Shown: positions 1-45,041, counted from the first letter of the stretch. The stretch: DNA of 45,041 bases from Candidatus Tanganyikabacteria bacterium (GCA_016867235.1 VGJY01000011.1:1-45041), one strand, 5' to 3'. Numbers and translations are program-made. Notes: generated by a model not told the origin, from the letters alone.

Positions 1-160
1 AGCTGATTGCTTCGTCATAAAGACCAAGAGATCGCAGTTTGCCTGTTCTGTCTAGCGTTTCAGCGCGGCACGCCCGAAACGAGGCGCTGGAACGCTCGCC
101 ACGCCTCAGCCTCGGCGAGATGTGAAGAAACCTGAGGCGTCCCTGCCGGCCCGCCCGGGG
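1..160. other. Intergenic, downstream of rfbH
   Basis: No gene is supported here. The stretch lies downstream of the minus-strand rfbH gene. A 7-nt inverted repeat (CGCCTCA near 104 and TGAGGCG near 132) could form a weak hairpin, but no T-run follows it on the minus strand, so I do not call a terminator. Confidence 0.4.
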
Positions 161-1527
<1,367 letters not shown>

Positions 1528-1528
<1 letters not shown>

Positions 1529-2541
1529 CAGCGTTCCACCACGGCCGCCCGCGGCGCAGCCGAGAAGAATTCGCGGTACCAGTCGATGGTCTCGCGCAAT
1601 CCCGCGGCCAGCGTCCAGGACGGGCTCCAGTCCAGCATCCGCCTTGCCTTGGCCGCCGAGAGGTACTGGTGCTGGATCTCGTGGCGGGCCTCGCCCAGGA
1701 CCACCGGCGGCAACTCGGCCCCGAGGCCCATCAGATCCAGGATCTGCCGGGTCAGATCCAGGACGGTGATCTGGAGCTCGTTGGAGAAGTTGAACGCTTC
1801 GCCGCGCAGGTCGGCATTCTCGGCGAGCTTTTGCGCGAGGTGCAGGTAGCTCTCGGCCCCGTCGCGCACGTAGAAGTAGTCGCGCACGAACGTCCCGTCC
1901 GAGCGGATGATCGGCCGTTCGCCCCGCAATGCCGAGCGGATAGTACCCGGCACGATGCGGCTCCAGTTGAGGTCGCCGCCGCCGTAGAAGTTGCCGCAGC
2001 GCGTGATGCAGACGGGGCTGGAGAACGTCGTGGCGTAGCTCTGCGCGACGAGATCGGCGCAGGACTTGCTGACGTCGTAGGGATGCCGCCCCTGGAGGGG
2101 CGTCTCCTCGTCGTACGGCAGTCGCTCCTGGTCGCCGTAGGCCTTGTCCGACGACGCCACGACGATCTGCCTGACTGCCGGCGAGCGCCGGCAAGCCTCG
2201 AGCAGCCGCCACGTCCCGCCGATGTTCGAGTCGAAGGTCCCGACCGGGTTGCGGTTGGCCACGCCCACGATCGTCTGGGCGGCCAGGTGCAGGACCGTGT
2301 CCACCTCGTACTCGCCGAGGATGCGCTCGAGTTCGGCCTGATCGGCCAGGTCGCCGCGCACGACCCGCACGCGCTCGAGATCGCCCGACCGCACGAGTTC
2401 CGACTGCGGTACCCAGTCGCGCACCAGGCACACCGGATCGGCCCCGCGGTCCAGCAGGGCCTTGACGGTCCAGGAGCCCACCAGGCCGGTCGCGCCGGTC
2501 ACGAGGACCGGCCGATCGCGCCAGAAGCGGTCTTCGGTCAT
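1528..2541 (-). CDS. rfbG: CDP-glucose 4,6-dehydratase
   Basis: 337-residue extended short-chain dehydrogenase that converts CDP-glucose to CDP-4-keto-6-deoxyglucose, the substrate of RfbH. The N-terminal NAD-binding motif is visible as TGATGLVG (about residues 14-21). The catalytic region reads SSDKAYG, and the YxxxK pair is in YDVSKSCAD. The C-terminal [18 protein letters not shown] stretch is typical of the family. The ATG overlaps the rfbF stop (ATGA) and its own stop overlaps the rfbH start, so rfbF-rfbG-rfbH are one coupled unit. Length is close to the usual 350-360 residues. Confidence 0.94.
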
Positions 2542-3335
2542 CGCAGCGCCACCTCCTGGGGCTCGTCGCTCCAGACCTTCCACGGCGCCTTGCCCGCTTC
2601 CCAGAGCGCCTCGAGGAGTTGCTTCTCGCGCAGCGTGTCCATCGGTTGCCAGAAGCCCTCGTGGCGGTAGGCCGCCAGTTGCCCCTCGCGGGCGAGCGCA
2701 TCGAGGGGTTCGCGCTCGAAGGGCGTCGTGTCGCCCGGGATGTAGTCGAAGACCGCGGGTTCCAGCACGAAGAAGCCGCCGTTGATCCAGCCGCCCGACG
2801 CCTGGGGCTTCTCGTTGAAGGCCTCTACCTGCTCCCCGGCGAGTTCTATCTCGCCGAAGCGGGACGGCGGCCGGACGGCCGTCATCGTCGCGAGCTTGCC
2901 GTGCGAGCGATGGAACGCCAGGAGCGCCGAGATGTCGACGTTGCCGACGCCGTCGCCGTAGGTCGCCATGAACGTCTCGCCTCCCACATGCGCGCGCATG
3001 CGCCTGATGCGCCCGCCGGTCTGCGTCTCCTGGCCGGTGTCCACCAGCGATACCCGCCAGTCGAGGGTCTGGCGCCGGTGAGTCATGACCTCGCCCGTGG
3101 CCAGGTCGACCGTGAGGTCGTTGGAATGCCGGTAGTAGTCGAGGAAGAACTCCTTGATGACGTGGCCCTTGTAGCCCAGGGCGACGCAGAACTCGCGGAA
3201 ACCGTGCGCCGCATAGACCTGCATGATGTGCCACAGGATGGGCATGCCGCCTATTTCGATCATCGGCTTGGGCCGGGAGACGGTCTCTTCGGACAGGCGC
3301 GTGCCGAGCCCCCCGGCCAGGATGATGGTCTTCAT
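2538..3335 (-). CDS. rfbF: Glucose-1-phosphate cytidylyltransferase
   Basis: 265-residue nucleotidyltransferase that makes CDP-glucose from CTP and glucose-1-phosphate, the first step of the CDP-3,6-dideoxyhexose pathway. The N-terminus carries the signature [11 protein letters not shown] followed by RPKPM, and the metal-binding YGDGVGNVD region is present near the middle. The sequence is complete and the length matches the family (about 257). The ATG at 3335-3333 overlaps the stop of the upstream glycosyltransferase by four bases. Together with rfbG and rfbH it shows that the cell builds CDP-4-keto-3,6-dideoxyglucose. Confidence 0.95.
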
Positions 3336-4327
3336 GCGCGGCTCCTGTCTTGGGTCTTGGCGATGGCGACGCCCGGGGAGGCCACCGCGGGCTGGGCGTC
3401 GAAATTGATGCGTTCGCGTTCGATCACGAGCGGGCGGTTGAGCACCTGGGTGTGGATGGCCCCGATGTACTCGCCCAGGATGCCGATGAAGAACAACTGC
3501 ACCGAGGCGAAGAAGAACATCCCGACCAGCACCGGGGCCTGCCCGACCGGAAACTGGTACCAGAAGATGAGCTTGTAGACCAGGTAGCCGATCGCCGCGA
3601 GCAAGCTGAGCATGGCCAGCGCGAAACCGGCCATGGCGGCGATCCGGATGGGCACCTTCGAGTGGTAGGTGATGCCCAGCATCCCGATGTCGTACAGGGT
3701 GTAAAGGTTGTTCTTCGTGATGCCGCGCTTGCGCGCCGGCTGCCGGAACGGCACCTTGGCGCTCTCGAAGCCCAGATCCGCCACCAGGCCGCGGAAGTAG
3801 GGGTATGGGTCGCGGATCTCGCGCAGGATGTCGACGACGCGCCGGTCGTAGAGGCCGAAGCCCGTGGCGTTCTTTGTTATGCGGACGTCGGAGATCCGCT
3901 CGATGAGCTTGTAGTAGGTCGAGCGGATCGCGAAGAACAGGGGCGACTCCTCGCTCTCTTCCTTCACCGCCAGGACCACGCGGTACCCCTCTTCCCACCG
4001 GGAAAGGAACTCGGGAATGAGCTCCGGCGGGTCCTGCAGGTCGGACGCCATCATCACGGCGGCGTCGCCGCTGGCCTGCAACAGCGCGTGGTAGGGCGAT
4101 CGGATGTGGCCGAAGTTGCGGACGTTGAGGATCACCTTCACTCGCGGCTCGGAGGCCGCCAGGTCGCGCAGCACGGCCACCGACCCGTCGGAGGACGCGT
4201 TGTCGATGAGGATGTGCTCCCAGTCGTACTCGGGACACTGCGCCATGGCCGACCGGATGCGGGCATGGAGTTCGGCGATGTTCTGCTCTTCGTTGTAGCA
4301 GGGCGTGATCACCGAGATGCGCTTCAC
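3332..4327 (-). CDS. Membrane-anchored GT2 glycosyltransferase (GtrB/ArnC-like)
   Basis: 331-residue GT-A enzyme that probably loads a sugar onto undecaprenyl phosphate. The N-terminus reads [17 protein letters not shown], the acceptor/nucleotide region has DNASSDGS, and the DxD-type site is in MASDLQDPP. Two C-terminal transmembrane helices (about residues 235-260 and 275-300) follow a [10 protein letters not shown] stalk, the usual architecture of DPM1/GtrB enzymes. The best start is GTG at 4327, forming a GTGA overlap with the GtrA-like gene; a GtrB next to a GtrA-like membrane protein is the classic glycosyl-donor and flippase pair. The sugar is not deducible. Confidence 0.88.
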
Positions 4328-4695
4328 GGGCGCTCCTGGGCGAACACGAGTTTGCGGTTGAGCAGGAACGCGAGGATGGCCATGGGCGCCAGGAGCACCG
4401 CGCCGGCCAGGTAGCTGTTGAGGCCGGCGCCCATCAACAGCTTGACGCTCGCGACGTTGACGACGTAGAGCAGGGCGTACACGCCGATGAAGCGGATAAG
4501 CCTGCGGTTGTCGCGGCTGCCGAATACGAGCGTGCCCGTCGTCTTGAAGTTGAACAGCACGCCGAGAATCGTGCCGAGGAGGATGGCCAGCGCCACGTCC
4601 AGCCCGATGAAGACGAGCAAGGCGTAGAGCGAGTAGCCGAAAAGCGTGTTGAGGACGCCAACAGCCAGGAACTTCAGAAAACGCGTATCGAACAT
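4324..4695 (-). CDS. GtrA-like polytopic membrane protein
   Basis: 123-residue protein with four predicted transmembrane helices, matching GtrA/PF04138 in size and in the motifs FLKFLAVGVLNTLFGY at the start, NFKTTGTLVFG in the middle and FLLNRKLVFA at the end. Family members are proposed to flip undecaprenyl-phosphate-linked sugars across the inner membrane. It is the first gene of the minus-strand rfb operon and overlaps the GtrB-like gene by four bases, so both should be made together. The upstream region carries a possible minus-strand -10 element (TAAGAT, complement of 4732-4737). Confidence 0.88.
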   Translation of the reverse strand: MFDTRFLKFLAVGVLNTLFGYSLYALLVFIGLDVALAILLGTILGVLFNFKTTGTLVFGSRDNRRLIRFIGVYALLYVVNVASVKLLMGAGLNSYLAGAVLLAPMAILAFLLNRKLVFAQERP

Positions 4696-4796
4696 CTGCG
4701 GCAGGGCCCGGCGGGGCGGGCAATTGGGGCGATCTTAACCCGCCCGCCGACCGCTCGTCCACCGGGGCGGCGCGGCGTGCTAAGCTGATCGCTCGC
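4696..4796. promoter_or_regulatory. Divergent promoter region of the polysaccharide operons
   Basis: A 101-base GC-rich gap between the minus-strand gtrA-rfb operon and the plus-strand FkbM operon, so promoters of both must lie here. A -10-like TAAGAT is visible on the minus strand (4732-4737) and TAAGCT on the plus strand (4781-4786). No convincing -35 accompanies either. Confidence 0.4.
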
Positions 4797-5981
4797 ATGC
4801 AAAAGGCCGCTCCCGCCAGCCTGGCCGCGCTCCTCGACCGAGACGTCGCGGCCGTGCGCGAATGGGAACGCGAGCGCTTCGCCGACCTCGCGGGCGACGC
4901 GGCCGACCGCGTCGTGCTCTTCGGGGCCGGGAACCTCGGGCGGAAGGTCGTCGCCGGCCTTCTCGCGGCCGGCCGGCCGCCGCTCGCCGTCGCCGACAAC
5001 AACCCGGCCCTGTGGGGTACGACCATCGGCGGCGTGCCGGTCCTCTCCCCCGAAGAGGCGGCCCGGCGCCACGGGGCGGACGCGGTGTTCGTCGTGACCA
5101 TATGGTCGGCCGGCTCCCGGTCGCGCTTCGCCGATACGGCCACGCAGCTTGCCGACCTGGGCTGCGCCAGGGTGTTGCCCCTGGCTCCGCTCGCCTGGCG
5201 CTACCCTCATGAGCTGCTGCCGCACTTCGCCCTGGACCTGCCCCACAAGGTCGTGGCCGAGCGGGAGGCGGTGCTCGCCGCCGCCGACCTCTGGGCCGAC
5301 GAGCGCTCGCGCCGCGAGTACCTGGCGCAGGTCCGGTGGCGCCTGGAGGGCGACTTCGCGGCCCTGCCCCCGCGATCGCCCGAACTCGAGTATTTCCCGG
5401 AGGACCTCATCGCCATGGGTGCCGCGGAACACTTCGTCGATTGCGGGGCCTACGACGGGGACACAGTGAAGCGCTTCCTGTCTCTCTGCAACGGCTTCGA
5501 GCGGATCACGGCCTTCGAACCCGACCCCCGGAATTTCGAACGGCTCGGCGCATACGTCGCGGAGTTGCCGCCGGACACCGGCGGGCGCATCGCCTGCATC
5601 CAGGCCGCCGTCTCGGATCGCCGCACGCGGCTCGACTTCTTCGCGGACGGTTCGGCCGGCGCGAGCCTCGCCGCCCTCACCGCCCAGGCCCGTCCGACCG
5701 TCGCGGTCGAAGCCGTCCTGCTGGACGAGGCCCTTGCGGAGGGCCCGCCGCCCACCTACCTCAAGCTGGACGTGGAGGGCGCCGAGGCCGAGGCCTTGAC
5801 CGGCGCCGCGGGCCTCATCCGGCGGCACCTGCCGCGGCTGGCGGTCTGCGTCTATCACCGGCAGGCCGACCTCTGGCGCCTGCCGCTGCAGGTTCGGGAC
5901 CTGTCGGATCGGTATCGTTTCTTCCTGCGCGCCCACTCGGAAGGCGGCTTCGACGTGGTCTGCTACGCGGTCGCCGGCTAG
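4797..5981 (+). CDS. FkbM-family SAM methyltransferase with N-terminal nucleotide-binding-like domain
   Basis: 394-residue protein with two parts. Residues about 35-150 look like a Rossmann-type domain (VVLFGAGNLGRKVVAGLL; VADNNPALWGTTIGGVPVLSPEEA), as seen in sugar-modifying enzymes. Residues about 200-394 are an FkbM methyltransferase: FVDCGAYDGDTVKRFL as SAM motif I, FEPDPRNFERL, and YLKLDVEGAEAEAL as the diagnostic late motif. FkbM enzymes O-methylate sugars or polyketides; in this context a glycan methyl-cap is plausible. It is the first gene of the plus-strand operon, only 8 bases ahead of the next one. Confidence 0.85.
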   Translation: MQKAAPASLAALLDRDVAAVREWERERFADLAGDAADRVVLFGAGNLGRKVVAGLLAAGRPPLAVADNNPALWGTTIGGVPVLSPEEAARRHGADAVFVVTIWSAGSRSRFADTATQLADLGCARVLPLAPLAWRYPHELLPHFALDLPHKVVAEREAVLAAADLWADERSRREYLAQVRWRLEGDFAALPPRSPELEYFPEDLIAMGAAEHFVDCGAYDGDTVKRFLSLCNGFERITAFEPDPRNFERLGAYVAELPPDTGGRIACIQAAVSDRRTRLDFFADGSAGASLAALTAQARPTVAVEAVLLDEALAEGPPPTYLKLDVEGAEAEALTGAAGLIRRHLPRLAVCVYHRQADLWRLPLQVRDLSDRYRFFLRAHSEGGFDVVCYAVAG

Positions 5982-5989
5982 GCGCTCCC

Positions 5990-6709
5990 ATGGCGGCCGC
6001 TCGCATCCTGGCCATCATCCCGGCGTACAACGAAGAAGCGACGATCGCCGGCACGCTCGCGCAACTGCGCGTGAGCCTGCCGGATCTCGATCTGCTGGTG
6101 ATCAACGACGGCTCGCGCGACGGGACCTCCGCGGCGGCGCGGGCCGAAGGGGTCGCGGGGGTCGTGGATCTGCCCGCAAACCTGGGCATCGGCGGCGCGG
6201 TGCAGACGGGGTTCAAGTACGCATCCCGCCAGGGCTACGACGTCGCGGTGCAGGTGGACGCCGACGGCCAGCACCTGGGCGGCGAGATTGCCAAGTTGCT
6301 GGGGCCGGTCCTGGCCGGCGAGGCCGACGTCGCGATAGGCTCGCGCTTCCTCGCGCCGGGCGGCTACCGCTCGACGGCGTTGCGACGCGTCGGCATCGGC
6401 ATCTTCCGCCTGGTCAACTCGCTCGTCGTCGGGCAGCGCATCACGGACAACACGTCCGGCTTCCGCGCCTACAACAGGCGGGCCCTCGCCTTTCTCGCGG
6501 AGCACTACCCGACCGATTTCCCGGAGCCGGAGGCGGTGGTGCTGCTGGATCGAAACAACTTCCGCCTGGTCGAGGTGCCCGTGGCCATGCGGGGCCGGCA
6601 GGGCGGCAGTTCGTCCATCGGCGTGATGCGGGCCGCCTACTACATGGTCAAGGTCCTGCTGGCGGTCGTGGTCAACGCCTTCCGGGCGCCGGTCGAGAGC
6701 CGGGGCTAG
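5990..6709 (+). CDS. GT2 family glycosyltransferase
   Basis: 239-residue soluble GT-A glycosyltransferase of the dolichol-phosphate-mannose-synthase type. Visible motifs are IPAYNEEATI near the N-terminus, INDGSRDGT for nucleotide binding, VDADGQH as the DxD metal site, and DNTSGFRAYNRRAL in the acceptor region. There is no clear transmembrane anchor except a short hydrophobic C-terminal stretch (MVKVLLAVVVNAF). It is immediately followed by a DUF2304 protein, an arrangement common in polysaccharide loci where DUF2304 may provide the membrane part. Donor and acceptor sugars cannot be told from sequence. Confidence 0.88.
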   Translation: MAAARILAIIPAYNEEATIAGTLAQLRVSLPDLDLLVINDGSRDGTSAAARAEGVAGVVDLPANLGIGGAVQTGFKYASRQGYDVAVQVDADGQHLGGEIAKLLGPVLAGEADVAIGSRFLAPGGYRSTALRRVGIGIFRLVNSLVVGQRITDNTSGFRAYNRRALAFLAEHYPTDFPEPEAVVLLDRNNFRLVEVPVAMRGRQGGSSSIGVMRAAYYMVKVLLAVVVNAFRAPVESRG

Positions 6710-6712
6710 CCC

Positions 6713-7102
6713 ATGCACACGCTGAAAATCCAGCTGCTGGGGATCGTCGGCAGCCTGGCGCTCCTGTTGCTCATCTTCGAGTTGCTGCGCAAGCGGAAGT
6801 TGCGCGAGGAGTACGCCCTCCTCTGGCTCGCGGGCGGCGCGGCCTGTCTGGCGCTCGCGGTGTTCCGCGACGGGATGAAATGGTTCGCCCAGGCCCTGGG
6901 CATCTACTACCCGCCCGCCGCCATCCTGCTCGTGCTACTGGCCGGCGCCTACCTGATGCTGCTGCACTTCTCGCTGGTCTTCTCCCAGCAGGCGGAGCGC
7001 ACCAAGCGCCTGACGCAGGAAGTCGGCCTGCTCAAGCTGGAAGTCGAACGCCTGCGAGTCGCCGGGCCTACCGACCAGGTCCAAGAGGCCGCGGACCGCT
7101 GA
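6713..7102 (+). CDS. DUF2304 domain membrane protein
   Basis: 129-residue small integral membrane protein. Three hydrophobic segments are visible (about residues 5-23, 38-52 and 64-86), including the family-like REEYALLWLAGGAACLALAV region, followed by a charged C-terminal helix (residues 92-118) with coiled-coil character. DUF2304 has no established biochemical activity; it is repeatedly found beside DPM1-type glycosyltransferases, as here, where it starts three bases after the GT2 stop. A role as membrane partner of that enzyme is inference. Confidence 0.85.
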   Translation: MHTLKIQLLGIVGSLALLLLIFELLRKRKLREEYALLWLAGGAACLALAVFRDGMKWFAQALGIYYPPAAILLVLLAGAYLMLLHFSLVFSQQAERTKRLTQEVGLLKLEVERLRVAGPTDQVQEAADR

Positions 7103-7106
7103 CCCG

Positions 7107-8180
7107 ATGCCCGACAGCCGGCAACCGAACCAGGCCTCCGCCGCGCCGGGCGAGAGGCCCGCGGGCGACGTCACGGTCTCGGTCGTCGTCCTGAACTTCA
7201 ACGGCCTGGCCTACCTGCCCGAATGCCTCGCGTCGCTGGAAGGCCAGACGTTTCGCGACTTCGAGGTCGTGGTCGCCGACAACGGCTCCACCGACGGCTC
7301 GGCCGCCTGGCTACGCGCGCATGCCGCCGCGCACACCCTGTTGCTCCTGGAGCGCAATCTCGGCTTCGCGGCGGGCAACAACGCCGCACTGGACCATGCC
7401 CGCGGCCGCCTGATCGTGTTCCTCAACAACGACACCCGCGTGGATCCCGACTGGCTGGCGCACCTGGTGGCGGCGGCCGGAGAGCATCCCGAGGCCGGCA
7501 TGTTCGGCTCGCAGATCCGGTCGTACGACAAGCCGGAAATCCTCGACACGGTGGGCATCACGGTCTACCGCGACGGCATGTCGCGCGGCCTGGGGCGGTT
7601 GCAGCCGGCCGCGCTGTACGACGAGCCGCTCGAGATCTTCGCCCCCAGCGGCTGCGCGGCCATGTACCGGCGGGAAGTGCTCGATGCGGTGGGCCCGTTC
7701 GATCCGGCGTTCTTCGCCTACTGCGAGGACATGGACCTGGGCATGAGGGCGCGGCTGGCGGGCTGGACCTGCCGGTACGTGCCGGCAGCCCGCGTGTACC
7801 ACCACTATTCGGGCACGACCGGCAAGTACTCGCCGCTCAAGGCCTTTCTGGTCGAACGCAACCATCTATGGCTGCTGATCAAGCTGTTTCCGCTGCGCAT
7901 GATCGCGGCGAGCCCCTGGTACACCCTCAAGCGGTATGCGCTCCAGGCCTACGGCGTCTTCTCGGGCAAGGGCGCGGCCGGCCGGTTCGCGAGCGAGTTT
8001 CCGGCCTACAAGCTCGTCGGCATCCTGATTCGCGCCTACTGGGAGACGCTCCTGGCGCTGCCGCGCCTGCTGCGCGAGCGACGCTCCGCACGCGGCCTGG
8101 TGCGGGTGCCGCGTCGCGAGATCCTGGGCTGGTTCGACCGCTTCGGCATCACGGCCACCGAACTGGCGATGCGGGACTGA
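7107..8180 (+). CDS. GT2 glycosyltransferase, rhamnosyltransferase-like
   Basis: 357-residue GT2 enzyme resembling WbbL-type rhamnosyltransferases. A short disordered N-terminus precedes VSVVVLNFNGLAYLPECL; the nucleotide site is in ADNGSTDGS, the metal site in FLNNDTRVDPDWL, and the acceptor/catalytic block is GPFDPAFFAYCEDMDLGMRA with the ED pair. The C-terminal region (YHHYSGTTGKYS and following hydrophobic stretches) suggests membrane association. It overlaps the next gene by one base (TGATG). An RfbD-like reductase at the end of the locus suggests dTDP-rhamnose could be the donor, but this is not proven. Confidence 0.88.
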   Translation: MPDSRQPNQASAAPGERPAGDVTVSVVVLNFNGLAYLPECLASLEGQTFRDFEVVVADNGSTDGSAAWLRAHAAAHTLLLLERNLGFAAGNNAALDHARGRLIVFLNNDTRVDPDWLAHLVAAAGEHPEAGMFGSQIRSYDKPEILDTVGITVYRDGMSRGLGRLQPAALYDEPLEIFAPSGCAAMYRREVLDAVGPFDPAFFAYCEDMDLGMRARLAGWTCRYVPAARVYHHYSGTTGKYSPLKAFLVERNHLWLLIKLFPLRMIAASPWYTLKRYALQAYGVFSGKGAAGRFASEFPAYKLVGILIRAYWETLLALPRLLRERRSARGLVRVPRREILGWFDRFGITATELAMRD

Positions 8181-9028
8181 TGCTGGCGGCTCTGCGCGTC
8201 GCGCTCTCGATCGGCTTGCTGGCCGCCGTGCTCGCAGTCGCCGGCCCTGGCCGTATCCGGGACGCCCTGGTGCGGGCGGACTGGCGCTGGGTGGCGCTCG
8301 CGGCCGCCCTGTGGCTCGCGGTGCAATGGCTTAACGTGGCCAAGTGGGCGCTCCTGGCGCGATCGCAGGGCCTGCTGGTCGAGTTCCGGGACCTGCTCGC
8401 GGCCTACTTCGTGGGCATGTTCTTCAACACGTTTCTCCCGTCGGGGTTCGGCGGCGACGTGGCGCGGGCGTACCGCCTGGCGCGACTGACGGGCAAGGGT
8501 ACCGGCGCGGCCGCCGCGATCAACGTGGCCATCGATCGCGGGACGTCGCTCTACGCCTTGATCCTGCTGGCGGCCGCCGCGACGCTCGCGGCCCGGCCGG
8601 AGTGGCGCCTGGTACCGCTGTGGGCGGCCCTGGGCCTCGCAGTGGCCGGAGGCCTCGCGCTCGCCTGGTTCCTCCGGGCCGACGGGCGCGCGCTGGCCGG
8701 CGCGCTCTTCATCAGCCTGGTCTTCCAGGCCCTGGCGGTGGTCCTGCACTACTGCCTCGTGCGCGCGATGGGCATCGGCGCCGATTTCGCGTACGTCTGC
8801 GTGTTCTTCCCGATCCTGGCCCTGGCCGCCAGCTTGCCGATCACGATCAACGGCCTCGCGGTGCGCGAGGGTGGCTTCGCATTCTTCCTCGGGCGCGTCG
8901 GGGCGGCGCCGGCCGACGCGGTCGCGGTCGGCCTGCTCAGCCTGGCCCTGCTCCTGGCCTCGGGCGCGGCCGGCGCGGTGCTGGTCATGCGGAATCGCGG
9001 CGCCAGGCCGGCGCCGGAGGCGGCATGA
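8180..9028 (+). CDS. Flippase-like membrane protein (LPG_synthase_TM/UPF0104 family)
   Basis: 282-residue polytopic membrane protein with about seven or eight hydrophobic helices. The family signature is seen in YFVGMFFNTFLPSGFGGDVARAYRL (about residues 75-100) and in SLPITINGLAVREGGFAFFL near the C-terminus. Members share the fold of the transmembrane part of lysylphosphatidylglycerol synthase and are suspected lipid or lipid-linked-sugar translocases. The 1-base overlap with the upstream GT2 and 4-base overlap with the downstream methyltransferase put it in the glycan operon. Its substrate is unknown. Confidence 0.86.
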   Translation: MLAALRVALSIGLLAAVLAVAGPGRIRDALVRADWRWVALAAALWLAVQWLNVAKWALLARSQGLLVEFRDLLAAYFVGMFFNTFLPSGFGGDVARAYRLARLTGKGTGAAAAINVAIDRGTSLYALILLAAAATLAARPEWRLVPLWAALGLAVAGGLALAWFLRADGRALAGALFISLVFQALAVVLHYCLVRAMGIGADFAYVCVFFPILALAASLPITINGLAVREGGFAFFLGRVGAAPADAVAVGLLSLALLLASGAAGAVLVMRNRGARPAPEAA

Positions 9029-9942
9029 CCTGCCCGCTGTGCCGATCGGACGGCGCGCGCGAAATCCTGTCCATCCCGGATCCGCTGGCTGCCGCCCGCC
9101 GCTTCGACCTGCTGCGGTGCGCCGCGTGCCGCCACGTCTACGTCAGCCCGGTGCCGGCGGACCTCGGCGCCTACTACCCGGGCACCTACTGGAGCGGCGA
9201 TCGGCCGGCCACGCTGGCCAGCCGGGCCGAAGCCGCCTATCGCGCAGCGCTGCTGGCGCTCGACGTGCGCCGCATCGCCAGCCACGCGCCGCGCGGGGCG
9301 CGGGTGCTGGACGTCGGCTGCGGATCCGGCGACCTGGCGGCGAGCCTGGCTCGCGCGGGCTTCGCCGTCACGGGGGTCGAGGTCGCTCCGGACGCCGCGG
9401 AGGCGGCGCGGCGCCGGCACGGCCTCGACGTGCGCACGGGCACCCTCGCGGCGGCCGACTTTCCCGCCGGATCCTTCGACGTGGCGGTGGTCTGGCACGT
9501 CCTCGAGCATGTGCCGGATCCTGCCGGCCTCCTGGCCGACGTGGCCCGGGTGCTGCGGCCGGGCGGAGTCGCGATCGTGCAGGTTCCCAACTTCGGCAGC
9601 ATCCAGGCCGGGGTGTTCGGGGCGCGCTGGTTCGCCCTCGACGTGCCGCGCCACCTGCACCACTTCACGCCCGCGACGCTGGCGCGGACCCTGGAAGCGG
9701 CCGGTTTCCAGGCAGGAGCCGTCAAGCATGGGTCGCTGCGTCACGACCCGGTGATCCTGGCTAGCAGCTTGTGGCCCGCCCTGGGGCCGCATGCCATGGA
9801 GCGCGCCGGCGCGGCGGCGAAGGCGGCCTACCTCGGGCTCACCTGGCTGGCCGCCCCGCTCACGCTGGTCGAAAGGGCTTGCCGGCGCGGGGCGGTCATC
9901 ACGATCGCGGGGAGCCGTCCCGTTCGCGCGGAGGTGCAATGA
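9025..9942 (+). CDS. Class I SAM methyltransferase with N-terminal zinc-binding cysteines
   Basis: 305-residue methyltransferase. The N-terminus has a CPLC...CAAC pair (residues 3-6 and about 34-37), a zinc-ribbon-like head common in sugar methyltransferases. The Methyltransf_23/11-type core follows: VLDVGCGSGDLAASLA (SAM motif I), VVWHVLEHVPDP and VARVLRPGG. The DVPRHLHHFTPATL segment is typical of methyltransferases in polysaccharide clusters. It ends the plus-strand operon, and its last 44 bases overlap the 3' end of the opposing glycosyltransferase gene. The methylated acceptor is not known. Confidence 0.87.
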   Translation: MTCPLCRSDGAREILSIPDPLAAARRFDLLRCAACRHVYVSPVPADLGAYYPGTYWSGDRPATLASRAEAAYRAALLALDVRRIASHAPRGARVLDVGCGSGDLAASLARAGFAVTGVEVAPDAAEAARRRHGLDVRTGTLAAADFPAGSFDVAVVWHVLEHVPDPAGLLADVARVLRPGGVAIVQVPNFGSIQAGVFGARWFALDVPRHLHHFTPATLARTLEAAGFQAGAVKHGSLRHDPVILASSLWPALGPHAMERAGAAAKAAYLGLTWLAAPLTLVERACRRGAVITIAGSRPVRAEVQ

Positions 9943-10690
9943 CGGCGGTCGCCGCGCCGCGGGGGACGTAGACCCCCACCTGGAGGCCCCACCGAATGGC
10001 GAGGAGGTCGCGGGCCATGCGCAGCGAATCGGTCAGGAGGTTGATCTTGCTGCCAGGCTGGTGGGCCCAGTCGATCGCCACCTCCCTGACCGCGACGCCG
10101 TCCTGGCGGGCGATCGCCAGGAGCTCCACGTCGAATGCGAAGCCGTCCAGCCGGAGTCGCGGAAACAGGGAGTTCGCGACCGGCGCGCGCAGGAGCTTGA
10201 AGCCGCATTGGGTGTCCGAGTGGCCCTTGATCACCAGCATGGCCACCAGGCCGTTGAAGATGCCGCCGATGAACTTCCGGTACCACCTGGCCCTGACCTG
10301 CTGCGCTTCGCGGCGCGCGGCCCGCGTCCCCATGGCTATCTCCGCGCCCTCGGCGAGGGCGCGCTCCAGCTTGGCGATCTCGCCGAACGGCGTCGACCCG
10401 TCGGCGTCGGCATAGAGGACCTGGTCGCCCCGCGCCTGCGCGACCCCGGCCTTCACGGCGAAACCCTTCCCGTGGTTCCGGTCGAACCGGATGAGCCGCA
10501 CGCGCGCGTCGATGGCCGCGAACTCCTCGATCACGCCGGCCGTGTCGTCGGCCGAACCGTCGTCCACCACCAGGATCTCGAAGTCGCGGCCCGACGGCGC
10601 CAGGAATCCCAGCATCTCGGTCAGAGTCCTGGGCAGGCGCGCCGCCTCGTTGAAGGCCGGGACTACGACCGAAAGGCCCGGCACCGGCAC
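9899..10690 (-). CDS. GT2 glycosyltransferase, dolichyl-phosphate beta-glucosyltransferase-like
   Basis: 263-residue enzyme resembling ALG5-type polyprenyl-phosphate glucosyltransferases: LSVVVPAFNEAARLPRTL, VVDDGSADDT, YADADGSTPFGEI (metal site) and SDTQCGFKLLRAPVA. The chosen start is GTG at 10690, 28 bases after the rfbD-like stop with a weak AGGGA ahead; GTG at 10684 is equally possible, and an upstream start at 10795 would overlap the preceding gene. It is probably cotranscribed with the reductase. The 3' end runs 44 bases into the opposing methyltransferase gene. Confidence 0.85.
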   Translation of the reverse strand: MPVPGLSVVVPAFNEAARLPRTLTEMLGFLAPSGRDFEILVVDDGSADDTAGVIEEFAAIDARVRLIRFDRNHGKGFAVKAGVAQARGDQVLYADADGSTPFGEIAKLERALAEGAEIAMGTRAARREAQQVRARWYRKFIGGIFNGLVAMLVIKGHSDTQCGFKLLRAPVANSLFPRLRLDGFAFDVELLAIARQDGVAVREVAIDWAHQPGSKINLLTDSLRMARDLLAIRWGLQVGVYVPRGAATAVIAPPRERDGSPRS

Positions 10691-10718
10691 CGTTCCCTGA
10701 ATCCAGACCAGCCAGCGG

Positions 10719-11615
10719 TCATACGAGGCCCGATCGTACCAGGAACCGCGCCAGGGCGTCCTGCCACGGCGGCAGCGGCGACTCGCCGGCGGCACGCCAA
10801 TTGGCGTTGTCCAGCGGCGCGAAGGCCGGGCGCGGCGCAGGCCGCCCGGCCTCGGCGGTCGACTGGGGGTGCACCGGCGTGGCCAGACCGGCCCGGCCGA
10901 CGATCTCGCGGGCGAAGTCGCACCAGGTCGTCACCCCGGCGTTGGTCAGGTGGTACGTGCCGTAGCGCCGGGTCAGGATCAGGCGCCCGAGGGCGCGCGC
11001 CAGATCCGCCGCGTAGGTCGGACAGCCGTGCTGGTCGGCGACCACCCGCAATTCGGGCCGCTCCCTGGCGGCGCGCAGGATGGTCGTGACGAAGTTGGGA
11101 CCGTGCTCGCCGAAGAGCCAGGAGGTGCGCACCACGTAATGGCGCGGGATCCGGCGGGCAGCGAGTTCGCCGGCGAGCTTGGTGCGCCCGTACGCGCCGA
11201 GGGGGTTGGGCGTGTCGCCCTCGCGATAGGGCCGGCCGGCGGCGCCGTCGAACACGTAGTCGGTGCTCAGATAGACCAGGTCGATCCCGAGTTCTTCGCA
11301 GGCCCGCGCCGCAGCCTGCGCGAAGACGCCGTTGACCACCAGGGCCGCGTCCTCGCATTCCTCGGCCTTGTCCACCTGCGTGTAGGCGGCGGCGTGGATC
11401 AGCACTTCGGCCCGGGACGCCGCCACCTGGCCCAGCAGAGTCGGGAAATCGTCCCAGGATCGGAATACGAATTCCTCATACTCGGAGGCGCCCGGCAGCG
11501 CCGTGCTCGACCGTTCGATCACGCCGCAACCCGCGACCGAATGGCCGAGATCCGGAAGCTCGCTGGCCAGGGAATGGCCCAGCATGCCGGAGAGGCCGGA
11601 GACGTAGACTCTCAA
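10719..11615 (-). CDS. rfbD: dTDP-4-dehydrorhamnose reductase-like protein
   Basis: 298-residue SDR protein of the RmlD/RfbD family, which reduces dTDP-4-keto-rhamnose to dTDP-L-rhamnose. The N-terminal dinucleotide site reads SGLSGMLGHSL; the catalytic YxxxK is YGRTKLAGE; the family motifs AAAYTQVDKAE, STDYVFDG and RTSWLFGEHGPNF are all present. The start is probably TTG at 11615, right before the first beta strand (LRVYVSG); another in-frame TTG at 11654 adds 13 residues. RmlA, RmlB and RmlC are not in the window, so specificity for dTDP-rhamnose is inferred from similarity only. Confidence 0.87.
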   Translation of the reverse strand: MRVYVSGLSGMLGHSLASELPDLGHSVAGCGVIERSSTALPGASEYEEFVFRSWDDFPTLLGQVAASRAEVLIHAAAYTQVDKAEECEDAALVVNGVFAQAAARACEELGIDLVYLSTDYVFDGAAGRPYREGDTPNPLGAYGRTKLAGELAARRIPRHYVVRTSWLFGEHGPNFVTTILRAARERPELRVVADQHGCPTYAADLARALGRLILTRRYGTYHLTNAGVTTWCDFAREIVGRAGLATPVHPQSTAEAGRPAPRPAFAPLDNANWRAAGESPLPPWQDALARFLVRSGLV

Positions 11616-11678
11616 GACGGCCGCTAGCCTACCACGCGCCCGATCCGCAGGCAATCTCCACCAATGTGTTAAAAGGCC

Positions 11679-11707
11679 TTGATCTCTCCTTTAATTGGAG
11701 ATAATAT
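11679..11707 (+). promoter_or_regulatory. Putative promoter of the S8 peptidase gene
   Basis: TTGATC (11679-11684) and TAATAT (11702-11707) are separated by 17 bases in an AT-rich island within GC-rich DNA, about 64 bases upstream of the chosen start codon. A 5-bp inverted repeat (TCTCC 11685-11689, GGAGA 11697-11701) lies between the two elements and could be an operator. Confidence 0.5.
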
Positions 11708-11770
11708 GAACTGACTCGGATCTTAAATCGGGCTTAATCTACCGGGATGCGTAAAGAAGGAGTCAACTGG

Positions 11771-13066
11771 ATGGCGAACCGTCTGGCCCTCGGCACCCTC
11801 GTCGCCGCTAGCGTCGTGGCCGGGTGTGGTGTCAACCCCGTCGGGCAGGCCCTGCAAAGCGCCATCAAGGACCCCTTCGCCAACCTGATGGACGGCCAGG
11901 CCATCTCGGGCGAGGTCATCGTCCAGCTCAAGCCGGGCGCGGCCCTGCCGAAGGTCGCCGGCGCCAAGCAGGTCAGCGAGATAGACCTCGAAGACCTAGG
12001 CAAGTTCGTGCTCGTCAAGGCCACCGACAAGGGCGCCACCAACCTCGAGAAGGCCTTCTCGCAGCAGCCGATGGTCGCCGGCGTCACGCCCAACCGGGTG
12101 CTCAAGATGCCCATCCCCAAAGCCAAGCCGCCACTGCCCGCGCTGGGCATCCCGACCGACGCCTCGGGCAACGACCCGCTCCGCAGCCAGCAGTGGTACC
12201 TGGATCGCGTCGGCGCCGAGCAGGCCTGGAGCGTGACCGACGGCAAGGGCATCGTGGTCGCCGTCGTGGACACCGGCGTGGATTACACGCATCCCGACCT
12301 CAAGGACCAGGTCGTCGGCAAGGGCCACTCGTTCGTCAACAACCGGCCTGACGGCCTCGACGAGCAGGGCCACGGCACCCACGTCGCCGGCACCATCGCC
12401 GCCCAGTACAACAACAACGAGGGCGTCGTGGGCGTCGCCAAGGGCGCGAAGATCCTGCCGGTGCAGGTGCTGTCGGCGTCGGGCGGCGGCAGCCTCTACT
12501 CGATCGCCCAGGGCATCAAGTACGCCGCCGACTACGGCGTGCAAAACAAGGTGCGCGTGGTGGTCAACCTCTCGCTGGGCGGCGCCGCCACGGTGGACCC
12601 GGTCTCCTACACCACCGGCTGGTACGCCACCGGCAAGGGCGCCCTCCTGGTCGCCGCCGCCGGCAACAGCAATACCGCCGTCGGCACCCCGGCGCGGTGG
12701 GACAAGTACTACATGGCGATCTCGGCGCTCGACGAGAAGGACGAGAAGGCCAACTTCTCGTGCTACGGCCCCGAGATCAGCGTCGGCGCCCCCGGCACCA
12801 ACATCATGGCCACGACGCCGTCGTATGACGTTCCCCTCAACAAGTATGGCTATCCCAAGTGGTACGCCCCTCTCCAGGGCACTTCCATGGCCTGCCCCAT
12901 CGCGGCCAGCGTTTGCGCCCTGACGTGGAGCGTCCACCCCGATTGGAGCTGGAAGCAGGTCCGCCAGCACGTCGAGAAGACCGCCAAGGATCTGGGCAAG
13001 TCCGGCAAGGACGATCACACCGGTTATGGCATCGTTCAGGCGGCCGCCGCGGTCGGCCTGAAGTAG
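11771..13066 (+). CDS. S8 (subtilisin-like) serine peptidase lipoprotein
   Basis: 431-residue subtilase. The start at ATG 11771 is chosen over ATG 11747 because AAGGAG (11757-11762) sits 8 bases ahead of it and the protein then opens with a short signal and lipobox (ASVVAG, C19). A fervidolysin-like propeptide follows (EVIVQLKPG to about residue 115). The catalytic triad is intact: D167 in VVDTGVD, H201 in GHGTHVAG and S372 in GTSMA, with oxyanion Asn in AAAGNSN. It should be lipid-anchored outside the inner membrane. A second, closely similar S8 lipoprotein lies downstream, which suggests tandem duplication. Confidence 0.93.
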   Translation: MANRLALGTLVAASVVAGCGVNPVGQALQSAIKDPFANLMDGQAISGEVIVQLKPGAALPKVAGAKQVSEIDLEDLGKFVLVKATDKGATNLEKAFSQQPMVAGVTPNRVLKMPIPKAKPPLPALGIPTDASGNDPLRSQQWYLDRVGAEQAWSVTDGKGIVVAVVDTGVDYTHPDLKDQVVGKGHSFVNNRPDGLDEQGHGTHVAGTIAAQYNNNEGVVGVAKGAKILPVQVLSASGGGSLYSIAQGIKYAADYGVQNKVRVVVNLSLGGAATVDPVSYTTGWYATGKGALLVAAAGNSNTAVGTPARWDKYYMAISALDEKDEKANFSCYGPEISVGAPGTNIMATTPSYDVPLNKYGYPKWYAPLQGTSMACPIAASVCALTWSVHPDWSWKQVRQHVEKTAKDLGKSGKDDHTGYGIVQAAAAVGLK

Positions 13067-13084
13067 AGATACAGGAGTACGGTA

Positions 13085-13156
13085 ATGCAGCGCAACTGGA
13101 CGACCGACTGGACCCAAGAGCCCATTCGCGATACCAAGATTCGCCTCCCGCTGTAG
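13085..13156 (+). CDS. 23-residue small ORF downstream of S8 peptidase
   Basis: A short ORF beginning MQRNWTTDW and ending in IRLPL. It has a strong ribosome site, AGGAG at 13073-13077, seven bases before the ATG, and begins 18 bases after the S8 peptidase stop. An intrinsic terminator follows 16 bases after its stop. The peptide has two tryptophans, is mostly polar and has no signal or membrane segment. I do not recognise it. It could be a genuine small protein made with the peptidase, or a chance ORF. Confidence 0.5.
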   Translation: MQRNWTTDWTQEPIRDTKIRLPL

Positions 13157-13172
13157 CTCTCGTTTTTGCTCG

Positions 13173-13203
13173 TCACCCTCGCCTCCGGGCGGGGGTGATT
13201 TTC
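13173..13203 (+). terminator. Rho-independent terminator after the S8 gene and small ORF
   Basis: Arms TCACCCTCGCC (13173-13183) and GGCGGGGGTGA (13188-13198) pair with one G-T wobble around a TCCG loop, followed by TTTTC. It separates the first S8 transcript from the second S8 gene. Confidence 0.8.
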
Positions 13204-13290
13204 AATCCGGGCGCGGCAAGATCCGGCCGCGGGAGCCGACAATGTCTTGACAGTCCGACCAAGGCAAAGTTAAGGAAAGACCAAGGCTCC

Positions 13291-14598
13291 TTGCCCAGAC
13301 ACCCCGCCTGGATCCTGCCCCTGCTGGTGGCAGCCGGGTGCGGCGCGCCAGTCAGCAGCGCGGATCGGTTGCCGGTCTCCCAGGACAAGCGGCTGGAGCA
13401 GGTCCCGGACGAAGTCATCGTCAAGTACCGGGCGCCCGAGGGCATGCGGGCCGAGGCGACCATGTTCCCGGAGGACATCGCCCCGACGCGCAAGTACGAC
13501 CTCTTGCCCGAGACCACGCAACTTGACGCCACGAGCTTCGACTCGCGCAACGACACGGTCCTGGTGAAGACCTCGCGGGGCGAGGCCGCCCGGGTCGCCG
13601 CGGCCTACGCGGCCCGGCCGGAGGTCGAGTGGGCCATCCCCAACGCCCGGATCCAGGCGCCCGTGCCCGTGATGCCCGGCCAGCAGCCCGGCACCGGCAT
13701 CCGCTCGACCATTCGCAGCAACGATCCGCTCGTCGCGCAGCAGTGGTATCTCGATCGCATCAACGCCCAGGCCGCCTGGGCCACGAGCACGGGGACCGGC
13801 GTCACCGTCGCCGTGCTGGATACCGGCATCGACGGCGGCCACCCGGATCTGTCGGGCGCCGTGGAGAAGGGCGGCGACTTCATCTCCAAGAGCGACGACA
13901 CCGCCGACAAGCACGGGCACGGCACGCACGTGGCGGGCATCGTGGGCGCCCGCAAGGACAACGGGGTGGGCATCGTGGGCGTGGCGCCCGGCTGCAACCT
14001 CCTGGCCGTGCGCGTCCTGGGCGAGAGCGGGGGCAGCGGCGTCTTCTCGGTGGCCCGCGGCATCAAGGCCGCGGCCGACTACGCCAAGCGCACCAAGAAG
14101 CGCGTGGTGATCAACCTCTCGCTGGGCTCGCGCATGCCCGTCGATCCGGTGGACTTCATGGCCGGGTGGTACGCGACGCGGCAGGGCGCCCTCCTGGTCG
14201 CCGCGGCCGGCAACGAGGGAGGCCCCGTGGGCGTCCCGGCCAAGCACCGCTACTTCATGGCCATCGGCGCCACCGATACCCGCGACGCGCGGGCGTCATT
14301 CTCCAACTTCGGCAGCCAACTGGCGCTCTCGGCGCCCGGCGTGGACATCGTGTCCACCACGCCGACCTACCCGGTGACGATGACCCAGCGCGGCGTGGCG
14401 CAGAACTTCGCGGCCTTGCAGGGCACCAGCATGGCCACTCCCATCGTGTCGGGCGTGGCGGCCCTGGTGTGGTCGAAGCATCCCGACTGGTCGCCGGCCC
14501 AGGTGCGCGATGCGCTCACCAAGGGTGCGAAGAACCTGGGCGACCGCAACCAGTTCGGTGCCGGCCTCGTGGACGCGGCGGCGGCCGTGGCGCCATGA
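13291..14598 (+). CDS. S8 (subtilisin-like) serine peptidase lipoprotein, second copy
   Basis: 435-residue subtilase. The only sensible start is TTG at 13291, giving a very short signal with a lipobox (LLVAAGC, C18). A propeptide-like region (DEVIVKYRAPEG) precedes the catalytic domain. The triad is complete: D177 in VLDTGID, H210 in GHGTHVAG and S380 in GTSMATP, with AAAGNEGG for the oxyanion. A perfect -35 hexamer TTGACA lies at 13247-13252, but the -10 is poor, so the promoter is uncertain. The stop overlaps the start of the PLD-family lipoprotein (ATGA), so the two are translationally coupled. Confidence 0.9.
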   Translation: MPRHPAWILPLLVAAGCGAPVSSADRLPVSQDKRLEQVPDEVIVKYRAPEGMRAEATMFPEDIAPTRKYDLLPETTQLDATSFDSRNDTVLVKTSRGEAARVAAAYAARPEVEWAIPNARIQAPVPVMPGQQPGTGIRSTIRSNDPLVAQQWYLDRINAQAAWATSTGTGVTVAVLDTGIDGGHPDLSGAVEKGGDFISKSDDTADKHGHGTHVAGIVGARKDNGVGIVGVAPGCNLLAVRVLGESGGSGVFSVARGIKAAADYAKRTKKRVVINLSLGSRMPVDPVDFMAGWYATRQGALLVAAAGNEGGPVGVPAKHRYFMAIGATDTRDARASFSNFGSQLALSAPGVDIVSTTPTYPVTMTQRGVAQNFAALQGTSMATPIVSGVAALVWSKHPDWSPAQVRDALTKGAKNLGDRNQFGAGLVDAAAAVAP

Positions 14599-15899
14599 CG
14601 ACGCGCCTTCACGGCGGATTGCCGCAGCTGGCCGTCGGGATGTGCTTGCTGCTTTCCCTCGCTGGCTGCGGCGGCGCCCCCACGGGCACCCGCGCTCTGG
14701 CAGGTCCGCCGCAGCAGGCTCTAGCGGCCCGCAACGCCCAGTCCGCCGCGATCGACGCCTCGGTAGGCCGCGTGACGCGGCGATCGGCCAGCCACGACAA
14801 CTCGTTCCGGATGTACCTCGACGGGCCGGACTCCTACGGCGAACTCTTCGAGATGATCCGCGGCGCGAAACGGAGCATCTGGATCTCGTCGTTCGAGTAC
14901 CACGCCGACGTTCACGGCCTGGCCATGACGACCCTGCTGGGGGCCAAGGCGCGGGCGGGCGTCGAGGTGAAGCTGCTCGTCGACAAGGTCGGCGGCAACC
15001 TCGAGAAGGGCACGCAGGACTACCTGCGCCTGGTCCGCGAGGCCGGCGGCGAGGCCCGCGAATACCCGACGCAGTGGGTCAACGGTTTCGTCGGCATCGA
15101 CCATCGCAAGCTCTTCATCGTGGACGGCACGGTCGCGATGACCGGCGGCATGAACATCGGCGACATGTACTACGAGGACTTCCACGACACGCTCGGCACC
15201 GTGCGGGGCGGCGCCGTGCGGGACATGGCTCGAGAGTTCTTCCGCGACTGGAAGCGGGCTGGCGGCCAGGCGCCGGCAAGCCTGCCGGATGCCGTTCGCG
15301 ACGGCGATACAAGCATCCGGGTCCTGACGACCAGCGGCCCGGAAGGCCGGACCGAGATCTTCGACGGCCTCGCGGCCGCCATCGGCGCCGCCAAGGACCA
15401 CATCAATGTCGCGGTGCCGTACTTCTCGGACGACGATCTGGTCGAGGTGCTGGAGGATGCCGCCGCCGAAGGCGTGAAGGTCCGGCTCCTCCTGCCGGAC
15501 ATCGAGACCTACAGCCGGGTGGACGTCGGCATCCTGTTCAACTACCTCAATCCGGCGAGCGCCCGCAAGCTTCTGGCGGCAGGCGCCGAGGTCTGGTTCT
15601 ACCGCGGCAAGAAGCTCCACCTGAAGGTCTTCGAGATTGACGACGCCTGGGTGTGCTACGGCTCGGCCAACGGGGACACGATGTCCTTCCTGCGCAACCA
15701 GGAACTGAGCCTGGCGATCGCCGATCCGGCGGTGGCCCAGGACGTACGCAAGCGCCTCTTCGAGGCCGACCTGGCCCTCTCGCGCCGGGTCACCGAGAAG
15801 GATCTCCAGCTCAGGCCCGCGGCCCAGGCCTTCTCCAGCGCCCTCGACGCGCTGTCGTACTACTTCGGCGTGAAGCCGGGGTCGTCAGTGTATCGCTAG
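14595..15899 (+). CDS. Phospholipase D-family lipoprotein (cardiolipin synthase-like)
   Basis: 434-residue protein with two HKD motifs: H170 in DHRKLFIVDGTVAMTGG and H342 in LHLKVFEIDDAWVCYGSANGD, the latter with the G-S-x-N element typical of phosphatidyltransferases. The N-terminus is a lipoprotein signal (LLLSLAGC, C25), so unlike classical Cls it appears anchored by lipid and exported. It may be a phospholipase, a transphosphatidylase or a nuclease; sequence alone does not decide. It starts within the stop codon of the S8 peptidase, and its last 15 bases overlap the opposing gene. Confidence 0.87.
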   Translation: MTTRLHGGLPQLAVGMCLLLSLAGCGGAPTGTRALAGPPQQALAARNAQSAAIDASVGRVTRRSASHDNSFRMYLDGPDSYGELFEMIRGAKRSIWISSFEYHADVHGLAMTTLLGAKARAGVEVKLLVDKVGGNLEKGTQDYLRLVREAGGEAREYPTQWVNGFVGIDHRKLFIVDGTVAMTGGMNIGDMYYEDFHDTLGTVRGGAVRDMAREFFRDWKRAGGQAPASLPDAVRDGDTSIRVLTTSGPEGRTEIFDGLAAAIGAAKDHINVAVPYFSDDDLVEVLEDAAAEGVKVRLLLPDIETYSRVDVGILFNYLNPASARKLLAAGAEVWFYRGKKLHLKVFEIDDAWVCYGSANGDTMSFLRNQELSLAIADPAVAQDVRKRLFEADLALSRRVTEKDLQLRPAAQAFSSALDALSYYFGVKPGSSVYR

Positions 15900-16832
15900 C
15901 CTGACAGACAAATCGGCGCCCTTGCTCTCGACGACCATCACGTCCTTGTCGGTGAGCATGTAGGTCTTGATGCCGTACCAGGTGCGCATGTAGCTGCGGT
16001 TGACCTGTCCGGCGAAGATCGCCGCCGTGCGCACGGTCTTGAGGAGGCGGGCCAGGCGGCGGGCTTCCTGGCGGTCGGCCAGGCCGTTGCGGACCTTGCG
16101 CCGGGGATCGACCGGCGGCCGGTGCATGAACACGAAGACGCGGCGGGCGCCGTCCAGCCGAAAGTCCTGGAGCCGCTTGCCGGCCCAGTCCAGTTGCTGG
16201 GTCCCGAGGCGATGGTCCCGGTTATCCAGGAGCAGGAAGCGGTCGGGACCGACGGCAAAGGCGCCGTAGGGCGTGCCGAGCCGCTGCCGGATGGTGTCCG
16301 GCCGGTCGCGCAGGCCCGGCAGCAGGTAGGTGGGGAATGCGAGATCCTCGGCCAGGTCCATCGCCGGCACCGCCCCGGTACCGCCGATCTTCACCGCGAA
16401 ATGCGGCCGCTGGTTCGCGGCGTCCGGGAGCAGGGACAGGCCGGGCTTCACCGACGGCGCCACGGCGAAGCGGTAGTCCCGGGGCAAGTTGGGCTCCAGG
16501 CGCCACTGGCCCCGGCCACCGCCCGCCAGCGTCAAGGAGGCGACGAGCATGCCGGCCGTGTTGGTCGCGGCTTCCGCGACGCCGCGCCCGGTCACCAGGT
16601 ACGACCCGGCCGGGACGTTGCGCCACCTGACCGTGCCGTTGTAGAAGCTCTGCGAGTCGTTGGCCACGGAGACACGCACGTTGGGGCTGTTGGCCCAGAT
16701 CCCGACGCCACTCTGCGCGCGCTCGACCACCGATCCGCCCGAGACCTCGATCTGCAACTGGCCCGAACGCACCACGGGAGTGGCAACCGGGAGGATCAGA
16801 AATAGCGCCAGGAGACGGAGCACGGTCGCCAA
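15885..16832 (-). CDS. Secreted metallophosphoesterase-like protein, catalytic motifs missing
   Basis: 315-residue exported protein (hydrophobic start LRLLALFLILPVATPVV). The first part (to about residue 120) looks like a beta-rich domain (GSYLVTGRGVAE). The second part resembles the later half of calcineurin-type phosphoesterases: DRFLLLDNRDHRLGTQQLDWAGKRL, then VFVFMHRPPVDPR and AAIFAGQVNRSYMRTWYG. The early D-x-H, GDxxD and GNH metal motifs are not found, and the usual GH-x-H reads GQVN, so catalysis is doubtful. The start is TTG at 16832; a GTG at 16823 is possible. It is divergent from the GH57 gene with only a 30-base gap. Confidence 0.6.
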   Translation of the reverse strand: MATVLRLLALFLILPVATPVVRSGQLQIEVSGGSVVERAQSGVGIWANSPNVRVSVANDSQSFYNGTVRWRNVPAGSYLVTGRGVAEAATNTAGMLVASLTLAGGGRGQWRLEPNLPRDYRFAVAPSVKPGLSLLPDAANQRPHFAVKIGGTGAVPAMDLAEDLAFPTYLLPGLRDRPDTIRQRLGTPYGAFAVGPDRFLLLDNRDHRLGTQQLDWAGKRLQDFRLDGARRVFVFMHRPPVDPRRKVRNGLADRQEARRLARLLKTVRTAAIFAGQVNRSYMRTWYGIKTYMLTDKDVMVVESKGADLSVRLAIH

Positions 16833-16862
16833 TACCGTATACTCTAGGTTTCCGTCACGTCA

Positions 16863-19055
16863 ATGCTCCACGTCGCCTTCGTCTGGCACATGCATCAGCC
16901 GCTCTACAAGGATCGGCTGACAGGGCGCTACCTCATGCCCTGGGTGCGTCTGCACGGGATCAAGGACTACCTGGACATGGTGGCGATCCTCCGGCAGTAC
17001 CCCGGGCTCCATCAGACGTTCAACCTGGTGCCGTCGCTGCTGGAGCAGGTCGAGGACTACGCGTCCGGCCACGCGGTTGACCGCGCGCTGGAGGTGACGC
17101 TGAAGCCCGTCGCCGACTGGACGCGGGACGATCGGGCGTACGTGATGCTCCGCTTCTTCGATGCGCAGTTCGACAACATGATCGCCCCCTTCCCGCGCTA
17201 TCACCAGCTCGCCCTCAAGCGCAACGATCTGCTCGGCCAGTTCGATGCCGAGGACGCGTCGCGGGCGTTCACCCACCAGGATCTGCTGGATCTCACGGTC
17301 TGGTTCAACCTGGCCTGGTTCGATCCCCTGTGGCGCCGCACGGAGCCCGAGTTGCAGGCGCTCGTGCAGCGCGGCCGCGGGTTCACGCAGGTCGATCGAG
17401 AGCTGGTCGTCGCCAAGCAGCGGAAGATCCTGGCCCGCATCGTGCCCGAGTACTCGGAGATGCGGATTCGCGGCCAGGTCGAGCTCACCACCACGCCGTT
17501 CTACCACCCTATCCTGCCGCTGCTGGTGGATACCGACAGCGCCCGCGTGGCCCGGCCCCACCTGCCCCTGCCCGGCACCAGATTCAGCTACCCGGAGGAT
17601 GCCCGCCACCAGATCCGGCGCGGCCTGGAGTACTTCGCGTCCCGCTTCGGCCACCGGCCGGTGGGCATGTGGCCGTCCGAGCAGTCGGTGAGCCCGGCCG
17701 CGGTCCAGATCATGGCCGAAGAAGGCATCCGCTGGGCCATCAGCGACGAAGGCGTCCTCGCGCATTCCCTGGGCGTCCGCCTGGTGCGCGACGCGGCCGG
17801 ACAACTGCTGCATCCCGACGTGCTCTACCGGCCCTACGCGGTGGACACGCCGGCCGGGCGCGTCCAGTTCGTCTTCCGCGACATCGTCCTGTCCGACCTC
17901 ATCGGCTTCAGCTACCCGCGCGTCCCCGGGGCGCAGGCGGCGCAGGACCTGCACGAGCGCCTCAAGGGCATCCGGGCCCGGTCGCCCCATCCGGATCCCC
18001 TCGTGACCATCGCACTGGACGGCGAGAACTGCTGGGAGCACTACGCCGAGGACGGGTGGGACTTCCTGCGGGCGTTCTACGACGGCGTGGCCGCCGATCC
18101 CGACATCCGGCTGTGCACGGTCGGCGAGTACCTGGCGGAGCATCCGGCGGCGCACCATCTGCCCCACCTCCATTCCGGGTCGTGGATCGGGTCGGACTTC
18201 ACGACCTGGATCGGCGATCCCACCAAAAACCGGGCCTGGGATCTCGTGGGCGAGGCGCGCGCGGCGTTCGAGACCTACGACGGCCCCAACCGCGAGGAGG
18301 CCCGCGAGGAGATCCTGACCGCCGAAGGCAGCGACTGGTTCTGGTGGTTCGGGGTCGGCCACGACTCCGGTCAGGACGAGCTGTTCGACGAGCAGTTCCG
18401 GATGCACCTCGCGAATGCCTGGCGCCTGATGGGCGAGGAGGTCCCCGAGTCTCTCGCCGGGCCGGTCACGCCGGCCGAACCCGCGATGCCCGAGCCCACG
18501 GCGGCCGAGTCGGGCGTGTTCGAGGCGGTGGCCCCGCAGGGCGCGATGCACGCGGCGGTGCGGTTCATCAATCGCATCGCGTTCCGGGGCGAACCCGCGG
18601 GCGTTTTCGTCGCCATCGAACTCGGGCCGACCTTCGAACCGATGCCGGGCGACGAGATCCTCATCGGCTGGTTCTATCCGGGCCAGACCCGCCACAATTC
18701 CCCCCTCAACGCCCGGCCCGCACCCGCCCTGGATGGCATCACCTACCGCTTCCTCTACGCGCATGAGGTGCGCGTCGCGTTCGATCCGCCCGGCGGGACG
18801 GTCTGGGAGGCCGGCGAGGTGTTCACGTGGCACCTCGTGCCGGCCGACGTGGCCGTGCGGCGCGAGGGCGCCACGGTCGCGATCGAGGTGCCGACGGCCG
18901 CCATCGGGCAAGGCCCCGGGCGGGAGGTGCACTTCGTCGTGGGCATCTGCCGCGGCGGCGATCTGCTCGACGTCTTTCCTTCGGACAGGACCTTGGCGGT
19001 ACGGATACCTTCGCAGGCCGCGGCAAGCGCGCAAGCGAGGGTCACGTCCGGCTGA
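16863..19055 (+). CDS. Glycoside hydrolase family 57 protein (amylopullulanase/alpha-amylase type)
   Basis: 730-residue cytoplasmic glucan-active enzyme; no signal peptide. The GH57 hallmarks are all present: HMHQPLY at residues 9-15 (region 1), the nucleophile E273 in MWPSEQSVSP (region 3), and the acid/base D386 in ALDGENCWEHY (region 4). The catalytic barrel spans about residues 1-400 with a helical segment after it. The last about 180 residues (from VFEAVAPQGAMHAAVRFINRI) form a beta-rich C-terminal domain of the DUF1957/amylopullulanase-associated kind. Likely substrates are alpha-1,4 and alpha-1,6 glucans such as glycogen. A TATACT at 16838-16843 may be its -10 element. Confidence 0.92.
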   Translation: MLHVAFVWHMHQPLYKDRLTGRYLMPWVRLHGIKDYLDMVAILRQYPGLHQTFNLVPSLLEQVEDYASGHAVDRALEVTLKPVADWTRDDRAYVMLRFFDAQFDNMIAPFPRYHQLALKRNDLLGQFDAEDASRAFTHQDLLDLTVWFNLAWFDPLWRRTEPELQALVQRGRGFTQVDRELVVAKQRKILARIVPEYSEMRIRGQVELTTTPFYHPILPLLVDTDSARVARPHLPLPGTRFSYPEDARHQIRRGLEYFASRFGHRPVGMWPSEQSVSPAAVQIMAEEGIRWAISDEGVLAHSLGVRLVRDAAGQLLHPDVLYRPYAVDTPAGRVQFVFRDIVLSDLIGFSYPRVPGAQAAQDLHERLKGIRARSPHPDPLVTIALDGENCWEHYAEDGWDFLRAFYDGVAADPDIRLCTVGEYLAEHPAAHHLPHLHSGSWIGSDFTTWIGDPTKNRAWDLVGEARAAFETYDGPNREEAREEILTAEGSDWFWWFGVGHDSGQDELFDEQFRMHLANAWRLMGEEVPESLAGPVTPAEPAMPEPTAAESGVFEAVAPQGAMHAAVRFINRIAFRGEPAGVFVAIELGPTFEPMPGDEILIGWFYPGQTRHNSPLNARPAPALDGITYRFLYAHEVRVAFDPPGGTVWEAGEVFTWHLVPADVAVRREGATVAIEVPTAAIGQGPGREVHFVVGICRGGDLLDVFPSDRTLAVRIPSQAAASAQARVTSG

Positions 19056-19106
19056 TGTGGGAAGCGGCGACACCAGGGGAATAAGGGATCCTGGTAACCA
19101 AAACGG

Positions 19107-20405
19107 ATGAACCAAAACATAATCTCCCAGATCCTGTCGGACCGCAGCCAACGCCTCTTCAAGGATCTTCTCAAGGCGCTCGGGCTCGTGCTCGACCTCG
19201 CCCTGGGAAACAAGCAGCAGCACTCGCTGCGGGTCGCCATCACGTCGGTCCAGACCGGCGCGATCCTCGGGCTGCAGGCCGAGGAGCTGCGCGACCTGTT
19301 CTATGCCGGATTGCTGCACGACCTGGGCGAGATCTGCCTCCAGGATGAAGAGCGGCAGGAAATGCTCGCCGACGCGCATCCCGTCTCGGAGCAGCTGCGC
19401 CGGCATCCCGGCGTGGGAGCGCTGATCTGCGCCTGGATCCCATCGCTCGAGGGCACGGCGCAGCTCATCCGGCAGCACAAGGAACGCTTCGACGGCAGCG
19501 GTTACCCCGAGGGCCTGCGCGGCAACCAGATATCGCTGGCGAGCCAGGTGCTCGCACTAGTCAACGAACTCGACGACTTCGTCTTCCTCACCTCGCCCCG
19601 CCTCGATCTCGACCCCCGCTCGCGCCTGCGCGAGGTGGCCTGGCGGTGGCGCGGCCGCAAGGTGTCCGAGGAAGTCGCCGACGCCTACCTGGAAGTCCAG
19701 TCGCAGGGCGCCTGGTCCACGACCGCCTTCGCCGAGACGCACTGGCGCTCCCTCAAGCTCGATATCGTCGACCTGGCGCAACTCATCGAACTCAAGGAGG
19801 AGACCTTCGTCGAGTCGATCCTCCGCGTGCTGGCCAGCGTGATCGACGCCAAGCACGCCTACACCCACGGCCACAGCTGGCGCGTGGCGGCCTACGGCCG
19901 GCTGATAGCCCGCCACGGCGGCGCCACCGAGGTGGACCAGACCAAGGTCTACCACGCCGGCCTGCTCCACGACGCCGGCAAGGTTGCGGTCCCCGCGTCC
20001 ATCCTCGACAAGCCGGGCGCCCTCACCGACGACGAGTGGGCGCTCATCCGCGAGCACCCGCGCAAGACGCAGTTGATCGTGCAGACGATCAAGGGGATGG
20101 AGGAGATCGCCGACATCGCCGGCTCGCATCACGAGCGCATCGACGGCCGCGGCTACTTCATGGGCCTGGCGGGCGAGACCATCCCGTGGGGGGCCCGGGT
20201 CCTGGCCGTCGCCGACACCTACGACGCCATGTGCAGCGACCGGGCCTATCGCAAGGCCCTGCCCCACGAGGTCGCCGCCGAGGAACTGGAGCGGTTCTCG
20301 GGCAAGATGTACGACCCGCAGGTCGTAGAGGTCTTCAAGAAGGTGCCCAAGGGCGAACTCGAAGACATCCGCCACGCCGAACTCGAGGACATCCAGGCCT
20401 TCTGA
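19107..20405 (+). CDS. Tandem HD-GYP domain protein
   Basis: 432-residue protein with two HD-GYP phosphodiesterase domains. The first has LLHDLGE near residue 72 and HKERFDGSGYPEGL near 125. The second has LLHDAGKVAVP near 288 and HHERIDGRGYFMGL near 343, so its GYP is GYF. HD-GYP proteins hydrolyse cyclic di-GMP (some cGAMP) with a binuclear or trinuclear metal site; both HD pairs are present here. There is no receiver or membrane domain, so the input signal is unclear. It follows the GH57 gene by 51 bases. Confidence 0.9.
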   Translation: MNQNIISQILSDRSQRLFKDLLKALGLVLDLALGNKQQHSLRVAITSVQTGAILGLQAEELRDLFYAGLLHDLGEICLQDEERQEMLADAHPVSEQLRRHPGVGALICAWIPSLEGTAQLIRQHKERFDGSGYPEGLRGNQISLASQVLALVNELDDFVFLTSPRLDLDPRSRLREVAWRWRGRKVSEEVADAYLEVQSQGAWSTTAFAETHWRSLKLDIVDLAQLIELKEETFVESILRVLASVIDAKHAYTHGHSWRVAAYGRLIARHGGATEVDQTKVYHAGLLHDAGKVAVPASILDKPGALTDDEWALIREHPRKTQLIVQTIKGMEEIADIAGSHHERIDGRGYFMGLAGETIPWGARVLAVADTYDAMCSDRAYRKALPHEVAAEELERFSGKMYDPQVVEVFKKVPKGELEDIRHAELEDIQAF

Positions 20406-20493
20406 GCCCGGCCGGGCGGGAAGGCTGTCGACCCGCGCTTCCTCCCGTCACCCGAACGACGTGCCGGGGAGTGCGGCTCGCGAACCGCCGCGG

Positions 20494-20877
20494 CTACTCC
20501 GCCAGGCTGGCTGTCGCCTCCTCGCGCCGGGGCCAGTCGATGACGACCAGCAGGCCGCCCGAGCCGTCGGGACGAGCCGGGGCCGCGGCCCCGGCGGGTG
20601 CGGAAGATCCGGGTCCGGCGGGCCACAGCAGCAGATCGCCGGCGGCCCGTTGGGCCTCGGCGGGCAGCGAGTGGGCGTCGCGCCCCGTGGCGCCCGCGGA
20701 TCTCCGGTCCGCCCTGCCGGAAGACTCGGGGGACGCCGGCCGATCCGGCGGGGACTGGCTCCGGGGCTCCGCGGGGCCGGGTAGGGCGACGCCCGGGAGG
20801 TCGACCGGCGCGCAACCCGCCGCCAGGACCAGGACCAGGCCGGTGGCGAACTTTCGGAAGGGTGCGGTTGCCGTCAT
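20494..20877 (-). CDS. Small lipoprotein of unknown function
   Basis: 127-residue protein opening with a credible lipoprotein signal (FATGLVLVLAAGC, C22). The remainder is rich in Pro, Ala, Ser and Gly and ends in a short hydrophobic strand (GGLLVVIDWPRREE). No domain is recognised; the low-complexity linker suggests an extended exported tether. It is convergent with the HD-GYP gene and divergent from the tRNA. Overlapping frames on both strands look less natural, but this gene is supported mainly by its signal sequence. Confidence 0.55.
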   Translation of the reverse strand: MTATAPFRKFATGLVLVLAAGCAPVDLPGVALPGPAEPRSQSPPDRPASPESSGRADRRSAGATGRDAHSLPAEAQRAAGDLLLWPAGPGSSAPAGAAAPARPDGSGGLLVVIDWPRREEATASLAE

Positions 20878-21012
20878 GCCAGAGACGGTAGGTCCCCGTC
20901 ACGTGACGGTGCTACAGGCGGCGGCGTGAGGCTTCTCGACGCGCATGCCCGCGGCGGCGCCATGATCCGGACGCTGCCGCCCGGGTGGCAATCCTGGTAA
21001 GATGGCGATCCG

Positions 21013-21086
21013 GCCCGCTTAGTTCAGTTGGATAGAACGCGACCGTCCTAAGGTTGATGTCGGGGGTTCGAGTCCCTCAGCGGGCG
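21013..21086 (+). tRNA. tRNA-Arg (anticodon CCT)
   Basis: A full cloverleaf can be drawn. The 7-bp acceptor stem (21013-21019 with 21079-21085) is perfect, the D stem GTTC/GAAC has 4 bp, and the 5-bp anticodon stem has one G-U. The loop GTCCTAA places CCT (21047-21049) as anticodon. The variable loop has 5 bases and the T-arm is GGGGG-TTCGAGT-CCCTC. The discriminator is G21086 and CCA is not encoded. It marks the left edge of the accessory region. Confidence 0.95.
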
Positions 21087-21114
21087 CTGGTTTCAGCGAT
21101 TGGTCGAGAGCCTC

Positions 21115-21133
21115 GGTCAACTATTGGTCAACT
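21115..21133 (+). repeat. Short tandem repeat next to tRNA-Arg
   Basis: GGTCAACT occurs at 21115-21122 and 21126-21133 with an 11-base period, and ATTGGTC is repeated at 21099-21105 and 21123-21129. Such short direct repeats beside a tRNA 3' end could be integrase arm sites, but no integrase gene is present to support that. Confidence 0.45.
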
Positions 21134-21191
21134 TGCGGCGCGCTGTCGCAGCAGCGGTCGAACCGGCGAATTCGAAACTTCATGGCGAGAC

Positions 21192-21204
21192 TTGCGGGCA
21201 ACGG
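21192..21204. repeat. 13-base repeat upstream of the MNT gene
   Basis: TTGCGGGCAACGG, containing the small palindrome TTGC-GG-GCAA, lies 27 bases before the MNT start. An identical copy is at 22000-22012 ahead of the GIY-YIG-like gene. It may be an operator shared by the small island genes. Confidence 0.45.
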
Positions 21205-21231
21205 CGCGACCCATGCGGGTAAGGTGAAGTC

Positions 21232-21555
21232 ATGGCAGAGAGCGCGGCGGAGTTCCTCCCGGCGGTCGTTGAGCGCATCGTCAGGAACTTCAAGCCTGAC
21301 CGGATCATCCTGTTCGGCTCGTTCGCGCGCGGTGAGGCCGGGCCGGACAGTGACCTGGATTTGCTGGTTGTGCTGCCCGAGGTCCACCATCGCCGGGACC
21401 AGGCCGTCGCCATCCGCCAGGCGCTGGCGGATCTTCCCGTTTCCAAGGATGTCGTGGTTGCGACGGCCGAGGAGATCGAGCGAGACAGGCACCGGATCGG
21501 GAGCATCATAGGCCCGGCGCTATCCGAGGGTCGCGTCCTGTATGAACGGGATTGA
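21232..21555 (+). CDS. MNT-domain nucleotidyltransferase (antitoxin-type)
   Basis: 107-residue minimal nucleotidyltransferase of the pol-beta superfamily. The signature GSFARGEAGPDSDLDLLV is intact (G29-S30, catalytic acidic residues D41 and D43). Pairs of MNT and HEPN proteins act as toxin-antitoxin modules in which the MNT enzyme can AMPylate and silence the HEPN RNase. Here the HEPN gene overlaps by 14 bases. An AAGGTGA ribosome site precedes the ATG. A defence-related or island-stabilising role is inferred from family knowledge and location. Confidence 0.9.
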   Translation: MAESAAEFLPAVVERIVRNFKPDRIILFGSFARGEAGPDSDLDLLVVLPEVHHRRDQAVAIRQALADLPVSKDVVVATAEEIERDRHRIGSIIGPALSEGRVLYERD

Positions 21556-21946
21556 TCCGGCCGACGACGCGGCACGGTGGCTTCGCTTCGCTCAGGAAGA
21601 CCTCGAAAGCGCGCAGACCATCCTCCGCGAGCAGGGAAGAGCATGGCGGAATGCGTGCTGGCACGCGCTCCAGGCGGCCGAGAAGGCTTGCAAGGCTGTC
21701 CTGGTCCTGAACGGCATCGCGTATCCTCGGACGCACGACCTCGATCGCCTGGTGCTCCTGCTGCCGGCCGAGATGCGAAGCCTGATCGCGGGATCGGATC
21801 TGTCGTGGCTCTCGGAATGGGCGATCGAGAGCCGCTACCCCGGAGACTGGCCCGAGGCGGAGCGGCAGGATGCCGAGCGAGCGATCGCCATCGCGGGACG
21901 GGTGTGCGAGCGCGCCGCGGAGGTGCTCTCCCTTCGTGGCGGATAG
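21542..21946 (+). CDS. HEPN domain protein (toxin-type RNase)
   Basis: 134-residue helical HEPN protein. It has the usual N-terminal WLRFAQEDLESAQ helix, then RNACWHALQAAEKACKAVLV, which contains an R-x4-H motif (R36, H41) of the kind that forms the RNase active site in HEPN dimers, and a later HDLDRL segment. It overlaps the MNT gene, so the two make a classical MNT-HEPN module. The active motif looks intact, so it should be a competent toxin unless modified by its partner. Confidence 0.9.
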   Translation: MNGIDPADDAARWLRFAQEDLESAQTILREQGRAWRNACWHALQAAEKACKAVLVLNGIAYPRTHDLDRLVLLLPAEMRSLIAGSDLSWLSEWAIESRYPGDWPEAERQDAERAIAIAGRVCERAAEVLSLRGG

Positions 21947-21999
21947 AGGTCAGGAGGCAACGGCCCGACGCGGCTTCCCTGATAAGAGATTTGCGAAAT

Positions 22000-22012
22000 T
22001 TGCGGGCAACGG
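22000..22012. repeat. 13-base repeat, second copy
   Basis: TTGCGGGCAACGG identical to 21192-21204, lying 42 bases upstream of the GIY-YIG-like start. The neighbouring sequence differs (AT-richer, TTTGCGAAATTTG), so only the 13 bases are shared. Confidence 0.45.
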
Positions 22013-22054
22013 TGTTGCGGAGAAGCAAGTGCGAAGCACGGATAGTGGTGGACC

Positions 22055-22744
22055 ATGAGCCGCGAGAGCCTCTTGGTGAGGTTTTATGCGATCCTGGACA
22101 GGCTTGAGCAGGTGACTGGCGGCGAGCGAAGGCTATCCGAGTGCTCTGGCCGGATGGACTGGCATCACCGCGGCGTCTACTTCTTCCGTGAGGTCGGGGA
22201 GATGCGCACGCACACAGGAAGCGGCTCGAGGGTTATCCGCGTCGGCACCCACGCACTCAAGGCCGGGTCCAGAACGAGCCTTTGGAAACGCCTATCGCAG
22301 CACAAGGGCCAGGCTGAATCAGGCGGTGGCAATCATCGCGGATCGATTTTCCGCCTCCTCATCGGAGATGCCCTTTTCGCCCGCGATGGAATCAATTCGG
22401 GGACGTGGGGCCAAGGGAATTCTGCTCCACGGGAGGTCCGACAACGCGAGGTCGAGCTTGAGCGCCTGGTGAGCAAAGCGATCGGCGGAATGCCTTTCCT
22501 GTGGCTAGAGATCGGAGACGAGCCGGGGCCCGAAAGCCTTCGCGGAAGTGTGGCGATGCGACCAAGATGCTGTCGAAATCGGACACGGTCTTCATGCTCG
22601 AGGCGCTATTGCGGCGCCATGTCTACGGGCGTCCCCTCGAACTCAAGCGCGAAACTTCCGTCCGCGACGCGGTATTGTTCATTCTTGACTGTCTCGTCGA
22701 GACTGGATCGTCTGCCGCTTTCCGCATGCGCGACGACTTCGTGA
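22055..22744 (+). CDS. GIY-YIG-like nuclease domain protein, C-terminus replaced
   Basis: 229-codon ORF. Residues 1-164 look genuine: a helical start (SLLVRFYAILDRLEQ), then GVYFF (40-44), RVIRVGTHAL (59-68, the YIG-equivalent), LWKRLSQHKG with the conserved Arg, and NHRGSIFRLLIG, consistent with a GIY-YIG endonuclease fold. After EPGPESLRG (about base 22546) the residues become Arg/Ser/Cys-rich and look like out-of-frame translation, while the +1 frame opens into a natural-looking segment (22567-22758). A deletion or fusion at about 22546-22565 has probably removed the native C-terminus. Confidence 0.6.
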   Translation: MSRESLLVRFYAILDRLEQVTGGERRLSECSGRMDWHHRGVYFFREVGEMRTHTGSGSRVIRVGTHALKAGSRTSLWKRLSQHKGQAESGGGNHRGSIFRLLIGDALFARDGINSGTWGQGNSAPREVRQREVELERLVSKAIGGMPFLWLEIGDEPGPESLRGSVAMRPRCCRNRTRSSCSRRYCGAMSTGVPSNSSAKLPSATRYCSFLTVSSRLDRLPLSACATTS

Positions 22745-22758
22745 CGCCCGCGGCCTGA
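22567..22758 (+). pseudogene. Remnant 3' gene fragment in another frame
   Basis: 63 codons starting at ATG 22567 and ending VTPAA. The segment VFMLEALLRRHVYGRPLEL followed by SVRDAVLFILDCLVET and FRMRDDFVTP has normal residue composition and amphipathic helices, whereas the GIY-YIG frame over the same bases does not. I take it as the surviving C-terminus of another gene, or the true C-terminus of the GIY-YIG protein after a frameshift. No family is recognised. Confidence 0.45.
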
Positions 22759-22822
22759 TACAGAACTAGATCGCGGTGGCAATACGGCGCCAAAACCCGA
22801 AGGTGCGTTCGAAACGAAGTGA

Positions 22823-22848
22823 CCCCGCTGGGGGTAGGTAGTCCCCAG
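22823..22848 (+). promoter_or_regulatory. Hairpin in the leader of the three-ATPase operon
   Basis: In the 158-base gap before the operon, CTGGGG (22828-22833) can pair with CCCCAG (22843-22848), or alternatively CCCCGC with the G-run next to it. No T-run follows. It could be an operator or a leader structure; the operon promoter must lie in or before this gap. Confidence 0.35.
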
Positions 22849-22916
22849 GGGGCTTGGACTTCCCGCAGGCTGTAAGATTCTCGCGCTTCCCATCGTTGTC
22901 GTAGACGAGGCACCAC

Positions 22917-25900
22917 ATGAGCAAGCACCTCTCGATCCGACTGCCTTGGCACGACCGTGGGTGGGACGGCCACGTCTGCGATCGCCCGACCGCAAATGCT
23001 TACTGCGCCGGCGAGTTCGGGCTCAAGGCACACGGCATCCGCGAGCTTAAGCGACCGGACACCGAGGAGGGGATGAAGGGCAAGCCAGTTCACGCGTTGC
23101 CCGCCGATGGCTACCTGCCTCCTTGTCTCCGCACGGTGCAAGTCTTCGGCGGGCACAGAGAACTGCCGTTCGAGCATGTGCCCAAGGGATTCCTGTCGAG
23201 CAGCGGCTATCCGATCGATCCCGTAGCCGAGAAGATCCCGCCATACTCGGCAGGGACATGGCCGTACGATCAGGTCTTCCGGGCCAACGGCGCCGGGTCC
23301 GACGTGCCAGCCGAGTTCGAGCACCGCTACGCCCCGGGTGAAGCGCAGCGGAACCTGGCCGAATTTTTCGACGATCGGCTGACCTCTAGACGGTCTCTCG
23401 CGTTCTTCTACCTCAACTACGACAATCCGCTGAACTCCGAGCGCCGCCAGTACGTGCTGGTCGGCGCTGCCGAGATCGACGCCATCAGCCCGCAGTTGCA
23501 CTGGGAAGACATGGACCCGGAACTCGCGCGGACCTACGGGACGATGGTCTGGAACCGGTTCGTCCGCCATGGCTACGGCGACAGACGGGGCACCCGCCTG
23601 CCCTACGATCGCTACCTCCGCGCCGGGCGCGATGCGTCCGGCATACTGGTTGAGGTATCTCCCGACCTCTCCCCCCACTTCAAGTACGTCTGCCGCCACT
23701 TTTCGGATGACGAGGCGGCGATACTGCTCCACGAGCTCGTCGAAGCCCTCGAGCGAGGAAAGGCCGAGGGAGCGGTGGACTGGGACTGGGACGCCCAAAT
23801 CTCCTGGATCAACACGGCGATCGATCGCGCCTGGCATGACCGGGGCGTGTTCCCAGGAATGGGACCGGTCCTCGAGGCCCTCGGGTTCCGCAACGCCACG
23901 CTTTACGTCGAGCGCGAGTTAGTCGCCAAGGGCGTCCCCGACTTTCGGGAACATGTTCGTGCCAGGATTCTCGACCCATCCCTGGAAGCGGACCCTGCAT
24001 TCCAGGCGGAATTCCGGACGATCGCCAACCTTTTTTCTCTCGTGGAACCGACCGTTCTGGACCTGGCTCTCGACCGGCTCTGCCTCTTCGAGCTGACCAC
24101 GTTGCAAGTCAAGCGCATCCTGGGGAACGACTTGGTGCCCGAGGCAGAGCGCGCCAGGGTCGGCCTTGCATCACCTCCCGATCGCATCCTCGCCAATCCT
24201 TATCTCATCCTCGAGGAGTACGACTCGCCCGATCGCGACGACACGATTCCGTTCTACCGGATTGATCATGGCATCTTCCTGGCCAGAGCAAGGGCCCAAA
24301 GTGCCGTACCTGGGCTCGACGAATTCCGCCCGGATGATCCCAGGCGCCTGCGGGCGGCCGCCTTGGACATCCTCCGGATAGCCGAGCTTGCCGGGCACAC
24401 TTTTCTCCCCCAGGACCAGCTCCTGGAGCGCCTCGGGAAGCTACAGCTCCCTGGCTTGCTCGGCCCGGTCGGCGCCGTTACATTCGCGCGCGACCTGAGT
24501 TTCTATCAGGAACGCCTGCACGTACAGCGTGAGGAGCGAAAGGTCGCCTGGCAGCGCCGGGTCACGCACGAGGACGAGGAACTAATTCGTGACCGGATTC
24601 GCAAGCTGCGCGACCGCGCCCTGATCGAGGTCGGGGACATCGACTGGCGAGCCCTGCTGCCAGAGCCCGATCCCCGCCTGCCGCCGGCCATCGCGCACAA
24701 CGTCGCCGCGTCTCAGTCCGAAGCTCTCGGGAGGCTGACTTCCCGCGCCTTTTGCGTCCTGGCCGGGGGGGCGGGTACAGGCAAGACGACCGTGATCGCC
24801 ACGCTCATCAAAGGGCTCGTCAACGGTGGCGAGAAGTTCGTCCTGCTTGCGCCCACCGGCAAAGCGGCCGTCCGAATGAAGCGGAAGATCAAGGACGTGG
24901 CAGGCTTGGCACTCGAACCGAGGACCATCCACAGCTACCTCGCCTCGGGCAACTGGCTCGACCTTGAGACCTTCCGACTCCGGCGAGAGGGCCTCCCAAT
25001 CCTCGACGGTGCGTCCACGGTCGTCATCGACGAGTGCTCGATGCTCGACACACGCCTGCTGGCTACGGTCGTTCGCGCCCTTGATTGGCGCATCGTGAGG
25101 CGGTTGATCCTGGTGGGCGATCCGCAGCAATTGCCACCCATTGGCCTGGGCGCGCCGTTCCGAAATCTCGTGGACATGCTCGCGGCGATCGAGCCCCGGG
25201 TTCCCGACCTATGCGAGCTAACGGTCAACTGCCGGCAAATCCAGGAAGATAGTACCGCCTTGGCCCTGGCGGAGGTCTTTTCGGGCCGCTGCGACCGTCT
25301 CGGTGGAGACGAAATCCTCGAGCTGGTCAGGGCCGGGGGCCGCGTGGGTGCCGACTTGACAGTACGCTTCTTCGCAGACGAGACTGACTTGCCTGACGCA
25401 CTCGGCCGGTGCCTGCTCGAGGCCCTCTCCGATCTGCAGGAAGGACAGAACGCGGGACAGGTCGACCACAACCGTCCCTGGGAGGCCTTCGATAGGCTGC
25501 ATCGCTGGTCGGGCAACCACTCGGAGATTCGCTTCGATGCGCTGGAGGTCCTCAGCCCCTACCGAGCCGGCTTCTTCGGATCCGACGCGCTCAATGCTCA
25601 CCTCCAGCGGTTGCTGCGGAGCCGGTTGCTCGAGGACCGATCCCAGGTCAAGCTCGGAAAGCCGTCGGGACGCCGCTACGTCGCCCCCGACAAGGTCCTC
25701 CAGGTCAAAAACACGCGAATCTCCGTCCGCGCCGGCCTGGCCTACGATGCCGCCACCCGGTCCAACGTCGAGGCATTCATAGCGAACGGGGAGCTCGGAA
25801 AGGTCGGCAAGATCGGCAAGCTGCGAGGCAAGAAGGTCGCGTGGACCCGTTTCGAGATGCAGCCGGAACTTTCCATCACCGTTGACGAGGCCTGGGCCGA

Positions 25901-26564
25901 AACCGAGCTGGAGCTCGGATATGCGATGACGGTTCACAAAGCGCAAGGCTCGGACTTCGGAGGCATCATCCTGGTCATCCCGCGAGAAGACCGCCAGCGA
26001 ATGCTAAGCCGGGAGCTGCTTTATACGGCGCTCACGCGCTTCAAGGAACGGCTCTACATCCTGATCCAGGGACCACCGGGCGACATCGGCCCGCTCTTTC
26101 GTGGTAGCTGGCTAGGCGCGTCGGATCTACTGCGCCGGCATACATCGCTCTACGGCTTGCGCGAAGCCCTGCCCGACCTGGAGGACTTCCGTCCTGAAGA
26201 GCGCATCCATCGCGCGCTCGGCGGCGAACTGGTCCGGTCAAAGTCGGAGGCCCTGATCGCCAACGAGCTCTTCCACGCCGGCGTCCCCTTCTATTACGAG
26301 AAGGCCCTGGTGGCGCCTGACGGGTCCATTCGCCGGCCGGACTTTACTATCCCGATCGAGACACCGCGTGGGCCGGCGGTCCTGTACTGGGAGCATTGGG
26401 GAATGCTCGACGACCCCGGCTATGCTGCAAAGGCCGAGCGCCGCAGGCAGTGGTATCACGACCACGATTTCGGTGCAACCCTCATCGAGACGGACGAGCG
26501 GGGAGGATTCGATTCGACTTCGATCCGGCGTATCATCGCCGAGCGCGTCAACCGGGAGGAGTAG
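22917..26564 (+). CDS. RecD-like SF1B helicase with C-terminal PD-(D/E)XK-like nuclease
   Basis: 1215-residue protein, first of three in the operon; GAGG lies 6 bases before the ATG. Residues 1 to about 600 form an unrecognised region opening with IRLPWHDRGWDGHVC. Next comes a superfamily-1B helicase: Walker A GGAGTGKTT near 617, Walker B VVIDECSMLD near 702, motif III GDPQQLPPI, and the late motif AMTVHKAQGSDF near 1003 followed by LLYTALTRF. The C-terminus (about 1100-1215) has SEALIANEL, RRPDFTI and YWEHWG, matching the E, D and E positions of a RecB-type nuclease, though the last normally reads E-x-K. It probably unwinds and cuts DNA. The next start codon is one base past the stop. Confidence 0.85.
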   Translation: MSKHLSIRLPWHDRGWDGHVCDRPTANAYCAGEFGLKAHGIRELKRPDTEEGMKGKPVHALPADGYLPPCLRTVQVFGGHRELPFEHVPKGFLSSSGYPIDPVAEKIPPYSAGTWPYDQVFRANGAGSDVPAEFEHRYAPGEAQRNLAEFFDDRLTSRRSLAFFYLNYDNPLNSERRQYVLVGAAEIDAISPQLHWEDMDPELARTYGTMVWNRFVRHGYGDRRGTRLPYDRYLRAGRDASGILVEVSPDLSPHFKYVCRHFSDDEAAILLHELVEALERGKAEGAVDWDWDAQISWINTAIDRAWHDRGVFPGMGPVLEALGFRNATLYVERELVAKGVPDFREHVRARILDPSLEADPAFQAEFRTIANLFSLVEPTVLDLALDRLCLFELTTLQVKRILGNDLVPEAERARVGLASPPDRILANPYLILEEYDSPDRDDTIPFYRIDHGIFLARARAQSAVPGLDEFRPDDPRRLRAAALDILRIAELAGHTFLPQDQLLERLGKLQLPGLLGPVGAVTFARDLSFYQERLHVQREERKVAWQRRVTHEDEELIRDRIRKLRDRALIEVGDIDWRALLPEPDPRLPPAIAHNVAASQSEALGRLTSRAFCVLAGGAGTGKTTVIATLIKGLVNGGEKFVLLAPTGKAAVRMKRKIKDVAGLALEPRTIHSYLASGNWLDLETFRLRREGLPILDGASTVVIDECSMLDTRLLATVVRALDWRIVRRLILVGDPQQLPPIGLGAPFRNLVDMLAAIEPRVPDLCELTVNCRQIQEDSTALALAEVFSGRCDRLGGDEILELVRAGGRVGADLTVRFFADETDLPDALGRCLLEALSDLQEGQNAGQVDHNRPWEAFDRLHRWSGNHSEIRFDALEVLSPYRAGFFGSDALNAHLQRLLRSRLLEDRSQVKLGKPSGRRYVAPDKVLQVKNTRISVRAGLAYDAATRSNVEAFIANGELGKVGKIGKLRGKKVAWTRFEMQPELSITVDEAWAETELELGYAMTVHKAQGSDFGGIILVIPREDRQRMLSRELLYTALTRFKERLYILIQGPPGDIGPLFRGSWLGASDLLRRHTSLYGLREALPDLEDFRPEERIHRALGGELVRSKSEALIANELFHAGVPFYYEKALVAPDGSIRRPDFTIPIETPRGPAVLYWEHWGMLDDPGYAAKAERRRQWYHDHDFGATLIETDERGGFDSTSIRRIIAERVNREE

Positions 26565-26565
26565 G

Positions 26566-29500
26566 TTGTCTGCCGTGCAAGCCGCCTATCACGTGGGCCA
26601 GGTGGTGAGTCTCCGGGCCGATCCGGCTCGGCAGGGCCCGATCATCGAGGTGATCGCAGGACCCAGCGGTCGCCCCCGATATCGGGTCTTCCACTCGGCC
26701 ACCGAGATCCGCGAATACGGCGAAGACCAGATCGTGGTTATCGAGACGCCCAAAGGCGCCAGGAACCTTCTGGCCGCGATGCGATCCGGCAGCTGGCTCG
26801 ATCCGCGCACCTTCGCCGCTCGGCTCTCGGCGCACCGGATCGCGAGCCCGCTACTCGACAACGTCTATGCGCTCCATGCGGCACGTATCCAGTTCATCCC
26901 CTTCCAGTTCAAGCCCTTGCTGCGGCTCTTGCGCGCCGATCGGCCGCGCATTCTCGTTGCCGACGAAGTCGGGGTCGGCAAGACGATCGAGGCCGGACTG
27001 ATCCTCAAGGAGCTCGAGACACGCGGGCGGCTCGACAGCGCCATCATCGTCTGCCCCAAGGCCCTCGTACACAAGTGGCGCACGGAGATGAAACGGTTCG
27101 ACGAGGACTTCGCCGTCCTTGATGGCAAGACCCTCAGGTACTGCATCGACGAAACGCATCGCGACGGCGTCTGGCCTGTCCTGTATGCGAGGGCCATCGT
27201 CCACCTTGAGCTTCTCCGGATGGAAGACTACACGGACGATAAGACCGGTAGGCGCCCGACTCCGGGGCTGTTCACCTTGGACCCGCCGCCGGCCTTCTCG
27301 GTAGTGGTCGTGGACGAGGCGCACCATCTGCGGACACCTGCGACCCGGTCATTTAACGTCGCGAAATTCCTGTCGGACGTCGCAGAGACCGTTGTCTTCC
27401 TTTCCGCTACACCAGTACAGCTAGGTGCCCAGAACCTCTTCGCCCTTTTACACCTCCTGCGGCCGGACCTCTACCAGGATGAGGCCTCTTTTCGCGAGAT
27501 GCTCGCGCCCAACGCCGCGCTCACGCGGGCGATGCGCCACATCCGGAGCAAGTCCCCCGAAGGCGATTGGGGCCGTCAGGCACTCAACGCCCTGCAAGTC
27601 GCCGAGGCGACGGCCTGGGGTAGCCGGGTGCTTCCGAAGAACCCCCGGTTCGCCACGTGGCGACAGCGCCTGGCCGAAGTCCAGCCCATCTCGGATGGAG
27701 AGCGCGTCCGTTGCCTGCGCGATCTGGAAGAAGTCCACACCCTGGCACACATCGTCAACCGCACCAGGCGCCGTGACATCGGGCGCTTTACAATACGTGA
27801 GCCCCACACAATTACGGTCCCATTCACCGCGCACCAACAGGCGCTTTACGACGCACTCATCGCCTTCCGCCGGGATGTCCTCACGCTCAGGCACGGTGCG
27901 AGAGTCGCCCGCCTGGTGATAGACACTATCGAGCGCCAGGCCGCCAGTTGCCTCCCGGCTTTGCTGCCGGCCATCCGGAGTCTCGTCAGCGCGGGGAAGC
28001 TCGATCTGGGCTCTCTCGGGGACGACATCGATCTCGAGGTCGAGGAAGGCGATCCCTCCGAAATTCCGGGCAATTTGCTCGCGCGCGCCGACCAGTTGGC
28101 CTCGCTTTGCGAGAGTCTCCCTCCAGAGGATCCAAAGCTTGACCGGCTCTCAGAAATCGTTTCCGCGACCCTCTCCGGGCCGGGTTCGGGCAAGGTCCTG
28201 GTGTTCTCGTTCTTCTTACACACCCTGCGCTATCTCGAGCGGCACCTGGCCGCTCGCGGCCACCGAGTGGCCATCGTCGCAGGCTGGGTCCCGGATGAGG
28301 ATCGCGAGAGGCTACGGGACCGGTTCAGGTTGCCTCGGGAGCACACCGACGCCCTTGACGTCCTGCTCTCGTCGGAAGTGGGCTGCGAGGGTCTCGACTA
28401 CGAGTTCTGCGACCGGTTGGTCAACTACGACATCCCCTGGAATCCCATGCGCGTCGAGCAGCGCATCGGCCGCATCGACCGCTTCGGACAGGGCAGCGAG
28501 AAGGTACTGGTGTTCAACTTCGTCACACCGGGAACCGTCGAGGAGCGAATCTTCTTTCGCTGCTTCGAGCGACTGGGCATCTTCCGCGACACCCTGGGAG
28601 ATCTCGAAGAGGTGCTCGGCGAGGCGAAGCTGGTCGAAAGCCTGGCGCAGCTTGCCCAGGACACCTCTCTTACGCCGGATCAGGCGGACGCGAAAGCACA
28701 CCAGCTCACGGATAACGTGCTCCGAGTCGCCGAGGAACAGCGCCGCCTTGAGGAGGAGGGCAGGGATTTGCTCGGCCTCGATGACACATTCCTCCAGGAC
28801 ATCGCCACCCTGGAGGCTTCGGGCCGGACGGTCTCCGCGGCAGACCTGCGTGCTCTCGTGGGCTCGTTCGTCGAGCAGCCGGAGCTTGGGGGCAAAGTCT
28901 CTCCGGATCCGCAGCAAGACGGCGTATACCGCATCCGGCTCAACAAGGAGGCGCGCAAGATCCTCCACGACCACTTGCGCGTTCTGAAGCCGGCGACCCG
29001 GCAACGCGCCGAGCTTTTGCGCTGGCTAGACGGGGCCGAGCCAAGCCTGGCGGTGGTCTTCACGCAAGACGCCGCGATTCGCCACCGCCAGCTGCCCTTC
29101 ATCACACCGGCCCATCCGCTGGCCAAGCTAGCCACCAACCACTGGCTCAATGCTACTGAGCCCCTGGCAGCGTCGCTGCAAGTCAACTCGGATCGCCTGC
29201 CCGCGGGCCGCTTCCTGTTCATGTGCGAGATGTGGGAGGTCATCGCTCTCCGGCCCGAAACGCGGTTAGTGACGCGGGCGATTGACCTGTCGACCCGACA
29301 ACCTGCACCTGCCGCCGCTCAAGCTCTGGTGGGACTCATCAGTGAGGCGCTCTCTGTCGCTCTGCCGGCCACGCCTCCCGCCGACGAAGACTGGCGCCTA
29401 CTCGAGACGCAAGCCGAAAAGGAACTGGAAGGGGAACTCGCTCGCCTCGGCAAGGAGAACGAAGTCCTAGTCTCCCAACACCTCGCCGCCCTCGAGGCCT

Positions 29501-29700
29501 ATTACCCCGCTCGGCTTGCGCGGCTGGCAGACGAGGCGGCAGCTCAGAAGGATCCGCGCATCGTGCGTATGAAACAGGCCGAGCTGCGGCGTCTCGGGAG
29601 CGAGTTCGAGGAGCGCAAAGTAGAAGTCGAATCCAGGCGAAGGGCGGACATCGTATCCCAGCGCGTCGCCGCGGGTGTTCTGGAGGTCGCCAATGGCTAG
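26566..29700 (+). CDS. SNF2/RapA-type superfamily 2 helicase
   Basis: 1044-residue DNA translocase. The start is TTG at 26566, six bases after GGAGG and one base past the upstream stop. An N-terminal beta-barrel-like segment (HVGQVVSLRADPARQGPIIEV) resembles the SH3-like head of RapA-type proteins. Helicase motifs: ADEVGVGKTIEAGLIL near 132-147, VVVDEAHHLR near 247-256, LSATPVQ near 277-283, and SSEVGCEGLD with QRIGRIDRFGQ near 602-642. The C-terminal third is helical and charged with coiled-coil potential. Related SNF2 helicases (for example DrmD) serve in anti-phage systems. It overlaps the next gene by 8 bases. Confidence 0.88.
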   Translation: MSAVQAAYHVGQVVSLRADPARQGPIIEVIAGPSGRPRYRVFHSATEIREYGEDQIVVIETPKGARNLLAAMRSGSWLDPRTFAARLSAHRIASPLLDNVYALHAARIQFIPFQFKPLLRLLRADRPRILVADEVGVGKTIEAGLILKELETRGRLDSAIIVCPKALVHKWRTEMKRFDEDFAVLDGKTLRYCIDETHRDGVWPVLYARAIVHLELLRMEDYTDDKTGRRPTPGLFTLDPPPAFSVVVVDEAHHLRTPATRSFNVAKFLSDVAETVVFLSATPVQLGAQNLFALLHLLRPDLYQDEASFREMLAPNAALTRAMRHIRSKSPEGDWGRQALNALQVAEATAWGSRVLPKNPRFATWRQRLAEVQPISDGERVRCLRDLEEVHTLAHIVNRTRRRDIGRFTIREPHTITVPFTAHQQALYDALIAFRRDVLTLRHGARVARLVIDTIERQAASCLPALLPAIRSLVSAGKLDLGSLGDDIDLEVEEGDPSEIPGNLLARADQLASLCESLPPEDPKLDRLSEIVSATLSGPGSGKVLVFSFFLHTLRYLERHLAARGHRVAIVAGWVPDEDRERLRDRFRLPREHTDALDVLLSSEVGCEGLDYEFCDRLVNYDIPWNPMRVEQRIGRIDRFGQGSEKVLVFNFVTPGTVEERIFFRCFERLGIFRDTLGDLEEVLGEAKLVESLAQLAQDTSLTPDQADAKAHQLTDNVLRVAEEQRRLEEEGRDLLGLDDTFLQDIATLEASGRTVSAADLRALVGSFVEQPELGGKVSPDPQQDGVYRIRLNKEARKILHDHLRVLKPATRQRAELLRWLDGAEPSLAVVFTQDAAIRHRQLPFITPAHPLAKLATNHWLNATEPLAASLQVNSDRLPAGRFLFMCEMWEVIALRPETRLVTRAIDLSTRQPAPAAAQALVGLISEALSVALPATPPADEDWRLLETQAEKELEGELARLGKENEVLVSQHLAALEAYYPARLARLADEAAAQKDPRIVRMKQAELRRLGSEFEERKVEVESRRRADIVSQRVAAGVLEVANG

Positions 29701-32700
29701 CGATTACGACGCCATCCGGCAGCGGAACATCAAGGCTTATGGCGAGGAGACGCGCCACCTCGCGTTTCTCGGTAGGCTTTACGTCGATCGGTCTCACTTT
29801 ATCTTTGAGTTGCTCCAGAATGCCGAAGACGCTCAGGCCACGAGCATCGAGTTCAACCTCGCGCCCGATCATCTGGAAGTCTTACATGACGGCCGGCGCA
29901 TCTTCTCGGAGAAGGACGTCATCGGCATCTGCGGCGTCCAGGAAGGCACCAAGGCCGAGGACCTACTGCAGATCGGCAAATTCGGTATCGGATTCAAGTC
30001 CGTCTACGCCTACACGACTCGGCCCGAGATCTATGGCGGTGACGAACACTTCTGCATCGAGCACTACGTGCGGCCCCACGCAATCCCGGCCAAGAAGGTT
30101 CCGGCCCCTTGGACCACGCGCTTTGTCTTCCCATTCAATCAGGACAAGATGGCTGCGTCTCAGGCCAATCGGGAAATCCGGGATAGACTCCTGTCTCTCT
30201 CGCCCCGGACGCTCTTGTTTCTACGCAACCTGCGACGGCTTTCGTGGCGTGCCGAGCGGGGAGATCAGGCAAGTATCGCCAGAACTGACGAGAAGTCCGA
30301 GGAAACCTTGAGGTGGGTCAAGGTGGAAAGGTCTGGCGTAGGGCCGAAAGATGCAGAGAGGTGGCTATTAGCGTCCCGCCCAGTCTCGTTTCCGTCCGGA
30401 GATGCGGTCGGGGCTGTCGAGGCCGCATTCCTCCTGGAGGTCGACAAGAAGGGACGAGTCGGGATCTCACCCGCTGCGGACACCGAGTTGGTCGTCTTCT
30501 TTCCGACTGGGCTGTCGACCGGGCTTGGTTTCCTAATTCACGGTCCTTACGTCACGACGCCGGCGCGAGACAACATTCCCAAGGACGACACCTGGAACCG
30601 AAAACTAGTCGACGAGACGGCGACGCTTTGCGTGGACACCTTGTTTTCGCTTCGCGATCTTGGCCTTATGTCGGTAGGCCTGCTAGAGGCGCTACCCATC
30701 CGGGCGGGGGATTTCCGCCCAGGGAGCATGTTCCGGCCTCTGTATGATCACGTGCGGCAAGCCCTCAAGGAGGAGCCGTTGCTTCCTGCGGCCGAGGGAG
30801 GGTACGTTCCCGGCAAACGTGCCCGGCTCGCGCGTTCGGCTGATCTGACAAAGCTCGTATCGCCACGACAGCTAGGAAGGCTTCTCGATAAGTCGGTGGA
30901 CATCCACTGGTTGATTCCTGACATCACCAGGGACCGCACGCCCGAGGTCTTTAGGTATCTAGTCGGGGAGACCGTTCACGTCGATGGCAAGCCGCGGCGC
31001 GTGGAGCCAATGGCGGATGGCATGGACATCGACTCCGAAACGTTTGTCCGCAGGCTCGCGCCTGCATTCCTTGCCGAGCAGGACGACCGCTGGATTGGGC
31101 ACCTTTATGCCTTCTTCAACGGCCAGCGCTCCTTGTGGAAAATGCTCAAGACAAAGCCATTCGTAAGGCTCCAGAGCGGCATCCACGTCGTGCCTTTCTC
31201 CCCCGATGGGCGACCTCAGGTCTTCCTGTCCAAGGCCGTCCGGACGACTTTACCCGTGGCCAAACCCGAGACCTACGCCAAGAAGGAAGCCGAGCTGTTC
31301 TTGCGCGAGTTTGGCATCACCGAACCTGACGCGACGGACGAGGTAAACGAGGCCGTGATCCCCTGTTACGGACCGGATGCTCAGCCGATTGACGCCGAGC
31401 AGAACCTCGCGGACGTCGAGGCTATCATTGAGGCGGTCAATGTAGCAGGGGGAGAGCGAAAGGCGAGACTCATCGAACGCCTCCGTGCGACAGCCTTCCT
31501 CGTGGGCGTTGACGGGGCTGGAGAATCGGAGCGTTATTGCTCCCCGAGCGAGCTTTACGGCCGCACTCCCGAGCTAGAGGAGTTTTTCGCAGGGAACACA
31601 GGGGTTTGGTTCCTCCATGACCGCTACCGGAAGTACCAGGCTACACTACGTGAACTGGGCGTCCGCTCCGAAGTACGAATCACGCTGCAGGAGCCTGATG
31701 CCACCGGGTATGTCATTCGGGCTGTCGGGGCAAGGGTCGAACGGGGCCGGGACGGATTCGACTGGCGCTGCACAGTCGAGGGGGTCGAGCATGCGGTCGC
31801 AAGTCCGACGCCTGAGAGGAGCATGTTTATCTGGAACCGTCTGCTGGTGCGCCTCAAGGCACAGATCACCGGCACTGTCGAAGTCTCGCAGCGGGGTGCT
31901 CCGAACGAGAAGATTTCGAGGCCGTCGGATCTGGGCCACATCGTTCGAAAAGGCCGCTGGATCCCGTTGCGCGGCTCGTTTGTCCGCCCCGAGGATCTCC
32001 ACATAAAGAAACTCCCCGCTGGCTGGCTGCCTGACGAAGATCTAGCCAGCGCGCTTGGGATGCGAATCGAGGACGCCGACTCAGGTGACGAAGACGACCA
32101 GATGGATCCGATAGACAAACTCGCGCTCGAGGCGGAGGTCGACGCCTACGACATCCGGTTCATCAAGGCCCATCGAGCCGAGTTTGAACGATTTCGGCGC
32201 CGGCTAGAGCGGCAAGCCTCGGAAGGCCAATCGAACGAGAACGCGGCCGACCTGGAGGCGGATGTGCTACCGGTGGACTTCGTCGAGGCGCTTTCCGAAT
32301 CGTTCAATCGGCCCGGTGTCGACGGCGCTCACGATCCTGAACGCGGCCAGCCGAAAGCGCCGGTCCCAAACCCGGAGTTCCGGCGGAGCCGGGTCGCCGA
32401 GGGCTTGGCCGCCCAGCGTAGGGCTGAGCCTTCGCGAGAGTCACGCCAACGGCTCATTGTTGTTCGGGAGTGGGAGCCAAAGAACGAAGCGGTGCGTGTG
32501 TTTCTCGAGAAGGAATACGACGGCCTCTGCCAGATTTGCGGAGATGGCTTTGTCAAGTGGAGCGGCCACCCCTACTTCGAGGGCGTCTATCTCGTTTCAT
32601 ACACCAAGGCCGGATGGCTAGACAACGAAGGCAATGTGCTTTGTCTCTGCGCAACCTGCTCGGCCAAGTTCCAGCACGGGTCCGTTTGGGCACCTGATCT

Positions 32701-32863
32701 CATACGGCAGATCGAGACGTGGCGAGCCCAGGGTGAGGGCGGGGCCGACCCGCCCAAGATACGCTTGGAACTATGTAGTGCCCCTGCTGAAATCAGATTC
32801 ACGGAACGCCACATGATTTCCCTTCAAGAGTTACTGAAGCAACAAGCGGCTTTGAGCGAGTAA
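29693..32863 (+). CDS. Sacsin-type GHKL ATPase with C-terminal zinc domain
   Basis: 1056-residue protein; ATG 29693 is chosen for the GGAGG six bases upstream and the overlap with the helicase gene. The N-terminus is a sacsin/Hsp90-like GHKL ATPase: FIFELLQNAEDAQAT (N box, about 36-50), HDGRRIF, and IGKFGIGFKSVYAYT (G2 box, about 95-109). A long middle region (200-880) has no recognised domain. The last about 130 residues have CQIC (946-949) and CLCATC (about 983-988) with FQHG, a four-cysteine zinc site resembling HNH nucleases, but the catalytic histidine segment reads VYLVS. Probably a nucleotide-driven conformational switch of the system. Confidence 0.87.
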   Translation: MASDYDAIRQRNIKAYGEETRHLAFLGRLYVDRSHFIFELLQNAEDAQATSIEFNLAPDHLEVLHDGRRIFSEKDVIGICGVQEGTKAEDLLQIGKFGIGFKSVYAYTTRPEIYGGDEHFCIEHYVRPHAIPAKKVPAPWTTRFVFPFNQDKMAASQANREIRDRLLSLSPRTLLFLRNLRRLSWRAERGDQASIARTDEKSEETLRWVKVERSGVGPKDAERWLLASRPVSFPSGDAVGAVEAAFLLEVDKKGRVGISPAADTELVVFFPTGLSTGLGFLIHGPYVTTPARDNIPKDDTWNRKLVDETATLCVDTLFSLRDLGLMSVGLLEALPIRAGDFRPGSMFRPLYDHVRQALKEEPLLPAAEGGYVPGKRARLARSADLTKLVSPRQLGRLLDKSVDIHWLIPDITRDRTPEVFRYLVGETVHVDGKPRRVEPMADGMDIDSETFVRRLAPAFLAEQDDRWIGHLYAFFNGQRSLWKMLKTKPFVRLQSGIHVVPFSPDGRPQVFLSKAVRTTLPVAKPETYAKKEAELFLREFGITEPDATDEVNEAVIPCYGPDAQPIDAEQNLADVEAIIEAVNVAGGERKARLIERLRATAFLVGVDGAGESERYCSPSELYGRTPELEEFFAGNTGVWFLHDRYRKYQATLRELGVRSEVRITLQEPDATGYVIRAVGARVERGRDGFDWRCTVEGVEHAVASPTPERSMFIWNRLLVRLKAQITGTVEVSQRGAPNEKISRPSDLGHIVRKGRWIPLRGSFVRPEDLHIKKLPAGWLPDEDLASALGMRIEDADSGDEDDQMDPIDKLALEAEVDAYDIRFIKAHRAEFERFRRRLERQASEGQSNENAADLEADVLPVDFVEALSESFNRPGVDGAHDPERGQPKAPVPNPEFRRSRVAEGLAAQRRAEPSRESRQRLIVVREWEPKNEAVRVFLEKEYDGLCQICGDGFVKWSGHPYFEGVYLVSYTKAGWLDNEGNVLCLCATCSAKFQHGSVWAPDLIRQIETWRAQGEGGADPPKIRLELCSAPAEIRFTERHMISLQELLKQQAALSE

Positions 32864-33333
32864 TGGCGCTCTTTGGCGACAAGCCAGGGTGTTGATCGCC
32901 GACCAAGCCCAACTCGCGGTGGACAGGGACGTTGTGCTCGTGAAAGCTCGGCGAGCCGGCTCAAGCTACCTCCCTTCCTGATCACTTAACCTGGATATCG
33001 AAGTTCGAAACTCGTCCCGCTGCCCGCGCTAGGCGAAGCAAGGCGGCAAGCCGTTCCGGAGAGTCGTGACTTCTCGGCGATTGAGCGCGTGGCGGCTTTG
33101 CCGGCCGGCCGGCCTCGCGCTTGCCGATCCGGCGATGCCTGCGGCGTTCGGGCTTGCGTTGCTCATCCATCGACGGCCTCCGCTCCCGATCGCAAAGGGC
33201 TGGGACGACGATCGGACGCTGGCGATCGTCCGGCACGTCGGGGGGACGCCACCAAGCCAGGAGTGGGGGGGCCGTGCGGACTCCGGTGCACTCGCATCGC
33301 GTTTCAATCCCTCGGGGACTCGCACCGGTTCCG
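32864..33333 (+). other. 470-base non-coding stretch at the island's right end
   Basis: No gene is supported. ORFs here (for example minus 32982-33236, 84 codons, Arg-rich) lack a ribosome site and recognisable motifs. No clear copy of the tRNA-Arg 3' end is found, so the right attachment site remains undefined. Base composition changes back toward the GC-rich flanks within this stretch, which suggests the island ends here. Confidence 0.5.
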
Positions 33334-34377
33334 CTACCGGTTCGCGCCTACTCCTCCCACCAGGAAGCCGCGCACGATCGCGGTCACCTTGGCCAGCGAC
33401 ACCGGATCGGGATTCTCGCGGAAGTGGATCATCGGGTGGGGCACGCGTTCGGCGGCCGGGAAGTGGTAGTGGGCGTTGCGCGTGGCGCCGCCGGCCCTGC
33501 GATACAGCTCCCGGATGGGCTCCTCGGCCGCCACGTCGTCGGCGCCGGTGCTGACTAGCTGGAGCGGCGTCCGGATGCGATCGGCCTTGGCGAGGACATC
33601 CTGCCCGAACGTCAGCAGGCCGTAAACGTTGCCCACTTTCATGTCCCAGTGTCCCGGCCGGCCCCAGGCGCGCGCGGCCGGCCGGCCGGCCTCGCCCCAG
33701 GAGAATGGCATGGTATCGAGCCACGCGCCGCCGCCGGTGCCGGTGACGAAGTCGATGAATCGGGCCAGGCCGACGCCCAGCCGCGCGTCGCCGCCAACGG
33801 GGCTCAGGAAGGGCGCGATCAGCACCGCCCGCGCCACGTCGGGGTGGGCCTCCAGGATGGCCATGGCCACGTCGGCGCCGGCCGAGAATGCCAGTACCGA
33901 GATCGGTCCACCCAGGGTCGCGGCGGTGCGGTACACGGACTCGGCAAACTCGTGGTACCGCGGCCACTCGGCCGCCTCGAGCAGCCGGCTGGAATCTTCC
34001 TCGTCATCCTCCCGCTGATAGCCGTGGCCGACCAGGCGGGCGGCGTACACGTCGTGGCCGGCCGCATGCAGCATCGGCCCGAGCGCATCGAACTGCCAGG
34101 TGCCGGCCGAGTAGCCATGCAGCAGGATGACGACGCCCCGCTCAGCCGGCCGCGCGACATGCCGCCAGACCACGGTCTCGCAGCCGCGCTGGATGCCGGC
34201 GGCGCGCTCGGCCGAAATCACCTCCCGAACGGCCGCCGGCAACGCCTCCGGGCTGGTGACGCTGGTCGGATCGGGGCCGGGCCAGACGTAGGTCCCCCGC
34301 GGGCTGGCGGCGCCGACCGCGGGAGCGGCCGCCATGGAGACCACCAGCAAGGCGGCCGCCGCTTTCGAGACCTTCAT
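33334..34377 (-). CDS. Secreted alpha/beta hydrolase
   Basis: 347-residue exported protein with a clear signal peptide (AAAALLVVSMAAAPAVGAAS). Alpha/beta-hydrolase landmarks: oxyanion HGYSAGTWQF after VVILL, nucleophile Ser in LAFSAGADVA (elbow reads A-F-S-A-G), acid Asp in STGADDVAAEE, and a probable His in VPHPMIHF near the C-terminus. It looks like a carboxylesterase or monoglyceride-lipase-like enzyme acting in the periplasm; the substrate is unknown. It starts 6 bases after the TPR-protein stop, so the two form an operon. Confidence 0.85.
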   Translation of the reverse strand: MKVSKAAAALLVVSMAAAPAVGAASPRGTYVWPGPDPTSVTSPEALPAAVREVISAERAAGIQRGCETVVWRHVARPAERGVVILLHGYSAGTWQFDALGPMLHAAGHDVYAARLVGHGYQREDDEEDSSRLLEAAEWPRYHEFAESVYRTAATLGGPISVLAFSAGADVAMAILEAHPDVARAVLIAPFLSPVGGDARLGVGLARFIDFVTGTGGGAWLDTMPFSWGEAGRPAARAWGRPGHWDMKVGNVYGLLTFGQDVLAKADRIRTPLQLVSTGADDVAAEEPIRELYRRAGGATRNAHYHFPAAERVPHPMIHFRENPDPVSLAKVTAIVRGFLVGGVGANR

Positions 34378-34383
34378 GGGAAT

Positions 34384-35187
34384 CTACTTGATCTTTGCGG
34401 CCCAGACCTCGGCTTCCCGGCCGGCCGCGGGCACGCCGGAAAACGCCTGGCGGTAGCGGTCGGCCTCGCGCCTGGCGTCGTCCTTGCGGCCGCCATCGGC
34501 CAGCGCGCCGATCCAGGCCGAGTGGATGCCGTAATCGTCGGGATCGAGCTTGTGCGCCTTCTCGAGCAGGGCGAGCCCCTTGCCCGCGTCGCCGCCCACC
34601 ACGGACGGCGCCTCCAGGTAGTACACCCCCGATCCGTAGACGGCCCGGGCATAGGCGGGGTCGAGGTCTAGCGCCTTGTCGATGTTCTTCTTGACGCTGA
34701 AGGCGTACTTGATCATCGCCAGGATGCCCTCTTTCTGCGCCGCCTGGCCCTGAGCTCCGGCCAGGATCAGGTAGAACCGCGCCAGTTGCTTGCGGGAGAC
34801 CTTCTTGTCGCCGTCGAAGCGGTCGATGGCCTTCTCGCAGTTCGCCATCGCCTGCGAGTACTTGCCCAGATCGCCCAGGGCCTCGGCCTCGCCGGCCAGG
34901 GCGTCGGGAAGGGCGGCGTCCGCTTCCAGGGCCTTGCGAAAGAGCGGCAGCGCCTCCGCGGGCCGCCCCACCAGGATCAGGAACCGGCCCAGCGCAACGT
35001 TCGACGCCGCCCCCGGCTCCTCCTCGACGGCCTTGCGGAGCGCCTTCTCGGCGCCGCTCCAGTTTCGCGCCTTCTGCAACGTGACCGCTTCGGCCAGGCG
35101 GTCGGGCGCGGCATAAGCGACGACCGGCGGCACGATCCAGCCCGCGACGGCCAGGGTGACGGCCAGGTACAGGGGTGCCTTCTTCAA
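34384..35187 (-). CDS. Exported TPR-repeat protein
   Basis: 267-residue protein. TTG at 35187 is preferred because AGGAGG lies four bases ahead and the product begins directly with a signal peptide (LKKAPLYLAVTLAVAGWIVPPVVAYA); ATG 35226 would add 13 residues. The body is a series of tetratricopeptide-like helices: WSGAEKALRKAVEEEPGAA, AEALPLFRKALEADAALPDAL, YSQAMANCEKAID, IDKALDLDPAYARAVYGSG and GLALLEKAHKLDPDDYG. It is probably periplasmic and a protein-interaction scaffold. First gene of the operon with the hydrolase and divergent from the frameshifted gene. Confidence 0.8.
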   Translation of the reverse strand: MKKAPLYLAVTLAVAGWIVPPVVAYAAPDRLAEAVTLQKARNWSGAEKALRKAVEEEPGAASNVALGRFLILVGRPAEALPLFRKALEADAALPDALAGEAEALGDLGKYSQAMANCEKAIDRFDGDKKVSRKQLARFYLILAGAQGQAAQKEGILAMIKYAFSVKKNIDKALDLDPAYARAVYGSGVYYLEAPSVVGGDAGKGLALLEKAHKLDPDDYGIHSAWIGALADGGRKDDARREADRYRQAFSGVPAAGREAEVWAAKIK

Positions 35188-35246
35188 TTGCCCTCCTCGG
35201 CGCGAGGCCCGCGCGAATAGGAACATACCCGCGGTACCATGGCTGA

Positions 35247-36157
35247 ATGTGGCCCTCGGCTCTCCTGGTCGCCCTGGCGGTCGCCGCCGGCTTGCCCGAC
35301 CGCGACCAGGCCGGCGGCGGCGCAGCGGCCACGGCTTCGATCACCGGTCCCGCTTCGGCCACCGGCCCCGCTCCGGCCACCGGCAGCCTGGCGCCAGGCG
35401 ACCACGCCGCGCCAGGCCAGGCCGCCACCGACATCGCCGGCTTCGCCGCGCACCTGCGCGAAGCGATCGCCCTCAACCGCGAGCGGCGCGAGTACTACGC
35501 AAAGCGCAGCGGCGGCGCCTCGGTGACCCTCTCCAACCGGCTGATCGCGCAGGAGAAGATGGCGCTCCTGGCCGCCGGGGCCTTCGATTCGCGGGCGAAG
35601 AGTTTCGAGGCCCGCGGCATCGCCGTCGTGTCCGGGGCCTTCGTGTCGATGCGCCTGGTCCCCGATGCCGCGCAGGCGCCGGCCAGGACCCGCGCGGCCG
35701 ACGCCCCGACCCTGGCCGCGGCCCGCACCCTCCTGGCCGATCTGTCCGCCGAGATCCGCGGCGCGCTGGGAAAGGCCGATTTCCGCCGGGTCGCGAGGCC
35801 TGCGCGAATGCGCTGGCCCGTCTCGGGGAGCTCGAGGACCGGTCGGGCAGCCATTTCGCGATGTGCCGGCACATCGTCGAGTCGCTGGGCCTCGGCGCCG
35901 TCACCGCGATCTCCTGCGCGGCCCGCAGCGACGGCGCGACGGTCGGGCTTTCGCGGGATCTCATAGCGATCCAGCTGCTGGCCCTGGGCGGCGCCGTCGA
36001 CACCGACACCCAGGCTCAGGCGCTGCATGCCAGGGGGATCGGCATCCTGGTCAACGACCTTCCCTCCATCCCGTTCCTGGAGCGGTGGGCGGCGGTGCAG
36101 GGCCGACATGAGGCCGGCACGGAGGCCGGCCCCACCGGAACCCCCACCAAGCAGTGA
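35247..36157 (+). pseudogene. Secreted protein of unknown function, interrupted by a frameshift
   Basis: The reading frame opened at ATG 35247 has a signal peptide (WPSALLVALAVAAGLP), an Ala/Pro/Gly linker, then LREAIALNRERREYYAKRSGG and LIAQEKMALLAAGAF. After ADFRRVA (about 35795) it turns unnatural and stops at 35966. The -1 frame then gives natural sequence: EACANALARLGELEDRSGS, CRHIVESLGLG and FLERWAAVQG, ending at 36157. A lost base near 35796 or ribosomal slippage at the in-frame heptamer GGGAAAG (35768-35774) would join them. The last codons lie in a REP-like palindrome. No family is recognised. Confidence 0.6.
36112..36136 (+). repeat. REP-like palindrome, copy 2
   Basis: Arms GGCCGGC and GCCGGCC around ACGGAG, then C-CCACC. 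Same orientation as copies 1 and 3, located in the 3' end of the frameshifted gene. Confidence 0.75.
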
Positions 36158-36181
36158 ATCGCCGTCACGAGACGGCGATTC
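36156..36181. terminator. Probable bidirectional terminator
   Basis: Perfect 11-bp stem, GAATCGCCGTC (36156-36166) and GACGGCGATTC (36171-36181), loop ACGA, followed by TTGTGT on the plus strand. It sits between the convergent frameshifted gene and the small minus-strand gene and overlaps the former's stop codon. Confidence 0.7.
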
Positions 36182-36201
36182 TTGTGTCCGCGTGAGATCT
36201 T

Positions 36202-36387
36202 CTAGACGCCGAACAGCATCCGCAGTTGCCGGCGGCGGTCCCTCTCGGGCGCCTTGCGCTCGCCCTGCGACGCCAGGGCGTCGCGTACTTCATCCATCAG
36301 CCACGGCGTCGTCAGGCTCCGCGGCCGCATCGCGGGCCGCTGGCTGCGCTGGTTGTCCAGCGGCCGGCAGTTTCCCTCGCGATTCAC
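36202..36387 (-). CDS. Small basic protein of unknown function
   Basis: 61 codons from GTG 36387, with purine-rich GGAGGAGAGAGG upstream as a possible ribosome site. The product is strongly charged and ends in a plausible amphipathic helix (WLMDEVRDALASQGERKAPE) and RRRQLRMLFGV. There is no signal or membrane segment, and no family is recognised. It faces the terminator at 36156-36181, which supports a real transcript. Confidence 0.45.
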   Translation of the reverse strand: MNREGNCRPLDNQRSQRPAMRPRSLTTPWLMDEVRDALASQGERKAPERDRRRQLRMLFGV

Positions 36388-36618
36388 GATTCCTCTCTCC
36401 TCCGGGGTTTGCTAAACCCGATTCCCAGGGGTATTTCGGCGGCGGAGCCCGTAAGCTTGCTTATCGTTGGGTAAAGCTTTCCCTAAAACCTCAAGCGCAC
36501 GTAAAACCTCTCGTAAACTTCCAATTTGCCTGACCTCGTCTAAGTAGTTTTCTCGGATAAGGGAAACGGCACGGGGAATACTGCCCTCGTAAGCTAGCCA
36601 TCACGGGGGGCCTGGTAG
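36388..36618 (+). promoter_or_regulatory. AT-rich regulatory region before the secreted-protein pair
   Basis: A 231-base gap with markedly lower GC. TAAAACCTC is repeated at 36484-36492 and 36502-36510 (18-base spacing), followed by TAAACTTCC at 36514. CGTAAGCT occurs near 36450 and again near 36586. These direct repeats on one DNA face could bind a regulator. The promoter hexamers are not clear enough to call. Confidence 0.45.
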
Positions 36619-37728
36619 ATGCCTACTTTCCGCACCTTCGGGCGCGCCGCCCTGGCCGCGGCGATCGTCATCGGGGCCGGCCGAACGCCGCTCGCGTGGG
36701 CTCACGGCTATCCGGACCCGGGCGGCCACAAGTGGCAACTCATCCGCGAGGAGAAGGTCCGCTACTTCATGCCGGCCGACCAGACGACCGGCCCGATCAG
36801 CAAGCACAAGATCAAGTCCAGGCTCCTCTCGTCGGAAATCGAGAAGCAGAACGAACGGCGCGGCGAGGAGCCTGACGAGCCGAACATCCAGAAGCGCAAG
36901 GACAAGCGGGACGGCGCCACTTGGACCGAGAATCTGGCCGAGGGCCGCCTGGTGGTCAGCTACGAGAAGCACCAGATCGACACCTACGAGATAACCAGGA
37001 CGCCGATCCTCGACGTGAAGCGCTGGGAAGAGCGGCCCAGATCCCTGGTCGAGAACACCTATCGCGTCACCCGGAAACTGGCCTGGATCGACCCGATCAA
37101 CGGCAGCCAGAAGGATGCCTCGGTGACCACCGTCGAGGGTCCCTTCCAGGAGACCGAGTACGGCGACTGGGCGCCGAAGAAGGACGCGAAGTTCCTGCGG
37201 ACCGAAGTCAAGGAAGAGGTCGTCGCGTCCGACGTCAAGACCCGCAAACTCGGTTCGATGGTCGCGGCGGCCCAGGATTTCACCGGCGACACGCTGACCA
37301 ACTCGGGCGCGTTCGCCGGCGACAGGGGCAAGGGCGCGAGTGCCGCCCGGGCCGCGTCGGCGGGAGCCACGCAGAAACTGGCCGGCGCCGGCAAGGCGCG
37401 CTCCTCCGGGAGTGCCCTGGCGCTTTCCGGCAGTCCCCTGGCCGCGTTGCTTGCCGCGGCCCGCAACGGGGCGAACCTGCATGACGGCGCGGGCCCGACC
37501 TGGTACCTGGCGGCCGGCGGAACCGAATTGCTGTTCTACCCATACAACAGCGCCGGAAAGCCGGTCAACGAAGCTATCAACGTGCCGATCGACAAGCTCA
37601 AGGCGGCCGGCAAGGCCGGGCAGATCTTCATCGACCGGATCGAGAACGACGGCGGCCTGACCCTGGTCGGCACGTTCAAGAACCGCTACCTGACCGGCCG
37701 TGACGCTACCAGGCTGATCGTGAAGTAA
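36619..37728 (+). CDS. Secreted protein of unknown function
   Basis: 369-residue exported protein (signal ALAAAIVIGAGRTPLAWA). A hydrophilic, lysine/glutamate-rich region (about 60-205, for example EKQNERRGEEPDEPN) is followed by a Gly/Ala/Ser-rich linker (240-290) and a C-terminal segment that looks beta-structured (TWYLAAGGTELLFYPYNSAGKPVNEA, IDRIENDGGLTLVGTF). No domain is recognised. The next gene starts 12 bases later and also encodes a secreted protein, so they probably act together at the cell surface or periplasm. Confidence 0.75.
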   Translation: MPTFRTFGRAALAAAIVIGAGRTPLAWAHGYPDPGGHKWQLIREEKVRYFMPADQTTGPISKHKIKSRLLSSEIEKQNERRGEEPDEPNIQKRKDKRDGATWTENLAEGRLVVSYEKHQIDTYEITRTPILDVKRWEERPRSLVENTYRVTRKLAWIDPINGSQKDASVTTVEGPFQETEYGDWAPKKDAKFLRTEVKEEVVASDVKTRKLGSMVAAAQDFTGDTLTNSGAFAGDRGKGASAARAASAGATQKLAGAGKARSSGSALALSGSPLAALLAAARNGANLHDGAGPTWYLAAGGTELLFYPYNSAGKPVNEAINVPIDKLKAAGKAGQIFIDRIENDGGLTLVGTFKNRYLTGRDATRLIVK

Positions 37729-37740
37729 GCGAGGGACGCC

Positions 37741-39264
37741 ATGATGAAGCTGCGCATCCGCATCCCGGTGGCCTTCGCCCTCACCCTCGGCGTGGCGGTC
37801 GTGGGACCGGGCACTCTGGCCCTGGCCCACACCTACGACAACTCGGCGCCGGCCGAACCCGACAAGACCGTGGACGGGGCCGCGACCCTGACGCCCGCCG
37901 AGCAGAACGGCGTGCCCGGGTACTGGGTCGAGTACACCCGCTACACCTACCAGGACACCACGACGCACTACCACGCCATCGACAAGGCCATCGAGGAGAT
38001 CGAACTCGCGTATTGCCGCAAACCCGGATCGACTTCCGACAACGACGCCGATGCCAAGGATTGCGGCCACGGAGAGAACACGCAGGCCGCCGCGTACGAC
38101 GGCGCCATCTCGCCCCACGGCCAGACCATGCGCATCCCGCAGGATCGCGCCGAGTTCGCCTCTTACCTGTCGGCGGCGACCAACAACTACGGCAACGGGC
38201 AGAACGGCGGCATAAACCAGGCCAGCGCCCTGGCGGGCACCCGTTTCGCGTCCGTCACCGATCAGAAGCAGTTCGACGCCGCCGCCGCGCGGATGTACGT
38301 CTTCCAGTTCGCGGCCGCGGCCAGCAAGCAGGCGGCCAACACGGTGGACGGAATGGCCCGCGGCGCCCAGGAGTTCTACGAGATGGCCCCGGCGGCCCAG
38401 ATGTTCATGCAGGTGGCGGCCGTCTACAAGGGCAACCTAGCGGCCAACGCGAGCAACTACAACAACAACACCCTGCGCGCCCTCCTCCTGCGCAAGGGCT
38501 TCTCGCTGGCCGGCCGCGCCAACGTGGGCAACAACGACGTAGAGACCCTGGGCGCCGTGGCGGCCGCTCTCGACGCCGGCATCATCACCCTGGACGACGT
38601 CATCAACAGCGGCGCCATCGGCAACCGGGCGAACTACGCCAAGGCCATCGACATGGTCGAATCCGGCTCGTTCGCGCTCGAACTGGCGAAGTACGACAAG
38701 GCGCAGATCGTGGCGGGTCGCCGCGGCAACCTGAACGCCAACTCCGGCAACGCGGGCTTCGCGGCGCCGGGCAAGAACGTCGACAAGAACCCCGATTCCC
38801 TGGGCGTTTACTACAGCCTCTTCGACTACCAGCCCAAGCCCTCGCGGGTCGAGCAACTCGCCCAGACCAACTCGGTGTATCGCCTGATGCTCGAGTTGCA
38901 CGACCTCAACGGCGTGGGCCGCATCTACGGCAACGGCGAGGCCGAGAATTTCATCTCGTCGATGAAGTGCTTCGTCGCGATGCTCCAGGACGGGCAGCGC
39001 ACCATCAACGACCTGCCCAAGCACGACCAGAACCACATGATCGCGCTGGACGTGAACAAGGACGGCGTCCTCGACGATACCGAGGTCTACACCGGCCTCG
39101 AGAAGATCGAGAAGTTCATGCTGGCCGTGGCGCAGGACGCGAAGGACCAGTCGGGCGGCATGGCGCCCGGGGGCATGGCCTGCGGGAAGACCGCGGCGCC
39201 CGCGCCCACCCCGGCGCCCGCCGCGCCGCCGCCGCCGCCCACGCCGCCCAAGACCGGCTACTGA
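37741..39264 (+). CDS. Secreted EF-hand protein of unknown function
   Basis: 507-residue exported protein (signal IPVAFALTLGVAVVGPGTLALA). The mature part is rich in Asn, Ala, Gln and Tyr with helical stretches (QFDAAAARMYVFQFAAAASKQAANTVDGMA; only short parts quoted matter). An apparently complete calcium-binding EF-hand loop, DVNKDGVLDDTE, is at residues 437-448. The C-terminus is a proline tail (PAPTPAPAAPPPPPTPP) suited to crossing a cell-wall layer. A Cys pair near 92 and 107 may form a disulfide. ATG 37744 is an alternative start better spaced from GAGGGA. No family is recognised. Confidence 0.75.
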   Translation: MMKLRIRIPVAFALTLGVAVVGPGTLALAHTYDNSAPAEPDKTVDGAATLTPAEQNGVPGYWVEYTRYTYQDTTTHYHAIDKAIEEIELAYCRKPGSTSDNDADAKDCGHGENTQAAAYDGAISPHGQTMRIPQDRAEFASYLSAATNNYGNGQNGGINQASALAGTRFASVTDQKQFDAAAARMYVFQFAAAASKQAANTVDGMARGAQEFYEMAPAAQMFMQVAAVYKGNLAANASNYNNNTLRALLLRKGFSLAGRANVGNNDVETLGAVAAALDAGIITLDDVINSGAIGNRANYAKAIDMVESGSFALELAKYDKAQIVAGRRGNLNANSGNAGFAAPGKNVDKNPDSLGVYYSLFDYQPKPSRVEQLAQTNSVYRLMLELHDLNGVGRIYGNGEAENFISSMKCFVAMLQDGQRTINDLPKHDQNHMIALDVNKDGVLDDTEVYTGLEKIEKFMLAVAQDAKDQSGGMAPGGMACGKTAAPAPTPAPAAPPPPPTPPKTGY

Positions 39265-39278
39265 TACGATAGCGCCCG

Positions 39279-41036
39279 ATGGCGCAGTTGCTGTTCTTGA
39301 GCCCGCCGCGGCGGGCCGACGGCAGTCGCGCGCTCTTCAACAACGCCTCGCTCTCGCTGGCGAGCTACCTGGCCCGCCGGGGCGTCACCGCGCGCATCGC
39401 ACCGCTACTTGGAACTCACTGGCGCGAGGATCTGCAGGCCGCCCTCGCGGAACACGTGCCCGACCACGCGGCCATCAGCTGCAAATGGTGGGACACGCTC
39501 TACGGCGCCACCGAGGTGGCGAAGCAGATCAAGGCGTTTCGCCCCGAGACGCGCACCGTCGCCGGAGGGCAGACCGCCGCGGCGTTCGCCCGGGACCTGG
39601 TATCCCGGCGGCATTTCGACGCGGTCGTGTCGGGGGACGGCGAGAAGCCGCTTGTCGATCTGGCGCGGGGCGCTCCGGAAGGCAACCTCACCTTCCTGCG
39701 GGGTGAGGAGACCGTGCAGTTGCCGCTGACCTACGTGCAACCGCGGGGCGGCAGCGAGGACCTGTCGCTGCTCGACGATCTCACGGAGATCGCCCCGGCC
39801 GACCTGCTCCGGGAGGTCGGCTACAACGCGCCGTACGTGTGGACGGGAAAGGGCTGCCAGAGCACCTGCCTGTACTGCGGGGGCAGCGCGCTGGGCCACA
39901 AGACTCTCTTCGGCCGCACCGGCTATGCCTACCGGCCGCCGGAGCAGACGATCCGCGACATGGAGGTGCTCGGCCGCTGGAGCGGCGACGTGGTGATGTT
40001 CGACTTCGATCCCGTGACCGACCCGACCCGGCGTGAGTACTACCGCCAGCTGATGCGGCAACTCCCCCGGGGCCGGTTCCACGTCGCGTTCTACTGCTGG
40101 TCCTTGCCCGACGACGAGTTCATCGCGGAGGCAGCTGCCACCTTCCGGAGCTGCCTCATCGGCATCGACGCCCAGACCTACAGCGAACCGCTGCGCGCGC
40201 GCCTGGCCAGGCGCGCCTGGATCAAGCCCTTCGCCAGCGACGCCGACCTGGATCACGCGGTCGCTACCTGCCAGGGCCTGCCGAACTGCGCCGTCGCCAT
40301 GTACGGCATCGTCGGCCTGGCGACGGAAACCGCCGACGACGTGGCGCGCGCCGAAGAGTTCTTGAAACGCCTGCTGGATAGGTACGGCGAGGCGTTCCAC
40401 GAACTGGAGATCACCCCCCTGTCCATCGAGCCGGGCGCCCTCCTGGCGCGGGACCCGGCCAAGTACGGCATGGTCGCCCTGCGGAACACGTTTGACGACT
40501 ACCTGGCATTCACGCGGTTCCAGTACCATCTCGGCGCGGGATTCCACGAGGCGCCCTTCGAACCGGGCCTGCCGCACCCCTTCGGCGTCCACCGGGCCGG
40601 CGACGCGCCGGACCGCGTCTGGCGGGACTACCGGCGCCTCAAGGCGCTGATCGGGACACGGCGCGAGGCCCTCGCCAACGCGGCGGCCTACGAGGCCCTT
40701 AGCATCGGCGCCGAGGGGATCGCGCTCACGTTGCGCAACCGTTCGGTCTACCAGGACGTGTGGCGCTTGATCCCGTGGGCGGCGGGGGAAGCGCTGGACC
40801 GCGGGCTGCCGCGTGTGGAAGTCGCCGCGGCGCTCGCCCACGTCAACGTGCCGGCCGCGCCCGTCCTGACGCTCGACGAGCGCTTTGCCTGGGCGCGCGC
40901 TCAGCTCGCGCGCATCCGGGAGGCGATCGCCGCCGGCCACCTCGAACTTCGTATCCGCGGCAGCGAGGGCCAGCGCTGGGGGGCTCTCGCCGACTGCGGC
41001 GCCGAGATCACTTCGGAGGGTAGAGGGTCTTGTTGA
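39279..41036 (+). CDS. Radical SAM protein (B12-binding-type architecture)
   Basis: 585-residue radical SAM enzyme. The iron-sulfur motif C-x3-C-x2-C is GCQSTCLYC (C193, C197, C200). The N-terminal about 150 residues have a cobalamin-binding-like Rossmann layout (HAAISCKWWDTLYGATEVAKQI, VAGGQTAA) but lack the D-x-H-x-x-G cobalamin ligand. The core continues with MFDFDPVTDPTRREYY and LIGIDAQTYSEPLRARL, and a longer C-terminal part follows. The reaction is unknown; relatives modify peptides, cofactors or lipids. Its 3' end overlaps the opposing small gene by 29 bases. Confidence 0.85.
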   Translation: MAQLLFLSPPRRADGSRALFNNASLSLASYLARRGVTARIAPLLGTHWREDLQAALAEHVPDHAAISCKWWDTLYGATEVAKQIKAFRPETRTVAGGQTAAAFARDLVSRRHFDAVVSGDGEKPLVDLARGAPEGNLTFLRGEETVQLPLTYVQPRGGSEDLSLLDDLTEIAPADLLREVGYNAPYVWTGKGCQSTCLYCGGSALGHKTLFGRTGYAYRPPEQTIRDMEVLGRWSGDVVMFDFDPVTDPTRREYYRQLMRQLPRGRFHVAFYCWSLPDDEFIAEAAATFRSCLIGIDAQTYSEPLRARLARRAWIKPFASDADLDHAVATCQGLPNCAVAMYGIVGLATETADDVARAEEFLKRLLDRYGEAFHELEITPLSIEPGALLARDPAKYGMVALRNTFDDYLAFTRFQYHLGAGFHEAPFEPGLPHPFGVHRAGDAPDRVWRDYRRLKALIGTRREALANAAAYEALSIGAEGIALTLRNRSVYQDVWRLIPWAAGEALDRGLPRVEVAAALAHVNVPAAPVLTLDERFAWARAQLARIREAIAAGHLELRIRGSEGQRWGALADCGAEITSEGRGSC

Positions 41037-41322
41037 TCAGGCCGATGGCCTGATCGACGTGCTTGAGGGCCTTCTCGGCATTACCGTCGGCCTTCTCGCC
41101 GTCGGGCGCCTTCTCGAGGGCCATGCGCGCCCGCTCCAGATCTCGCACCGCGCGATGCAATGCGGGATGGCGTTCGCCCGGATGCCCGTGGCCCCGGTAC
41201 TGCGGAGGGAGGGGCGACGGCGAGCCGGCCTGCTGAGCCAGGCTCGCGCCCGCTCCGAGGCCCAGCCCGACCGCCAGGGCGACTCCGAGGTATGTCACGG
41301 TGAGCTTCTTGTTGGCTAGCAT
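41008..41322 (-). CDS. Small exported helical protein
   Basis: 104-residue protein with a signal peptide (LTVTYLGVALAVGLGLGAGASLA). A Pro/His-rich segment (SPLPPQYRGHGHPGERHP) is followed by a long charged helix (LHRAVRDLERARMALEKAP and KALKHVDQAIGLINKTL). No family is recognised with confidence; its helix resembles small periplasmic metal-responsive or stress proteins only in general character. It is downstream of ispG with a 113-base gap and may be transcribed separately. Confidence 0.65.
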   Translation of the reverse strand: MLANKKLTVTYLGVALAVGLGLGAGASLAQQAGSPSPLPPQYRGHGHPGERHPALHRAVRDLERARMALEKAPDGEKADGNAEKALKHVDQAIGLINKTLYPPK

Positions 41323-41435
41323 GCCCCAGATCGTAGCACGATCCCCTTGCCCGTCAGGCAGGCGGAGTCTCGCTCACGACGGGTGATTCGCCGGTTCGAT
41401 CGGGGCCCGGGGCGTCTCGGGGATCGGCGCGGCCG

Positions 41436-42524
41436 CTATCGGTCGGCGTGGCCTTCCACGGCCTTGTCGATTTCCTCGAACAGCGCCTCGACCAGACCCT
41501 GCTCGTCGAGGGTCTTGACCACTTCTCCGCCCTTGAACAGGACGCCGCGGCCCTTGCCGAGGGCGATGCCCACATCCGCCATCCGCCCTTCGCCGGGCCC
41601 GTTGACCACGCAGCCCATCACCGCGACCGACAGGGGCACCGAGACGCTTTCCAGCCGCTCCTCGACCTTCTGGGCGATGCCGATGAGATCGCCTTCGCAG
41701 CGCCCGCATGACGGGCAGGCGACCAGCGTGGGGCCGCGAGAGCGCAGTCCGAGGGCCTTGAGGATCTCCCAGCCGGCCCGCACCTCCTCGACCGGATCGG
41801 CCGTGAGCGAGACGCGGAGCGTATCGCCGACGCCAAGCGCCAGGAGCGTCCCGACGCCCACGGCGCTCTTCACGATGCCGGCCTTGGGCGTCCCGGCCTC
41901 CGTGATGCCCAGGTGGAACGGGTAATCGCACCGCTCCGCGAGGCCCAGGTAGGCGGCGATCGCCGTGGGTGCGTCGTGCGACTTGAGGCTGACCTTGATG
42001 TCGGTGAAGCCCTCGTCCTCGAGGATGCGGATGTGCCCGAGGGCGCTCTCGACCATGGCCTCGGCGGTCGGTCCGCCAAACCGGTCGATCAGGTCGGTGG
42101 CGAGCGAACCCTGGTTGACACCGATGCGAATGGGGATGCCGCGATCGCGGCAAGCCGCCACGACCGCCTTGACCTGGGTCTTCTTGGGCAGGTTGCCGGG
42201 GTTGATGCGAATGCAGGCGATGCCGGCCTCGACGGCCGCCAGGGCGAGGCGGTACTCGAAGTGGATGTCCGCTATCAACGGCACCGGGGCGTGCCTGACG
42301 ATGTCGGGCAGGGCCGCCGCCGCGGCCTGATCGGGCACCGCCACCCGCACCAGGTCGGCGCCGGCTTCGGCCAGGCGCGCTATCTCGGCCGATGTCGCCG
42401 CCGCGTCGCGCGTGTCGGCGATGGTCATGCTCTGCACGGAAATCGGCGCGTCGCCCCCGATGGCGACGTCGCCCACGCGGATCTGGCGCGTCTTGCGCCT
42501 CGGCCGCACTACGTAGGGGTCCAT
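41436..42524 (-). CDS. ispG: 4-hydroxy-3-methylbut-2-enyl diphosphate synthase
   Basis: 362-residue [4Fe-4S] enzyme of the MEP pathway that converts MEcPP to HMBPP. Typical motifs: ISVQSMTIADTRDAAAT near the N-terminus, LIADIHFEYRLAL, RINPGNL, IGVNQGSL, and the cluster-binding CPSCGRC and MGCVVNGPGE at the C-terminus. Length matches the short bacterial form (about 370) rather than the plant-type long form. It follows dxr by 33 bases in the same direction, so both MEP enzymes are likely cotranscribed with cdsA. Confidence 0.96.
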   Translation of the reverse strand: MDPYVVRPRRKTRQIRVGDVAIGGDAPISVQSMTIADTRDAAATSAEIARLAEAGADLVRVAVPDQAAAAALPDIVRHAPVPLIADIHFEYRLALAAVEAGIACIRINPGNLPKKTQVKAVVAACRDRGIPIRIGVNQGSLATDLIDRFGGPTAEAMVESALGHIRILEDEGFTDIKVSLKSHDAPTAIAAYLGLAERCDYPFHLGITEAGTPKAGIVKSAVGVGTLLALGVGDTLRVSLTADPVEEVRAGWEILKALGLRSRGPTLVACPSCGRCEGDLIGIAQKVEERLESVSVPLSVAVMGCVVNGPGEGRMADVGIALGKGRGVLFKGGEVVKTLDEQGLVEALFEEIDKAVEGHADR

Positions 42525-42557
42525 CGCAACCAGCCTAACACAGCACTCCGCGCCGCG

Positions 42558-43685
42558 TTAGCCGTGAACGCGGTCTTCATGGTGGTTGCCGACGACGCGC
42601 GCGGCGCGCTCGCGCGCCCAGGCATCGGCATCCAGGACGCCGGCCACCGAGTCCGCGGGCGAGTCCGAATGCGCTCGCAAGACCTCCGCCACGGCCGGGA
42701 TCAGGTCGCCAAACGCCAGGGAGCCTGAAAGGAACGCGGCGACCGCCACCTCGTTGGCGGCGCTGAGCACGGCCGGGGCCGTCCCGCCCCGGCGCCCGGC
42801 CTCGTAGCCGAGGGCGACCGCGGGATATCGATCGGGATCGACCGGGAGGAAGGACCAGGTCCCCGGCTGGAACCCGCCCCAGGGCGCGGGCGGCCTCTCG
42901 GGGTGCAGCAACGCCACCTGGAGGGGCACGCGCATGTCCGGCGGACCCACCTGCGCCTTGACCGAGCCGTCGGCGAAGACGACCAGGCCGTGCACGGCGC
43001 TCTGCGGGTGAATGGCGACCTCGATGCCGGCATAGTCCAGACCGAAGAGATGATGCGCCTCGATGACCTCGAGGGCCTTGTTCATCAGGGTTGCGCTGTC
43101 CACCGTGATCTTGCGGCCCATGGCCGGCCAGGTCGGGTGCGCGAGCACCTCGGCCACCGTGGCCGCGGCCAGGCCGGCCACCGGCTTGTCGCGCAGGGCG
43201 CCACCCGAGGAGGTCAGGAAGATCTGCCGGACGGCCGCCGGGTCCTCGCCGCGCAGGCACTGCCAGATGGCACTGTGCTCGGAGTCCACCGGGTGCAGGG
43301 CCGCGGCCGGATTGCTCGCCAGCGCCGCCATGACCAGGTCGCCCGCGGCCACGAGGGTCTCCTTGTTGGCGGTGGCGACCACCTTGCCGGCTCCGATGGC
43401 CGCGAGCGTCGGGGCCAGGCCCGCCAGGCCCGGCACGCCGAGCAGCACCATGTCGACATCCTCCGCGGCGCATAGCGCGGCCAGATCGGCGCCACCACGG
43501 TCGCTCCCGAGGATGGCGTGCCGCGGCCGCCAGCGGTCGCACTGCGCCTGAAACGCGGGGCCTCCGCGCCCAGCAGCCAGGGCCACCACCTCGAGTCGAT
43601 CGGGATGGGCCGCGGCGACCTCCAGGCCCTGGGTGCCTATCGAGCCCGTCGAGCCGAGGACCGCCAGGCGCCGCTTCCTTACCAC
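42558..43685 (-). CDS. dxr: 1-deoxy-D-xylulose-5-phosphate reductoisomerase
   Basis: 375-residue MEP-pathway enzyme that turns DXP into MEP with NADPH. It shows GSTGSIGTQ for NADPH binding, ATANKETLV, the active-site DSEHSAIWQCL, the flexible-loop TSSGGALRD, HPTWPAMGRKITVDSATLMNK, and SAANEVAVAAFL. The start is taken as GTG 43685 (VRKRRLAVLG), overlapping the cdsA stop by seven bases; a GTG at 43700 would add five residues. Both arrangements fit translational coupling to cdsA. Confidence 0.95.
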   Translation of the reverse strand: MVRKRRLAVLGSTGSIGTQGLEVAAAHPDRLEVVALAAGRGGPAFQAQCDRWRPRHAILGSDRGGADLAALCAAEDVDMVLLGVPGLAGLAPTLAAIGAGKVVATANKETLVAAGDLVMAALASNPAAALHPVDSEHSAIWQCLRGEDPAAVRQIFLTSSGGALRDKPVAGLAAATVAEVLAHPTWPAMGRKITVDSATLMNKALEVIEAHHLFGLDYAGIEVAIHPQSAVHGLVVFADGSVKAQVGPPDMRVPLQVALLHPERPPAPWGGFQPGTWSFLPVDPDRYPAVALGYEAGRRGGTAPAVLSAANEVAVAAFLSGSLAFGDLIPAVAEVLRAHSDSPADSVAGVLDADAWARERAARVVGNHHEDRVHG

Positions 43686-44848
43686 CAGCCGATCCGCCAC
43701 GGGAACAGCTTCCAGAAGTACAGGATGTACCAGTAGGCCACGGCTCCCGAAAGCAGGTAGGAATCTACCCGATCGAGCATGCCCCCGTGGCCCGGAATGA
43801 GTTCGCCGGCATCGCGGCGGCCCACGTCGCGCTTGATCATCGACTCGGACAGGTCGCTCACCTGCGCCGTGACGCTGACGATGAAGCCCAGGATCGTGCA
43901 TTGCCACCAGGGTGCCAGCGGCGCGGGCCAGCCGAAGCGTGGCAGGACCATGTCGGCCACGACACCGACCAGGGTCGCCACCGCCATCGCGCTGGCGATG
44001 CCCCCGAAGGCGCCCTCGATGGTCTTGCGCGGCGAAAGCGGCCCGATCAGCGGGCGGCGGCCGAAGAACTTCCCGAAGAAATAGGCGCCGACGTCGGTGG
44101 CCACCACCGCCAGGAAGTACAGCAGCGTCAGCCAGAGGCCGTCGGGATACCGGAACGCGACGCCGGCGGGCGTCGCGAACGGGCGGCCCTCCGGCGATAC
44201 GGGCGCGGCCATGTCGAACTTCCGCAACAGGATGATGAAGCTCGGCAGCCACCCCGTGTAGAGGATGCCCAGAAACGTCGTGGCCACGTCCGAGATGCTC
44301 GCCACCTGCGGGCCGGTGCGCGCCGCGGACGTCACGCGCGCGTCGAAGCGCTCCAGCACGTTCCAGTACGGGAACCAGGGCGCGCCGCGGACGATGAGGA
44401 AGACGAAGCACATCACGAAGACGGCCGTCAGGAAGGCCCCGTGGAAGCGCGTCCCCGAGAGTTGCGTCAGGAGCATGATGGCCAGGCACGACACGATCCC
44501 CAGGTTGCGCGCCGGGTTGTAGCCCTTGGCCTCGAAGAGGTTGAACAGCTCCCGGCTGGCGAACCAGCACGCGCCCATCAGGCCGATCGTCATGCCCCAG
44601 TCGCCGGCCAGCATCGCCAGGATGATGAGGACGCCCGCGACCAGCGAGTAGAGGACGCGCTGCCCGAACTTGCGCTGGTCCTGGATGCCGACGGGTGCGT
44701 GCTCGGTCAGGCCGTCCGCGGGAGCCTGCTCGCTCGGTCCGTCGCCGCCCGCCAGGGGATCCTCGCCCGGCGCGCCGCCCGGGACGGCCTCCCCTTCCGG
44801 GGCGCGCCCGGGGGTCGGCCCCCGCCCGGAGAGATCGCCTTCAACCAT
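43679..44848 (-). CDS. cdsA: Phosphatidate cytidylyltransferase
   Basis: 389-residue integral membrane enzyme that makes CDP-diacylglycerol from phosphatidic acid and CTP. The CDS signature is perfect: KRDVGRRDAGELIPGHGGMLDRVDS at the C-terminal end (only its core need be noted: GHGGMLDRVDS), with SPRKTIEGAFGG before it and several hydrophobic helices. The first about 60 residues are a Gly/Pro/Glu-rich cytosolic extension not usual for CdsA. ATG 44848 is chosen; the longer frame upstream runs through REP repeats. No good ribosome site is visible. Confidence 0.93.
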   Translation of the reverse strand: MVEGDLSGRGPTPGRAPEGEAVPGGAPGEDPLAGGDGPSEQAPADGLTEHAPVGIQDQRKFGQRVLYSLVAGVLIILAMLAGDWGMTIGLMGACWFASRELFNLFEAKGYNPARNLGIVSCLAIMLLTQLSGTRFHGAFLTAVFVMCFVFLIVRGAPWFPYWNVLERFDARVTSAARTGPQVASISDVATTFLGILYTGWLPSFIILLRKFDMAAPVSPEGRPFATPAGVAFRYPDGLWLTLLYFLAVVATDVGAYFFGKFFGRRPLIGPLSPRKTIEGAFGGIASAMAVATLVGVVADMVLPRFGWPAPLAPWWQCTILGFIVSVTAQVSDLSESMIKRDVGRRDAGELIPGHGGMLDRVDSYLLSGAVAYWYILYFWKLFPWRIGWW

Positions 44849-44971
44849 CGTGGCGGCCGCGCACCGCAACGAGGGATACGCCGGACTCCTCGCGGCGCGC
44901 GCGGGCGACGCGCCAATCCTCCGGTCGCGAGATCTCATAGCGCGGCTCTGATGACTTCGCTCCGGCATCGC

Positions 44972-45030
44972 GGCCGGCACGGAGGCCGGCCCCACCCGTT
45001 GCATCGGTGGCGCAGGCCTCCGTGCCTGCG
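44972..45030. repeat. Inverted pair of REP-like palindromes (BIME-like), copies 3 and 4
   Basis: Copy 3 (44972-44996): GGCCGGC-ACGGAG-GCCGGCC, then CCACC. Copy 4 on the opposite strand: CGCAGGC-CTCCGT-GCCTGCG (45011-45030), preceded by GGTGG. Loop and tail are conserved while both arms of copy 4 changed together. The CCACC/GGTGG tails face each other across about ten bases. Confidence 0.75.
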
Positions 45031-45041
45031 TCCGATAGGCG

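Follow-up and report, generated by a model that had tools for sequence, protein, structure and literature searches.

Two adjacent genes, encoding a DrmD/RapA-like SNF2 ATPase (P2) and a sacsin/Hsp90-type GHKL ATPase (P3), form a conserved core that recurs across many bacterial phyla and is also found in an archaeon, on plasmids and on a viral contig; to this core a gene for a helicase–nuclease (P1) is an optional addition. In the window, which denotes the whole 45,041-nucleotide stretch of Candidatus Tanganyikabacteria bacterium DNA that was analysed, the three genes are intact open reading frames on the + strand (22917–32863), free of internal stops. The first-pass annotation had described three large frames of 1215, 1044 and 1056 residues, the junctions being a spacing of one base and an overlap of eight, and these coordinates were reproduced. 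The single base between P1 and P2 is real, P2 being read from a TTG start at 26566 behind GGAGGAG, although the mechanical P2 reading frame extends back to a GTG at 26368; the 8-base overlap is that of P2 with P3. The features of the locus are as follows.

21013–21087, tRNA-Arg, upstream of P1–P3
21232–21555, + strand, MNT gene, MntA-like at 40.5 bits, under the cutoff; a neighbour, outside the system
21542–21946, + strand, HEPN gene (PF05168, 1.1e-24), forming a toxin–antitoxin-type pair with MNT; a neighbour, outside the system
22055–22744, + strand, GIY-YIG-like gene, matching PDC-M57B at 177.5 bits over residues 1–166 of 229; a neighbour
22917–26564, + strand, P1, 1215 residues, ATG start, TAG stop
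24705–26066, + strand, SF1B helicase core of P1 (residues 597–1050), motifs GGAGTGKT, DECSMLD, GDPQQLPPIG and VHKAQGSD
26208–26501, + strand, putative PD-(D/E)XK-like nuclease of P1 (residues 1098–1195), motifs RSKSE, YE, PDFT and WEHxG
26566–29700, + strand, P2, 1044 residues, TTG start
29693–32863, + strand, P3, 1056 residues, ATG start
29777–30058, + strand, GHKL nucleotide pocket of P3 (residues 29–122), with E39, N43, D46 and GKFGIGFKS
32480–32677, + strand, degenerate HNH domain (McrA/TagI-like) of P3 (residues 930–995)
33334, ordinary hydrolase, downstream of P3, assigned by domain search

The genetic context proposed earlier was largely borne out, the tRNA-Arg gene, the MNT–HEPN pair and the GIY-YIG-like gene all being present, but the last matches its family over 166 residues only. 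Beyond approximately residue 166 it departs from the family and, on frame comparison, an alternative frame stays open to about 22758, so the gene is probably decayed (truncated) or recombinant. A nucleotidyltransferase–HEPN pair, such as the one at 21232–21946 beside tRNA-Arg, is the make-up of PDC-M05 (PMC12988326). The chromosomal genes flanking the island encode an HD-domain protein, GH57 and GcpE. The GC content of the P1–P3 island is 0.60–0.65, against 0.685–0.70 in the flanking genes, a difference that favours a defence core. No second copy of the tRNA-Arg 3′ end was found anywhere in the window with up to three mismatches allowed, and tRNA-mediated integration is therefore not shown.

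P2 matches the PADLOC DrmD model PDLC02623 over nearly its full length (440 bits), scores 329 bits against the NCBIfam DISARM_DrmD model, which is under the cutoff of 610, and 198 bits against RapA, which is also its nearest structure in the PDB. All SNF2 motif residues tested are invariant across 23 loci. A degenerate restriction-enzyme fold has been described for RapA and BrxHII (PMC12839542), and by analogy P2 may carry one as well.

P3 is matched in Pfam and NCBIfam by sacsin models only, P_loop_sacsin (84.7 bits, cutoff 50) and SACS among them, and its AlphaFold2 model (pLDDT 82) matches the folds of Hsp90 and of sacsin SR1. With the sacsin N-terminal model and the GHKL boxes present, the protein is a sacsin/Hsp90-type GHKL ATPase, in which residues E39, N43, D46, G95, G98, G100, K102 and R292 are invariant across 23 loci. 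The C-terminal domain gives profile matches to EcoKMcrA (6ghc, 1.1e-6) and TagI (6ghs, 1.4e-4), with which the single-sequence search agrees. Of the domain assignments made in the first pass, the RecD-type helicase with a nuclease tail, the RapA/SNF2 protein and the sacsin GHKL protein all hold in outline, whereas the ‘zinc tail’ of P3 is this degenerate HNH domain. Cysteines 946, 949, 986 and 989 are present in the P3 of the window, and the zinc cysteines are lost in one subgroup of orthologues. The catalytic histidine positions of the HNH pattern are not histidine in any of 23 orthologues, so the domain is dead, and P3 was rejected as an active nuclease of the McrA/TagI kind despite the similarity; the dead domain has probably been retained for DNA binding. 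A tree of P3 N-terminal regions labelled by partner places the SNF2-associated proteins to one side, where 17 others are mixed in with them and support is low (0.125), and hence no clade is claimed for them.

By sequence, P1 belongs over its full length to PDC-S68, a phage-defence candidate in PADLOC, matching at 849.5 bits from residues 1–1209 to model positions 1–1199 of 1202. It also matches RecD2 (223 bits), AAA_30, AAA_19 and UvrD_C_2 in Pfam and NCBIfam, and the nearest folds to its weak AlphaFold2 model (pLDDT 64) are RecD2 (3gpl/3gp8) and the RecD subunit of RecBCD. The helicase motif residues are invariant in alignments of 7 and 10 sequences. Motifs RSKSE, YE, PDFT and WEHxG, invariant among 10 homologues, give the C-terminus the pattern of a PD-(D/E)XK-like nuclease, a fold read here from the motifs; this region also shows a partial match to PDC-S69. 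The N-terminal approximately 590 residues are uncharacterised, with W11, H12, C21, C30 and C70 conserved. Residues 1–70 (22917–23126) contain the conserved pattern H..R..WHD.GW.G..C..P..N..C together with C70, possibly a metal site.

P2 and P3 are adjacent and co-directional, with P2 upstream, in 27 loci besides the window, mostly overlapping or separated by a few bases. These comprise 25 loci from one automatic tally, a viral contig (L100) and a further genome locus (L196), and were drawn from a contig scan with P3, plasmid matches, an IMG/VR match (L100) and L196. Their carriers include Chloroflexota, Nitrospirae, Planotetraspora, Dadabacteria, Calothrix, Acidobacteria (Terriglobia), Desulfobacter, Latescibacterota, Methylomicrobium, Zetaproteobacteria, Phycisphaerales, Bacteroidales, Rhizobiaceae plasmids and Methanomethylovorans. 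Because it recurs in 27 other loci, the pairing is beyond chance. In the tally, 18 of the 21 full-length P3 matches have a P2 match beside them; two of the remaining three (L015 and L040) have their start at a contig end or close to one, and the third, L030, is without P2. Distances among P2 and P3 sequences are moderately correlated (Mantel r = 0.51, p = 0.0005, n = 23 loci), as under co-inheritance, against which it counts that the nearest relatives of P2 (50–52%; L018, L020 and L027) differ from those of P3.

Several loci depart from the simple two-gene arrangement. A related gene of approximately 203–239 residues sits between P2 and P3 in L013, L024 and L028, and one of approximately 177–210 residues lies directly before P2 in the Rhizobiaceae loci L005, L010 and L011; those tested have no Pfam match. 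One SNF2 gene is followed by two tandem sacsin-like genes in L021 (6058–13123), and four Chloroflexota loci (L039, L046, L049 and L071) carry a sacsin-like gene and then a more distant DrmD-like SNF2 gene (approximately 300 bits to P2). A second conserved group is organized around a sacsin-like GHKL protein of approximately 1,100 residues and contains a GajB/UvrD-like helicase (approximately 975 residues), a type III-like methyltransferase (approximately 640 residues) and a protein of approximately 900–940 residues that is REase_III-like in L052 and without a PADLOC match in L066. It is represented by L066 (2207–13213), L045, L048, L052, L053, L055, L059, L060, L062, L067, L073, L079, L080 and L082, and its helicase and methyltransferase clusters are common to approximately 26 loci.

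P1 adjoins the pair in 3 of the 28 loci: the window itself, where it comes first; L023 (13085+), from a Syntrophobacteraceae MAG, where it follows P3; and L100, which was found by a P1 search and in which P1 directly follows the pair (genes at 2896–6486, 6461–9709 and 9959–13711). The order in the latter two is thus changed relative to the window. Among 23 genomes that contain the pair, a full-length P1 is present beside it in one (G395) and elsewhere in another (G386). The three-gene unit of fixed order envisaged by the first-pass annotation does not stand, since P1 is missing from most pair loci and its position varies; what recurs is P2–P3, with P1 occurring alone or with other restriction–modification operons. 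Plasmids and genomes without the pair carry P1 in L002, L006–L009, L185–L188 and L101–L103, where its partners are type IIG enzymes (L006, L185), HsdR (L101–L103) or SNF2 proteins (L002, L185, L188), L008 being without such a partner. Two SF1 helicase–nucleases unrelated to P1 take a similar place: one of the TM0106/AAA_12 type adjoins the pair in L005, and a UvrD–PDDEXK protein lies one gene away from it in L003. An SF1 helicase–nuclease of one of these three families thus accompanies the pair in 5 of 28 loci, a small sample which suggests that the effector slot beside P2–P3 is exchangeable. Such a partner is not obligatory, as many pair loci have no recognizable helicase–nuclease neighbour.

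Known defence genes are frequent around the pair. Type I restriction–modification systems are found next to it in L016, L019 and L023, PDC-S02 in L019 and L100, and Azaca ZacB/ZacC in L029, where an extra reading frame separates P2 from P3; other neighbours are Lamassu LmuB (L010), a DruE-like helicase (L027), HEC-05 (L018) and a DndH-like protein (L057). This company is suggestive of a defence role, and the earlier view of a defence-type locus whose neighbourhood recurs in unrelated genomes is upheld by it and by the further pair loci. The distribution is patchy: of 584 genomes, a sample that includes two (G000 and G395) picked because they carry the genes, 7 carry P3 and 5 carry P1. P3 was absent from all 145 sampled relatives of the window, and a search of E. 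coli complete genomes for close relatives gave no near match. In phage records, no single place covered 80% of the P1 query, and P3 gave two weak fragments only.

We put at about an even chance the reading that P2–P3 is a two-gene core defending against invading DNA, to which P1 has been added in this lineage as an effector helicase–nuclease. The intact ATPases P2 and P3 are without a recognized active nuclease and P1 supplies one, from which we infer a mechanism of translocation, gating and degradation. If the proteins are antiviral and act as a complex, P2 would travel as an SNF2 translocase on double-stranded foreign DNA, either unmodified or replicating; P3, as an ATP-driven dimer like Hsp90 or MutL, would close on the engaged DNA and switch the complex on, a gating role already proposed for it in the first pass; and P1, as a RecD2-like 5′–3′ SF1B helicase with its PD-(D/E)XK-like tail, would then unwind and degrade the DNA. 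In loci without P1, host nucleases may act instead, or the pair may block DNA without cutting it. The absence of a modification gene from the island counts against such a defence core, because nothing there accounts for self/non-self discrimination. A broader form of the proposal, possible but doubtful, is that P2–P3 is an undescribed and widespread two-gene system in which a clamp of the Hsp90/sacsin type, its HNH domain dead, would license an SNF2 translocase, served by exchangeable SF1 effectors (PDC-S68, UvrD–PDDEXK and TM0106-type).

The presence of P1 in plasmids and genomes that lack the pair, its absence from most pair loci and the single-gene status of PDC-S68 in PADLOC would be expected if P2–P3 were a complete system and P1 an independent defence gene that landed alongside, sharing transcription but not mechanism. 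This is a real possibility, though we place it short of even chances: P1 lies on the same strand as the pair in three loci, at distances of 1, 27 and approximately 250 bases; its presence in only 5 of 584 genomes makes repeated adjacency unlikely by chance; and its usual company of helicase or restriction–modification operons looks like recruitment. RecD2, RapA/SNF2 and MutL/Hsp90-like GHKL folds also occur in the housekeeping maintenance of DNA or RNA polymerase, and P1–P3 could on that ground be a DNA-repair or replication-restart module, which is unlikely given the very patchy distribution, the copies on plasmids and a viral contig, and the restriction–modification and other defence genes nearby. 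It is very improbable that the operon belongs, as a fragment or a subtype, to a system already named, either DISARM, whose DrmD P2 matches over nearly its full length, or Tiamat, whose TmtA the P3 N-terminus matches at 164 bits; P2 falls under the NCBIfam DrmD cutoff, DrmA, DrmB, DrmC and a methyltransferase are absent from the island, and P3 matches TmtA over approximately 370 of 1056 residues, without the rest of the 1300–1780-residue models.

Each part of the locus resembles something known, P2 being DrmD-like, P3 TmtA-like and P1 a PDC-S68 protein. A PADLOC comparison, proposed as a check in the first pass, accordingly gives a full-length assignment for P1, with the DrmD match for P2 and a partial TmtA match for P3 (163.9 bits). 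DISARM membership was rejected on the score of P2 against the NCBIfam cutoff; none of DrmA, DrmB, DrmC, DrmM or a methyltransferase is found among the annotated reading frames of the island (from the tRNA at 21013 to 33334), and P2 instead has a GHKL partner. Tiamat membership was likewise rejected, the best TmtA model covering only residues 29–399 of P3: the sacsin-like N-terminal approximately 400 residues are shared, but the remaining approximately 650 are without a TmtA match and include a different C-terminal domain, and P3 has a constant SNF2 partner. PDC-S68 is a single-gene entry in PADLOC, whereas P1 here shares an operon with the pair; PDCs were identified by guilt-by-embedding and for the most part await validation (PMC12988326), and a search of open-licence papers turned up no anti-phage experiment on PDC-S68. 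BrxHII of BREX type 3, BREX-related systems and ARMADA also contain RapA-like SNF2 helicases of approximately 940–1050 residues, which ARMADA pairs with a UvrD-type helicase, and neither GHKL nor Hsp90 proteins appear in the papers on them (PMC12839542, PMC12458937). The PglX-like methyltransferase, BrxC, PglZ and YprA helicase of those systems are absent here. GHKL and Hsp90 are also unmentioned in the Dnd reappraisal (PMC10853773).

The first-pass annotation placed a GHKL protein beside SNF2 helicases and nucleases outside the core systems known to defence, but the arrangement has a precedent: restriction-type operons of MORC and paraMORC GHKL proteins with an SF2 helicase (including SWI2/SNF2) and an HNH or restriction-enzyme-fold nuclease were predicted by Iyer et al. 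in 2008. These proteins were expected to work on DNA through conformational changes powered by ATP, and MORC was given a specific motif, GhXhhpXXRhl, in its S5 domain (PMC2292703). The combination of a GHKL protein and an SF2 helicase in one operon is shared by P2–P3 in 28 loci; the differences are that P3 is sacsin-type with a fused degenerate HNH domain, that the island has no methyltransferase and that the accompanying nuclease is the SF1 RecD-like fusion P1. The general kind (GHKL, SF2 helicase and nuclease) had therefore already been predicted, and the SNF2–sacsin pair itself is apparently unnamed: profile libraries and the open-licence literature yielded no name for the pair or for the three-gene combination, so that the claim of an undescribed system is to that extent supported for the combination and fails for P1, which is catalogued as PDC-S68.

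No mechanism for sacsin-like proteins of bacterial immunity was found in the open-licence literature, and if P2–P3 does defend its hosts, it would reveal the way in which ATPases of the Hsp90/sacsin type act in that setting. The proposal, if true, would also place PDC-S68 as an effector common to several restriction-type systems. The pair has been kept from an archaeon to Cyanobacteria, so that a single laboratory-strain test would bear on a large number of genomes.
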